The notes beneath the pieces were generated by a model. The model had not been told where the DNA came from, did no database searches, and saw nothing but the letters and a program-made list of their open reading frames with translations. From positions 1-50,148 of the forward strand of contig JABHIW010000083.1 of the NCBI GenBank assembly GCA_018670825.1: a DNA stretch of 50,148 nt, written 5' to 3'. Origin of the DNA: Candidatus Scalindua sp. GTDB taxonomy: Bacteria; Planctomycetota; Brocadiia; Brocadiales; Scalinduaceae. Below are positions 1-50,148 of the stretch, one piece after another. The position numbers and the translations under genes were made by a program. Each line of letters begins with the position of its first letter. Positions within the stretch are counted from its first letter, which is position 1.

Positions 1-1
1 A

Positions 2-1153
2 CAGGAAGGTGTGAACTATGGTGAATACTATACACTGATACTGTTTGCTACAGTGGGTATGATGTTGATGGCGGGTGGGGCGGACTTGCTTACGATTTTC
101 CTCGGTATTGAGATAATGTCCATTTCGCTTTATGTGCTGGCAGGCTTCACAAGAGATAAGGTCCGTTCAAATGAGGCGTCTCTGAAATACTTTCTGCTTG
201 GCGCGTTTGTAACAGGTTTTCTTCTTTATGGTATCGCCATGCTATACGGAGCAACCGGAACTACCAATCTGAAGGAGATTGCTGCATTTATTGCTGAAAA
301 TTCGGGACTATCAAATCCAATGATTGTTGTGGGTGCTTCACTGCTTATTGTCGGTTTTGGTTTTAAGATTGCTTGTGTGCCCTTTCATAAATGGTCTCCT
401 GACGTTTACGAAGGTTCTCCGACACCGGTTACTGCTTTTATGTCAATAGGGCCAAAGGCAGCCGGTTTTGCTGTTTTCCTGAGAGTTTTCCTCGTGGCTC
501 TGCCTGATCTGGAACCGAAGTGGTCAATCGTGTTGTGGATCATGGCTGTCCTTACCATGACAGTAGGAAACCTTGTGGCCATTTCACAGACAAACATAAA
601 AAGGATGTTGGCATATTCAAGTATTGCGCACGCGGGATACGCGCTTGTTGCTATTATAGTAGGAGGTGAATTTGGGATTGCGAGTTTACTCTTCTATATG
701 CTGGCATATACTCTTATGAACCTGGGAGCATTTGCTATAATCATCGTACTGGGGAAAAAAGGAGAGGAAAATGCTAATATTGAAGACTTCAGCGGACTCG
801 GTTACAAACATCCTCTCTTGGCAGTAGCGATGTGCATATTTATGTTTTCACTGGCGGGCATTCCACCATTGATAGGCTTTATCGGAAAATTCTACATCTT
901 CAGTGCTGCCATCAAATCCGGTTTTATCATACTGGCTATTATTGGTATGATTAACAGTGTAATATCTGTTTACTACTATTTAAGAGTTACTGTCGTTATA
1001 TACATGAAAAAGCCGATACGTGAATTCGCTCCACTTTCACTATCACCGCTAATCATTCTTGCCATTCTCATAACAATCTGCGGTACAATCTATTTCGGTA
1101 TATTCCCTTCAAAGATCATTGCATTTGCCCAACAGTCTGCTGTTTTATACTAA
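2..1153 (+). CDS. nuoN: NADH-quinone oxidoreductase subunit N, 5' end missing
   Basis: Membrane subunit of respiratory complex I, one of the three antiporter-like proton-pumping subunits (family knowledge). The reading frame is open from base 2 to the left edge, so the true start lies outside the window; 383 residues are visible against about 480 for the family, so roughly the first 100 are missing. The protein is hydrophobic throughout with about ten membrane segments. It shows the characteristic antiporter-family stretch FHKWSPDVYEGSPTPV followed by a conserved lysine (SIGPKAAGF), and KRMLAYSSIAHAGY further on. NuoN is normally the last gene of the nuo operon, which fits the unrelated gene that follows after a 166-bp gap. 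High confidence in the family. Confidence 0.95.
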   Translation, partial: QEGVNYGEYYTLILFATVGMMLMAGGADLLTIFLGIEIMSISLYVLAGFTRDKVRSNEASLKYFLLGAFVTGFLLYGIAMLYGATGTTNLKEIAAFIAENSGLSNPMIVVGASLLIVGFGFKIACVPFHKWSPDVYEGSPTPVTAFMSIGPKAAGFAVFLRVFLVALPDLEPKWSIVLWIMAVLTMTVGNLVAISQTNIKRMLAYSSIAHAGYALVAIIVGGEFGIASLLFYMLAYTLMNLGAFAIIIVLGKKGEENANIEDFSGLGYKHPLLAVAMCIFMFSLAGIPPLIGFIGKFYIFSAAIKSGFIILAIIGMINSVISVYYYLRVTVVIYMKKPIREFAPLSLSPLIILAILITICGTIYFGIFPSKIIAFAQQSAVLY

Positions 1154-1179
1154 CCATATCAATGTCATCCTCATATTTT

Positions 1180-1294
1180 AACCGCTTAAACGGACTAAAC
1201 AGTTTAAATGGTTTTTACATAAACGATTCTTTTCTTGCTTGAATAGTTCTTCTATTACTCAAACAGCTTAAACTGTTTGATCGGTTTAAACGGT
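1180..1294. repeat. array of GTTTAAAC-like words upstream of the S23 gene
   Basis: Two clusters (1180-1214 and 1260-1294) consist of degenerate 9-11 base words such as CTTAAACGG, AACAGTTTAAATGG and CGGTTTAAACGG, many of them nearly self-complementary. A third cluster lies just after the gene at 1794-1839, so the gene is bracketed. No coding potential. The purpose is unknown; the words could fold as imperfect hairpins or be binding sites. Confidence 0.7.
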
Positions 1295-1319
1295 AACTTA
1301 AATACAAGGAGGTAAGGCA

Positions 1320-1784
1320 ATGAGTGTAAAATATTTCGAGGATTTAGAAATCTGGAAGCTTTCAAGAAAATTAACGAATAAAATTTACAACATAAGTAAT
1401 GATGGTAAATTCGCAAAAGATTTCGGACTGCGTGATCAAATAAGAAGGGCAGCCGTTTCAATTATGTCTAACATTGCAGAGAGATATGAGAGATGCGGCA
1501 ATCAGGAATTTATACAGTTTCTATCAATTGCCAAAGCGTCATGTGGTGAAGTACGGTCACAATTGTATGTCGTCATGGATCAGGGTTATATGAACAAAAA
1601 AGAATGTGAGCAACTAATAGATAACGATAGAAAGCTCTCCATCATGATTAACAACTTTATCGAATATCTTAAAGAAGGCACATACAAAGGGACAAAATAT
1701 AAAATGCCAAAACAAAAAAGTTCAAAAGAAAAACTTGATGAAATGGTGGAACAAATAAAGGCAAAGAAGGAGAAGGATGAGTAA
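1320..1784 (+). CDS. four-helix-bundle protein, S23 / 23S rRNA intervening-sequence family
   Basis: A 154-residue basic helical protein. The N-terminus ([18 protein letters not shown]) and the segment [17 protein letters not shown] are the family hallmarks of the S23/IVS proteins (TIGR02436-like), which also include the Avd accessory protein of diversity-generating retroelements; members form pentameric barrels and are thought to bind nucleic acid. The C-terminus from about residue 122 is a lysine-rich tail longer than usual. AAGGAGG lies 8 bases ahead of the ATG. It is a single gene, flanked on both sides by GTTTAAAC-type repeats, with no reverse transcriptase or rRNA nearby. Function in this setting is unknown; the family assignment is firm. 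Confidence 0.88.
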
Positions 1785-1793
1785 CTTTATTTT

Positions 1794-1839
1794 TAACAGT
1801 TTAACCGGTTTGATCCGCTTAAACCGTTTGAACGGTTTC
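1794..1839. repeat. GTTTAAAC-like word array downstream of the S23 gene
   Basis: AACAGTTTAACCGG, GATCCGCTTAAACCG and TTTGAACGGTTT follow one another directly. The same words occur at 1180-1294, on the other side of the S23 gene, in the same loose 10-11 base rhythm. Confidence 0.65.
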
Positions 1840-1866
1840 TTTACTGCTTCATTAAAGGGGAATTAA

Positions 1867-2106
1867 ATGCAGTTCTGGGCGACTTATTGCAAAGTACTCG
1901 GATATGTCTGGCTAGTGGCGACAGGCCTCCTGATCTTGGTGGGGATATCTAATGTCTGGATAAAGGACGGATTCTCAGGTGTTCAAGACCTGCTGAGTCT
2001 ATCTAACGCAGTTAACTACATCGCAATGGCAATTGCGGTGATTCCAGGTATTGTTCTGTTGAAGCTTTCCGAGAATCTACGTAGCAAAGTCAAGACAAGA
2101 GAGTAA
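1867..2106 (+). CDS. small membrane protein, unknown function
   Basis: A 79-residue protein with two predicted membrane helices, about residues 8-28 (LGYVWLVATGLLILVGI) and 47-66 (AVNYIAMAIAVIPGIVLLKL), a short loop between them and a basic C-terminal tail (SKVKTRE). AAAGGGG sits just ahead of the ATG. The C-terminal end is probably cytosolic by the positive-inside rule. It stands alone between the S23 gene and a convergent nuclease gene. I do not recognise the family. Codon use and the ribosome-binding site make it a likely real gene. Confidence 0.6.
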   Translation: MQFWATYCKVLGYVWLVATGLLILVGISNVWIKDGFSGVQDLLSLSNAVNYIAMAIAVIPGIVLLKLSENLRSKVKTRE

Positions 2107-2259
2107 AAGAAGGTATTTGTCTGTATGTAAAGTTTCTCTATTTTTTAAATCCGTAAATTTCTTACAGAACACAAAAGGTAAAAACTATTATCTTCTTTTA
2201 TCTTTTCTTTGCTTTTGACCTTAGAGTTTATCTGTAAAAATCTGTGGCCAAATTTGTCA

Positions 2260-3735
2260 TTAGTCATTCGTCAATTCTTTCAACTTATCTACAATCCATA
2301 TCATACCTTCTGTATCCAATGCGCAGTATTTTTCTAAATCTTCCCTGATTTTAATTCTTCCCTCTTCTGAGTCACTATTTGAAATAATATCTAAAAAGGC
2401 AAGGCTTGCATTCATGCCATCTGATATGTCCAGATGATCATAACTTGTTCCCGTTAAAACGGGAAGGACCCTCTTAATAGATGCGCTTCCTTTTTGCCTG
2501 GCATCATAATAATGAAAAGACCTGAAAGGTGCCAGCAAATCGATTATCCTGTCATTCATTTTTTCGACCCAATCTTTGTATTCAGGAAACATTGTTGCAA
2601 GTGATCTTAATACGCCTTTCTCAAAAATCTGATTATAGACAACGATACTGCCGCTAGCACCCAGTACTCTCTTTAATGATGATATAAACTCAGACCTTGG
2701 GTCACCTGTGCCATCCGCAAGGAAAGAATAGTGTCTGGCCGTTGCATTGTCTTTATCAACAACGTGCAGTGAAAATTGAAAAGGAATTTGTTGATATGGT
2801 CTTGTACCATCAAATAGTGGTATGGCACCGCTGAATGTCTCAAAGTCCAGATAATATAATGGATATTTCAGGTTGTCCAGGAACTGACTAATACGCTTTT
2901 TTTTAATATGTGGTTTTCCTGAAATCTCACAGCTTTTCTGGATTTCCCGTTTTCCGCTCAGAGGGAAATCATCAGGAATATCCTTGAAGGAGTATATGCC
3001 TTTTTCAAACAGCTCAAATGCATGATTTTTGCTACCATACATATCAAAGATACTGTTTTCAGGCAGAAAACTCCAGCACTCCTTTTTCAAAGGGCATTCG
3101 TGTGGGCTACTGCACTGTTTGCCTATAGTGACGTCAGGACATTTTTCAGAAGCAATTGTACTGACCATACTATCTACCCTTTGCCGTATTCCGTCAGTTG
3201 CTCGATCGACTCCAGCCGTTATCTTCGTCATGGTTAACAATCCCGCCGGATCAATATCAGCTTGTTTTATATACTCGTTATTAACTGTCATAAGAAAACA
3301 ATTTCTGATTTTGAGGCCGTAATTCTCACAACAATACTTCTGGTAGGAAACATCATGAATATTTACATTCTTAACTTTGGTAGAACTCTTAACTTCAATA
3401 ATATTCCACTCATCCTTACTAACTGGTTTCAGGATATCAATCCTGGAAAAAGTATTATCAACCATGATGCCTACTTCAAACAGTGGTTTGCGTTCTTTAA
3501 GAAGTACTTCAGTATGATTGAGATTGATCGTAAAATCATCAGCCGGGATGTCGATACCATCAGGAAACAGTTTCTTTGCAAACTCACCGACTAAAAGTCC
3601 TTGACTAAACCCGTGTCGTGTTGATGGATCAAACCTGGGAACCCTATCAGGTTCATTCAGCTTAACCCAAAGATACTTGGGGCACTGAAGCCCGTTTATA
3701 TACTTTGATTTAGTCAATAATCTTTCTCTGGACAT
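2260..3735 (-). CDS. DUF2779 protein: Cas4/RecB-like nuclease fused to a DEDD exonuclease domain
   Basis: A 491-residue predicted DNA-processing enzyme with two nuclease domains. The N-terminal half is PD-(D/E)XK type: D100, E114 and K116 (IIEVKSS) form the core, and C18 (GLQCPKYLW) together with C208, C214 and C220 (C199 is also close) resembles the Fe-S cluster arrangement of Cas4 and AddB nucleases. The C-terminal half is an RNase H-fold 3'-5' exonuclease: D297-E299 (LDFET), the YNQIFE segment near 367, D399 and D474 (YCALDTEGM). This two-domain layout matches the DUF2779 family. There are no cas genes, helicase or CRISPR array nearby, so a role in repair or mobile-element defence is inference. 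The start is supported by AGGA about 10 bases upstream. Confidence 0.85.
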   Translation of the reverse strand: MSRERLLTKSKYINGLQCPKYLWVKLNEPDRVPRFDPSTRHGFSQGLLVGEFAKKLFPDGIDIPADDFTINLNHTEVLLKERKPLFEVGIMVDNTFSRIDILKPVSKDEWNIIEVKSSTKVKNVNIHDVSYQKYCCENYGLKIRNCFLMTVNNEYIKQADIDPAGLLTMTKITAGVDRATDGIRQRVDSMVSTIASEKCPDVTIGKQCSSPHECPLKKECWSFLPENSIFDMYGSKNHAFELFEKGIYSFKDIPDDFPLSGKREIQKSCEISGKPHIKKKRISQFLDNLKYPLYYLDFETFSGAIPLFDGTRPYQQIPFQFSLHVVDKDNATARHYSFLADGTGDPRSEFISSLKRVLGASGSIVVYNQIFEKGVLRSLATMFPEYKDWVEKMNDRIIDLLAPFRSFHYYDARQKGSASIKRVLPVLTGTSYDHLDISDGMNASLAFLDIISNSDSEEGRIKIREDLEKYCALDTEGMIWIVDKLKELTND

Positions 3736-3873
3736 AAACAGATATTCCTAAAAATGGTATGTAGATTTAATAAAATACAGGAGGGATTTTAACAACAAAA
3801 GGAGGTTTAAAGCATATTAACCGTTTTCATCAGAGCCTTCGCATAAACATTTTGTTTTTTTTATAGCATTCTG

Positions 3874-3895
3874 TCTTCGGCACTTTTGTCCGGGG
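3874..3895 (+). repeat. dispersed repeat A, copy 1 (CTCGGCGCCTTTTGTCCGGGG family)
   Basis: Reads TCTTCGGCACTTTTGTCC followed by GGGG. It belongs to a 22-24 base intergenic repeat found at least seven times in this window (also 4406, 7037, 7064, 16712, 44332 and, inverted, 46061). It is followed by an AATTCGCGAAA..GTGTCTAATCC phrase that also recurs at 4430 and 16622. Confidence 0.75.
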
Positions 3896-3914
3896 AAATT
3901 CGCGAAAATTGTGT

Positions 3915-4205
3915 CTAATCCTTGAATTTAGACATAATTGTTTCAGTGTAGCTTATCATATCATCAAATATACTGTCGATGCCATCTCTTAAGCCTTCCC
4001 ATACGCTTTCATGTGCTTTCTCCAGTTCTTCATGCTTTTTTCTGGCAAGTTTCTGCTTTGTCTTCAGGCGTTCAATATGATCAATGTACTCCACCTTGTC
4101 CTCCGGCGTAGCCTGTTCAACCTGGGATTCAAGCTTGCAAATTTTGTCTTCCCACTCACTTAACTCAACATCCAGTTTATGTAAATAATCTTTCCTTGCA
4201 CTCAT
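3915..4205 (-). CDS. small coiled-coil protein, unknown function
   Basis: A 96-residue soluble protein, almost entirely charged alpha helix with heptad patterning over about residues 8-72 (KLDVELSEWEDKICKLESQ, then HIERLKTKQKLARKKHEEL), followed by an amphipathic C-terminal helix. I chose the inner ATG at 4205 because GGAAGG lies about 10 bases upstream; the reading frame stays open to 4268, but the additional residues are not well supported by a ribosome-binding site. It resembles small coiled-coil stress proteins found in many environmental genomes; no precise family is claimed. Confidence 0.65.
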   Translation of the reverse strand: MSARKDYLHKLDVELSEWEDKICKLESQVEQATPEDKVEYIDHIERLKTKQKLARKKHEELEKAHESVWEGLRDGIDSIFDDMISYTETIMSKFKD

Positions 4206-4690
4206 AGCTAAGATCCTTCCACCTATTGGCAACATGTTAACGAGAAATAAATCTGGGGATGCGTTCATCTATAGTTGATAATAATTCGAATGAAAATTAA
4301 AGACAAGATAAATATTTGTGGTCATTAAGCTATATCTTTGAGTCATTAAGGGGTGTAAACCATAAATTACTTTCTGCTCTTCTCAGTAATCTCTGTGTTT
4401 TCTTGTCCTCGGCGCCTTTTGTCCAGGGGAATTCGTGAAATCAGTGTCTGTCTTTTGTCTTTTTCTAGGTTTTTAGTTTTTCTTTGTGTTCTTAGCAGCT
4501 TTGCGGTGAACAATCTTTTATCTTGCAAAACATCTTGACTCATATATAATACAAAGTCAATAGACAGCTGTATCAGTTCACTTTGGCCACGTTGCACACT
4601 GCGGAATCATCATATACTAAAGCTCCTGTTGTTAATAAATACAGATTTTAACATATAAACAATTTACCTATTTTACGAAAAGAGAAGGTT
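4206..4690. other. intergenic region with dispersed repeats
   Basis: No convincing gene. Repeat A copy 2 is at 4406-4429, followed by a phrase at 4430-4483 (GTGTCTGTCTTTTG, then CTAGGTTTTTAGTTTT) that recurs at 15633-15687. Words resembling CTTTGTGTTCTTAGCAGC also belong to the intergenic vocabulary of this genome. The last 70 bases hold the AT-rich upstream region of the ABC-F gene. Confidence 0.6.
4406..4429 (+). repeat. dispersed repeat A, copy 2
   Basis: TCCTCGGCGCCTTTTGTCC then AGGGG; differs from copy 5 (16712) by one inserted A. It is embedded in the phrase TCTTGTCCTCGGCGCC, as in copy 5. Confidence 0.8.
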
Positions 4691-6337
4691 ATGCTAAAGA
4701 CACATGATATAAGTTTACGGTACGGAAAACGTGTACTATTTGAAAATGTAACTACAAAGTTCAGTCCGGGTAACTGCTATGGGGTTATTGGTGCCAATGG
4801 TGCGGGCAAATCAACGCTCCTTGACGTTTTGTCAGGGGATATTGAGCCATCATCCGGAAATATAAGTGTTTCTCCGGGCAAGAGAATTGCCGTTTTAAAA
4901 CAGAACCAGTATGAGTTTGACGAATTTGAAGTATGTCAAACGGTGTTAATGGGGCATAAAAGGCTTTTTAAAATTATGGTTGAAAAGGACGCCATTTATG
5001 CAAAGAGTGATTTCAGCAATGAAGACGGAATGAAAGTTTCCGACCTTGAAGATGAGTTTGCTGAGCTTAATGGATGGGAGGCTGAAAGTGAGGTGTCTAC
5101 TCTTTTAAGTGGACTTGGTGTAGCAAACGAACTGCATACAAAGAAAATGGCTGAACTTTCAGGTAATGAAAAGGTTAAGGTCTTGTTGGCGCAGGCACTT
5201 TTCGGAAGTCCGGACATTTTGTTGCTTGATGAACCTACAAACCATCTGGATATTCAATCCATTGACTGGCTTGAAGAATTTCTGATAAAATTTAAGAATA
5301 CCGTAATTGTCGTTTCACATGACAGACATTTTCTTAATAACGTATGTACTCATATTGCAGATATAGATTACGGAAATGTTTCTATCTATACCGGCAACTA
5401 CGATTTCTGGCTTGAGTCTAGCCAGCTGGCTTTGGAGCAGACAAGAAACATGAACAAAAAGACAGAGGCTAAACGAAAAGAGCTTGAGGCATTTGTCGCC
5501 CGGTTTAGTGCAAATGCATCCAAATCAAAGCAGGCCACTTCCAGGAAGAAAACGCTTGAGAAGATGGTCATAGAGGAGATTAAGCCTTCATCAAGAAAAT
5601 TTCCTTTTATCCGTTTTATACCCGAAAGGCCAATAGGAAACAATGTACTCACAATAAAAAATATTTCCAAAAAAGTGGATGGGGAAGTCGCCCTTAATGA
5701 TATAACATTAACGGTCAACAATGATGATAAGATCGCTTTTGTCGGTACGCATGACCTGGCAAAAACCGCACTCTTTGAAATATTAATGGGTGAGACTAAG
5801 GCAGATAGTGGTGATTACACCTGGGGTGGAACAGCAATTCGATCGTCTTTGCCAAAAGATAATTCAGAATTCTTTAATGACGATGTCACTTTAGTTAACT
5901 GGCTTCGTCAATATTCCAAAGAGAAGGACGACAATTTTATAAGAGGCATTTTGGGTAGAATGCTTTTCAGCGGTGAAGAATCATTAAAAAAGGCCAATGT
6001 ACTATCCGGTGGTGAAAAAGTACGCTGTATGCAGGCAAAGATGATGATAAGTGGGGCCAATGTACTGATTTTGGATGAACCCACTAATCATCTAGATCTT
6101 GAAACAATCACTTCGTTAAATGACGGGTTGATCGAATATAAGGGCGTTCTTATGTTTTCCTCTCGCGACCACCAGTTTATGCAAACAATAGCTAATAGAA
6201 TAATAGAGATAACGCCTTATGGTGTTATAGATAAAAAAATGACCTTTGATGAATATCTGGAAAGCCCTGTCATTAAAAAAATGCGTGAAGAGATGTATGA
6301 GAATAGTAACAATCGGGGAGACACTATACCTATTTAA
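4691..6337 (+). CDS. ABC-F family ATPase, YbiT/YkpA type
   Basis: A soluble twin-ATPase protein of the ABC-F class, which acts on the ribosome rather than in transport (family knowledge). NBD1: Walker A GANGAGKST (residues 34-42), signature LSGNE (156-160), Walker B ILLLDEPTNHLD (from 176), H-switch VVSHDRHF. A linker rich in charged residues follows (about 240-300). NBD2: Walker A is GTHDLAKTA, signature LSGGEKVR, Walker B VLILDEPTNHLD, and the H-switch region reads SSRDHQF, with Arg where His is normal. The C-terminal NRIIEITPYGVIDKKMTFDEYL is typical of the YbiT/YkpA subgroup. Length (548) matches the family. The changed H-loop suggests asymmetric ATPase sites. Confidence 0.92.
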   Translation: MLKTHDISLRYGKRVLFENVTTKFSPGNCYGVIGANGAGKSTLLDVLSGDIEPSSGNISVSPGKRIAVLKQNQYEFDEFEVCQTVLMGHKRLFKIMVEKDAIYAKSDFSNEDGMKVSDLEDEFAELNGWEAESEVSTLLSGLGVANELHTKKMAELSGNEKVKVLLAQALFGSPDILLLDEPTNHLDIQSIDWLEEFLIKFKNTVIVVSHDRHFLNNVCTHIADIDYGNVSIYTGNYDFWLESSQLALEQTRNMNKKTEAKRKELEAFVARFSANASKSKQATSRKKTLEKMVIEEIKPSSRKFPFIRFIPERPIGNNVLTIKNISKKVDGEVALNDITLTVNNDDKIAFVGTHDLAKTALFEILMGETKADSGDYTWGGTAIRSSLPKDNSEFFNDDVTLVNWLRQYSKEKDDNFIRGILGRMLFSGEESLKKANVLSGGEKVRCMQAKMMISGANVLILDEPTNHLDLETITSLNDGLIEYKGVLMFSSRDHQFMQTIANRIIEITPYGVIDKKMTFDEYLESPVIKKMREEMYENSNNRGDTIPI

Positions 6338-6442
6338 TATAGATTTCTACACATAGTAATAAGTTATAATACTATTAATCATGCAGACCATTCAATACTA
6401 ACAGGAAAATAATTTCTATTATAACGTAATAAGGAGATTGTC

Positions 6443-6910
6443 GTGGCTGTCAACAGATTAAAGGCGTTTCTTAATGATAATAAAATTAAGTATATATCAT
6501 CTTTTCATTCGAATGCCTACACTGCACAAGAAGTTGCTGCTTCTGCTCACATACCAGGAAGAAAAATAGCAAAAACCGTTATGGTTAAGATTGATGGTAA
6601 GATGGCTATGGCTGTTTTGTCCGCCTCCGACAAGGTGGACTTTGACCTCATACAGGAAGCTGCCGGAGCGAGTAAAGCTGAACTTGCCGGCGAACAAGAA
6701 TTCGCGGACCTGTTTCTAGGCTGTCATATTGGCGCTATCCCTCCATTCGGAAATCTTTATGAAATGCAGGTCATAGTGGATGAAAAACTTTCCGAACAGA
6801 CTGAAATTGTCTTTAACGCGGGTTCCTATACTGAGCTGATTACCCTGCATTATGAAGATTTCAAAAATCTGGTAAAACCGTGTGTAGCAAGCATTTCAGC
6901 TGATAATTAG
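6443..6910 (+). CDS. YbaK/EbsC-type aminoacyl-tRNA deacylase
   Basis: A 155-residue single-domain protein of the YbaK/ProX superfamily, which hydrolyses mischarged aminoacyl-tRNA, often Cys- or Ala-tRNA(Pro), or pairs with other substrates (family knowledge). The domain pattern is visible: YTAQEVAASAHIPGRKIAKTV near residues 26-46, with the conserved lysine of the TVMVK strand, and IGAIPPFGN near 105-113, the typical G-x-PP-G loop. The start is GTG at 6443 with AAGGAG 7 bases upstream. The substrate cannot be read from sequence. It stands alone, 105 bp after the ABC-F gene, perhaps co-transcribed. Confidence 0.88.
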   Translation: MAVNRLKAFLNDNKIKYISSFHSNAYTAQEVAASAHIPGRKIAKTVMVKIDGKMAMAVLSASDKVDFDLIQEAAGASKAELAGEQEFADLFLGCHIGAIPPFGNLYEMQVIVDEKLSEQTEIVFNAGSYTELITLHYEDFKNLVKPCVASISADN

Positions 6911-7036
6911 ACACTTGTTAATCGTAAATTTGAAATCGTTATTTATCATTAGTCAAGAGTAATTCGTAAATCTCTTAATTTATCAATACCTTAATTATTT
7001 CTTCTGCCTTTAACTTCGGTATTTCTCTGTGAAAAG

Positions 7037-7059
7037 TCCTCGGTGCCTTTTGTCCGGGG
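7037..7059 (+). repeat. dispersed repeat A, copy 3
   Basis: TCCTCGGTGCCTTTTGTCC followed by GGGG. Copy 4 begins only four bases after this one ends, giving a local tandem of the repeat. Confidence 0.8.
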
Positions 7060-7063
7060 AAAG

Positions 7064-7086
7064 TCCTCGGCGTCCTTTGTCCGGGG
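7064..7086 (+). repeat. dispersed repeat A, copy 4
   Basis: TCCTCGGCGTCCTTTGTCC followed by GGGG, in direct tandem with copy 3 (spacing AAAG). Confidence 0.8.
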
Positions 7087-7122
7087 AAGTCCCTGCCAGA
7101 TGATTCGTGTGGCGGGTGTGAC

Positions 7123-7154
7123 CCAATTCTCCAATTCTCCAATTCTCCAATTCT
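7123..7154. repeat. 8-bp tandem repeat CCAATTCT x4
   Basis: Four exact consecutive units of CCAATTCT. The related words GGAATTGGGGCATTGAGG (23591) and AATTGGAGCATTGAGG (42432) occur elsewhere, so this is part of the same repeat vocabulary rather than an isolated microsatellite. Confidence 0.9.
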
Positions 7155-7464
7155 TCATCCTTTAGTCCTTAAATCGTAAATCAGAAATCGTAATTCGTAA
7201 ATCAAATATCTTGCCACTGGTATCTTGCTTCTTGTCTTTTCTTTTCTCCTGTTTTTCCGTCTTTGTCTTTTATTCATCACTTTGCCTTCTCAGCGGCTTT
7301 GTATGAGGTATCTCTTTTGCCTTTTCATAAATTAACTGGTTAGTTATTATTATAATTGCTATATACCATGATAACCTTGGAACTTAAATTTTTTTTCAAA
7401 GGATTTGTATCTTCGTATCGTCTAATATACGGAACAGTCTAAGTAAATAGAACAGTACCTAAAT

Positions 7465-8010
7465 ATGGAAAACCAGGATGATATTGAATTAGTAGTATTG
7501 GCTAAACAGGGGGACTCCGTTGCGTTTGAAAAACTGGTTGAACGGAACTATATCTTCGTATACAAGGTTTCCTACAAGTGGTGTGGAGTTAAGGAAGATG
7601 CAGAAGACATTACGCAGGATGTTTTTATGAAGCTTGCCGGAAAGATACAAAGCTTTCAAGAATCATCAACTTTTCAGACATGGTTATATAAAGTGACTAT
7701 CAATACTGCTAAAGATTTTGTAAAAAAGAGTAGTAGAAAACGAAAAAAGGAGATGGCCTATTCAGAACAGCAGGAAATAGATAGTGAGTCAAATCAGGAA
7801 GAAGATTCAATATCCGAGATAGTACATAATCTGATTACACGACTGCCGGATAAGCTGAAAGAGACGGCACTGCTTGTGTTCTGTGAAGGTATGAACCATA
7901 AAGAGGCTTCAGTTATACTGAATTGTTCTGAAAAGACCGTTTCATGGAGAATATATGAGGTGAAGAAAAAAATGAAGAGTAATTTAAAAACTGATGAGGT
8001 TTTATGGTAG
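7465..8010 (+). CDS. ECF-type RNA polymerase sigma factor
   Basis: A 181-residue sigma-70 family factor lacking region 3. Region 2 covers about residues 20-90, with the polymerase-binding helix EDAEDITQDVFMKL and the -10 recognition part FQTWLYKVTINTAKD. A charged linker (about 92-120) leads to region 4 (RLPDKLKETALLVFCEGMN, then the helix-turn-helix EASVILNCSEKTVSWRIYE). The gene overlaps the next one by 7 bp (8004-8010), so the two are translationally linked. The neighbour has an anti-sigma-like N-terminus, and the pair very likely forms an ECF/anti-sigma switch for the envelope genes that follow. No strong ribosome-binding site is visible ahead of the ATG. Confidence 0.93.
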   Translation: MENQDDIELVVLAKQGDSVAFEKLVERNYIFVYKVSYKWCGVKEDAEDITQDVFMKLAGKIQSFQESSTFQTWLYKVTINTAKDFVKKSSRKRKKEMAYSEQQEIDSESNQEEDSISEIVHNLITRLPDKLKETALLVFCEGMNHKEASVILNCSEKTVSWRIYEVKKKMKSNLKTDEVLW

Positions 8011-10166
8011 ACAAGAAAGACATAAATAAAATTTTGCAGGAAATGGAAATTCCCGAACCGGATGAAGCAGTTAAGAATGCTGCGATTAAAGCATCTGTAG
8101 ATGAGTTTAACCGGCAAAGGGAATCTTTACAAAAAAACATCAAAGGAAATGAAACCGAACGGCGTCTAATTGGCAGAATCCAAATATTTCTCAACCTTTT
8201 AGGAGGATATGCCATGAAGAGGTCATATGTTATTGCAGGTGGCGTAACAGCATGTGTAGCAATCTTAGTAGTTAGTCTTACCTATTTGTCAGTAGATCTG
8301 AATAAGGCACCACAGCCTATAAATGTTCTCACTGTGCCAACGCACAAAGAAAGTAAATTAGCTGTTATCGAAGAATCTGCTGTCGTAAATGGATCTGTAA
8401 GTCCGCAAAAAAAGGAAATGCAGATTGCTGATCAATATGCTATGTCAGAAAAATCAACTTCAGATGGTTCGTACGGAGTCTCTTCACTAACAGGTAGAAA
8501 ACAGGCAATGACACGTCAACAGGCAAACAAGCAGAAACGGTCTTATGCAGCGCAGGGAAGTGGTGGATCTGTAGCATACAATTATCATATTGGAGCACCA
8601 AAAAGCAGTATGCCTTCATATTACCCACCGAGTGTTTCATCAGATTCAAGACCTGGTGTCGTATATGAAAATCGGATAGGTTTACCGGTTCCCCGTGATC
8701 CGATTTCATCTGAACAGGAAGGGCATATACAAAACAAGGAAACGGGACGTGATAAATTCGATACCATAGAGACAAATCCGGTTAAACAGGTAAAAGATGA
8801 GCCTGTTTCTACTTTTTCAATAGATGTTGATACCGCGTCATACTCATTCGTACGTCGTCAGATAAATAATGGAGTGCTTCCGCAGGAAAATGCGGTACGT
8901 ATCGAAGAGATAATCAATTATTTCGATTATGACTATGCTGTTCCGGATGACAAGATAAAACCATTTCAACCAACAATTGCTGTTTATCCTACACCATGGA
9001 ACGATAACTCAAAACTCCTGCATATCGGAATAAAAGGATACGATATTGTTCCTGAAAAGAAACCGCAATCAAACCTTGTATTTTTGTTAGATGTTTCAGG
9101 CTCGATGAATGAACAGGATAAGCTGCCTCTCCTAAAGAACTCATTCCGTCTGCTTGTTAATTCACTGGATGAAGAGGATACGGTTGCAATAGTGGTCTAT
9201 GCCGGAGCTGCCGGTACAGTTCTCGAACCGACGAGTGTTAAGGAAAAAGGAAAGATCCTGTCTGCCCTGGACCAATTAAATGCCGGGGGATCCACCGCCG
9301 GTGGAGAAGGAATTCGAAAGGCATATGACCTTGCGGAAGCAAATTTCAAAAAAGAGGGTGTAAACCGTATCATATTAGCTACAGACGGAGACTTTAATGT
9401 CGGAATCTATGATAAGGAAGAGTTAAAAAGTTTTATAGATAGAAAGAGAAAGAGTAGAATCTTTTTGTCTGTCCTGGGTTTCGGTCAGGGAAATTACAAT
9501 GATGCCTTGATGCAGAAGTTGGCTCAGAACGGAAATGGAAACGCATCTTATATTGACAACCTTAATGAGGCAAGAAAGGTACTGGTTGACGAAGCCAGCT
9601 CTACACTGTTTGCTATTGCCAGGGACGTAAAAATACAAATTGAGTTTAATCCGAAGCTGATTGCCGAGTACCGCTTGATAGGGTACGAGTCCCGGATGTT
9701 GAAACGTGAGGACTTTAATAACGACAAAGTTGACGCGGGAGACATTGGTTCAGGACATACGGTTACGGCCATCTATGAAATTATACCGGTTGGAAGCAAA
9801 GACAGACTGGTTGATGATCTTCGTTATAGTAGTAAAGAGAAAGAGAGTACTGAGAGTGAATTAAGTGACGGTGAGTATGCATTTCTAAAGATCCGTTATA
9901 AACTGCCCGGTTCCGAAAAGAGTGAATTGATTACTGCACCCGTAAAGAAAGAAAGTGAATTTACTCAGATTAATCAGGTTCCAGCAGACATTCGATTTGC
10001 AGCTTCCGTTGCAGGATTTGGACAGATTTTACGAGGAGGGACCTACACGGCTGAATTTACCTATGATGATATCATTAAGCTGTCAGAATCAACAGTGAGC
10101 AAAGATGAATTTGGATACCGGCAGGAATTTCGTAATCTGGTCAGACTTGCAAAAGCAATTGAATAG
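8004..10166 (+). CDS. fused anti-sigma-like / von Willebrand factor A (YfbK-type) membrane protein
   Basis: A 720-residue protein. Residues 1-70 are cytosolic and helical, like anti-sigma regions next to ECF genes. One membrane helix spans about 74-95. A low-complexity Ser/Gln/Tyr-rich linker runs to about 250. The VWA N-terminal domain begins near 260 (FSIDVDTASYSFVRRQINNG), then comes a VWA domain with MIDAS motif DVSGSM near 363, the Thr in GGSTAGG and LATDGDFNVG; the C-terminal DUF3520-like part ends with YRQEFRNLVRLAKAIE. Orientation implies the VWA domain lies outside the cytoplasm. It overlaps the sigma gene and probably holds the sigma factor at the membrane (inference). An excellent internal ribosome-binding site precedes in-frame Met71. 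Confidence 0.9.
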   Translation: MVDKKDINKILQEMEIPEPDEAVKNAAIKASVDEFNRQRESLQKNIKGNETERRLIGRIQIFLNLLGGYAMKRSYVIAGGVTACVAILVVSLTYLSVDLNKAPQPINVLTVPTHKESKLAVIEESAVVNGSVSPQKKEMQIADQYAMSEKSTSDGSYGVSSLTGRKQAMTRQQANKQKRSYAAQGSGGSVAYNYHIGAPKSSMPSYYPPSVSSDSRPGVVYENRIGLPVPRDPISSEQEGHIQNKETGRDKFDTIETNPVKQVKDEPVSTFSIDVDTASYSFVRRQINNGVLPQENAVRIEEIINYFDYDYAVPDDKIKPFQPTIAVYPTPWNDNSKLLHIGIKGYDIVPEKKPQSNLVFLLDVSGSMNEQDKLPLLKNSFRLLVNSLDEEDTVAIVVYAGAAGTVLEPTSVKEKGKILSALDQLNAGGSTAGGEGIRKAYDLAEANFKKEGVNRIILATDGDFNVGIYDKEELKSFIDRKRKSRIFLSVLGFGQGNYNDALMQKLAQNGNGNASYIDNLNEARKVLVDEASSTLFAIARDVKIQIEFNPKLIAEYRLIGYESRMLKREDFNNDKVDAGDIGSGHTVTAIYEIIPVGSKDRLVDDLRYSSKEKESTESELSDGEYAFLKIRYKLPGSEKSELITAPVKKESEFTQINQVPADIRFAASVAGFGQILRGGTYTAEFTYDDIIKLSESTVSKDEFGYRQEFRNLVRLAKAIE
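8201..8216 (+). promoter_or_regulatory. internal Shine-Dalgarno and in-frame ATG inside the VWA gene
   Basis: AGGAGGATATGCCATG: a full AGGAGG 7 bases before the in-frame ATG at 8214 (codon 71). The short product would start MKRSYVIAGG, just before the membrane helix, and would lack the anti-sigma-like region. This is a better ribosome-binding site than that of the long form. Confidence 0.6.
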
Positions 10167-10324
10167 ATGCATGTCACAACAAGAGTTAAAGGAGAGATTT
10201 AATATGGAACCGTACTTATCTTCTTGATTTTGTTAACTGCTTGAGTATTATAAATTCAAGAATTTCTATTATCTGTTGGGCTTATCCCATACAGACATAG
10301 GCTTTTAGATGAAGGAGATGAAAC

Positions 10325-10537
10325 ATGTTGTTTTCAAAGCGATTAAAGAGTTCTTCATTGGAAATGATTTCAACAATTATCCTAATAGCTACCGTCCTTA
10401 TATTGTCGGGTTGTGGCGATAGTAATGCTCCGGGAGATGCCCAACGGGAACAAATAACAAAGCCGGTTGATCCTATATTTAACGATATAGGAAAGACAGT
10501 TCTCCCTTCTGTGGAAAAACCACCAGAAGTAAAATAA
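10325..10537 (+). CDS. small lipoprotein
   Basis: A 70-residue exported lipoprotein. The N-terminus is basic (KRLKSS), followed by a hydrophobic stretch and the lipobox LSGC at residues 27-30, so mature protein would begin at the cysteine and carry only about 41 residues, rich in proline and charge, with no recognisable domain. AAGGAG lies 6 bases ahead of the ATG. It sits between the VWA gene and the TPR gene. The 158-bp gap before it contains a tiny frame (10204-10227, seven residues after GGAG) that may be a leader or a remnant. The family is not recognised. Confidence 0.7.
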   Translation: MLFSKRLKSSSLEMISTIILIATVLILSGCGDSNAPGDAQREQITKPVDPIFNDIGKTVLPSVEKPPEVK

Positions 10538-10704
10538 CAAGATAAAGAAGCTGAATACCTTGTAAAAATCGTGAAATAATGTTAAGTCTGAATATGTATA
10601 TGTCTTAAATATAGTAAAATATCTCGTTCGTGGAAGGTCTTAAAAGATGCCTGTGATCGTCAATTTTATATCATCTATCAATCCCTTATTGAGGGAGGTA
10701 TGTA

Positions 10705-12078
10705 ATGATACAATTTAAGCCCTCAAAATGGCTTGCCTGCCTTTTTCTTTTCCTGTTACCCATTATGCTGGGTATTTGCTTTGCTTATCCGTTATATGGT
10801 GGTTCACAGGGATACGGCTGGTGTCCGACCTGTGGAAGGGATATGCCAGACTCACACTTCCCCCATGGAGGAGGCGGTGGTGGTGGCGGCGGAGGTTATG
10901 GTGGCTATACTCCAGGACCGTCTCCACAGGAACAACAGGCTAGTGCTGCAAACAGAGAAGGTCTCAGTTACGAAAAGAGTGGTGATTGGGATAACGCTAT
11001 AAAATCCTATAGAGAAGCGCTAAGGCTTAATCCGAATGAAAGAGTTTTTCTTCTAAATCTTCAGGATGGTATAAATAACAAAGGTGTAGCACTCCACAAG
11101 AATGGAGATTATGAGAGTGCTTTAAGATTGTTTGAAGAGGCGCTAAGGCTTAACCCGGACTATCCGAACGGACGCAGGAATATCCGAGTGGCAAAGGGTC
11201 ATATAATCAACAGGGAGGGACTTGAATACTTTAACAATGAAGATTATGACAGCGCTATAAGCTATTTTGAGGAATCGATAAGGGTTAATCCTGAAGATCA
11301 AACAGCCAGGGGAAACCTTGCTGAAGCCAGAAAGAGAAAGAGAGAGCAGGCAGAGTCAATACAGCTTGAGGATCAATGGCGCAAGGATGAGCAAAGACGT
11401 AAAGAAGAAGAAGAGAGAATTGCGAGAGAAATAGAGGAACAAAAACGTGAAGAAGGAGAACGAATTGCGAGAGAAATAGAGGAACAAAAACGTAAAGAAG
11501 AAGAGCGGATTGCGAAGGAAGTACTGGAACAAAAGCGTAAAGAAGAGGAGCGAATTGCAAAGGCAATGGCAGAACAAAAGCTCAAGGAGGCTACACAGAG
11601 GGTAAATAATATGCTTGATGGTCTGGCAAAAAAGTTAGGCGCTTCTACTGGCACCTCTAAGTCATCCAACTCTTCAGGTTTGAGATTAATGAGGCCTGTC
11701 GGCGCCCGCCTCTTTGAGAAAGGTACCAAAGACTCTGCTCCAGTTGATCTAAGACTTATGCCTCTAAACAAACCTCTCGTGGGGTATCCGCCTCTTTCCG
11801 AAGGAGAGCAGCTACAGACGCAGTCCACTGGTAAACAAACTGCGGAGGATTCTAAAGGTGAGATATCGAATCTAAAGATTGATGTATTGCTTGAAGCCTT
11901 GGGACCTGGAAAGACATGGGACGAAAGCATATCATATTTGGAAGATAAGCTTGCTCATGAACAGGATATAAAAAAGAAACAAGCTATATGTGATGCTATT
12001 GCAGACACAAAGAAGGCAGCGGATACAGATAATACGCAGCAATACCTTGATGACTTCTTTAAGCAGATATATCGTTAA
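10705..12078 (+). CDS. secreted TPR / coiled-coil protein, C-terminal repeats cut by a nonsense codon
   Basis: A 457-residue protein with a signal peptide (about 1-28), a CPTC motif near residue 40, a glycine run of about nine, three TPR units (about 80-195; e.g. GDWDNAIKSYREALRLNP, GDYESALRLFEEALRLNP), then a long Glu/Arg coiled coil made of repeats of EERIAREIEEQKR (about 210-300). The C-terminal part begins a repeat module (GEISNLKIDVLLEALGPGK). Translation stops at TAA 12076-12078, but the same frame continues with a second copy of the module to 12606. In the homologous unit the stop is GAA. The present protein is therefore probably truncated. GAGGGAGG precedes the ATG. The TPRs suggest a scaffold role in the envelope. 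Confidence 0.85.
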   Translation: MIQFKPSKWLACLFLFLLPIMLGICFAYPLYGGSQGYGWCPTCGRDMPDSHFPHGGGGGGGGGGYGGYTPGPSPQEQQASAANREGLSYEKSGDWDNAIKSYREALRLNPNERVFLLNLQDGINNKGVALHKNGDYESALRLFEEALRLNPDYPNGRRNIRVAKGHIINREGLEYFNNEDYDSAISYFEESIRVNPEDQTARGNLAEARKRKREQAESIQLEDQWRKDEQRRKEEEERIAREIEEQKREEGERIAREIEEQKRKEEERIAKEVLEQKRKEEERIAKAMAEQKLKEATQRVNNMLDGLAKKLGASTGTSKSSNSSGLRLMRPVGARLFEKGTKDSAPVDLRLMPLNKPLVGYPPLSEGEQLQTQSTGKQTAEDSKGEISNLKIDVLLEALGPGKTWDESISYLEDKLAHEQDIKKKQAICDAIADTKKAADTDNTQQYLDDFFKQIYR

Positions 12079-12081
12079 GAG

Positions 12082-12606
12082 ATGTTTGGTGAAATGTATG
12101 AAGAAGGACTTAAGAAGGCAGCGGATACAGGTAATACGCAGCAATACCTTGATGAGGTCTTTAAACAGCTATATCGTGAAGAGTTGTTTCGTGAAACGGT
12201 TGAAGGAAGACTTAAGGGTGAGATATCGAATCCAAAGGTTGATGTATTGCTTGAAGCCTTGGGACCCGGAAAGACATGGGACGATAGCATATCGTATTTG
12301 GAAGATAAGCTTGCTCAAGAACAGGATGTAAAAAAGAAACAAGCTATACGTGATGCTATTGCAGACACAATGAAGGCAGCGGATACAGATAATACGCAGC
12401 AATACCTTGATGAGGTATTTAAACAGCTATATCGTGAAGAGTTGATTCGTGAAACGTATGAAAAAAGACTTAAGAAGGCGGCGGATACAGGTAATACGCA
12501 GCAATACCTTGATGAATTCTTTAAGCAGATATATCGTGAAGAGTTAATTCGTGAAACGTATGAAAAAAGACTTAGGAATGCAGCGGCTACAGATAATATG
12601 CAGTAA
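12082..12606 (+). pseudogene. in-frame continuation of the TPR protein, repeats beyond the nonsense codon
   Basis: Same reading frame as the preceding gene. It contains a second full copy of the module at an offset of 360 bp (11857 to 12217; about 90% identical nucleotides by eye) plus several 102-bp units each coding for a 34-residue helix pair (AADTGNTQQYLDEVFKQLYR). Stops have replaced CAA (TAA at 12604) and CAG (TAG near 12628) in the last units, so the array is decaying from its 3' end. No ribosome-binding site precedes the ATG at 12082, which argues against independent translation. Confidence 0.7.
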
Positions 12607-12668
12607 TACGTTGATGAAGTCTTTAAGTAGTTATTTCGTAAAGAAGACTAAAAGATAAATTTATCGAT

Positions 12669-15155
12669 TTGGAATCTACTGTTTCTATTAACAAGGAGTT
12701 AACCATAAAGAATTCAATCTACAACAAGAAAACAATTCCGGCCTGGTTTATTTTAACCATCTTTTTAGCCTTTGGGGTCTTTACATCAACATTCGTACTG
12801 GCCCAGACGTCCGGCAATGCACTCTCAGCAGAGGTACAGAAGGCTTACGAGCGTGGTTATGCGGCGGCAGAGCAAGGTGAATGGGAACTGGCGATCAAGT
12901 ATTTCAGTAAGGCGCAGAAGGTCGCACCAGAGTCCCCCGAAATCCTCTTCAATCTTGCATTTGCCTGTTCCAATGCAGGGGGGCGGGACCTCCTTGCTAT
13001 TGCATGGTACAGGGCCTATCTTGCCGTTGCACCAAGTGCACCAAATGCTGATCAGGTGCGTAAGGGAATTGTTAACCTTGAGGTCAAAGTAGAGGCAAAT
13101 GTAAGGGTGCTAATCAATCTGGTCAGAGATACTGCTGCAGAGATTAAAGATGATGATAAAGACCTGATTTATCAGTACATCACCGCTGTGCAGGTAAATT
13201 CCGGAGATATATCCGGAGCAATGAATGCAGCCGAAAACATACCCGAAAGACATCTCGGTAATGGTAGGTACAGTCTTTGTAAGTCTGAGGCTTACCTGAA
13301 TCTCGCTACTGTACAGGCAAAGAGAGGTGATATATCAGGTGCCCTGGACTCAGTTAAAAATATTACCTTACCAATCTCTTCAATAACGCTGCCACGTTAT
13401 GATGATGATACGTTCCGTGTTTATAGGGAAATCGCCATTGAACAGGCAAAGACCGGTGACATAGCAGGTGCCAGAGATACAGCCGCAGGGATTACCGATA
13501 ATGAAGCCAGGTCTGATACTTATCTGAAAATCGCCGATGTCCAGATAAAGTTAGTCGATATGGCAGGTGCCCGTAAAAGCCTTGGACTTGCCAAAAAAGC
13601 AGTCGATGGTGTTACAGACAGTGATTCCAAGTCATGGATTTATAAGGATATTTCGATTGCGCAGGCAAAAACCGGTGATATATCAGGCTCCAGAGATACA
13701 GCCGAAGAAATTACAGACGATTATGATAAATCACAGGTATATATTGTTATAGCAGCTGAACAGGCAAAAACCGGTGATATAGAAGGTGCCATGGATACCG
13801 CCAAGAGTATAAATATAAAAAAAGTGAAACATGATTACTGTTCAGATACATATATGTCTGATGCTTATAGGGAGATTGCTGCAGTTCAAGCCGGGGCAGG
13901 TGATAGAGAAAGTGCTGGCAAAAGTTTGGCACTGGCCAGGAAAGCTGCCGCAAGGATTTATTCCAATCGCTATAAGGTCCGTGCATATGTACGAATCGCC
14001 AGAGTACAGGCCGAGACTGGTGATAGTGAAGGTGCCAGGGTTACGGCCAGGATCATTACCGATGATTATGATAAAATTCAAGCATATCGGGAAATTGCCA
14101 GGCTACAGGTACAAAAAGATGATATTCCAGGTGCACGTAAAACAGTTGAACTGGCAGTGAAATTAGCCGCAAAAGAGATAAACGATTATCGATCTCATGA
14201 TTCATTTCGCGAAATGGCCGCATTGCAGGCTAGAACAGATGATATTCCAGATGCACGTAAAAGCCTTGTACTGGCAAAAAAAGTGACTGCAAAAATTATT
14301 GAGGCTGACAATAAGTCGAATTCTTATATGAAAATTGCCGAAGTACAGGCTGCGGCTGGTGATGTAAAAGGTGGACGCAAAACCCTTGCACTGGCCAGGA
14401 ATGCGGCAGCTGAGATTAATGAAGATGATGAAAAGTCCTGGGCTTATTTAAAGATAGCTGTTGCTCAGGCCGGAATAGGCGATACGGTAGGTGCCCGCAA
14501 AAACCTTGAACTTTCCAAAAAAGCAGCCGATGGTGTTACAGACGACGATCAAAGATCCCGGTGTTATATGGAAATAGCTGCTGTGCAGGCCAGAACAGGT
14601 GATATGGCTGCTTCCCGCAGAAACCTTGCATTGGTCAAGAAAATAGCCGAAGATAATTCAGGAAATTTTTTCAGGTCCCTGGTTTATACGGAAATAGCGG
14701 CAGTGCAGGCCAAGACAGGTGATGTAGTACGTGCCAATAATACAGCCGATCATATTTCCGTCTTTGCTTGTAGCATCCTGGCTTATATGAAAATCGTTGA
14801 GGTACAAGTGCAAGCAGGTGATATTACTGGTGCCATGGATACTCTTGATTGGGTTGTTCATGACGATGATGAGTCTGATGTTTATATAAAAATCTCTAAG
14901 TTACGGGTTAAGACAGCTGATTTTGCAGGTACGACAGTAAATTTATCAGAGGTAAAGAGATGGACACATTTAGCTCTGGCTTATCAGACGTATCCGTCAC
15001 TTTCAAATTTACAAAAATTCTTAATGTCACTCAAAGGAAATAATTTTCGGGAAGTTGCTTTCACCCTTACTTCAGAAGGAATAGAGTGTATGGTTGATGC
15101 GTTGGAAGAGCTTCAGAACAATGAGATCAAGTGGTCAGAACTGAGGGCCCAATAA
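12669..15155 (+). CDS. exported helical-repeat (TPR-like) protein
   Basis: An 828-residue protein with a signal peptide ending near the ALA-type site VLAQTSG, one classical TPR (about 50-85, RGYAAAEQGEWELAIKYFSK), and then some 18 repeats of 30-45 residues with the pattern Y-x-x-IA-x-x-QA-x-TGD-x-x-GAR, giving a long solenoid. The C-terminal 80 residues are non-repetitive. The conventional start would be TTG at 12669, which has no ribosome-binding site. A perfect AAGGAG at 12693-12698 lies 6 bases before an in-frame ATA at 12705, from which an ideal signal peptide follows, so the ATA is my preferred start. Probably a periplasmic binding scaffold; substrate unknown. Confidence 0.85.
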   Translation: MESTVSINKELTIKNSIYNKKTIPAWFILTIFLAFGVFTSTFVLAQTSGNALSAEVQKAYERGYAAAEQGEWELAIKYFSKAQKVAPESPEILFNLAFACSNAGGRDLLAIAWYRAYLAVAPSAPNADQVRKGIVNLEVKVEANVRVLINLVRDTAAEIKDDDKDLIYQYITAVQVNSGDISGAMNAAENIPERHLGNGRYSLCKSEAYLNLATVQAKRGDISGALDSVKNITLPISSITLPRYDDDTFRVYREIAIEQAKTGDIAGARDTAAGITDNEARSDTYLKIADVQIKLVDMAGARKSLGLAKKAVDGVTDSDSKSWIYKDISIAQAKTGDISGSRDTAEEITDDYDKSQVYIVIAAEQAKTGDIEGAMDTAKSINIKKVKHDYCSDTYMSDAYREIAAVQAGAGDRESAGKSLALARKAAARIYSNRYKVRAYVRIARVQAETGDSEGARVTARIITDDYDKIQAYREIARLQVQKDDIPGARKTVELAVKLAAKEINDYRSHDSFREMAALQARTDDIPDARKSLVLAKKVTAKIIEADNKSNSYMKIAEVQAAAGDVKGGRKTLALARNAAAEINEDDEKSWAYLKIAVAQAGIGDTVGARKNLELSKKAADGVTDDDQRSRCYMEIAAVQARTGDMAASRRNLALVKKIAEDNSGNFFRSLVYTEIAAVQAKTGDVVRANNTADHISVFACSILAYMKIVEVQVQAGDITGAMDTLDWVVHDDDESDVYIKISKLRVKTADFAGTTVNLSEVKRWTHLALAYQTYPSLSNLQKFLMSLKGNNFREVAFTLTSEGIECMVDALEELQNNEIKWSELRAQ

Positions 15156-15211
15156 AACGCTAATCTCCTTTTTTTCTTTAAGGGTAAATATTTATCAACA
15201 GAGGAAGTTTT

Positions 15212-15598
15212 ATGACCATTCAACTTGAATTCTGTAATATTATAGTGCCGGTTGCAAAAATAAAGGAGAAACTTGGGGACAAAGTTTTTAAGGACAAATA
15301 TTCAATGAATACAGACACAACCTGGAACGATGGCCTGTTGTGGAGAGATGGATGTATGGATGATTCAGTGTTGAGCGACTTGCTCGATGGATGGGAAGAA
15401 CTGGGTTTTGAACTTATCGAGGTGATCGATAGCCAAAAGTACTGGAAAGATGTATGCGTTGTAAATTCAAACTTTGGCCCTTCTCATCCTTGCAACTGGA
15501 TTGAGTATAATAAGGAAACAAATACGGTCTGGTACAAAGGCGTAGATCCCGGAATCCCCGTTGGTCCTGAAGGTCGTAACATTCACTGGACACCCTGA
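15212..15598 (+). CDS. conserved-looking cytosolic protein, unknown function
   Basis: A 128-residue soluble protein, rich in Trp, Asp and Gly (TTWNDGLLWRDGCMDD near 33-48; DLLDGWEELGFELIEV near 53-68; CNWIEYNKETNTVWYKG near 94-110). The mixed alpha/beta pattern is compact and domain-like. No membrane segments or signal. AGAGGAAG lies 7-8 bases ahead of the ATG. It has its own gap on both sides and is likely monocistronic. The appearance resembles immunity-type or SMI1-like small proteins only superficially; no family is claimed. Confidence 0.65.
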   Translation: MTIQLEFCNIIVPVAKIKEKLGDKVFKDKYSMNTDTTWNDGLLWRDGCMDDSVLSDLLDGWEELGFELIEVIDSQKYWKDVCVVNSNFGPSHPCNWIEYNKETNTVWYKGVDPGIPVGPEGRNIHWTP

Positions 15599-15632
15599 AA
15601 TGATAATAGGCTCGAAACTTGTGTTAGTTCGT

Positions 15633-15687
15633 GAAATTCGTGTCTGTCTTTTGCCTTATGCCTTTTCCTAGGTTTTTAGTTTTAATA
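15633..15687 (+). repeat. dispersed repeat B
   Basis: A phrase beginning GTGAAATTCGTGTCTGTC and ending CTAGGTTTTTAGTTTT. A close copy is at 4430-4483, and its first part recurs at 16622-16640 and 3895-3913. It lies directly downstream of a gene, without any hairpin. Confidence 0.65.
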
Positions 15688-15744
15688 TAAGTTACAATAA
15701 GTGCCATAAAAGTAAAGAGATCAAAAAGATCAAGGTATTATAAA

Positions 15745-16467
15745 ATGAGTAAAAGCAAAATTGAATGGACAGAATCTACCTGGAATCCTGTAACTGGTTG
15801 CAGCAAAATCAGTGAAGGCTGTGATAATTGTTATGCAGAAAGAATGGCAAAAAGACTAAAAGCAATGGGGCAGAAAAATTATATTAATGGCTTTGAAGTT
15901 GCGTGTCATCCCCATATGTTGGATGCTCCATTAAAGTGGAAAAAATCGAATATGGTTTTTGTAAACTCTATGGGAGATCTCTTTCATGAAAAGGTACCTC
16001 TTGATTTTATAAGACAGGTTTTTGGTGTAATGAACATTGCAGATCAACATTTTTATCAGGTTTTAACCAAGCGTGCAAAGCGGTTATTAGAATTATCAGA
16101 AATGATCAAATGGGATAGTCACATCTGGATGGGGGTTACTGTTGAGAATAAGACTTTCAAATACCGTATAGAATATCTTAGAAAAGCACCTGCAAAAACA
16201 AAATTCCTTTCACTAGAGCCTTTACTCGGATCTCTTGGCGAGCTAAACCTGTCAGGCATTGATTGGGTTATTGTTGGAGGGGAATCTGGTCCACGAGCGC
16301 GTTCCATTGAAGCAGACTGGGCAAGAGAGATAAGGGACCAATGTATCGAACAAAATGTGCCATTCTTTTTCAAACAATGGGGCGGTATTCATAAGAAGAA
16401 AAATGGAAGGGTTCTTGATGGTGTTACGTGGGACGAAATGCCCACACGCGAATTAACTGCTGTTTAG
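15745..16467 (+). CDS. phage Gp37/Gp68-like DUF5131 protein
   Basis: A 240-residue protein of the Gp37/Gp68 (DUF5131) family, found in phages, plasmids and bacterial islands. Hallmarks visible here: IEWTESTWNPVTGC at 6-19, the cysteine pattern C19-x7-C27-x2-C30 (GCSKISEGCDNCYAE), the strand VFVNSMGDLFHEKV, the FYQVLTKRAKRLLEL helix, GVTVEN, FLSLEPLLG, WVIVGGESGPRARSIE and PFFFKQWGG. The three-cysteine cluster and the alternating strands look like a reduced radical-SAM type TIM barrel, but activity has to be treated as unknown. No phage genes adjoin it. A basic, cytosolic protein with likely independent transcription. Confidence 0.9.
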   Translation: MSKSKIEWTESTWNPVTGCSKISEGCDNCYAERMAKRLKAMGQKNYINGFEVACHPHMLDAPLKWKKSNMVFVNSMGDLFHEKVPLDFIRQVFGVMNIADQHFYQVLTKRAKRLLELSEMIKWDSHIWMGVTVENKTFKYRIEYLRKAPAKTKFLSLEPLLGSLGELNLSGIDWVIVGGESGPRARSIEADWAREIRDQCIEQNVPFFFKQWGGIHKKKNGRVLDGVTWDEMPTRELTAV

Positions 16468-16540
16468 GTTTAACATAAACAATCCAATTATTAAAGACAC
16501 ACAATATTTAATTATTAATTCTTAAATCCCTTAATTCCTC

Positions 16541-16563
16541 CCTGTCCGCCAGCTTGTTAGGCG
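16541..16563. repeat. dispersed repeat C (GTCCGCCAGYTTGTTAGGCG), copy 1
   Basis: A 23-base sequence with complementary ends (CGCC and GGCG) that could form a short hairpin. The second copy at 46039-46061 differs at one position; both lie near a repeat-A copy. Confidence 0.75.
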
Positions 16564-16711
16564 AGAATCATAATTTTTACTTCTGGCATCTTGTTTTTCA
16601 ATTTTAATTTCTATGTCAATCTGTGAAATTCGTGTCTAATATATTTTGCCCACTGCCTCTCGCCTTTTCATCTATATTCCTGTTTTTTTTTGCGTTCTTC
16701 GCGTCTTCTTG

Positions 16712-16734
16712 TCCTCGGCGCCTTTTGTCCGGGG
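16712..16734 (+). repeat. dispersed repeat A, copy 5
   Basis: TCCTCGGCGCCTTTTGTCC followed by GGGG, the closest to a consensus. It is inserted in a phrase that otherwise reads CTTCGCGTCTTC ... GCGGTGAATAA; the uninterrupted version of that phrase stands at 46190-46214. Confidence 0.8.
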
Positions 16735-16968
16735 AGCGGTGAATAATCTCTTTTGTTTGCAATTCCAATCGCAATGTGGTAGTTTTCTGCGTACCACACC
16801 GTGCGGCAAAGCCGTAACAAAGTTTGAAGTGTCTTAAGTGAACTAAAGTACCTAAAGTTAAAAAATAAAAGTTTTGTGTTAGGCCATCACTTTAGGCCGT
16901 TTTAACTTTTTATAACAAGAAAAAAAATCTAAAGCTTGCCCTCATGTAAACGGAGAAAAAAAGATTGT

Positions 16969-18207
16969 ATGGAAAAGCACAAAGAAGATATTGTTGCAAA
17001 CCAGTATGAGAAGTGGGTCTATCCAGAGCCCATTAACGACCTGGCGGAAGACAGGGCTAAAGGGAGGACTGATGCGACAAGTGTTCGCATGGTACATTTG
17101 ATGTACTGGCCTGACGGTAGCTATGTAAAGCGCTATGATAAAAGGCTAAACATACTTATCGCGGGGTGTGGTGCGAATGCCGCGGCAAGATTTGCTTATG
17201 AGCATCCAAGATCTAATATTGTAGGAATTGATCTCAGTGCGACCAGTCTGAAACATGCAGATTTTCTCAGAAAGAAACATAATTTACTGAACCTGACGCT
17301 GCATCAGATGCGTATAGAATCAGTGTCTGATCTTGATCAGGAATTCGACTTTATAGAATCCTCCGGTGTACTGCATCACCTGCCGAATCCACAGGCTGGC
17401 CTCGCCGCGCTCAAAGGCGTTCTAAAGCCAGATGGCGTAATGGCTCTCATGCTCTATGGCCTTTATGGTAGGGTAGGAACTTATATGCTTCAATCTCTTT
17501 TTCACCAGTTGGGATTCTCACAGGGAGATGAAGATGTTCGGGCGATCAAGCAGGTCTTGCAGAATCTTCATCCACAACATCTCGCACATCACTACATGAA
17601 TGCTAACAGCGACATGAGGTTTGATGCCGGAGTAGTAGATTCCTTTCTGCATGGAATGGACAGGCCTTATACCGTTCAGGATTGTCTGGACTTTGTAGAG
17701 CAGGGTGGTCTGGTATTTCGTGGTTGGATTAACCGGTATGATTACTATCCTGAAGGCCAGGTCTCGGAGAGTAGTCCTCTTTTCTCACGAATACAATCCT
17801 TACCGGAAGAAGATATCTGGAAGTTAATGGAGCTGCTCCATAGTCAGATCCGGATGCATCTGTTTTATGTCGGTAAAAAAGAAGTGTCACCCGAATCTTA
17901 CACCATTGACTTTAACGGTCCTCAGTTCCCTGATATTATTCCTTACCAGCGTATACATGAATTTGCCGCTGCTGATCCTGCGGCAAACAAGCCTGCTATG
18001 ATCACCCGTAAGCCTTATCCACCAATTCCGTTCAACGACTCGCAGGTGAGATTGTTTAATCTGTTTGACGGCAGAAGAACCGTGAAGGAAATCGTGTCAA
18101 ATTGTGGAATTAGAGAGACTGAAGAAAACCTGATTGTTTTCTTCCGCAACTTCCTCCGTAGTCTGTGGCGTATGGGACATGTGTATATTCAAATTCCGGA
18201 AGTATAG
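16969..18207 (+). CDS. class I SAM-dependent methyltransferase with C-terminal winged-helix-like domain
   Basis: A 412-residue protein. The Rossmann methyltransferase domain occupies about 1-230: motif I ILIAGCGANAAARFA, acidic end of strand 2 (VGIDLS), motif IV region FIESSGVLHHLPNP and GVMALMLYG. The middle region is helical. The last 80 residues (from about 325, PFNDSQVRLFNLFDGRRTV) resemble a PqqD-like or winged-helix domain that binds peptides or carrier segments. I prefer the ATG at 16969, because the TTG at 16936 lacks a ribosome-binding site and adds only CKRRKKDC-like residues. Similar multi-domain methyltransferases occur in planctomycetes and proteobacteria; the substrate is unknown. 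Confidence 0.85.
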   Translation: MEKHKEDIVANQYEKWVYPEPINDLAEDRAKGRTDATSVRMVHLMYWPDGSYVKRYDKRLNILIAGCGANAAARFAYEHPRSNIVGIDLSATSLKHADFLRKKHNLLNLTLHQMRIESVSDLDQEFDFIESSGVLHHLPNPQAGLAALKGVLKPDGVMALMLYGLYGRVGTYMLQSLFHQLGFSQGDEDVRAIKQVLQNLHPQHLAHHYMNANSDMRFDAGVVDSFLHGMDRPYTVQDCLDFVEQGGLVFRGWINRYDYYPEGQVSESSPLFSRIQSLPEEDIWKLMELLHSQIRMHLFYVGKKEVSPESYTIDFNGPQFPDIIPYQRIHEFAAADPAANKPAMITRKPYPPIPFNDSQVRLFNLFDGRRTVKEIVSNCGIRETEENLIVFFRNFLRSLWRMGHVYIQIPEV

Positions 18208-18260
18208 TGGATTGAGTCAATTCATTAATGTTAGCAATTGTTAATTATTGGGGTCACACC

Positions 18261-18408
18261 TTGACAGGCTGTCCGAGAATAGAAAATGTCACTAATTTAG
18301 GGGGTAGCCAAACCCTTCCCGAAGGAGAGATCGTCGCTTCTAGGGGTGTTTTTGAAAGCTTTTTTTTAAGCACAATTAATTCAAAATCATTCTCGGACAG
18401 CCTGTCAA
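18261..18408. mobile_element. 148-bp MITE-like element with perfect 20-bp terminal inverted repeats
   Basis: The left end reads TTGACAGGCTGTCCGAGAAT (18261-18280) and the right end (18389-18408) is its exact reverse complement. The 108-bp interior has no gene and contains AAAGCTTTTTTTTAAGC. No clear target-site duplication is visible in the flanks. Size and structure fit a non-autonomous element mobilised in trans; no matching transposase is present in the window. Confidence 0.8.
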
Positions 18409-18584
18409 CATTTAACAAATCTATGGACGCATAGAGAAAGCCAATCTGCGCGTACCGAATAGCAATTTCGGTTGGGTACATCGATTAAACTCGCCAAACC
18501 AATCATAAGGCAGATATTTGTGCCTGTCTGTATCCAATATTTTTCTTTGCCATGCACTTTTAGGGTAAATCTGAGCCTATCCAT
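18405..18584 (-). CDS. small open frame ending inside the MITE terminal repeat
   Basis: A 59-residue frame that starts with ATG at 18584, preceded by AGGAATTATCC (AGGA 8 bases away). It codes for a protein beginning MDRLRFTLKVHGKEKYWIQ with a hydrophobic stretch near residues 24-34. Its stop codon is the TGA contained in the TTGACAGG end of the MITE, so the gene may have been cut by the insertion. No homology recognised, and the C-terminal third looks non-native. It would be transcribed divergently from ychF. Tentative. Confidence 0.3.
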   Translation of the reverse strand: MDRLRFTLKVHGKEKYWIQTGTNICLMIGLASLIDVPNRNCYSVRADWLSLCVHRFVKC

Positions 18585-18740
18585 GGATAATTCCTATCTT
18601 TGTCCTTCTCTGAACAAAATGAATCCAGTCTGTTCATGACTTAACTATTAAACAATGCTGTTTTTTCTGCTATAATGACAAATTCGAAAATTTTATACAT
18701 TTTTATCTTTAACAAGAAATAAGGAAAAGGAATTCAGACT

Positions 18741-19829
18741 ATGGGTTTAAACTGTGGTATTGTCGGTTTGCCTAATGTAGGCAAATCAACTATTTTTAAT
18801 GCTTTAACGTCATCCAGTGCGGCTTCGGAAAATTATCCGTTCTGTACCATCGACCCCAATGTCGGAGTCGTGGCAGTACCGGATGAACGATTAGAACAGA
18901 TAACTAAATTTATTCCCCCCGAAAAAACCATCCCCGCAATGGTCGAGTTTGTAGATATTGCGGGTCTGGTAAAAGGCGCCAGTAAAGGTGAGGGACTGGG
19001 AAATAAGTTTTTAGGACATATAAAGAGCGTAAATGCCATTTTACACGTTGTACGCTGCTTTGAAAAAGAGGATACTGTGCATGTTGAGGGCTCGGTAGAC
19101 CCAATCAGGGATATTGAAATCATACATACTGAACTGCTCCTCGCGGATATAGACACAGTAGAGAAGCGCATACTGAAAAACGAAAAACTCTCGAAAACCG
19201 GAGACAAGAAGTTATTGGAGGAGATTGAGATTCTTAAAGAAGTGCTGGAAGGTTTGAATAACGGTACTCCGATGCGACTGTTACCTCTTTCGGAAGAAAA
19301 ACGATTATGCACGTTAGATTTGCATCTCATTACCGCTAAACCGGTATTGTACGTCATAAATGTCTTTGATTTCGAGAAGGACAGAGGATATATCGATACC
19401 ATTACTGCTTATGCACAAAATGAGGATTCAAAATGTGTTGTCCTCTCCGGTGATGTCGAAGCGGAGATCGCCCGAATGGACCCATCGGAACAGGCGGAAT
19501 ATTATGAGGATATGGGAATAACGGAGTCCGGGCTCAAGAGATTGATACGCGAGGCGTATACATTACTGGGACTCGGCACTTATTTTACCGCGGGGCCAAA
19601 GGAAGTGCGTGCCTGGACCATAGACAATGGAACAAAGGCGCCACAGGCGGCAGGGGTGATTCACTCGGATTTCGAACGAGGTTTCATTCGTGCAGAGGTC
19701 TTTAATTACGATGACCTCGCAACACACAAGTCGGAGCTGAAGGTGAAGGAAAATGGACTCCTGAGGATTGAAGGGAAAGATTATGTGGTAAAAGATGGCG
19801 ATATTATGCATTTTAGATTTAGTGTATAA
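18741..19829 (+). CDS. ychF: redox-regulated ribosome-binding ATPase YchF
   Basis: A 362-residue Obg-family P-loop protein that prefers ATP over GTP and binds ribosomes (family knowledge). The G1 motif GLPNVGKST is at residues 9-17, G2 region and PFCTIDPN near 32-39, G3 VEFVDIAGLVKGASKGEGLGN near 68-88, and the G4 position carries NVFD rather than NKxD, as expected for YchF. A helical arm follows, and the C-terminal TGS domain contains TYFTAGPKEVRAWTI and KDGDIMHFRF. Length equals the family standard. GGAAAAGGAATT lies upstream; TATAAT at 18675-18680 is a plausible -10. Confidence 0.97.
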   Translation: MGLNCGIVGLPNVGKSTIFNALTSSSAASENYPFCTIDPNVGVVAVPDERLEQITKFIPPEKTIPAMVEFVDIAGLVKGASKGEGLGNKFLGHIKSVNAILHVVRCFEKEDTVHVEGSVDPIRDIEIIHTELLLADIDTVEKRILKNEKLSKTGDKKLLEEIEILKEVLEGLNNGTPMRLLPLSEEKRLCTLDLHLITAKPVLYVINVFDFEKDRGYIDTITAYAQNEDSKCVVLSGDVEAEIARMDPSEQAEYYEDMGITESGLKRLIREAYTLLGLGTYFTAGPKEVRAWTIDNGTKAPQAAGVIHSDFERGFIRAEVFNYDDLATHKSELKVKENGLLRIEGKDYVVKDGDIMHFRFSV

Positions 19830-19905
19830 CGATGCTTCCGGAATCATCTATTAAGATTAAGAAACTTTATCAGTAAATTAAAGAGTTGATAGAGAGGAGC
19901 TACAA

Positions 19906-20919
19906 ATGTGGTTTGGTAAAAAGAAAACAATAAAAGAAACGAAAGAAGCCGGCAAGAAGGAGTTCTCTGAAGAAGTCAATGAACTACATGTGCAGATACG
20001 GAAAGATGCGATGGTCCACGGACAGGACTCTTATAGCTGGCCTAACGGCGATACCTATGTAGGTGAATGGAGAGATGGCAAGAAGAATGGACAGGGAACG
20101 TATACCTGGGCAGATGGCGCTATATACATCGGTGAATGGAAAGACAACATGAAGAATGGTCATGGTACCTATACCTGGCCAAACGGTGTTAAATATATGG
20201 GAGAAAGGAAAGATAATAAAAAGCATGGACAGGGTACATGCAGTTGGCCTAACGGTGATATATATGTGGGAGAATATAGAGAAGGTAAGAGGCAAGGGCA
20301 GGGAACGTATACCTGGGTAGATGGTGCTATATACATCGGTGAATGGAAAGATGACAAGCGTAAGGGGCAAGGTACGGAGACCTATGCAAATGGTGATAAA
20401 TATGTGGGTGAGTGGAAAGATGGCCAGCGTAATGGACAAGGTACGGAAACGTATGCAAATGATGATATCTATGTCGGAGAATGGAAGGACAGCAAGAGGA
20501 GTGGGCAAGGAATATATACTTGGGCAACCGGTGATAAGTATGTAGGTGAGTGGAAAGATGACAAGCGTAATGGACAAGGGACAGAAACGTATGCAAACGG
20601 TGATACCTATGTGGGTGAATGGCAAGAAGGCAAGAGAAATGGTCAAGGTACATCTGTTTTTGAAGATGGTGATAAATACGTTGGTGAATGGAAAGGTGAT
20701 GAAATAGATGGAGAGGGAACGGCAAATTTCGCGAACGGTGATATCTATGTAGGCAAATGGAAAGATGGCAAGAGGAATGGACAAGGGGAATATACCTGGG
20801 CAAATGGTGATAAATACATAGGTGAGTGGAGAGGTGATAAGCGGAATGGACAGGGTACATGGACTTTGGCAGACGGTACTAAACACAAGGGAAAATGGAA
20901 TAACGATGAGATGGTGTGA
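19906..20919 (+). CDS. MORN-repeat protein
   Basis: A 337-residue protein formed almost wholly of 23-residue MORN repeats (consensus YVGEWKDGKRNGQGTYTWANGDK), about twelve in tandem between residues 38 and 330, after a short lysine-rich N-terminus (WFGKKKTIKETKEAGKK). No signal peptide or membrane helix is visible. MORN repeats form an elongated beta sheet used for lipid or protein contact. Nucleotide similarity between units is high, which points to recent unit duplication. GAGAGGAG precedes the ATG by about 8 bases. The long open frame on the opposite strand (19984-20886) is a by-product of repeat codon composition. Confidence 0.92.
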   Translation: MWFGKKKTIKETKEAGKKEFSEEVNELHVQIRKDAMVHGQDSYSWPNGDTYVGEWRDGKKNGQGTYTWADGAIYIGEWKDNMKNGHGTYTWPNGVKYMGERKDNKKHGQGTCSWPNGDIYVGEYREGKRQGQGTYTWVDGAIYIGEWKDDKRKGQGTETYANGDKYVGEWKDGQRNGQGTETYANDDIYVGEWKDSKRSGQGIYTWATGDKYVGEWKDDKRNGQGTETYANGDTYVGEWQEGKRNGQGTSVFEDGDKYVGEWKGDEIDGEGTANFANGDIYVGKWKDGKRNGQGEYTWANGDKYIGEWRGDKRNGQGTWTLADGTKHKGKWNNDEMV

Positions 20920-20975
20920 GAACAGAGAAACAAGGTAACCTTAATAAATTTTTATAAGATGGGAATCAAGACTTT

Positions 20976-22178
20976 ATGAAATCAAAATCAACCAAACCTA
21001 GATATAAAACGCTTTGCCCTTCACTTCCTCTTACTACTCGAATTAAAGAGGGTCTGCCCCGTCTTATTCTCGATCGCTTACCGGAAAACCAGCAATTAAC
21101 AGATTCAGGTTGGTGTAAGGTCCTGGATAGCCAGGGCGGATTTCTCAGATGGGGGGTCGTTGACATGTTCAACAATGCCATGCATCTCATCTCCAGCAGT
21201 GAGAAAGATCCTCACATTGACTTTGCCTCACGGGTTGAAGATGCAATTAATAAACGCTCTGAGTTGAAAATATCAGAGGGGGAAGTGATTCGTCTTGTTA
21301 ACGGGACTGGTGACAATCTTTCCGGATTCACTCTCGATTCTTATGGCAGTACTCTGATACTCTCACTGGAAAGCTTTCTGTTGGCTGACATGGTTGATTA
21401 TAATCTTCATAAAGTTATGGCGACTTTAAACCCCGAGCACATCGTCCTGAAAATTCGTGAGAAAGGACGAAAAGTCAAAGGCAAACTTCAGGAGAGGACC
21501 TTGCTTGGGATCCCTACGGAAGAGAAGATTCGAGTTCAGGAGAGTGAAATCAGTTATCTCGTGCAGCCAATGGGCAGCCTGGACACAGGACTTTTTTTCG
21601 ATTTGAGGGGAGCAAGGAAAGAGTTTGCTCAGAATGCAAAGGACAAGAGTCTCTTAAATCTTTTTTCCTACACTGGAGCGTTCAGCCTGGCCTCTGCTAT
21701 AGGAGGGGCGAGTCGGGTAGTTTCGGTTGATACATCACCGGAATGCCATAGTTGGGCCAAGGAAAATTTCCTACTCAACAACCTTGATCCTGAAGAGGAA
21801 AGATTTCGTTTCATCAAGGATAATGTATTTCATTACATTGAAAAGATGGTGAATCGTTCTGAATCTTATGATCGTATCGTTCTCGATCCGCCGGTGCGTT
21901 CCATCGCTGGCACAGGACGTTTTTTCCTCAAAAGTGATCTTTATAAACTTGTGGCTTCGTGTTTGAAGATTTTGTCTCCAAAGGGTCGTCTCTTTGTCAC
22001 CGACAACACCATGCAAGGCACAGCAGATAAACTCACTCATAAGATCAATAAAGGCTCTGAGGCAGCTGGCATTGCCTGTTCAATTGTCAAAACATTTGAA
22101 TCTGAGCCAGACTTTCCCGTACACCCTTTCTGGCCGAAGGGTCAAGGCGTGATTGCGATGGAAGTCGAGAGGACTTGA
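20976..22178 (+). CDS. class I rRNA large-subunit methyltransferase, RlmI-like
   Basis: A 400-residue SAM-dependent RNA methyltransferase like RlmI and its relatives. The N-terminal PUA-like part (about 1-90) has no obvious departure; the EEHD-type middle domain contains GEVIRLVNGTGDNLSGFTLD and LVQPMGSLDTGLFFDLRG (about 105-215). The catalytic domain has motif I LLNLFSYTGAFSLASAIGG, VVSVDTSPECHSWAKEN, and motif IV YDRIVLDPPVRS; in 5-methylcytosine enzymes of this group the catalytic Cys lies near the DPP motif, and CLKILSPKG follows here. Length fits the family. The target base cannot be decided. Confidence 0.88.
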   Translation: MKSKSTKPRYKTLCPSLPLTTRIKEGLPRLILDRLPENQQLTDSGWCKVLDSQGGFLRWGVVDMFNNAMHLISSSEKDPHIDFASRVEDAINKRSELKISEGEVIRLVNGTGDNLSGFTLDSYGSTLILSLESFLLADMVDYNLHKVMATLNPEHIVLKIREKGRKVKGKLQERTLLGIPTEEKIRVQESEISYLVQPMGSLDTGLFFDLRGARKEFAQNAKDKSLLNLFSYTGAFSLASAIGGASRVVSVDTSPECHSWAKENFLLNNLDPEEERFRFIKDNVFHYIEKMVNRSESYDRIVLDPPVRSIAGTGRFFLKSDLYKLVASCLKILSPKGRLFVTDNTMQGTADKLTHKINKGSEAAGIACSIVKTFESEPDFPVHPFWPKGQGVIAMEVERT

Positions 22179-22282
22179 CATTGCGAATTAGAAACTCCAT
22201 ACTGAGAACAGATTGCTCTTTCCAAATGGCAAATGATTCAATTAATCAAGTCTCTATACAAATTAACCCTTAATAGTATCTC

Positions 22283-22311
22283 TTGACAGGGAATTTTTAC
22301 AGGGATACAAT
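22283..22311 (+). promoter_or_regulatory. sigma-70 promoter ahead of the first PII gene
   Basis: TTGACA at 22283-22288 and TACAAT at 22306-22311 with the optimal 17-base spacer. Transcription would start near 22318 and give a leader of about 210 bases. No sigma-54 (GG-N10-GC) element was seen. Confidence 0.6.
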
Positions 22312-22368
22312 TATATGCTTGAACAGCTTAATCCATGTAAGGGGAGAATATTATTGACAAGGGCATTT

Positions 22369-22498
22369 CTCAGAAGTACCGTGCACATTTCTGAGTGATA
22401 GCTATAAATATAGATCAACTAAGTGAGCATTTAATAGATTGCTCCGGTTATGAGTAAACGGGAGCAAATAGACGGAGATGCTTCATAATATGAAGCAT
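22369..22498 (+). promoter_or_regulatory. structured 5' leader of the first PII gene
   Basis: Three hairpins can be drawn: CTCAGAA (22369-22375) with TTCTGAG (22389-22395); TTGCTCC (22439-22445) with GGAGCAA (22461-22467); ATGCTTCAT (22478-22486) with ATGAAGCAT (22490-22498). The last is followed by TATTATTTTGTTTT and could act as a weak terminator or attenuator. It matches no riboswitch class that I recognise. Confidence 0.45.
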
Positions 22499-22517
22499 TA
22501 TTATTTTGTTTTAAGAA

Positions 22518-22527
22518 GGGGGGGGGG
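22518..22527 (+). promoter_or_regulatory. G10 tract abutting the PII start codon
   Basis: Ten consecutive G bases directly precede the ATG at 22528 and occupy the ribosome-binding region (AAGAAG then G10). Such a homopolymer is prone to slippage, which would change Shine-Dalgarno spacing and initiation efficiency. The paralogue at 23043 has an ordinary GGAG at normal distance. Confidence 0.7.
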
Positions 22528-22902
22528 ATGAAGCTTATCAAAGTTGTGTTAAAGCCTGAAAAGACTATGGACCTTAAAGACTTACTGACCAATTTAGGGT
22601 ATCATGGGATTACGACTAAACATACTGCTGGATATGGAGAAGATAAAAAAATAGTAAAACAGATATACCGTGGAAAAGTTTACGAGCAAAGGGTAGACGC
22701 AGTAAAAAGAGAAGAGTTGGAATTTATTGTGGCAGATTACCGGGTAAAAAGCGTTATAGACTCCATCAGAAGTGTTACGAAAACTGAAGAGGGTGGTGAT
22801 GGGAGAGTATACGTGCTTCCTATAGAACAATCAATTCACATCCATACCGGTGACAGGCATATAGGTGACTCCACGGAGACTGGTTTTTATGGTGATATTT
22901 AG
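22528..22902 (+). CDS. PII family nitrogen regulatory protein, copy 1
   Basis: A 124-residue trimeric signal-transduction protein that binds ATP/ADP and 2-oxoglutarate and controls nitrogen transport or metabolism (family knowledge). Visible landmarks: MKLIKVVLKPEK start, T-loop region QIYRGKVYEQRVDAVK with Y52 at the position of the uridylylated Tyr51 of GlnB, the ELEFIVAD strand, and the C-loop GGDGRVYVLPI. The T-loop differs from GlnB/GlnK and the C-terminus extends about 12 residues. No amtB, glnA or nif gene is adjacent, so the target is open. It is roughly 60% identical by eye to the next gene. Expression may be tuned by the leader and the G10 tract. Confidence 0.92.
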   Translation: MKLIKVVLKPEKTMDLKDLLTNLGYHGITTKHTAGYGEDKKIVKQIYRGKVYEQRVDAVKREELEFIVADYRVKSVIDSIRSVTKTEEGGDGRVYVLPIEQSIHIHTGDRHIGDSTETGFYGDI

Positions 22903-23042
22903 GTGTTCAATATAAAGTCTTATTTATATATGTCTTCTGATTCAGCCTAAATTATTTTAATTTATGCTTGAATAAACTGAAGCAAAGACTTGAGTCGCTT
23001 TTTAATATACAATATCATTTTTCGAGAATGGAGTAACGTATT

Positions 23043-23417
23043 ATGAAACTTATTAGAGCTATTACGAGACCGGAAAAGGCATTGGCGCTGAAGGACCTTT
23101 TAGCTGATTCAGGGTATCATGGGATTATGAATACGGAGTGCTACGGTTACGGAGAAAGTAAAAAAATAGTAAAACAGATATATCGTGGAAGAGTTTATGA
23201 ACAAAGGGTAGATGCAGTTCAAAGAGCAGAACTGGAATTTGTTGTCCCGGATAATAAAGTTGACAATGTAATAAGGACAATTAGAAATGTTGCCAAAACC
23301 AATCATGGTGCTGATGGGCGTATATATGTGTTTGCAATGAATGACTCAGTCCATATTAATTCAGGTAGTGAACATTTGGGTGATTCTAGCGAAAAGGACT
23401 TGCATGATGAGTTTTGA
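23043..23417 (+). CDS. PII family nitrogen regulatory protein, copy 2
   Basis: Paralogue of the preceding gene, same length (124 residues). The segment KKIVKQIYRGRVYEQRVDAV in the T-loop is almost identical to copy 1, while the region after residue 70 diverges (NHGADGRIYVFAMNDSVHI). It keeps the tyrosine at the GlnB Tyr51 position. GGAG lies about 9 bases before the ATG. The 140-bp gap after copy 1 contains TTGAGT, 17 bases, TATCAT (22990-23018), a possible promoter, so the two could be expressed separately or together. Having two copies suggests hetero-trimers or differential expression. Confidence 0.92.
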   Translation: MKLIRAITRPEKALALKDLLADSGYHGIMNTECYGYGESKKIVKQIYRGRVYEQRVDAVQRAELEFVVPDNKVDNVIRTIRNVAKTNHGADGRIYVFAMNDSVHINSGSEHLGDSSEKDLHDEF

Positions 23418-23584
23418 TGTGCAATGTCAGTACCGTTTTACTGGTGATGTTTAACTGGATAACTTTTGTGAATAGAAGTTTTTTCTTAAAGTATCTATAC
23501 CAGAATGGAGAGTCGGCCCGTCCTCTCCAGAATGGTTGTCGAGGTGGAGAACAACCCAGTAGGGCGGATAGTTGTTATACTGAT

Positions 23585-23647
23585 GAATTTAGGAATTGGG
23601 GCATTGAGGAATTCATCTTATTCCTCAATGCCCCAATTCCTAAATTC
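23585..23647. terminator. 27-bp perfect inverted repeat, bidirectional terminator candidate
   Basis: The left arm is 23585-23611 and the right arm 23621-23647, exactly complementary, with a 9-base loop (TTCATCTTA). The arm contains GGAATTGGGGCATTGAGG, a word also seen at 42432. It sits between convergent genes (PII copy 2 and the hemerythrin). No U-run follows, so it may instead be two facing copies of a dispersed repeat. Confidence 0.65.
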
Positions 23648-23681
23648 TGATATTTTGCCGAAACCGCTCAAATTTTTTTGT

Positions 23682-24083
23682 TCAATAGCCCAGCTTTTCA
23701 AGTTCCGGATAGAAATGTTCTTCTTCAAAAGCTATTCTATCTAAAATTGCACCCTTTAAACCGGTGAAATCACCCATGAATTCTTGACTGTCTACGGTAC
23801 CGGATGATGAGTATTTATCAAAAAACGGTAATAACGCTGATTGGGCAATGTTGCCGAGTTCATCCAGAAAATTTTGTGCTGATGACTTAAAAGATCCATC
23901 TGTTTCAGGCTTATCCATCACTTCCTTTATGACACTGTTTTCTTCTCCAATATGGGACAGTAAAGCCTCCTTTAAACTATTTAGTGTATCAATTCTCTGT
24001 TGTCCGCTCGCCGACCCAATTTGTTCTAATAAACCGGTTGCTGTCTGGTGTGTTGATTTAAAAGTATCTACCGTCGCTCCCAT
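23682..24083 (-). CDS. hemerythrin-like (HHE) protein
   Basis: A 133-residue four-helix-bundle protein with the di-iron ligand pattern of the HHE/hemerythrin family: H12 (KSTHQT), H44 and E48 (LSHIGEEN), and a C-terminal EEEHFYPELEKL with E122 and H123. A helix with ALLPFFDKY may supply a further ligand region, but no histidine is present there, so the metal site may be incomplete compared with classical hemerythrin. Roles in the family include O2, NO or iron sensing. CAAGGAGA-type signal (AAGGAGAACTCT) precedes the ATG. Convergent with the PII pair. Confidence 0.82.
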   Translation of the reverse strand: MGATVDTFKSTHQTATGLLEQIGSASGQQRIDTLNSLKEALLSHIGEENSVIKEVMDKPETDGSFKSSAQNFLDELGNIAQSALLPFFDKYSSSGTVDSQEFMGDFTGLKGAILDRIAFEEEHFYPELEKLGY

Positions 24084-24333
24084 AGAGTTCTCCTTATTTT
24101 ATCTTACATTACAAAAGTTAAGCCCGCAGTAAAACATAAAGTATATATTTATGAAAATAGTGAATACTTGTTGAAGTCGTTGTTCGTCTTCTTAATAATG
24201 TATTATTGCTACTATCCGACTCATATATCCTGTTCATACGGTAATCTAACAATAATTAAATACAATAACAATAAAAAATATTTATATGGTAAGTAGATTG
24301 ACAGATGTAGAATGACTAATGACAAATTATCAT

Positions 24334-25281
24334 TTATTGTGAGATGGTTCTTGTTGGTCGTTTATTGCTTCTGTTATGTGTGCTGAGACATTCTATCATC
24401 TTTTTTATATCACAATTTCCAAGGAGTCCATGTTGTATGAAGTACAAGCCTATGGGGGGCTGCAGATTTTTTTGCTTTCCGACAATGGCTAAATGTTGAA
24501 ATTTTGTTATATATCCATTGCGGTGGGCGTATTCGCCGAAATGATCTTTATAACTCCGTTCTTTCATGATTCTTTGAATATCTTCTGCTGACAGTATCCC
24601 CCAATCTAGAGCAATTTTACCAATGATTGGGCGCTGTCTTCTTTGCCAGACTATAGCCTGGTTGAGGGCGTTCCAAGAGATGAGACCGGAGTAGTAGAGA
24701 AATTGACCGATTAACAGTTCACGTCTTGGAACGTTACCGGTGAAATATCGGTCTGAAATAGTCGCTTGAGCCTTCAGTGTCATCTGCGTACTACAGGCTT
24801 TTTTGGCACTATTCATAAATGAAAAGCCTGCGGTGCTCTTTTGCTTTGTTGGCTTTGTCGTCTCTGTTTGACTTGTTGATTTTGTCTGCTTTCTTGAATT
24901 AGTTTGTTTTTTCGCCTTTGCTTGTTTTGGCGCCTTTGCTTTCTTTGCTGGAGTGCTGCGACTTGCACTTCTCGTTTTTCTTTTTTTCGGAACTTCCTCT
25001 TTTATAATATATTTTTTCTCACCCTGTATGATAGAATCCAGCCTTTTGTATGCTGTACTCATCTCTTTAAAACATTTATCCAGTTTTTCTCTATTTTTAC
25101 CAAGTGCTTGCGATCTGTCAGGATGTGTTGCAAATGCTTTTTTCCTGTAAGCGGATCTAAGTTTTCCAGGAGAGAGATTGTCTAAAAAATCGACGTAATT
25201 GATAATTTCAGAGTCAAATAATAGACAGCAATCATCAATAAGTATAGATTTTGATATGGTATACGTCATAAATTTGTACAT
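24334..25281 (-). CDS. J-domain protein with basic linker and C-terminal repeat domain
   Basis: A DnaJ-type co-chaperone-like protein. The J-domain core is LSPGKLRSAYRKKAFATHPDRSQALGKN; the HPD triad (71-73 counted from the upstream TTG at 25335) is needed to stimulate Hsp70. After it comes a Lys/Thr/Ala-rich linker (about 115-170) and a C-terminal domain with RRELLIGQFLYYSGLISWNALNQAIVWQRRQRP and later GLYFIQHGLLG, matching J proteins seen in Geobacter-like and related bacteria, which have no Cys-rich or client domain of DnaJ. The start is uncertain: ATG at 25281 or 25269, or TTG at 25335; none has a clear ribosome-binding site. The basic linker could bind nucleic acid (inference). Confidence 0.8.
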   Translation of the reverse strand: MYKFMTYTISKSILIDDCCLLFDSEIINYVDFLDNLSPGKLRSAYRKKAFATHPDRSQALGKNREKLDKCFKEMSTAYKRLDSIIQGEKKYIIKEEVPKKRKTRSASRSTPAKKAKAPKQAKAKKQTNSRKQTKSTSQTETTKPTKQKSTAGFSFMNSAKKACSTQMTLKAQATISDRYFTGNVPRRELLIGQFLYYSGLISWNALNQAIVWQRRQRPIIGKIALDWGILSAEDIQRIMKERSYKDHFGEYAHRNGYITKFQHLAIVGKQKNLQPPIGLYFIQHGLLGNCDIKKMIECLSTHNRSNKRPTRTISQ

Positions 25282-25380
25282 TTCATATTGATTTAGAATA
25301 TAAACTGCTAAAAGTAGCAAATAAAATGCCAACAATGTCGTGCTTGCCTTAGTTGTACAAAATGTAATTATTCTATAAAA

Positions 25381-26748
25381 TCAAGTCTTAAGTAACTGGA
25401 TCATTTTGTTAATACTCTCTTTGGCGTCGCCAAAAATCATCAGGGTGTTCTCCTGATAAAAAAGCTCATTGTCTACACCACTGAAGCCGGGACTTAAACT
25501 TCTTTTGCAGATGACCACCGTCTTTGCCTGGTCTGCATTAAGAATAGGCATGCCATAAAGTGGACTCTCTTTATTAGTCCTCGCCGAGGGATTGATAACA
25601 TCATTTGCGCCAACAATTAATGCTACGTCGGTATTTTTAAATTCACCATTAATACCGTTCAGATCAAAAAGCAGGTCATACGATACATTTGCCTCTGCAA
25701 GCAAAACGTTCATATGCCCGGGCATGCGTCCAGCGACAGGGTGGATTGCATAGCGGACATGTATGCCCTTGTTTATGAGCATTGTTACAAGTTCCTGTAA
25801 GGCAAATTGTGCCTGTGCTACTGCAAGTCCATAACCGGGGACGATAATAACCTTTTTAGCAGCCTCAAGCATTATAGATGCATCTTCTTCGGTATAATTA
25901 ATAACCTTACGTTTATCATTATTATTGTTATTTACTGAAACAGTTCCGACTGGTCCAAAAATAATATTAACAAGAGAACGATTCATTGCCTTACACATAA
26001 TCCGTGTAAGTATAAATCCTGATGCGCCAACTAATGCACCGCAGATTATGAGTATGTTGTTGGAGAGAACAAAGCCTGTGGCAGCAGCGGCCAGACCGGA
26101 ACAGGAGTTTAGCGTTGATATTACAACAGGCATATCTGCTCCGCCAATTGGCATGACGAACAGAATTCCAAGTATTAAGGCTATTGCAAGGATTATAAGT
26201 AAACCTGTACTGTTAGCAGGATTGATTATGACAATAATTCCCATAATCAGAAACAGGGTAAAGAGCAATATGTTGAGAAACCGCTGGGCTTTGAACACTA
26301 CAGGAGCCGACCTGATAAGGCCCTGCAGTTTGCCAAAAGCGACAAGGCTGCCGGTAAAAGTAACAGTACCAATGAACAGGCTTACAACCATGGAGATGAT
26401 GACGTCGATCCTTAGATCTCCGGAAAATCGATTGTATTCTGCTAATGCTACAAGTGCTGATGCGCCACCCCCAAGTCCGTTAAAGAGGGCCACCATCTGT
26501 GGCACGGCGGTCATCTGAACCTTTCTGGCTATTATGGCACCGATTGCACTGCCAATGATGAGGCCTATAATTATTAAAGTGAAATCAAGTATCTCATTCT
26601 TTGTTAATGTTACGATGATGGCTATCAGCATTGCAGTCATTGCAAGTTGATTACCCCGTCGAGCGGTCTTAGGTGAACCAAGGTTTTTTAAGCCGAGAAT
26701 GAATAGTATAGATGAGAGGAGATACGCTAGCGCTATAATAATATTCAT
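25381..26748 (-). CDS. pntB: NAD(P) transhydrogenase, beta subunit
   Basis: Membrane and NADP(H)-binding subunit of the proton-translocating transhydrogenase, which links hydride transfer NADH to NADP+ with proton import. About nine membrane helices fill the first 260 residues; the NADP(H) domain follows with IVPGYGLAVAQAQFALQ, IHPVAGRMPGHMNVLLAEA, VALIVGANDVINPSA and VVICKRSLSPGFSGVDNELF. I chose the ATG at 26748 (455 residues, the family length); an upstream extension to 26820 would overlap pntA2. It starts 4 bases after the pntA2 stop, the ribosome-binding GGAAAG lying in the end of that gene. Last gene of the operon. Confidence 0.97.
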   Translation of the reverse strand: MNIIIALAYLLSSILFILGLKNLGSPKTARRGNQLAMTAMLIAIIVTLTKNEILDFTLIIIGLIIGSAIGAIIARKVQMTAVPQMVALFNGLGGGASALVALAEYNRFSGDLRIDVIISMVVSLFIGTVTFTGSLVAFGKLQGLIRSAPVVFKAQRFLNILLFTLFLIMGIIVIINPANSTGLLIILAIALILGILFVMPIGGADMPVVISTLNSCSGLAAAATGFVLSNNILIICGALVGASGFILTRIMCKAMNRSLVNIIFGPVGTVSVNNNNNDKRKVINYTEEDASIMLEAAKKVIIVPGYGLAVAQAQFALQELVTMLINKGIHVRYAIHPVAGRMPGHMNVLLAEANVSYDLLFDLNGINGEFKNTDVALIVGANDVINPSARTNKESPLYGMPILNADQAKTVVICKRSLSPGFSGVDNELFYQENTLMIFGDAKESINKMIQLLKT

Positions 26749-26752
26749 CTGT

Positions 26753-27046
26753 TTAGTTTTTCTTCTTTCCTTTCTTAAACATTTCCAGCATTCTGTCTGT
26801 GACCATGAACCCGCCGACAACGTTAATCGTCGCTATTATTACGGCTAGCAGCCCCAGTACTGTACTGAGAGTCGAGTGGCCTGCACCGGCGCTTATCAGG
26901 GCCCCTACAAGCGTTATGCCAGAGATCGCATTCGTGCCTGACATGAGTGGTGTATGCAGCAGAGGGGGGACTTTGGTAATTGTTTCAAACCCGACAAAGA
27001 TCGCAAGGGTAAAAATGTATACTGAAACCAACAATGGTTCGATCAT
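26753..27046 (-). CDS. pntA2: NAD(P) transhydrogenase, alpha-2 membrane subunit
   Basis: A 97-residue protein with three membrane helices and the TPLMSGTNAISGI signature typical of PntAA2/PntAB in three-gene transhydrogenases like that of Rhodospirillum rubrum. The C-terminus is a lysine-rich tail (MFKKGKKKN). It overlaps the upstream pntA1 by 4 bp (ATGA), an arrangement typical of translational coupling. Confidence 0.96.
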   Translation of the reverse strand: MIEPLLVSVYIFTLAIFVGFETITKVPPLLHTPLMSGTNAISGITLVGALISAGAGHSTLSTVLGLLAVIIATINVVGGFMVTDRMLEMFKKGKKKN

Positions 27047-28185
27047 GTATTCGCTCCTTTCCGGATAGCCTTAATAACGTAATCGTTTACAATCTCTCCA
27101 TTGTGTGTAACACATGAACTTTTCGTTATTTTATCTTCAAAATCCAGTTTTCTATCTTCTGTACTGTACAAATGCCTGAAGAATTGTGTGATATTTCTGG
27201 AATACATAGAGCTGGCATCAATGGGGAGCGTTGACGGAAGGTTTAATAAACCACATATGGTAACACCATGTTTGCAGATGTTCTTTCCGGGTTCTGTGAT
27301 TTCGCAGTTGCCTCCCTGTTCTGCGGCCAGATCTATAATGACTGAACCTTCCTGCATTTTTTTTACCATCTCTTCTGTTATTAGGATAGGTGCTTTCTTT
27401 CCAAATAGCTGGGCAGTAGTTATCACGACATGGTTTTGCGCCGTCCTGTCACCAATGATTTCGCGTTCTTTTTTCATGAACTCTTCCGTCATCTCTTTTG
27501 CATAACCGGTGGTTGTTTCGGCGTCTGCAACAAGTTCCATCTCTATGAACTGCGCCCCGAGACTTTCTACCTGCTCTTTCACTGCTGGCCTGGTATCAAA
27601 TGCCTCCACCCTTGCACCCAATCTGCGTGCTGTTGCGATTGCCTGTAACCCGGCGACACCTGCGCCCACTACCAGTACCTTAGCAGGTGGTATTGTTCCG
27701 GCAGCAGTCATCAAGAGAGGGAAGAACTTCCCAAGGTATTGTGCCGCTGTTAATACAGCTCGATAACCTGCTATACTGGCCATAGAACTGAGCGCATCCA
27801 TACTTTGTGTGCGTGAAATACGGGGAATAAATTCCATAGCGAAACTGGTAATATATCTTTCATTCATTAATTTAAAAAATTCAGCAGTTAATGCAGAAGA
27901 GAGGAAACCAATATAAGTTGTACCGTCTTTCATCATCTCAAATTCCTCTCTTTGAGGAGGCTGGATCTTAAAAATCACATCAATTTCTGAATAAAGAAGT
28001 TGCTTGTCTTTAACAATAACCGCATTTGCCCGCTCATATTTCGCATCAACAAAATATGATTTATCTCCTGCACCGGTTTCAATGAATACCTCATGGCCAT
28101 CATTTATAAGTTGTGTGACCATTTTTGGTACAATAGCTACTCGTTTTTCTCCCTCATAAATCTCTTTTGGTATACCTATTTTCAT
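27043..28185 (-). CDS. pntA1: NAD(P) transhydrogenase, alpha-1 NAD-binding subunit
   Basis: The 380-residue soluble NAD(H)-binding subunit. It begins MKIGIPKEIYEGEKRVAIVP as in alanine dehydrogenase relatives, and the dinucleotide-binding domain shows VLVVGAGVAGLQAIATARRLG and VEAFDTRPAVKEQVESLG. The QNHVVITTAQLFGKKAPILI segment and the IDLAAEQGGNCE loop are also characteristic. First gene of pntA1-pntA2-pntB. A good promoter is found upstream at 28223-28251. Confidence 0.97.
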   Translation of the reverse strand: MKIGIPKEIYEGEKRVAIVPKMVTQLINDGHEVFIETGAGDKSYFVDAKYERANAVIVKDKQLLYSEIDVIFKIQPPQREEFEMMKDGTTYIGFLSSALTAEFFKLMNERYITSFAMEFIPRISRTQSMDALSSMASIAGYRAVLTAAQYLGKFFPLLMTAAGTIPPAKVLVVGAGVAGLQAIATARRLGARVEAFDTRPAVKEQVESLGAQFIEMELVADAETTTGYAKEMTEEFMKKEREIIGDRTAQNHVVITTAQLFGKKAPILITEEMVKKMQEGSVIIDLAAEQGGNCEITEPGKNICKHGVTICGLLNLPSTLPIDASSMYSRNITQFFRHLYSTEDRKLDFEDKITKSSCVTHNGEIVNDYVIKAIRKGANT

Positions 28186-28222
28186 ATTTTATGGAATATC
28201 TATTACTGGAATAAAGAAATTA

Positions 28223-28251
28223 TTATTAAAGTATTCAAGTAGACAAGTCAA
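28223..28251 (-). promoter_or_regulatory. sigma-70 promoter of the pnt operon
   Basis: On the minus strand TTGACT (28251-28246) and TAATAA (28228-28223) are separated by exactly 17 bases, about 40 bases ahead of the pntA1 start. Confidence 0.55.
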
Positions 28252-28360
28252 GAAGTTATTTGATTCATGATTTCGTATGTTTGAGTTGCTTTTTTTTTGA
28301 TTCTCTGTATATTTTAGAAACTATTATATATTTGTAAATTGTTTTTGTGGGAGGGCGCTG

Positions 28361-29047
28361 ATGTTTTCTAATAATAGATGTTTGTGGATAGGCATATTTA
28401 TGTTTTTATTTTGCATCAGTTTATGTGATAAGGTTTCAGCTACTCCATCCTGGTCTATCAAAGGTGAATACTTTGAGGGGTGTACGTGTAATCCCGGATG
28501 CCCGTGCCTTTTCGGAAGTGAACCGACTCACAATAAAACGTGCATAATCACCGGTGTGTTTCATATTAAATCCGGTAATTATGGTCAACATACATTGGAT
28601 GGACAGACGGTAATTGGAATTACTGATTTGACTGCCGGGGCTGATGAGAATTGGATCGTCTTTTATATCAGTGGTGACGGATCTTCGAGTATCAGAAACA
28701 ATGCATTATTAGATATCTTCAAACATCATGTCTTTGGTTTTGCAAAGGTCCCGGTTGAGAGAATTACGGTAAGGTATTTACCGATTCATGTGGAGTCAAC
28801 CGAGTGGCGTAAGAGGGCAGTGGTTACTGATAATTTGACATTAGATATTGAGTTGTTAAGGGGCACGGGGAATCCTGACAAGCCAACACAGATTGTTAAT
28901 AAGAATTTTCCGGTTTGGGCTGACGAGTTTGATACAACGCTTAACATGGGAAAAGCCTCCACTCACAGGTTCCGGGAGGGCAGCCATAAGTGGAATTATG
29001 ATGGAAGAAGTGGCTTTGCGACAAACTTCCACTTTGCGGGAGAATAA
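28361..29047 (+). CDS. DUF1326 domain protein with signal peptide
   Basis: A 228-residue exported protein. Residues 1-28 form a signal peptide ending near VSA-TPSW. The DUF1326 hallmark follows: W-S-I-x-GEYFEGCTCNPGCPC, with C41, C43, C47 and C49, a probable metal or thiol site. Further family segments are GVFHIKSGNYG, DLTAGADENWIVFYISGDGSS and LLDIFKHHVFGFAKVPVERI. The C-terminal end includes TTLNMGKASTHRFREGSHKWNYDGRSGF-type residues common in the family. Function of DUF1326 is unknown; copper or other metal handling has been suggested. It is divergent from pntA1; GGGAGGG precedes the ATG. Confidence 0.88.
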   Translation: MFSNNRCLWIGIFMFLFCISLCDKVSATPSWSIKGEYFEGCTCNPGCPCLFGSEPTHNKTCIITGVFHIKSGNYGQHTLDGQTVIGITDLTAGADENWIVFYISGDGSSSIRNNALLDIFKHHVFGFAKVPVERITVRYLPIHVESTEWRKRAVVTDNLTLDIELLRGTGNPDKPTQIVNKNFPVWADEFDTTLNMGKASTHRFREGSHKWNYDGRSGFATNFHFAGE

Positions 29048-29224
29048 TTATATAAAACATGATAGTTGGAATTGTTGTCTAATATACTAAAATTGGTTCG
29101 GTTTTTGGCCTTTCAAAAAACTAAATCTTGGTTTCGAGAGACAGATCAAGATCGTAGCCAATATATATACCCAATTTATTCCAGTAGGATATGAAAGTAA
29201 AGTCTTATTGACATATCTGTTTTA

Positions 29225-29587
29225 TCAATCTATTACCTCTCCATCTATCTCCTTAAATGCTGCAGCAATACCAAATATAGATGTGTCTGGTTGCTTTTTT
29301 ATGCGGGTTACCATCCCGGTACACATAACGGGATCTGAAGATGTGGAAAGCCCTATCTTCAGGTCCAAAACAGTGCCGCCTTGTATATTGTAGCTGGAAT
29401 TAAAAAACAACCCCCCATTACTCAAATCATGTACCGCAACCATGTCCCATTGAGAAGAAGTCATTTCCAGATCATTATTGGGGCTGACTCTAAACCTTAT
29501 AATAACAGGCTTCTCAACTCTTGGATACTTCCTTCTCTCTACACCGTTATACATTGGTGCATCTAATTGATTTAGTTGTAATTTCAT
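29225..29587 (-). CDS. PilZ domain protein, cyclic di-GMP binding candidate
   Basis: A 120-residue single PilZ domain. The two binding motifs are both visible: RRKYPR near residue 18 (RxxxR) and DLSNGGLFF (D/NxSxxG) near 68-76; beta strands such as VIIRFRVS and CTGMVTRIKKQ alternate around them. Such proteins bind cyclic di-GMP as stand-alone effectors. I use the ATG at 29587 (GAGGG upstream); the frame extends eight codons further to 29611. No cyclase or motility gene is in the window. Confidence 0.85.
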   Translation of the reverse strand: MKLQLNQLDAPMYNGVERRKYPRVEKPVIIRFRVSPNNDLEMTSSQWDMVAVHDLSNGGLFFNSSYNIQGGTVLDLKIGLSTSSDPVMCTGMVTRIKKQPDTSIFGIAAAFKEIDGEVID

Positions 29588-30260
29588 TGCTTTCCCTCTC
29601 TTAAATTGCACAGACTTAAGTAGCGTTTGTTTGCGTGTCGTTGTAGAAGTAGTTTCGCAATTTGTATGCCACTGAAATGTGTTATGAGCGTGGAGTTGTA
29701 TTGTATTGATAATATGGCACTTAGGATATGTAGTTCATTTAAGATAATGAGAAGGTTACGCTTTTGTTAGGAAATAATATCCGGTTTAACAACAAAAAAT
29801 TCCCCACAATGCTTATTTTTTGTACTAAAATGCAGTCTAATTGTTTAACAAATCATAACTATTGATTTTGTGTCTGTTATGTTGCTTTCAACCTACTTAA
29901 CATAGATTACATCGATCTTTTAATTCTGGTGATTTCTGTAGCGTTCTGCTGATAATGATTAAGTTGGCTACGTTATGACTATAGTAGAATTGGATCCCTT
30001 ATTGGACGAGGTTAGAACCTGTTTACTGGAAGCTGCATAAATAAGATTGAAAGAAATCCCATATATCAAGTGTAATTATGTGATAAGTTTGAAGTGTCAG
30101 TAAACTCTATTCTCATCCACTTTTTTACTAAAGCAGATCAATTCAGAGCATAATATTAAAAAAATACTTGAATTATGGTAATTATATTGCGAATCTTACA
30201 AAATCTCTTAAAATTAATTATTTATGTGCAAAATAAACATTATATGAGGCAAGAATAAAC
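29588..30260. other. 673-bp intergenic region, gene-free
   Basis: AT-rich with no frame that looks coding. The one recognisable item is the first copy of a 30-base direct repeat (29995-30024). The remainder contains T- and A-rich stretches and the upstream region of the PFK gene, with no strong promoter match. Confidence 0.5.
29995..30024. repeat. 30-base direct repeat, copy 1
   Basis: TCCCTTATTGGACGAGG followed by TTAGAACCTGTTT, with a palindromic core AGGTTAGAACCT. The second copy at 31639-31668 (28 of 30 identical) lies on the other side of the PFK gene. Confidence 0.75.
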
Positions 30261-31442
30261 ATGACAAAAAGAATAGGAATTTTAACCGGTGGGGGAGATG
30301 CTCCAGGTCTTAATCCTGCTATAAAGTACATTGTAAAAAAAGCATCTCAGGTAGGGTATGAAACTTTTGGTATTACAGATGGTTGGAAAGGGCTACTTGA
30401 ACCAGGAATTGAAAAAATTACAGATTTAGGTTCTGACTTGCAAAAAAGATTAGAGGTCTCAGCAATGGAATTGATTAAGAATAGAATACATGAGTTTGAA
30501 TGGAAGGATCTTGTTAAGAATGCTAGATTATCAATTGCGCCTTTATCTAAATCTGATGTTAGCAAATGGGGCAAGAAGCCAGGAACAAATTTAGGAAGTT
30601 CCAGAACAAATCCATTTGCAAAGGGTAATGATAGGTCAAAAATCTTAATTGAGAATATTGAAAAATTGGGTCTGGATTACATAGTTGCACTAGGCGGAGA
30701 GGACACTCAGACTGTAGGATATCGGCTATCAGACTTAGGAAAGAATGTTATAGGTATTCCAAAAACAATTGATGGAGATCTACCTGGAACAGATTATACC
30801 CTGGGTTTTCGAACAGCTGTTGGTGTGATTAAGAAAAATGTTGAAATTGCCGATGGTACTGCAAGATCACATAATCAAACAACTGTAGTTGAAACAATGG
30901 GTAGACATTCGGGATTGCTTGCTTATGAAGGTGCACATTCTACAAATGTTGGTATGGTTCTTATTCCTGAGTATTCACCTTCATTAGAAGAGATCAAGAC
31001 AATATTGATGAGGCGTAAAGAACAAGGAGTATCGTATGATATCATACTTGTTTCTGAAGGCACAAAAATTAGAGATTATGAAGATAGGTCTTCTGCTGCA
31101 AAAGGAGATGAATTTGGGCATGTGAAATTTGATCATGTCGGTCAATTGTTAGCATCTGATCTGGAAGATTTGACAGACCAGAAAATCAGGTCAATAAGCT
31201 TAGGTCATTTGCTTAGAGGGGCAGATCCAAATGGTTATGATATAGATATGGCCAACCACTTTGGTGTTGCTGCTGTTGAATTGATTGAAAAGGGGATATC
31301 AGGCAGAATGATTAGTTATAGTGATGGCAAGATCACTCATGTTCCATTATCAAGGGCAATTGAAGAAATTAAAACGGTAAATGTTGAAAAGATGTATAAT
31401 ATATCTGGGTTAAATTCGAAACTAATTGGATTTGATATTTAG
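30261..31442 (+). CDS. 6-phosphofructokinase family, pyrophosphate-type residues
   Basis: A 393-residue PFK. Landmarks: GGGDAPGLN (10-18), ALGGEDTQ (143-150), PKTIDGDLPGTDYTLGF (167-183), MGRHSG (near 214) and EGTKIRDYE. The residue after GGE is Asp148, where ATP-dependent E. coli PfkA has Gly104, and Lys168 replaces Gly124 of PfkA. Asp plus Lys at these places is the established signature of PPi-dependent enzymes, which catalyse reversible fructose 6-phosphate phosphorylation. Glu147 replacing the metal-binding Asp103, and Gly replacing Asn in TIDND, are unusual. The gene is alone and flanked by direct repeats and element scars, so horizontal gain is possible. Confidence 0.9.
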   Translation: MTKRIGILTGGGDAPGLNPAIKYIVKKASQVGYETFGITDGWKGLLEPGIEKITDLGSDLQKRLEVSAMELIKNRIHEFEWKDLVKNARLSIAPLSKSDVSKWGKKPGTNLGSSRTNPFAKGNDRSKILIENIEKLGLDYIVALGGEDTQTVGYRLSDLGKNVIGIPKTIDGDLPGTDYTLGFRTAVGVIKKNVEIADGTARSHNQTTVVETMGRHSGLLAYEGAHSTNVGMVLIPEYSPSLEEIKTILMRRKEQGVSYDIILVSEGTKIRDYEDRSSAAKGDEFGHVKFDHVGQLLASDLEDLTDQKIRSISLGHLLRGADPNGYDIDMANHFGVAAVELIEKGISGRMISYSDGKITHVPLSRAIEEIKTVNVEKMYNISGLNSKLIGFDI

Positions 31443-31463
31443 GGAAGTATAACGTTATTTTAA

Positions 31464-31500
31464 GGTTAGGTAATTAAATATTTACTTAAATTACCTAACC
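31464..31500 (+). terminator. hairpin after the PFK gene
   Basis: GGTTAGGTAATT (31464-31475) pairs exactly with AATTACCTAACC (31489-31500), a 12-bp stem, 22 bases after the PFK stop codon. Only a weak T-run follows, so termination efficiency is uncertain. Confidence 0.55.
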
Positions 31501-31638
31501 AATATTACTTCATTATGCGGATGCCTGCATTCTTCATGCACTGAAGAGTGTAGGTGTTTCTTTATATCTACCCCACCCCACTTCATCATTAAACTTCGAA
31601 AGGTGTGAATTGCAGAGAAGAGATGTAAAAATGCAGGG

Positions 31639-31668
31639 TCCTTTATTGGGCGAGGTTAGAACCTGTTT
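31639..31668. repeat. 30-base direct repeat, copy 2
   Basis: TCCTTTATTGGGCGAGG followed by TTAGAACCTGTTT; differs from copy 1 (29995-30024) at two positions. Confidence 0.75.
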
Positions 31669-31713
31669 GTTAAAGTCTTCGTCGATTAAATAGCAGTAAA
31701 GCATACTATGATA

Positions 31714-31743
31714 TGGGCGATATCGGACTTGAACCAGTGATCC
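31714..31743 (-). pseudogene. 3' tRNA remnant (T-arm and acceptor strand)
   Basis: Read on the minus strand: GGATCACTGGTTCAAGTCC, then GATATCGCCCA. The GGTTCAAGTCC core is that of a T-arm, and ATCGCCCA looks like a 3' acceptor strand with discriminator A. The T-stem is imperfect, and no D-arm or anticodon arm precedes it. It could be an attachment-site scar from a tRNA-targeting element. Confidence 0.35.
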
Positions 31744-31843
31744 ATTTCTTGTTATGAAAAAAACCTACACTCCTCAGCGTTTCAGGAATGTATGCGCCTG
31801 CTTATGATAAAATGCGGTATTCTATCTTGTCTAATAAGTGATG

Positions 31844-32545
31844 CTATATTGTTTTGTTTTTGTAAATCACAATAGTATTGCTGCTGGTATCATTACCGTA
31901 TACATGGAGGTTGAAGTGCCCCATTTCTGATAACTTCCCCAAAGAACGGTTGCAAAAGAATGAGACATGTGTCTTGTCATCCTTATACCACCATTTCCTG
32001 AAAGTAAATTGTTCATTAGGAGCGTCAATAAACGTATTAGTCATGAGGGTTGTAAACACCGCAATACCATCATGGGTCAATACTCCCATTATATTTTGCA
32101 GCTCCTGCCGAAGATTTGGTAAATGCTCAATAACCTCTGTTGCTATAACCACATCAAATTTATCAGGTTAGTTTTGGTTTTCCAGGCAACCGTGTATCAT
32201 GGGTTCAAAAGGTGTTGTTGCAATTCCCCTCTTTAGAAATTCCTCCGTTAGCTCCCCTGATCCGGAACCAAAATCAAGTATTCTAGATGGTTTTCTATAT
32301 TTATTGATGATAGTAAGAAGTGAGTCAGCCGAATTTATAATATGCTCTTTATCGCTGTTTTTCCACTGTCCCTTATAGTGTTTCTCTTGCCCTTTTCTGT
32401 CAATGGTTTGGTCTGTAAATATCAATGAACATTGTGGGCACTTATAAAAGACACGACTATCTTTGTAGTATTGAGATGATGGTGTGTTACATATTCGACA
32501 AAACATTGTATTTATGCTTGTTATTACAGAATCTCTTAACATCAC
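31844..32545 (-). pseudogene. broken class I SAM methyltransferase with zinc ribbon
   Basis: Two frames, 32168-32545 and 31844-32152, are in the same phase and form one protein. The N-terminal part has a zinc ribbon (CRIC ... CPQC near residues 16-38) and motif I ILDFGSGSGELTEEFLKRG; the second part has FDVVIATEVIEHLPNLRQE and ALFTTL-like strands. They are separated by one TAA at 32168-32170 where a sense codon such as TAC is expected (ENQN-stop-PDKFDVV). The layout matches methyltransferase family 11/12 proteins with an N-terminal zinc ribbon. A single nonsense change; sequencing error cannot be excluded. Confidence 0.8.
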
Positions 32546-33322
32546 ATCAGAACCTGATAATGACTAAGATGAGTGAATTATAAACTCAGGAGGAATGTTG
32601 ACAAGGTATTTATTGGTAATATTGCAGGAATTAATTCGTGTTCAAAACTAAGAAAAGAGGTGGATGATGATTGACTTGTCCCTAGCAAATATTAATAAGC
32701 ATCTCTTGGTATAGGAATAATTTCAAGTTGTATTTAACGTGAAAGATTGGAACTATAAGTTGACAGCAAATTGATTACGTGAGTTTAAGAAGGGTTTCAT
32801 TAACCTTATTATTGTTACAAGTCCATGTATGTCAATTTTCTAGAGGCCAGGTAGGGTTTAATGACCCCTTGCTTGTCGAGCAAGAAAGAATAGGCAAAAG
32901 TTATTTTGTCCAGTTGCATGTATGTTGATGTGTTTGATTTACTTTCTGCATTGGTCTGTTTTGAATTGGTTACTTGACAATTACTTGACAGTAATGAAGT
33001 TTATATCATTTTTTAACACCATTCGCATATCAACCGTAATCAGGTGGTAAAACTGAAATGTCATAATCTATTGATTTTCTATATATACTTCAATTTTCTT
33101 AATATACTTCAATATTATCTTGACAAATCATATCGATGCTTATAGTCTGCAAGATATGTATGTATTGTAACTGGCAAAGTGTGAGGCCACAAGATAACTT
33201 TGTCGATAATGGTACTCGTGCACATCAAAAATTTCCGCAATATTAATTTTAGTTCCTTGCTGGATTATAAACCATCAAGTGATGGAATATTTAGTTATAA
33301 ATGTAGTTAGAGGAGATAAAAA
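32546..33322. other. 777-bp intergenic region, gene-free
   Basis: AT-rich and without a coding frame. It contains a hairpin CTTGCT..AGCAAG (32871-32887), several TTGACA-like hexamers (32597, 32973, 32985, 33120), and the first copy of a 31-base conserved motif (33015-33045). The leader of the small gene at 33323 likely starts within the final 250 bases. Confidence 0.5.
33015..33045 (+). promoter_or_regulatory. conserved upstream motif, copy 1
   Basis: AACACCATTCGCATATCAA followed by CCGTAATCAGGT. A copy with 27 of 31 bases identical is at 33874-33904. Each copy is about 280 bases upstream of a small gene (33323 and 34191). Shared regulator or UTR element; the factor is unknown. Confidence 0.5.
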
Positions 33323-33562
33323 ATGGGAAGACGAGGGGTGCAAAATGAAGCTGACAAAACTAAGGAAAGATTCCTTAGATGGACTGAGAAGCTTCGTGTA
33401 AATGAAGATCGTATTAAATTGAAAGTGCCTGATAATACGAAGAGTGTAATTAACACGAAAGACAATATTATTAAAGATAAGGCGGAAGATCTTGTTAACT
33501 CTACGAAGACAGAGGATCGTCTAGACCGTGATAAATATTATATTGTAAATCCTGACCACTAA
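33323..33562 (+). CDS. small charged protein, unknown function
   Basis: A 79-residue highly charged hydrophilic protein (RRGVQNEADKTKERFLRWT, then KLKVPDNTKSVINTKDNI). It has no membrane segment or cysteine and looks partly disordered or helical. AGAGGAG lies 8 bases before the ATG. It is preceded by a conserved motif about 280 bases upstream that is shared with the gene at 34191, so they may be co-regulated. No family recognised. Confidence 0.55.
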   Translation: MGRRGVQNEADKTKERFLRWTEKLRVNEDRIKLKVPDNTKSVINTKDNIIKDKAEDLVNSTKTEDRLDRDKYYIVNPDH

Positions 33563-34190
33563 AAGCTGAACATACTGAGTGATGTAGTATCGTAAGATCT
33601 TAACTGGTACTTTCAATCACATATTAGTAGTTGGTAATGAACGCGTCATTTTCTTACTTAAGTGTTATCATAATAAAACCTAGTAATGCAATAGATAGCC
33701 AAATAAAATAAGAATTACTCTATACAGTCTCGAACCACATCTCATCAGTAATATTCCTGTGAATCCAGATGTTTAAATTCTTCTGCACAATATATCCCAT
33801 CATTCCACAATAATATACAGTTCAAGACTATTTAAAATAGTAACAATACTCTTTTTTACTATCATACAACTTAAACACCATTCACATATCAAGAGTATTC
33901 AGGTTTTATTTAACCCTAAAAACTCCTTGTCTAGTCTCCTGATTTGTCTATAATCCTTACATACAGCTTTTTAATTTTTAATATAATCATTTACGGATCA
34001 AATTGTGACGAGTTTTATGAGGATATTTATATGTGAGAGAAATTCCTGATTCTGTTGAAGAGTTTATGAGCGGAGTACCAGGAGGGTATACAGAGGGATT
34101 TTGACAGAAAAAGAGATACTATGGTGATTCACAAAACAGAAAGATGTTGTCAACTTACCACTTTTTTAACATACACAGGAGGACAAGATA
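33563..34190. other. 628-bp gap with the second upstream motif and a tiny frame
   Basis: AT-rich. The second conserved motif is at 33874-33904. A 23-residue frame from GTG 34033 to TGA 34104 (REIPDSVEEFMSGVPGGYTE) has peptide-like composition and may be a remnant or a micro-protein; support is weak. Nothing else is seen. Confidence 0.45.
33874..33904 (+). promoter_or_regulatory. conserved upstream motif, copy 2
   Basis: AACACCATTCACATATCAA followed by GAGTATTCAGGT; compare 33015-33045. It lies about 286 bases upstream of the gene at 34191. Confidence 0.5.
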
Positions 34191-34460
34191 ATGAAAATAT
34201 ACAAGCTAATGCCAAGGAACCCAGATTCTAAGGTTTGGGAAGGAAGCAGTTTTAAGGGTACGTTAATCGTGCGGGCAAAAGAAACGGATAACGCTCTAAG
34301 AATGGCAAGGTTAAAGTATAAGACAACGCAAATGCATGTAATAGACTCACAGGAAACAGCGTACGGCCCATGGACAGGTGCTAATACTGACTTCGATTAT
34401 GTGGCCGATTCTAAATATTCTATTGATGGTGACGAAGAGATATTAGATGAAATCTCTTAA
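34191..34460 (+). CDS. small cytosolic protein, unknown function
   Basis: An 89-residue protein with a compact alpha/beta pattern: KIYKLMPRNPDSKVWEGSSF, then GTLIVRAKETDNALRMARLKY, then an acidic tail. Short proteins with this opening (IYxLxPxNPxxxxWExSxFKG) occur in many bacteria as uncharacterised families. GGAGGACAAGATA precedes the ATG, a strong ribosome-binding site. It shares the upstream motif with 33323. Probably single-gene transcription with a long leader. Confidence 0.65.
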   Translation: MKIYKLMPRNPDSKVWEGSSFKGTLIVRAKETDNALRMARLKYKTTQMHVIDSQETAYGPWTGANTDFDYVADSKYSIDGDEEILDEIS

Positions 34461-34717
34461 CAGGAGAGTTGACCCGAAAGAAGGTATAACACTAAGCGGA
34501 TATTATGCTATCAGAGAACGGTCAGCTGGTAATATGATCAGGAAGATAGGCTAATCGATTTCTTTAAGAGAGTGTGATATAAAAGATTAGTGGTCGTATC
34601 ATCCATTCATTATCTTTGCCGGGGTGTAGTCAGCATGCATAAAACTATTTTCAATCAATCATAGGGGGTTGTTTAGTGTGGAAATGTACCATACTGACAT
34701 AGCACCTGGGTTGACTC

Positions 34718-34816
34718 ATGCCTATCGGATTTGTGTATGGAGCGGGACGGGCTATAGGGTGGACAATCAGAGCTTCTCGTAAGAAGAAATGGAAATTATT
34801 GGAGGGAGTAGGATGA
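34718..34816 (+). CDS. 32-residue basic micro-protein overlapping the next gene
   Basis: The frame codes for MPIGFVYGAGRAIGWTIRA followed by a SRKKKWKLLEGVG tail. Its stop overlaps the next start (ATGA at 34813-34816), which suggests translational coupling. The glycine-rich hydrophobic front and lysine tail look like a small membrane-associated peptide. The ribosome-binding site is weak (CTGGG). Below standard size limits, so tentative. Confidence 0.35.
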   Translation: MPIGFVYGAGRAIGWTIRASRKKKWKLLEGVG

Positions 34817-35304
34817 AAAAAATTATTCTAGTTATTATGTTTTTACTACTATGTCCATCATTAATCTTGGCAGAGAAAGAAACTTCATTCATCCAAAATG
34901 AGGATGACATCATAACGTCAGAATCTATTGCGATGGATATGTTTTCTTATGATATTTATAAAAAATATGGCGAAGCTTTAAGATTGTGGGCATTCCTTGC
35001 CGCAACGGGGCACAATAACCTTGCAGAAGAAATCTCTAAAGAGGCAAAGCATATTTTTGACGACAGCTTATTTCCCAATCTTTTTTATAAATACAATAAA
35101 AAATATAATTATTCTATAAGCGATGAAGAAATGCTTTTGCTGTCCGATATTGCTTTAAATAATATTGTAAAAGGTTATAGATTAGGAACACTTGATTCAT
35201 TAAGGATGATATTTGACGCTAATAAAGATGCAGCTGATTTAGTAAAAGATGTTGCTCCTCGGTTGTACGAAGAATATCTAGAGAAGGAAAAGAGAGCTTA
35301 TTAG
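34813..35304 (+). CDS. exported helical protein, unknown function
   Basis: A 163-residue secreted protein. The signal peptide (MKKIILVIMFLLLCPSLILA) ends before EKETSF. The mature part is helical (MDMFSYDIYKKYGEALRLWAFL, then EEISKEAKHIFDDSLFPNLF). It begins at ATG 34813, where GGAGGGAG is well placed; the upstream frame to 34789 adds residues with no support. It overlaps the micro-protein frame by 4 bp. A short frame with strong GGAAGGAGG follows at 35334. Probably periplasmic; no known domain. Confidence 0.65.
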   Translation: MKKIILVIMFLLLCPSLILAEKETSFIQNEDDIITSESIAMDMFSYDIYKKYGEALRLWAFLAATGHNNLAEEISKEAKHIFDDSLFPNLFYKYNKKYNYSISDEEMLLLSDIALNNIVKGYRLGTLDSLRMIFDANKDAADLVKDVAPRLYEEYLEKEKRAY

Positions 35305-35333
35305 GAATAATTGAAAAGGGGAAGGAGGCAATT

Positions 35334-35390
35334 ATGACTAATGAGGAAAATAAAATGAAAGCACTGGAGTCTCTTGCATTGATATCGTAA
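35334..35390 (+). CDS. 18-residue frame behind a strong ribosome-binding site
   Basis: ATG at 35334 with GGAAGGAGG 5-6 bases upstream; the peptide reads MTNEENKMKALESLALIS and then a TAA. It could be a micro-protein or the truncated 5' end of a lost gene; the next 100 bases are repeat words (35472-35532). Confidence 0.3.
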   Translation: MTNEENKMKALESLALIS

Positions 35391-35471
35391 TAATCAAGAG
35401 AGAAGAAATAGATTATCCGGTACAATGTTCGTCAATAGATGACGTTTTTTGTTTGCCGGGAGTGGACTAGA

Positions 35472-35532
35472 CACGAATGACGATTGCCGATTGATGATTG
35501 ACTAGTGACTAGTGACAAATAACTAATGACTA
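35472..35532. repeat. word array of GATTG / GACTAGTGAC type
   Basis: Composed of consecutive 7-8 base words: CGATTGC, CGATTGATGATTG, ACTAGTGACTAGTGAC, AAATAACTAATGACTAG. The same vocabulary occurs at 2248-2275 and 24310-24340. It lies directly upstream of the histidase gene. Confidence 0.6.
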
Positions 35533-35553
35533 GAGCTGCAATCTGAGAGAGTT

Positions 35554-37086
35554 ATGAAAAACATAAAAATAAATGGTGAGGACCTGACATTTTCTCAAGT
35601 TGAGTATGTCGTTAGAGGTGAAGCGAAGATATCTCTTGATAAAGATGTGAAGAAAAGGGTGAGCGCTGCGCAGAGAATTATTAAGAAGGCGTTAGATGAA
35701 AAAAAAGTAATTTACGGCGTAACAACTGGGTTCGGGGCGTTGAGTGGGACCTTCATATCTAAGGACAAAAGAAAACAGTTACAGAAGAATATAATTTTGA
35801 GCCATTCAGCCGGTGTTGGCGACTGTTTTGATGAGGAGGTTGTTCGTGCCATAATGCTACTGAGAATAAATGACCTTGCGAAAGGTCATTCAGGAATCAA
35901 GTTTGAAACATTACAGACATTGATAGAAATGTTGAATAAAAGGGTACATCCGGTTATTCCGGAAAAGGGTTCAGTGGGGGCAAGCGGTGATTTAGCGCCG
36001 TTGGCACATCTGGCTTTGGTATTAATCGGAGAAGGTAAAGCTGTTTTCAAAGACAAATCACTTTCGGGTAAAAAAGCGATGAAGAGTGCGGGAATAGCAT
36101 TACGTGAACTTGAAGCAGGTGAAGGTTTGGCGCTGATTAATGGTACACAGGCGATGACCGGTATTGGGGCAATAGTGGTTGCTGATGCTATCAAATTACT
36201 GAAGAGTGCTGATATCGCCGCAGGAATGAGTCTTGAGGTGTTACTGGGTTCTGGTATTGAGCTAAACGAGAGGATTCATAATGCAAGGCCACATAAAGGA
36301 CAAACAACCAGTGCCGATAATCTAAGAAGAATAACTGAAAATAGTGATATAATGTCCTCACATGAGGATTGTTCAAGAGTTCAGGATGCGTATTCGATAA
36401 GATGTTGTCCTCAAGTACACGGAGCTTCTATAGATGCCCTTAATTATGTGAAGAATATAATAGAGACAGAGATGAATTCTGCAACAGATAATCCACTTAT
36501 TTTTCAGGATACCGAAGAGGTATTTAATAACGGTGGTAATTTCCATGGGCAACCAGTTGCATTAGCCATGGACTTTCTTGCAATAGCCCTATCAGAGATT
36601 GCAAGTATATCAGAAAGAAGAATAGAGAGGCTGGTAAATCCTCTACTGAGTGGCTTACCTGCATTTTTGATTGACGATCCCGGTCTTAATTCAGGTTTTA
36701 TGATAGCACAATATACAGCGGCTTCTCTGGTTTCAGAGAATAAAGTTTTATCACACCCTGCAAGTGTTGATTCTATACCTACATCAGCCAACAAGGAAGA
36801 TCACGTAAGTATGGGTACTATTGCGGCAAGAAAGTGCAGGGAGGTTCTTTATAATACGGAAAATGTAATTGCTATCGAATTACTGTGTGCGGCTCAGGCC
36901 CTTGATCTCTTTACAAATCTCAAAGCCGGTACCGGAAGCATTGATGCTTACAAAGTAATAAGAAAACATGTTCCTCACCTTGAAGAAGATAGAATCATTT
37001 CAAATGATATAGAAATGATGTATAATCTGGTTCACGATGGTAAGATAGTTTCGTCAGTAGAAAAAAAGATTGGAGTACTAAAGTAG
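35554..37086 (+). CDS. hutH: histidine ammonia-lyase (aromatic amino acid lyase family)
   Basis: A 510-residue lyase that deaminates histidine to urocanate using the autocatalytic MIO cofactor. The MIO triad Ala143-Ser144-Gly145 is in GSVGASGDLAPLAHL, the catalytic Tyr54 in IYGVTTGFG, and S83-H84 (IILSHSAGVG) is the selectivity pair typical of histidases rather than Tyr or Phe lyases. RVQDAYSIRCCPQVHGA and FHGQPVALAMDFLAIALSE also fit. No other hut gene is adjacent, so it may serve an alternative pathway. AGAGAG precedes the ATG weakly. Confidence 0.92.
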   Translation: MKNIKINGEDLTFSQVEYVVRGEAKISLDKDVKKRVSAAQRIIKKALDEKKVIYGVTTGFGALSGTFISKDKRKQLQKNIILSHSAGVGDCFDEEVVRAIMLLRINDLAKGHSGIKFETLQTLIEMLNKRVHPVIPEKGSVGASGDLAPLAHLALVLIGEGKAVFKDKSLSGKKAMKSAGIALRELEAGEGLALINGTQAMTGIGAIVVADAIKLLKSADIAAGMSLEVLLGSGIELNERIHNARPHKGQTTSADNLRRITENSDIMSSHEDCSRVQDAYSIRCCPQVHGASIDALNYVKNIIETEMNSATDNPLIFQDTEEVFNNGGNFHGQPVALAMDFLAIALSEIASISERRIERLVNPLLSGLPAFLIDDPGLNSGFMIAQYTAASLVSENKVLSHPASVDSIPTSANKEDHVSMGTIAARKCREVLYNTENVIAIELLCAAQALDLFTNLKAGTGSIDAYKVIRKHVPHLEEDRIISNDIEMMYNLVHDGKIVSSVEKKIGVLK

Positions 37087-37212
37087 CACAAGGATATGAC
37101 AAGCCGTGCATTTTTATTGCGGGGGTAAAATTCTTTGCTGTTTGCATATGTATAGTGCTCGTTGATCTAAAATAAACAGTAGTATACTTAAATTGAATGA
37201 AAGGAGTTGTTG

Positions 37213-37734
37213 ATGAAGGGTATAATAAAAGTCAAAATAGTTTTGGCTGTTTTTGTTTTTCTTGCATCTGCTGATGGCTTGATATTGAAAAGTGTTCATG
37301 CTCAGCATACCGATGTTTTCAATCTTTACCAGGACAAGGGGCCAAATAATCCAAATAATTTGAATAAAAAAGATGTGGCCAAAGATGATGAGCCTGGTAT
37401 GCCGGAAGTGGAATTGATTGAAGTAGAAAATAATATTAAGTATAAAATTTCAGTTGAAAAGAGTAAATATGAGGCAAAAGATCTTACTATGGCAGATATT
37501 GAGCTATGGGAGATTGTGGATAAAACACCATTTGAGTGGCATCAGGTCGACTTCATTCTGGAGGCTGATATAGAGGAGATACATACGAGAACTTTTGGTA
37601 AGCAGGGTTGTATTCGCAAGCGAGAAGGGAATGTTTTCTGGCTAAATGATGGAAGGAAATGTGTGTATTGGACTCCATGGTCCACATGGGACTGCAGAAC
37701 TGAAGAAGAAAAGGGTGATGATATATACCCCTGA
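37213..37734 (+). CDS. exported protein, unknown function
   Basis: A 173-residue secreted protein with signal peptide (about residues 1-30, ending at VHA-QHTDVF). The mature region is acidic with an Asn/Asp/Lys-rich linker (GPNNPNNLNKKDVAKDDE) and a C-terminal part rich in Trp and Cys (FGKQGCIRKREGNVFWLNDG, then CVYWTPWSTWDC), giving three cysteines that could form a disulfide. AAGGAG is 6 bases before the ATG. No domain recognised; Trp-rich ends may bind polysaccharide or a partner (inference). Confidence 0.65.
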   Translation: MKGIIKVKIVLAVFVFLASADGLILKSVHAQHTDVFNLYQDKGPNNPNNLNKKDVAKDDEPGMPEVELIEVENNIKYKISVEKSKYEAKDLTMADIELWEIVDKTPFEWHQVDFILEADIEEIHTRTFGKQGCIRKREGNVFWLNDGRKCVYWTPWSTWDCRTEEEKGDDIYP

Positions 37735-37885
37735 TTACTACATATAGAGGGTTTAGATTGTCATTTTTTGGAACTTTTAGTTCACCTAAGACATTTCAAA
37801 CTCGGTTGTCTGTTCATCTGGAAGAATCTGTTGTATGGATCTCACTTTAACATTAAAGAGGGAGGCCATACAGTACTATTCACTA

Positions 37886-37914
37886 TTGACTTACATAATA
37901 AAATATGATATTTT
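37886..37914 (+). promoter_or_regulatory. sigma-70 promoter ahead of the rubrerythrin
   Basis: TTGACT (37886-37891), 17-base spacer, TATTTT (37909-37914), about 100 bases before the ATG. Confidence 0.4.
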
Positions 37915-38017
37915 CCGGATCTTTTATCTGTAACGATTATTGATTATTATGCTAGGTTGTTATCACTGGTGACAGATACTATACATTTTAAACTTTTTAT
38001 TAAGGAGATAAACAAAA

Positions 38018-38437
38018 ATGGCAGAATTAGGTAATGTTAATAAGCTTGGTAGCGCTAAAGGGAGTGTCGTAGAGGATGCGGTAAATGCGAATTTTCAGGG
38101 TGAGACTGCTGAGGTTGGTCTTTATCTGGCGATGTCTCGACAGGCGCAAAGAGAAGGCTTTCCGGAGATAGGGGAAGCGTTAAAATCACTTGCGATGGAT
38201 GAGGCGTGGCACGCAGCCCGTTTTGCCGAACTGAATGGAAAAATAAGTGAATCTACAAAAGAGAATTTAGAGAAAATGTTAGCAGGTGAACAAGGTGCAA
38301 ACAAAGGTAAAAAAGCCGCTTCAGTAAAGGCAAATGAGGCAGGCGTGGAAGAAGCAGGAAATTTCTTTGATGAGTCGTCAAAAGATGAAGCTCGTCATGC
38401 AAAAACCCTGGAAGGATTACTAAAAAGATATTTTTAG
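38018..38437 (+). CDS. rubrerythrin-type ferritin-like protein without rubredoxin domain
   Basis: A 139-residue di-iron four-helix-bundle protein. Ligand motifs are E29 (GETAEVGLY), E62 and H65 (DEAWHAARF), E112 or E113 (VEEAGNFF) and E124-H127 (DEARHAKT). The C-terminal rubredoxin domain found in classical rubrerythrin is absent, so electron transfer must involve another partner. Such proteins protect anaerobes from peroxide. AAGGAGATAAACAAAA precedes the ATG. It is single, with its own promoter. Confidence 0.9.
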   Translation: MAELGNVNKLGSAKGSVVEDAVNANFQGETAEVGLYLAMSRQAQREGFPEIGEALKSLAMDEAWHAARFAELNGKISESTKENLEKMLAGEQGANKGKKAASVKANEAGVEEAGNFFDESSKDEARHAKTLEGLLKRYF

Positions 38438-38463
38438 TCAATAATACATAGTTTAGCCAGAAA

Positions 38464-38628
38464 GTGTCTTACCATAACCGGTATTTCAAGATAACGAAAG
38501 ATTTCATTACAAGCGATAGCAATAAATTCAGTTTAACGGGCATCTGTAAATGGGTCGAAATAATTCAGGTCATGTGTATGGAAATTACAGATTCAGATGG
38601 AAATAAAATTTCTTTTCACACTAAATAG
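38464..38628 (+). CDS. 54-residue small protein, overlooked frame
   Basis: A frame from GTG 38464 to TAG 38626-38628. It codes for MSYHNRYFKITKDFITSD, then SNKFSLTGICKWVEIIQVMC and MEITDSDGNKISFHTK. The alternation of hydrophobic residues looks like a small beta-rich domain, and no stop interrupts. It ends 32 bases before the next gene. The ribosome-binding site is weak, so start and reality are uncertain; it may also be the 3' part of a longer, decayed gene. Confidence 0.4.
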   Translation: MSYHNRYFKITKDFITSDSNKFSLTGICKWVEIIQVMCMEITDSDGNKISFHTK

Positions 38629-38660
38629 GTTACACGGTAAAATTATTTAGAGGAGAGAAT

Positions 38661-38942
38661 GTGGTTCGAAAAAAGAGAATCAGAAGGATGGCCAAGAGCC
38701 GGATAACAAAGCGTAGTATAACATTTTATCTAATCCTTCTTGTCATATGTTATTTAGTTGCAGCAGCCATAAGCTCACTTAAAACAAAAGGCCCTGGAAT
38801 TGTTGAAAATGTCGTTTCCAAACAAATAGCTCGAAGAGCAAGTGAGATGGGAGTTGAAGGTGTAGACGAGCAGACGGTTAAAACACTTCTGAAGAAACAC
38901 TCTGTTGAGGAACTAGTTGAGAAATATAATGAAACAAGATAG
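38661..38942 (+). CDS. small membrane protein with basic N-terminus
   Basis: A 93-residue protein with a strongly basic N-terminus (VRKKRIRRMAKSRITKRS), one membrane helix (about residues 21-39, ITFYLILLVICYLVAAAI) and a soluble charged C-terminal region with KQIARRASEMGVEGVDEQTV and LLKKHSVEELVEKY. The start is GTG at 38661 with GAGGAG 5 bases ahead. Possibly a membrane anchor or an inhibitor-type protein; the family is not recognised. Confidence 0.6.
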   Translation: MVRKKRIRRMAKSRITKRSITFYLILLVICYLVAAAISSLKTKGPGIVENVVSKQIARRASEMGVEGVDEQTVKTLLKKHSVEELVEKYNETR

Positions 38943-39041
38943 ATGGTATGATTAAGCGGGTTGTTCTATTATTTCATATAGCGGTATAGATTATGTTCTC
39001 AATCTCAAATAGCCATGAACTCCTTTATGGTAAGTGTATAA

Positions 39042-39082
39042 TAGGAACAGCGAAATTAATTATCAAATGTTCGCTGTTCCTA
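39042..39082. terminator. 13-bp inverted repeat, bidirectional terminator
   Basis: TAGGAACAGCGAA (39042-39054) pairs with TTCGCTGTTCCTA (39070-39082), 15-base loop, followed by CTTTTG. It is placed between the plus-strand membrane gene and the minus-strand histone gene, so it can serve both. Confidence 0.65.
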
Positions 39083-39173
39083 CTTTTGCTCTGCATGGAA
39101 TTATTTTACGAAGTTCCTGCCAAGTGACAGTTACAATTTTATTAAATCCACCTTTACTGCCATGTGGTAAGGC

Positions 39174-39374
39174 TCAGGAAAAATCTCTATCCATTACCGT
39201 CTTGCGACTGTCTGCCTTCGCTTTCTCAATTGCCTGATCACACAGGTTTCTAATAGTATCCGACAACGCAGGCACAACATTGGCAGATGTGCTCATTCCT
39301 GATGACGAGCGGATATAATTTTTTAGTTTTGATGTAACCACTAATACTTCTTTCTCACTGTCAGAATCACTCAT
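39174..39374 (-). CDS. bacterial histone, single histone fold
   Basis: A 66-residue protein whose features agree with a short bacterial histone like HBb of Bdellovibrio: helix 1 VLVVTSKLKNYIR, then the central helix VVPALSDTIRNLCDQAIEKA and a final strand-turn with SRKTVMDRDF. The R-K-T triplet (57-59) followed by R-D (63-64) corresponds to the arginine-threonine and arginine-aspartate contacts conserved in histone folds. There are no tails. A DNA-binding dimer is expected; geometry (wrapping, bending or edge-on coating) cannot be decided. AAGGAG lies 8 bases before the ATG. Confidence 0.82.
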   Translation of the reverse strand: MSDSDSEKEVLVVTSKLKNYIRSSSGMSTSANVVPALSDTIRNLCDQAIEKAKADSRKTVMDRDFS

Positions 39375-39479
39375 AATGTGAACTCCTTATTTTTGGTTTA
39401 TTTAGTTTGTTCTGGAAATATTAAAATGTTGTTGGAGAGACGATACCGGTAATGTTTAACACCCCCTTTTCCTTTATGC

Positions 39480-39803
39480 TTAAGCATAGGATATCTTGGT
39501 TATAGGGTAATTCACACTCGAACCACTTCTGTCTTTTGCCTGTACATGAGTCCATGGTTCCTCACCGTCAGTCATTCTTACGAAATGGAAAGGTAATGGT
39601 TGGCGTTGCTTCGGTCCACCACTCGGATTAATGGTAATACTAATTGTTAAAATCTTTTCATTAATTGCATGTTCGTCGTCCTGTTCTGCAATCACTTCGT
39701 CATCAAAGGAGTCAGCCATTATAATACCATCAACCCTCAGGAATTTTGTTTTTGCTCTTAAGTCCCATTCCGCTTTCGTTATCTTAATCTTCAAAGTTTC
39801 CAT
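39480..39803 (-). CDS. small conserved-type protein, unknown function
   Basis: A 107-residue soluble protein. It begins METLKIKITKAEWDLRAKTK and contains FLRVDGIIMAD, an acidic stretch DDEVIAEQDDEHA and a strand-rich C-terminal half with ISITINPSGGPKQRQPLPFHF. The final part carries TDGEEPWTHVQAKDRSGS. I prefer the ATG at 39803; the ATG at 39815 directly abuts the AGGGG site. It precedes the histone gene by about 105 bp in the same direction and may be co-transcribed. Function unknown. Confidence 0.6.
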   Translation of the reverse strand: METLKIKITKAEWDLRAKTKFLRVDGIIMADSFDDEVIAEQDDEHAINEKILTISITINPSGGPKQRQPLPFHFVRMTDGEEPWTHVQAKDRSGSSVNYPITKISYA

Positions 39804-40085
39804 ATGGTTAATCATCCCCTATTAAATAAGTTGAATAAATTGTACTTAATGGAATTAGTCAAAACACTAAAGATTTACAACATCTTTTACTTCGTGTACC
39901 TTAGCAAATACATAAGGAATTGCAAGACTAAAAAGCCTGATCTATTTCTTGTAATTTATAATAAAAATCAATCATATAATGTTCCGTAATTAAAGAAAAT
40001 TAATGACTTTGAGTGATTTGTTTATAGAATAGACGATACAGAAACACAATATAATTTGTATCAAACAGAAATGGAGGAAAGAGAG

Positions 40086-41222
40086 ATGTATGTTACCGGA
40101 ATTGGCAGAACAAAGTTTGGAGCACTAACAGAAACTATGCCGGAACTAATCTATCAGGCAATGTATAACGCTATAAATGATAGTCCTATTTCCATTGAAG
40201 ATATAGGGGCTGTATATGTCAGCAATTTTATTGGCGGTCCGTCTCAGAAACAGTTGCATCTGAACTCAGTAGTATCTAGTCTGCTTCCTGAGCTGAGACT
40301 GCCGATTATACGTGTTGAAACGGCATGTGCGTCCGGTAGCAGCGCTCTCTATCAGGCGATAATCGCTTTATCACGATTCGAAAATATTCTGATAGTTGGT
40401 GTAGAAAAAATGAGCAATACGACTTCTTCTGAAAGCTCTCAGAACCTGGGAATGGCTGGAGATCGAATGGCAGACCAGATGCAGGGTTTGATTTTCCCGG
40501 CGCATTATGCCCTTGTAGCCCAACAGCACATGCAGAAATATGGTACTACCCATGAGGACCTCGAGTTGGTCGCATTTAAAAACCACAATAACTCCAGGCT
40601 AAACCCACTAGCTCATTTCAGTCATAAGGATGTAAGCCTTGAAATGATAAAAAACGCACCCGTTATAGCTTCTCCGTTGAACCTATTTGATTGCTCACCG
40701 ATTTCAGACGGTGCAGCAGCTGTCGTAATTTCGAAAAATAAAAGAGGCGACAGGGATGTGAAAGTGAGGGGGTCGGCTCTGGCTACAGACCATATCTCTT
40801 TGTCTCACCGAAAAGTACACACCTCTCTTGAGGCAGCAAAAGTGGCGAGTAAAGAGGCATACGAACTTGCAGGGATTACTCCTAAAGATCTGGATATCGT
40901 AGAGGTCCACGACTGTTTTACGATCAACGAACTTGTTGCTATGGAAGATCTTGGCATATGCAAGCCGGGGGAGAGTAAAGATTGGGTCAGGGAGGAGAGG
41001 ACATCTATCAAAGGTGACGTACCTATAAATACTGATGGAGGTTTAAAGGCGGATGGTCACCCAATAGGTGCTACCGGTCTCGCGCAGGTGTTTGAAGTTA
41101 CGACCCAACTCCGAGGTGAAGCTGGAGAGCGCCAGGTAGATGGGGCTGAGGTTGGCCTGACGCACAATATTGGTGGCGTCGGTGGGACGGCCGTAATACA
41201 TATTCTTGAAAGGAGGGGTTAA
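40086..41222 (+). CDS. SCP2-type thiolase
   Basis: A 378-residue thiolase of the sterol-carrier-like / archaeal acetoacetyl-CoA thiolase class. The nucleophilic Cys81 is in VETACASGSSALYQ, followed by VHDCFTINELVAMEDLG (His/Cys site) and GLKADGHPIGATGLAQV with the catalytic His of GHP. Start at ATG 40086, GGAGG 8 bases upstream, rather than 40056. This class normally needs a DUF35 OB-fold partner; that partner is the N-terminus of the next protein, whose gene starts 1 base after the stop. Likely condenses or cleaves 3-ketoacyl-CoA. Confidence 0.92.
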   Translation: MYVTGIGRTKFGALTETMPELIYQAMYNAINDSPISIEDIGAVYVSNFIGGPSQKQLHLNSVVSSLLPELRLPIIRVETACASGSSALYQAIIALSRFENILIVGVEKMSNTTSSESSQNLGMAGDRMADQMQGLIFPAHYALVAQQHMQKYGTTHEDLELVAFKNHNNSRLNPLAHFSHKDVSLEMIKNAPVIASPLNLFDCSPISDGAAAVVISKNKRGDRDVKVRGSALATDHISLSHRKVHTSLEAAKVASKEAYELAGITPKDLDIVEVHDCFTINELVAMEDLGICKPGESKDWVREERTSIKGDVPINTDGGLKADGHPIGATGLAQVFEVTTQLRGEAGERQVDGAEVGLTHNIGGVGGTAVIHILERRG

Positions 41223-41223
41223 C

Positions 41224-42330
41224 GTGGTATACGAGTGTGAAGATTGCCAGAAACAGTGGTATTATAACGTAAAAAAATGCATCTTCTGCCAGGGGAATGT
41301 CGTAGAACTGGAGCCAAGCAAGAGCACGGTAAGAGGAATCACTAAGATAGAGATCCCTTCACCCGGACACACCAGAGTCCCTTATTGTGATCTTCTGTTA
41401 GAGGACGAATATGGAAACTTTGAAATAAGGAAATCTTTTTCAGATCATGATTTGGGTGAAATAATAGAGGCGGTGCCGAAAGAAGCTAAAAAGGTAGCTA
41501 AAAGCAGGACTATAGGAATAGTGGGTGCGGGGACGATGGGTAGCGGTATTGCTCAAATTTGTGCTCAAACAGGTTATCATGTTCTCGTGATTGACCGACA
41601 TGAAGAGACCGCCAGAAAGGCACTCATAAAGATCGATAAAGCACTTTCTAAAAATACTAAAGATGATTTGAAACAGGAAATTCTCAGCAGGATCAAGGCG
41701 ACAACCAACCTGTATGAGATGGAACATGCCGACCTTATCATAGAGGTATTAACGGAGGATATGGAACTGAAGAAAGAGGTTTTCAGGGAATTGGATAACG
41801 AGTGTTCCAAAGATACCATCTTTGCGACCAACACCTCCTCGCTTTCTGTAACTGAGTTATCTGAGGTTCTGAAAGATCCTGGCAGGCTTGTAGGTCTTCA
41901 TTTTTTCAATCCGGTTCCGAGAATGAAATTGGTTGAGATAATAAAGTCAAAAAATACATCTGATGAAGCTGTCGAATATGCAAAGGAGGTTGCGTTCGAG
42001 TTGGATAAAACACCGGTGATTACCGGCGACGCTCCCGGCTTTATTGTAAATCGACTTCTTCTGATATTCTTGAATGAAGCTATAGATAAATACGCCGATG
42101 GTACTTCAACAGCAGCGGACATTGATAAGGCCGTGACGCTGGGCCTTAATCATCCCATGGGGCCGTTGGCATTATCAGATCTAATCGGTCTTGATGTTTG
42201 TAAGGCAATTCTGGATGTGTTGTATGAAGGATACAAAGAGCCCAAATACAAGCCATGCAAAACACTATGCGAGATGGTGGAGAAAGGTACGCTTGGCAGA
42301 AAGACAGGAGAAGGATTTTATAAGTATTAA
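41224..42330 (+). CDS. DUF35 (Zn-ribbon/OB-fold) fused to 3-hydroxyacyl-CoA dehydrogenase
   Basis: A 368-residue fusion. Residues 1-85 form a Zn ribbon (C5, C8, C19, C22: YECEDCQ then CIFCQ) and an OB-like part (GITKIEIPSPGHTRVPYCDL), as in DUF35 thiolase partners. Then comes the NAD domain with IGIVGAGTMGSGIAQICAQTG (about 97-117), the ATNTSSLSVTELSEVL segment and HFFNPVPRMKLVEII, and the C-terminal DAPGFIVNRLL of 3-hydroxybutyryl-CoA dehydrogenases. Start GTG 41224, AGGAGG 7 bases upstream within the thiolase end. Together with the thiolase it could channel acetoacetyl-CoA to 3-hydroxybutyryl-CoA (inference). Confidence 0.9.
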   Translation: MVYECEDCQKQWYYNVKKCIFCQGNVVELEPSKSTVRGITKIEIPSPGHTRVPYCDLLLEDEYGNFEIRKSFSDHDLGEIIEAVPKEAKKVAKSRTIGIVGAGTMGSGIAQICAQTGYHVLVIDRHEETARKALIKIDKALSKNTKDDLKQEILSRIKATTNLYEMEHADLIIEVLTEDMELKKEVFRELDNECSKDTIFATNTSSLSVTELSEVLKDPGRLVGLHFFNPVPRMKLVEIIKSKNTSDEAVEYAKEVAFELDKTPVITGDAPGFIVNRLLLIFLNEAIDKYADGTSTAADIDKAVTLGLNHPMGPLALSDLIGLDVCKAILDVLYEGYKEPKYKPCKTLCEMVEKGTLGRKTGEGFYKY

Positions 42331-42371
42331 TGCTTGGACGCGAATTAGCACTAAAAAAACAAATTTTAACG

Positions 42372-42397
42372 CAGAGTTCGCAGAGAACGCAAAGGGA
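42372..42397. repeat. dispersed GCAGAGAACGCAAAG-type word
   Basis: ACGCAGAGTTCGCAGAGAAC followed by GCAAAG. It is the inverse of the CTTTGCGTTCTTCGCG phrase seen at 16690 and 46190. The word AATTGGAGCATTGAGG follows at 42431-42446. Confidence 0.6.
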
Positions 42398-42514
42398 AAA
42401 AATAACAACTACGATTCAGGGATTTAAGAATTGGAGCATTGAGGAACCAGATAGTATGGTGGGCGTCTCCCACGGTACTTGTTTCTTTAAATAGACTCTT
42501 AGAGGAAATGTATA

Positions 42515-43876
42515 ATGAATGATAATAAAAAACTTGTTGAAGAACTTGCAGATAAAATTAAAACAGGTGACGTCCAGCCCTGGAAGGCTGAATCAGTCCT
42601 GCTTGAAGAATATAATGTCAGTGCTCCCGATCATTTTCAAATTGCGGCATTAAGTAGAAGGAAGTGCATAGAGGAGTTAACCGGTCATAAGTTTAATTAT
42701 TTGGAGTTGCCGGAAAAACCTTACTTGATGCAATGGCGCTGCCCAAAAGATAACTCTATCTGGCAGTTGGAAGCGAGGGACACGGATACCGTCTGTACTC
42801 ATTGTGGATCCGTACTGGAACCGCATAGATCTGAATCAGATAGATTTCTACCGCTGGTAAATAACTATATCGGTGGTAAAGAAGAGTACTACTCCTCTGC
42901 TGGTCAGATAAAGGTCTTTGGGGATGTTGATAAAACCTTTACTAATTTATTAGCCTATGGTCCCGGATTTGGGTCTATCGGGATCAGTGTCGGTTGTTTC
43001 AGAGTAAATAAATTGGGTGGTGCGGAAGTAAAAGTAGGGAAGTGGGCCGGTGCTGCTCGTAATTTAGGATATATTTTTGAGAGTGAAGAGGAACGCGAAA
43101 AAGCGGTTACGGTAGCGAAGGAACAGCTTCCGGTGTTAAGAAAAGAGATGGAGGAGAAATTCCTTGCTGAATTCAGTGGAGAGATTTACGAGGTTGAATT
43201 TGTCAGGCGTCAACACCACGGACAGTTTTTTATCTACATCTGTTTCTATACCAGATTTGAACATGCTCGTGGACACGGTGTTACTTCAGCAGCAGTAGGA
43301 TTTGCCCGGGGCCGTCTGGATGCGGAATTCGGTGCTAATAATGTTGCATTCATTCAGAGCCTCATCGCTATGGGCTTTGATGGTGACCTGAAGCCGTCAC
43401 CGAGAAACCGGCGTGGACGTTATGTCTCCGCACAGGTTAAAGTGCCTATACCGGCTTACGAGAAAATGAGCAAGACTAGTATTGATAAATTGATGTCGTA
43501 TATGGAGATTGACCGTCAGGGAGTTATGCAGGAACAGGGAGGGTTTGTTTACTCAGGAATGGGAGGGGAAATAATTCCCGCACTCTACCGGGGAACTAAA
43601 GTCAACCCGCGTCCGTATAACGTCTCTTGTACTGAAAATGTCTATGTTGAAATCAGGGGAGAAGAGGTAATATTCGGAGTAGAACTTCCTAACCTTGAAG
43701 TAGGTGCCACTTCTAACAGAGAAGGGCCGATCTGCCCTACAGCCAGGGAAGTCCTTAAGTTTATGGGAATAGGGACGTCAAAAGAGTTTGCAGCCGCAGC
43801 TGCCGCCATAACACTGGCAGGAGAGTTCAACTTCACCCTGCTTCACTTGCGTGGCGAAATGTATGTGAGTAAATAG
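42515..43876 (+). CDS. HMG-CoA-reductase-like protein with Zn ribbon, active site divergent
   Basis: A 453-residue protein. Residues 70-100 hold a ribbon with C76, C94 and C97. The remainder can be aligned by eye to HMG-CoA reductase: NNYIGG (115-120) at ENVIG, GVTSAAVGF near 255 at the DAMGMN region, DLKPS (K293) at the catalytic DKKPA lysine, the PRPYNVSC segment at GQDAAQNVG, and a clear C-terminal match (ELPNLEVGATSNREG, PTAREVLKFMG, AITLAGEFNFTLLHLRG). In this alignment only the lysine is retained; the Glu, Asp and His of the catalytic set seem replaced. It may be a non-mevalonate relative or a binding protein. It lies 184 bp after the fusion gene, same strand. Confidence 0.7.
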   Translation: MNDNKKLVEELADKIKTGDVQPWKAESVLLEEYNVSAPDHFQIAALSRRKCIEELTGHKFNYLELPEKPYLMQWRCPKDNSIWQLEARDTDTVCTHCGSVLEPHRSESDRFLPLVNNYIGGKEEYYSSAGQIKVFGDVDKTFTNLLAYGPGFGSIGISVGCFRVNKLGGAEVKVGKWAGAARNLGYIFESEEEREKAVTVAKEQLPVLRKEMEEKFLAEFSGEIYEVEFVRRQHHGQFFIYICFYTRFEHARGHGVTSAAVGFARGRLDAEFGANNVAFIQSLIAMGFDGDLKPSPRNRRGRYVSAQVKVPIPAYEKMSKTSIDKLMSYMEIDRQGVMQEQGGFVYSGMGGEIIPALYRGTKVNPRPYNVSCTENVYVEIRGEEVIFGVELPNLEVGATSNREGPICPTAREVLKFMGIGTSKEFAAAAAAITLAGEFNFTLLHLRGEMYVSK

Positions 43877-44373
43877 TAATTTGTAATAGATGAGTAACTA
43901 TTCACCGAACTTGTACCCGGAGTCATAAATAAGAATAGAGAGAGCTAATTAAACAATAACTTGGATTCCTGGTTTCCTTATAAAAAATTAATATTAGTAG
44001 CTATAAAAGTAACAACGATAAGGAGTCCAGACCGCCCAAGGCGCCCCTTGAAGCAACTTTCAGGTCCGACTCAGTAGGGAATGCAGGAGAGAAGCATCAA
44101 TTAAGATATGTAGGGTGCTTTTCCACGCCTGATCAGTCAGTTCGGGCAGGCATACGCGCCGTTTTAATGTCCTGTTGCAGTATTGTATATTGATAGTCAG
44201 GTATGCATGTCCGGCTTTTAGACGTGGAAAAACCTGACCTGTAGAGATAACTGGATGGATTCCGCACAAGGACTGACGTGGAATCCTCTCGAAAGAGAGG
44301 AAAAGTAGTAGCTTGGTGATCATGGCGCTTATCCTCGGCTCTGTCTGTCCGGGGGGGGGCTTGGCGTGAGAAT
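43877..44373. other. 497-bp intergenic region, possibly decayed element
   Basis: From 44027 on the base composition is richer in GC than the surroundings. It has GCGCCCCTTGA (44041-44051), whose inverse TCAAGGGGCGC is at 45452-45462, and a small hairpin CCTCTCGAAAGAGAGG (44284-44299). A frame of 87 codons on the minus strand (44060-44323) is not convincing. Repeat A copy 6 with a G9 run ends the region (44332-44359). Confidence 0.45.
44332..44359 (+). repeat. dispersed repeat A, degenerate copy 6 with G9 run
   Basis: TCCTCGGCTCTGTCTGTCC followed by nine G. It is the least conserved copy and lies next to the toxin gene end. Confidence 0.6.
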
Positions 44374-44805
44374 TTATAAAGCTGTTTTTCTAAACGGATT
44401 AATTATTTGTACATTGTTGATAGTCTGTCCATCACTTAAGTCTTCTGAATAGAGCTTTGAACATTGTGATCTTTGTGCTGCGGCAATTATCATGGAGTCC
44501 CAGTAGGAAATGTTATTTTGTCGATGAGTTTCAATTGCCTGAAGGACCATTTCATATTCGATTTCTATGACGGTAAGATTTCCCAACAACTGTATTTCCC
44601 GTTGCGCAATGTCGATAGGAAGTGGTTTCTCTATCTTCTTTGTTACGGTTACAAAAAATTCACTTAATACCTGGGTAGATATTACTCCGGTCTCACTCTT
44701 TAATCCTTCAAATATAAGCCTTTTTGCAACTTCCTGCTTATGTTGATTTGCAATGTCATGCGCATATACGATAATATTTGAGTCAATAAAATATTTATCG
44801 TTCAT
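44374..44805 (-). CDS. PIN-domain toxin, VapC-like
   Basis: A 143-residue PIN-domain ribonuclease typical of VapC toxins. Candidate acidic metal-binding residues are D8 (YFIDSNIIVYA), E49 (LSEFFVTV), D103 (SYWDSMIIAAA) and D122 (YSEDLSDGQ), in the usual spacing for the fold. It overlaps the upstream antitoxin gene by 11 bp (44795-44805), the typical toxin-second order. VapC toxins cut tRNA or rRNA, but the target here is unknown. Confidence 0.9.
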   Translation of the reverse strand: MNDKYFIDSNIIVYAHDIANQHKQEVAKRLIFEGLKSETGVISTQVLSEFFVTVTKKIEKPLPIDIAQREIQLLGNLTVIEIEYEMVLQAIETHRQNNISYWDSMIIAAAQRSQCSKLYSEDLSDGQTINNVQIINPFRKTAL

Positions 44806-45028
44806 GAAGCTCCTCTCTTGACCATCTTGTTTTGCCTATCTCTACTCCGCGAGTTGAAAAGACCTCTTCAAGTTCTCTGATAACAGCGTCCCTGGACATC
44901 TCATCTCTAACCACCAGATTATTCAGATAAATCCTGATCATTCCGGTAAGGGTAGTATCTTTATCAATAGCAATTTTTCTGGCTTTTTTTAATAATTTAT
45001 CATCAATTTTCATGGTAATGTTTGGCAT
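44795..45028 (-). CDS. antitoxin of the VapBC pair, ribbon-helix-helix type
   Basis: A 77-residue protein. The start MPNITMKIDDKLLKKARKIA is a typical ribbon-helix-helix strand plus helix, followed by DTTLTGMIRIYLNNLV and an acidic-basic C-terminus (RWSREELHER) that would wrap the toxin. I use the ATG at 45028, which has AGGAG 7 bases upstream; the frame continues to 45106 but without support. First gene of the pair. An operator-like palindrome is at 45084-45098. Confidence 0.82.
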   Translation of the reverse strand: MPNITMKIDDKLLKKARKIAIDKDTTLTGMIRIYLNNLVVRDEMSRDAVIRELEEVFSTRGVEIGKTRWSREELHER

Positions 45029-45083
45029 AAATCTGCTCCTGCAAGAGATTCTAAACAAATCAAATAATAAGGGATCAAGTGTA

Positions 45084-45098
45084 TCACATATTATGTGA
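45084..45098 (-). promoter_or_regulatory. palindromic operator candidate of the toxin-antitoxin pair
   Basis: TCACATATTATGTGA (arms TCACATA and TATGTGA in the minus reading), about 60 bases upstream of the antitoxin ATG. A palindrome in this location is typical of auto-repression by RHH antitoxins. Confidence 0.5.
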
Positions 45099-45227
45099 AT
45101 AATCAATCGGGAATAAATAAATCCGTTTCTCTGCTACACATTATATTTTTATTCTATAAAATTGTTTGTTTGATTCTGTAACTTCCGGTTAGGTTTTTGT
45201 GCATGATCCATTTATTGTCTTTAAGCT

Positions 45228-45305
45228 GTCATTCCCGCATGCTTTTAGCGGGAATCTAGGATAAACGAACCACTTAGATACCCGATAAAGGAATTCGGGT
45301 ATGAC
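45228..45305. repeat. 78-bp inverted GTCATTCCCGC-type repeat element
   Basis: Outer ends GTCATTCCCG (45228-45237) and CGGGTATGAC (45296-45305); internal hairpin ATTCCCGC (45231-45238) with GCGGGAAT (45248-45255). This is a known style of dispersed intergenic repeat in many bacteria. Confidence 0.7.
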
Positions 45306-45668
45306 AAAAACCGTGCATGCAAAAATTTTTTCTGTTTTTTTGAAATATTCCTTACCTGTATATTGTCTTCTTAACTAAGCCGTGTTGGATTAATCTGTTA
45401 GAAGGAAGTCAGGGTTTGACGGCATCAGCCGGTTAGAAAGCTGAGGTACTCTCAAGGGGCGCGAGGAGTGAAAGATAGCAATGGCAAGTACAAGGATTAA
45501 TTCTAGCACTCCCTTAGATGTGCTCCAGTTTCGACCGATAAAGCCGTAAAATATTAAATCTTATAAATGCTATTGCGACAATGCTGTAACATCTTTATTG
45601 GCAGGAGCTTTTGCTGAAAGACACATAATTCCACATTGATAAAAGGGACTTAGATACTATTAATAAAG

Positions 45669-45696
45669 TTGACACATAATGTTCTGTGTTTATAAT
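45669..45696 (+). promoter_or_regulatory. consensus sigma-70 promoter of the candidate RNA
   Basis: TTGACA (45669-45674), 16-base spacer, TATAAT (45691-45696), both exact consensus. An inverted repeat ATGTTC (45679-45684) / GAACAT (45699-45704) flanks the -10 element and could be an operator. Confidence 0.75.
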
Positions 45697-45702
45697 GTGA
45701 AC

Positions 45703-45892
45703 ATATAAACAATGATTCTATTTTGTATCTTTAAGATTGAGTATATAAAGATAATAGATAGTAAACTCATTTCCTACAGCTTGCAAGAAAGATACAGGCT
45801 TCCTTGTCAGCAGGTTAAGAGCCTGTGGGTCGAAGGCGTAAACGAATAGTTCTTTGAAAGAACGTATTCGTCTACGCCTTTTTTTGTAAATT
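45703..45892 (+). ncRNA. candidate small RNA of about 190 nt
   Basis: Bounded by a perfect promoter on the left and a very strong terminator on the right (45835-45892), with no protein frame inside. Internal hairpin ACAGGCT (45790s) with AGCCTGT (45820s). No known family (6S, tmRNA, SRP, RNase P) is recognised. The terminator prevents an obvious reading into the giant gene downstream, which argues for an independent transcript, though an attenuator function is not excluded. Confidence 0.55.
45833..45889 (+). terminator. strong rho-independent terminator
   Basis: AAGGCGTA...ACGAATA..TTCTTT pairs with AAAGAA..TATTCGT..TACGCCTT, about 21 paired bases with small internal mismatches, directly followed by a run of T (CCTTTTTTT). 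Confidence 0.8.
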
Positions 45893-46038
45893 TTTGGTCC
45901 ATCTTATTGTTGTTTTGTGGGTCTGCCTGGCATATTGCCTTGTTGGGGCATGAGACTTTTTTTCATCACGCCCCCGTCCCCGCCAGAGTGCACGTCGGGC
46001 TGGCGAACGGGTTCATCCGGGCGGGAAGACGCTCCCCG

Positions 46039-46061
46039 CCTGTCCGCCAGTTTGTTAGGCG
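46039..46061. repeat. dispersed repeat C, copy 2
   Basis: CCTGTCCGCCAGTTTGTTAG followed by GCG, one base different from 16541-16563. It directly abuts an inverted copy of repeat A. Confidence 0.75.
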
Positions 46062-46082
46062 GGGACAAAAAGTGCCGAGGAC
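46061..46082 (-). repeat. dispersed repeat A, inverted copy 7
   Basis: GGGGACAAAAAGTGCCGAGG followed by AC, the reverse complement of the repeat-A pattern. Confidence 0.75.
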
Positions 46083-46289
46083 AAGGAGATCGCAAAGGTA
46101 TTATTTTGCCTCTCCTTCGAGATGCATGTAATCCAAGGTTTCGGTTTGAGTACACACCAAAGCATATATTAATTCAGTAAGTTTTTTCTTTGCGCTCTTC
46201 GCGTCTTCGCGGTTAACTATTTTTTTCTTTTTGAAGTACTGACTATGGAGTCAAAAAACCATAAATCATAAGGAAGTGAGGAGGAAATT

Positions 46290-49200
46290 ATGAAACGTAT
46301 AGTAATAACACTCTGTCTGTCAATTTTTTTAATAACGGCTGTTTTTACGAATCTTGTAAATGCGCAGCAGGCAACATTTTCAACATGGACAGGCGGTACC
46401 GGTGACTGGGGCACAGGTGCTAACTGGGACGACGGTGAGCCAGACTCTTGGACCCACGCTTCCATAAACAACGGCGGAACGGCACAGATATCGCAAAACG
46501 GTGAAGCTGCTAATTTCTTTGATCTTGCTAATACGGGGGCTGGGTCGAGTGGCAATGTTGACATGAGTTCAGGTGGATTATCAGTTTTTTTCAATTCAAT
46601 TATTGGCACTGAAGGCACCGGTGTATTTACCCATACTGGCGGGACACATAGTGTTGGTAACATCTTCAGTGTTGGTATTCAATCCGGAAGTAGTGGAACT
46701 TATAATTTAAGTGGAACAGGCAGTTTATCGGCTGCGTTTGGAGAAATTGGCAATATTGGTACAGGTGTCTTTGTTCAATCTGCAGGGACGAATACGGTCA
46801 CAAACTCTCTCATGCTCGGCATTCATGCCATTGGTGATGGGTCATATAATTTAAGCGGGACAGGCAGCTTATCGACCGGTACTGAAATAATTGGATTTGC
46901 GGGTACCGGCATATTTACCCAGACTGGTGGGACAAATACTGTTACCAATAACCTTGATATTGGAAAACACTTTGGAAGTAGTGGTACTTACACTATATCC
47001 GGTGGAACACTTAATGTCGGCGGCAATATTACTAACGGAGAATTCGGAACAAGCACATTCAACAATGACGGCGGTACGGTAAATGTTGGTGGGACCATTG
47101 ACGTGGACACTTACGGTATTGGAATAACGTCCGGTTCTAACGCCAGCCATACTGCCGGCTCTATTTCAAACCTTACCTTTGATAATCTGAACGTAGGTGG
47201 AGAGGGAACCGGTACTTTTACTCATTCCGATGGCTCAACTCTGAGTCTCACCGACTTAAGGCTTGGTATCGATTCCGGTGGAAGCGGGACGTATACTATT
47301 TCCAACGGAACTCTTAATGTGAGTGGAAATATCTCTGACGGCGTCGGTGACAGTACACTCTATAATGACGGCGGTACACTCAATGTCAGTGGGACCATAG
47401 ACGTAGACACATACGGCATCGGAGGATCGTCTGGCTCTAATGTCAGTCACACCTATAACGGAGCAACAGGTATTCTCCCCAACCTTACTTTTGACAGTCT
47501 GAATGTTGGCGGTGAAGGCACCGGTGAGTTTAACCACTCAGATGGCTCAACTCTGGGCATGGTAGACTTGAGGCTTGGTGTAGATTCCGGCGGCAGCGGC
47601 ACCTATACCATTTCCAACGGAACTCTCAATGTGAGTGGTGAAGTTGTAAACGGCGCGGGCTCAGGCACGCTTAATATAGACGGAGGTACGGTAAACACGG
47701 GGACAATCGGTGTTGATAACCTTAACATTGCCAACTCAGCCGGTACGAGTGGAAGCCACACTCTGGGGACCGGTGAATCGATCACTGCAGGAACTGAAAC
47801 TATTGGCGGTTCCGGTACCGGACTCTTTACCCAGACCGGCGGGACAAATACCATAACGAATGATCTTACTATCGGTAATAATACAGGCAGTAGCGGAACG
47901 GTAAATCTGAGTGGCGGTAGCCTCTCGATCTCCGATGACGCGTTCATCGGTAATTCCGGTACCGGTACCTTTACCCAGACCGGTGGGACACATTCAGTCT
48001 CAAGTAATCTGAACATAGGAAATAACTCCGGCAGTAGCGGAACGTATAATCTAAGCGGTGGTACGAGTACTTCCTTTACCCTTGAACTCGGTATTAATGC
48101 CGGCAGCAGCGGGACGTATAACTTAAGCGACACAGGCAGCCTGACAACTACTTCTGCAGCTATAGGAAGATCCGGGACCGGTCTGTTTGTTCAGACAGGC
48201 GGAACATATACTAATACCGAAGGCCTGGGCATCGGCGTGGCCAGCGGTAGCAGCAGTACATATAATTTGAGCGGAGGCAGCCTTTCGTCCAATTCTGAAT
48301 TCGTTGGCTTTAGTGGCACCGGTACCTTTAATCAGACCGGTGGCACGAATAGTGTTACCAATCTCGACATTGGAATTGTCTCCGGCAGCAGCGGGACATA
48401 TACCATTTCAGGCGGAACGCTTGATGTGAGTGGAAGCATTGTTGATGGGGACGGAGCCAGTACGTTCAACAATGACGGAGGTACGCTTAATGTCGGTGGG
48501 ACTATAGACGTAGATACATACGGTCTGGGAATAACGTCCGGTTCTAATGTCAGTCATACTACGGCTACTACTCCTAACCTTACCTTTGATAATCTGAATG
48601 TGGGTGGCGCAGGTACAGGGACCTTTACTCATTCTGATGGATCGACTCTGGGTGTAACAGATTTGAGGCTTGGAGTTGATTCCGGTGGCAGCGGAACATA
48701 TAATTTGAGCGGCACAGGCAATCTTACTGCAAGTAGCGTATTAGTCGGTACGTCCGGTAGCGGTCTGTTTACCCAGAGTGGAGGTGCGAACAATATTTCA
48801 TCCGGATTAATCCTCGGTGATCAGGCAGGCGGCAGCGGGACATATAATCTAAGCGGTACAGGCAGCAGCCTTTCGTCCAATTTTGAATACGTTGGCCTTG
48901 ATGGTAATGGGACATTCACCCAGAGTGGTGGAACGCATGCGATTACTAACTTTCTCCATGTTGGACGTCGTTCCACTGGAACATTTAATTTGAGCGGAGG
49001 CAGTCTTTCGACCGATCTCGAATTTGTTGGTCATGAAGGTACGGGCACATTTAATCAGACCGGTGGTACACATACGGTTACAAATGAACTTTCCCTGGGA
49101 GGATTATCAGGCGGCAGCGGTACCTATACCATTTCCAACGGAACGCTTAATGTGACTGGAAACATTGTTGATGGGGCCGGAGCCAGTACGTTCAACAATG

Positions 49201-50148
49201 ACGGAGGTACGCTCAATGTCGGTGGGACCATAGATGTAGATACATACGGTCTGGGAATAACTTCCGGTTCTAATGTCAGTCATACTACGGCAACTACTCC
49301 TAACCTTACCTTTGATAATCTGAATGTGGGTGGAGCCGGTACAGGTGCTTTTACCCATTCTGATGGATCAACCCTGAGCTTGACCGACTTAAGCCTTGGT
49401 ATCGATTCCGGCGGCAGCGGTACCTATACCATTTCCAACGGTACTCTCAATGTGAGTGGAGATGTTGTTAATGGTGCGGGGACAGGTACACTTAACATTG
49501 ACGGAGGTACGGTAAACGCAGGAACAATCGGTGTTGATAACCTTAACATTGCCAATTCAGCAGGGACAAATGGAAGTCACACTCTGGGAAGCGGAGAGTC
49601 AATCAGCACCGGTAACGAAACTATCGGAAATTCCGGCACCGGCACCTTTACACAGACCGGAGGGACAAATACGGTCTCAAATGACCTCAACATTGGAAAT
49701 AATTCCGGCAGTAGCGGAACCTATAATTTAAGCGCTGGTACGAATACCGTATCAAATAGCCTTGTTCTCGGATTTTCATCCGGCAGTAATGGAACATTCA
49801 ATCTGAGCGGCACAGGCAACCTTGATTCCTCTTACGTATTTGTCGGCAGAGAGGATACAGGCATCTTTACCCAGACCGGCGGGACGCATTCAGTCTCAAA
49901 TGACCTCAACATTGGAATTAACTCCGGCAGCAGCGGAACGTATAATCTAAGCAGTGGTACGAATTCAGTCTCAAATAACCTCAACATTGGAATTCAATCC
50001 GGCAGTAGCGGAACGTATAATCTAAGCGGTGGTACGAATACCGTATCAAATAGCCTTGTTCTCGGATTTTCATCCGGCAGTAATGGAACATTCAATCTGA
50101 GCGGCACAGGCAACCTTGATTCCTCTTACGTATTTGTCGGCAGAGAGG
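46290..50148 (+). CDS. giant secreted beta-repeat protein, 3' end outside the window
   Basis: Open from ATG 46290 to the window end (1286 codons, no stop). AGGAGG lies 6-7 bases upstream. A signal peptide (MKRIVITLCLSIFLITAVF, ending near VNA-QQATF) is followed by TWTGGTGDWGTGANWDDG, the typical front of autotransporter-associated beta-strand proteins. The rest is built from short units such as GSSGTYNLSGTGSL and GTGTFTQTGGTNTV, and longer units with TYTISNGTLNVSG, DVDTYGIG and NLNVGGEGTGTF. This predicts an extended beta-helix. A surface or extracellular adhesin-like or matrix role is inference. Several repeat blocks are nearly identical in nucleotides. Confidence 0.88.
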   Translation, partial: MKRIVITLCLSIFLITAVFTNLVNAQQATFSTWTGGTGDWGTGANWDDGEPDSWTHASINNGGTAQISQNGEAANFFDLANTGAGSSGNVDMSSGGLSVFFNSIIGTEGTGVFTHTGGTHSVGNIFSVGIQSGSSGTYNLSGTGSLSAAFGEIGNIGTGVFVQSAGTNTVTNSLMLGIHAIGDGSYNLSGTGSLSTGTEIIGFAGTGIFTQTGGTNTVTNNLDIGKHFGSSGTYTISGGTLNVGGNITNGEFGTSTFNNDGGTVNVGGTIDVDTYGIGITSGSNASHTAGSISNLTFDNLNVGGEGTGTFTHSDGSTLSLTDLRLGIDSGGSGTYTISNGTLNVSGNISDGVGDSTLYNDGGTLNVSGTIDVDTYGIGGSSGSNVSHTYNGATGILPNLTFDSLNVGGEGTGEFNHSDGSTLGMVDLRLGVDSGGSGTYTISNGTLNVSGEVVNGAGSGTLNIDGGTVNTGTIGVDNLNIANSAGTSGSHTLGTGESITAGTETIGGSGTGLFTQTGGTNTITNDLTIGNNTGSSGTVNLSGGSLSISDDAFIGNSGTGTFTQTGGTHSVSSNLNIGNNSGSSGTYNLSGGTSTSFTLELGINAGSSGTYNLSDTGSLTTTSAAIGRSGTGLFVQTGGTYTNTEGLGIGVASGSSSTYNLSGGSLSSNSEFVGFSGTGTFNQTGGTNSVTNLDIGIVSGSSGTYTISGGTLDVSGSIVDGDGASTFNNDGGTLNVGGTIDVDTYGLGITSGSNVSHTTATTPNLTFDNLNVGGAGTGTFTHSDGSTLGVTDLRLGVDSGGSGTYNLSGTGNLTASSVLVGTSGSGLFTQSGGANNISSGLILGDQAGGSGTYNLSGTGSSLSSNFEYVGLDGNGTFTQSGGTHAITNFLHVGRRSTGTFNLSGGSLSTDLEFVGHEGTGTFNQTGGTHTVTNELSLGGLSGGSGTYTISNGTLNVTGNIVDGAGASTFNNDGGTLNVGGTIDVDTYGLGITSGSNVSHTTATTPNLTFDNLNVGGAGTGAFTHSDGSTLSLTDLSLGIDSGGSGTYTISNGTLNVSGDVVNGAGTGTLNIDGGTVNAGTIGVDNLNIANSAGTNGSHTLGSGESISTGNETIGNSGTGTFTQTGGTNTVSNDLNIGNNSGSSGTYNLSAGTNTVSNSLVLGFSSGSNGTFNLSGTGNLDSSYVFVGREDTGIFTQTGGTHSVSNDLNIGINSGSSGTYNLSSGTNSVSNNLNIGIQSGSSGTYNLSGGTNTVSNSLVLGFSSGSNGTFNLSGTGNLDSSYVFVGRE
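49736..49854 (+). repeat. 119-bp block repeated exactly 294 bp downstream
   Basis: Bases 49736-49854 are identical to 50030-50148, where the window ends, so the repeat may continue. The 294-bp offset equals 98 codons and preserves the reading frame of the giant gene. Confidence 0.9.

Follow-up and report, generated by a model that had tools for sequence, protein, structure and literature searches.

The window, which is the whole 50,148-nucleotide stretch analyzed here, is contig C55 of a 4.45-Mb Candidatus Scalindua genome. It carries a cassette of three genes in one orientation, the last of which encodes a 453-aa relative of HMG-CoA reductase (HMGR) that has lost the residues of a reductase. 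The coordinates assigned to this open reading frame by the first-pass annotation are exact, the gene is real, and the thiolase and dehydrogenase genes that the annotation placed before it do lie directly upstream. We call this protein and its relatives in Ca. Scalindua the HMGR-fold family. The features discussed below are the following:

40056-41222, + strand: cassette gene one, an archaeal-type (SCP2-like) acetyl-CoA acetyltransferase/thiolase, 388 aa (NF004720, Thiolase_C_1)
41206-42330, + strand: cassette gene two, a fusion of a Zn ribbon and a 3-hydroxyacyl-CoA dehydrogenase, 374 aa (3HCDH_N, 3HCDH)
42515-43876, + strand: cassette gene three, the HMGR-fold protein without reductase residues, 453 aa
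42515-42709, + strand: helical N-terminus, aa 1-65, which aligns to the N-domain of class I HMGRs
42710-42844, + strand: putative Zn-ribbon insert, aa 66-110, C76-x2-D79-x14-C94-x2-C97, mostly a gap in aligned HMGRs
42860-42862, + strand: N116, at the Glu of the ENVIG dimerization motif; Ala in 1 of 11 family members
42962-42964, + strand: P150, where HMGRs have the catalytic Glu (human E559, within TTEG of class I enzymes); 3 of 11 members have Thr instead
43055-43375, + strand: former NAD(P)-binding small domain, about aa 181-287; the AF2 model gives it a ferredoxin-like order, beta-alpha-beta-beta-alpha-beta
43385-43393, + strand: D291-L292-K293, matching human D690-K691-K692; Leu replaces the catalytic Lys and the residues on either side are retained; invariant in 11 of 11
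43604-43606, + strand: N364, at the catalytic Asp of GQD (human D767), directly before PRPYNV; Asn in 11 of 11
43853-43873, + strand: C-terminus, G447-E-M-Y-V-S-K453; the catalytic His (human H866) aligns with the last residue

Adjoining the cassette and divergent from it is a gene for a 107-111 aa protein with no Pfam match (39480-39815, − strand). Elsewhere, the window holds a tandem pair of P-II (GlnB-type) nitrogen regulatory proteins of 124 aa each (22528-22902 and 23043-23417, + strand), followed by a hemerythrin-domain gene (23682-24083, − strand). It also holds a strongly matching aromatic amino acid lyase (35554-37086, + strand; PF00221, 660.7 bits), in what is an anammox-type genome.

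The proposed kinship with HMGR had been drawn from three short motifs, ELPNLEVG, LAGEF, and DLKPS, and these do align with LPNLxVG, LAGEL/I, and DKKxx of HMGR. An HMM search, named by the annotation as a check, places aa 158-439 in PF00368, the HMGR family, above the cut-off (31.8 bits, cut-off 27, E 9.7e-8). Among five family members scanned, two fall under that cut-off (L029 at 25.8 and G275 at 19.8). A PDB sequence search with the 453-aa protein returned nothing significant, the best HMGR chain standing at E 1.8. Against 12 planctomycete HMGR rows, picked from 33 loci for an NAD(P) motif and GQD and amounting to 11 distinct sequences (L017 and L064 are the same gene), the family profile reached 98.4% and a score of 112.2 over 315 columns in hhalign; 60 column-shuffled controls reached at most 27.6 and the reversed HMGR 20.5. 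Because a motif-picked set favors intact motifs, we repeated the comparison on all 34 loci. The 33 distinct ones comprise 15 class I-like HMGRs, one of them from a viral-contig record, and 18 of class II type. Without motif choice, the family matched the class I-like set at 99.0% (score 134.3, 327 columns) and the class II-type set at 22.8% (score 36.6, 31 columns). A global alignment with three class I-type HMGRs spans 393 columns at 96.7% and leaves the Zn ribbon as an insertion. It extends over the N-region, where the match depends on L041 and L043, as L070 has no HMGR N-part. As a side observation, Planctomycetota have both class I-like (15) and class II-type (18) HMGRs among the 33 distinct loci (L040-L070 range).

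Structure prediction, a second check named by the annotation, supports the assignment in the identity of its best matches and not in their significance. The first AF2 model (A2; 8 close sequences, no HMGR row) is of low confidence, with a mean pLDDT of 42. Its top three PDB matches in Foldseek are the archaeal HMGR structures 6hr8/6hr7, at E 1.2e-3 to 1.8e-3 and probability 0.99-1.00, and no match reaches E 0.001. Since unrelated ferredoxin-like proteins follow from rank 5 (E 1.2e-2), the fold support comes mostly from the small domain. To deepen the alignment, viral contigs were scanned for HMGR motifs; of the 75 loci found, one contig (L070, the same as L107) gave HMGR at E 1e-5. With the L070 row added, a second model (A6), also of low confidence (mean pLDDT 52), matched HMGR in the PDB at E 5.6e-12. 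That match is partly circular because an HMGR row guided the model, and the fold argument therefore rests on the first model. Judged by sequence comparison, the 453-aa protein is a distant homolog of class I-like HMGR over nearly its full length.

The annotation's central claim, an HMGR relative that has lost most of its catalytic residues, is borne out: all four catalytic positions are altered, and the same losses recur in all 11 aligned members. Four alignments, which agree wherever coverage allows, show the Glu, the first Lys, the Asp, and the His replaced. One assignment needed correction. N116 had been taken as the site of the catalytic Glu, which in fact aligns with P150; N116 stands at the Glu of ENVIG, a motif that reads NNYIG, NNYVG, or ANYIG in the family, with the Glu gone and the last part retained. 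The Asp expected in the PRPYNV region is indeed lost, its exact site being one residue earlier. The His expected at the LHLRGEM end is likewise lost, at a final residue that is variable in the family and beyond which HMGRs extend. The loss is also more extreme than first described. The DAMGMN (DAxGxN) NAD(P) motif is gone, replaced by an HARGHG-type segment in which A251-R-G-H254 is invariant, and the GTVGGGT loop of HMGR is gone as well. PMC3875450 names E559, S565, V683, S684, D690, K691, K692, N755, D767, and H866 as pocket residues of human HMGR. Of these ten, only D690 and K692 are retained; V683 has become the similar Ile284, and the S565, S684, and N755 positions are also changed. R590, which the same paper describes as contacting inhibitors, is retained as R182.

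It is useful to ask whether such a protein could still be a reductase that works with shifted residues, K293 serving as the Lys and E352 and E448 standing in for the Glu, Asp, and His, perhaps with another electron donor. The invariance of D291, K293, and R182 (human D690, K692, and R590) would fit, as would a one-residue register error at the gapped DKK loop, where the Lys register may be one off because the adjoining loop is three residues shorter than in most aligned HMGRs. Against this stand the disappearance of DAMGMN and GTVGGGT, a chain that ends at the catalytic His, and the changes at S565, S684, and N755. Moreover, at least 90% of the 15 class I-like HMGRs keep any given one of the four residues (Glu, first Lys, Asp, and His), so the tetrad is not readily given up. 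We therefore regard a shifted-residue reductase as improbable. Going by what is known of the family, the predicted protein is unable to catalyze the HMGR reaction through its established mechanism, and we hold with high confidence that homology to HMGR is combined here with the loss of canonical HMGR chemistry.

The annotation had read C76, C94, and C97 as an inserted Zn ribbon. The insertion stands, and none of the three cysteines varies among the 11 family members, nor does D79, which may be a fourth ligand; the zinc itself is a prediction, as the Pfam match of the insert to Zn_Ribbon_TF lies below its cut-off (16 bits against 29, E 0.0086). The segment is likely Zn-binding, and its role is more probably in docking than in catalysis. 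We considered whether it was copied from the neighbor's Zn ribbon or from DUF35, and set this origin aside: the score is equaled by 53 of 500 plain shuffles and by 137 of 500 in which the Cys were fixed, and in a further hhalign comparison the value of 20.8 lies under the maximum of 23.3 in 40 controls.

The two upstream genes point to CoA-thioester chemistry. The thiolase matches NF004720 at 430.8 bits (cut-off 420) and Thiolase_C_1 at 7.6e-48, and its nearest PDB chains are 7yvy and 6esq, the latter named acetoacetyl-CoA thiolase. Its nearest relatives among plasmid records are haloarchaeal, at about 41%; the gene after the thiolase encodes a Zn-ribbon protein in a haloarchaeal record and a Zn-ribbon OB-fold protein in a Chloroflexota record. 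The fusion matches the Pfam families 3HCDH_N (3.6e-58) and 3HCDH (1.2e-33). Its N-terminal part consists of a CxxC...CxxC Zn ribbon and about 60 further residues, and is DUF35-like in layout only. The Pfam families zf-ChsH2 and OB_ChsH2_C found no match in this part of three fusion sequences at E up to 10, and both match two DUF35 proteins scanned alongside. Comparison with DUF35 by hhalign gave 31.1, where 40 controls averaged 21.4 with a maximum of 34.5. In related thiolase complexes, PMC12329534 describes DUF35 Zn-finger/OB domains as scaffolds that hold the partner enzymes together. A separate cluster in three genomes of the order Brocadiales, G392 (which also has the cassette), G416, and G354, combines a crotonase, a thiolase, a 427-aa thiolase, a stand-alone DUF35-type protein (identified by a Pfam scan of the G392 protein only), a 3HCDH, and two proteins of 555 and about 130 aa that by eye resemble a B12-dependent mutase pair (loci L145, at 3668-10953, L146, and L147).

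Across 62 Brocadiales genomes, the cassette is an all-or-none unit. Both the HMGR-fold gene and the fusion are full length in 11 of them, the same genomes in each case, and the thiolase (at least 78% identity) occurs in these 11 and in G414, where it is followed by the first 88 aa of the fusion and then by the contig end. Remnants of its 3′ end apart, the HMGR-fold gene was found only with the thiolase and the fusion among the genomes searched. The strict co-occurrence of the three genes supports the annotation's suggestion of a linked CoA pathway. In G392, which belongs to another family (71% identity), the genes around the cassette are different; the three genes therefore travel as a unit. 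A search of genome contigs, using close-relative patterns only, found eight loci labeled Scalindua or Brocadiaceae and one labeled Neomarinimicrobiota. A protein search of 392 Planctomycetota genomes gave matches in 10, namely 6 Brocadiales genomes and 4 with weak matches (E 1.0e-5 to 1.4e-4). We rejected these four as family members: L017-L019 are ordinary HMGRs, and G324 scores as an HMGR with PF00368. PF00368 itself occurs in 69 of the 392 genomes; in four it marks the HMGR-fold family (E 5.9e-4 to 6.7e-8), whereas the other 65 are stronger, with a best E of 5.5e-18 or lower, the weakest being fragments. Relatives of the HMGR-fold protein were absent from the viral contigs searched, both with a single query and with an alignment, and from plasmids at E 0.01.

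Some genomes retain only traces. Fragments of the 3′ end stand alone in 3 of the 62 Brocadiales genomes and on one contig labeled Neomarinimicrobiota, so the cassette is dispensable. The divergent 107-aa neighbor gene is kept at three of the four remnant loci and absent from L037, and the deletion end points differ among the loci. This suggests that the cassette has been lost repeatedly in small genomes (1.3-2.7 Mb), with misassembly of metagenome contigs a possible contributor. The contig labeled Neomarinimicrobiota (L010), whose genes look Scalindua-like by eye and whose cassette is a deleted version, is probably misbinned.

These remnants raise the question of whether the gene is simply a decaying, pseudogene-like vestige of an ancestral HMGR, as the missing catalytic residues and the deletion or truncation of the cassette in several Scalindua-type genomes might suggest. 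The intact copies say otherwise. Full-length frames persist in 11 genomes, and the ten distinct other family members are 71-92% identical to the query. The dN/dS of the HMGR-fold gene has a median of 0.066 and a maximum of 0.094 over 23 of 55 pairs, the pairs left out having been dropped for saturation; the corresponding medians are 0.060 for the fusion (39 of 55 pairs) and 0.034 for the thiolase (26 of 55 pairs). Purifying selection on the HMGR-fold gene is strong. Decay is thus refuted for the intact copies and fits the remnant genomes only; as an account of this protein we consider it extremely unlikely.

Where that selection acts bears on function. Across the 11 sequences, 237 of 453 positions are invariant, a property that comes cheaply because the sequences are so close. 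The N-region is least conserved (18 of 65 invariant), followed by the Zn ribbon (21 of 45), the small domain (52 of 107), the segment listed between ribbon and small domain (43 of 70), and the C-terminal large domain (103 of 166). By comparison, aa 284-303 have 15 of 20 positions invariant, and aa 349-380, around N364, have 27 of 32, the highest of the segments counted. Of the 83 residues that lie no more than five places from one of 12 mapped positions of the former pocket, 59 are invariant, versus 198 of 343 in the core (p 0.003, with the 12 positions picked after alignment). The former active-site segments are among the most conserved of the protein, and R182, D291, K293, E352, N364, H444, and E448 are candidate invariant residues of the old pocket.

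The main rival to a functional pocket is a pure scaffold, in which a dead HMGR dimer with its Zn ribbon would join the thiolase to the dehydrogenase, much as DUF35 does. Lost catalytic residues, an inserted ribbon, and strictly co-occurring genes are all in its favor, and so is the scaffold role given to DUF35 domains in related thiolase complexes (PMC12329534). However, a pure scaffold would rather be expected to conserve its outer surfaces, and here the pocket segments are more conserved than the ribbon or the N-region. In addition, the dehydrogenase has a Zn-ribbon domain of its own. We consider a pure scaffold unlikely. That the old pocket is conserved speaks more for a site of binding or catalysis than for a bare scaffold, and we lean toward a pocket that binds a ligand or has become newly catalytic.

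We found no other HMGR match in this genome, which is 93.5% complete, and DXR of the MEP isoprenoid route is present. The lone HMG-CoA-synthase match lies between large ORFs, of which one was scanned and proved to be a polyketide synthase. A mevalonate pathway was set aside on these grounds. At that locus (L155, G000:C16:52000-71000), a polyketide-synthase ORF (2202 aa), a second large ORF (at least 2807 aa), the HMG-CoA-synthase-like gene, and an enoyl-CoA hydratase are arranged as in a beta-branching polyketide cluster. A search of the genome for a PHB-synthase gene (PhaC_N) found none. The idea that the HMGR-fold protein supplies a hydratase missing from the cassette is weakened by four crotonase-family genes elsewhere in the genome, which make it unnecessary to invoke a missing hydratase to account for the gene.

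An old fold is probably in new use here, because the parts of a reductase have been lost, a likely Zn-binding insert has been gained, and the gene travels with two short-acyl-CoA enzymes. The HMGR-fold protein probably functions in a module with its two neighbors. In the module we envisage, the thiolase would make (or cleave) 3-ketoacyl-CoA, and the dehydrogenase would interconvert 3-ketoacyl-CoA and 3-hydroxyacyl-CoA. HMG-CoA is itself a 3-hydroxyacyl-CoA, and the HMGR-fold protein, descended from a binder of this compound, could accept a 3-hydroxyacyl-CoA in its old pocket. It might then catalyze a step other than a redox one (dehydration, hydrolysis, or acyl transfer) or hold the intermediate for transfer, with its Zn ribbon providing docking. 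We favor this reading, in which the HMGR fold has been repurposed and serves as a partner that is not a reductase and handles a 3-hydroxyacyl-CoA, with a probability of roughly 0.55. Its fullest version is more tentative: a three-part acyl-CoA machine in which the HMGR fold would now be a non-reductase enzyme acting on partner-supplied 3-hydroxyacyl-CoA, with new invariant pocket residues and the Zn ribbon as a docking handle.

It is also useful to contrast the cassette with characterized systems. Class I HMGR of Methanothermococcus thermolithotrophicus (PDB 6hr7/6hr8) shares with our protein near full-length homology, domain order, a ferredoxin-like small domain (in the model), and the LPNLEVG, LAGE, RGR, D-x-K, and R182 positions. 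Unlike that enzyme, the HMGR-fold protein lacks the catalytic Glu, Lys, Asp, and His, DAMGMN, and GTVGGGT; it has an altered ENVIG, an insertion of about 43 aa at the Zn ribbon, a shorter C-terminus, and no mevalonate context. The archaeal complex of acetoacetyl-CoA thiolase, DUF35, and HMG-CoA synthase (6esq, 6et9) has the same type of thiolase. In the cassette, the thiolase similarly adjoins a Zn-ribbon domain and the third partner is a relative of a mevalonate enzyme. That partner, however, is related to HMGR and not to HMG-CoA synthase, and the Zn ribbon shares a chain with a 3-hydroxyacyl-CoA dehydrogenase and is not recognized as DUF35 by Pfam. In the Shy-Sal and ChsH1-ChsH2-Ltp2 hydratase/aldolase complexes, as described in PMC12329534, a thiolase-fold enzyme likewise pairs with a partner fused to a Zn-finger docking domain, whereas the cassette has a dehydrogenase as that partner, no hydratase, and an extra HMGR-like gene.

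Among the open-licence papers searched, we found none on HMG-CoA reductase in Scalindua, on HMGR-like pseudoenzymes with altered catalytic residues, or linking thiolase to ladderane biosynthesis in anammox. HMGR is among the most studied of enzyme folds, and we know of no natural family in which this fold is kept and the whole catalytic set replaced. If the HMGR-fold protein binds or converts 3-hydroxyacyl-CoAs without reduction, a mevalonate-pathway enzyme would have been turned into a new part of a thiolase complex. The lipid chemistry of anammox bacteria is unusual and still poorly understood, and the cassette would then provide a testable acyl-CoA module in these organisms.
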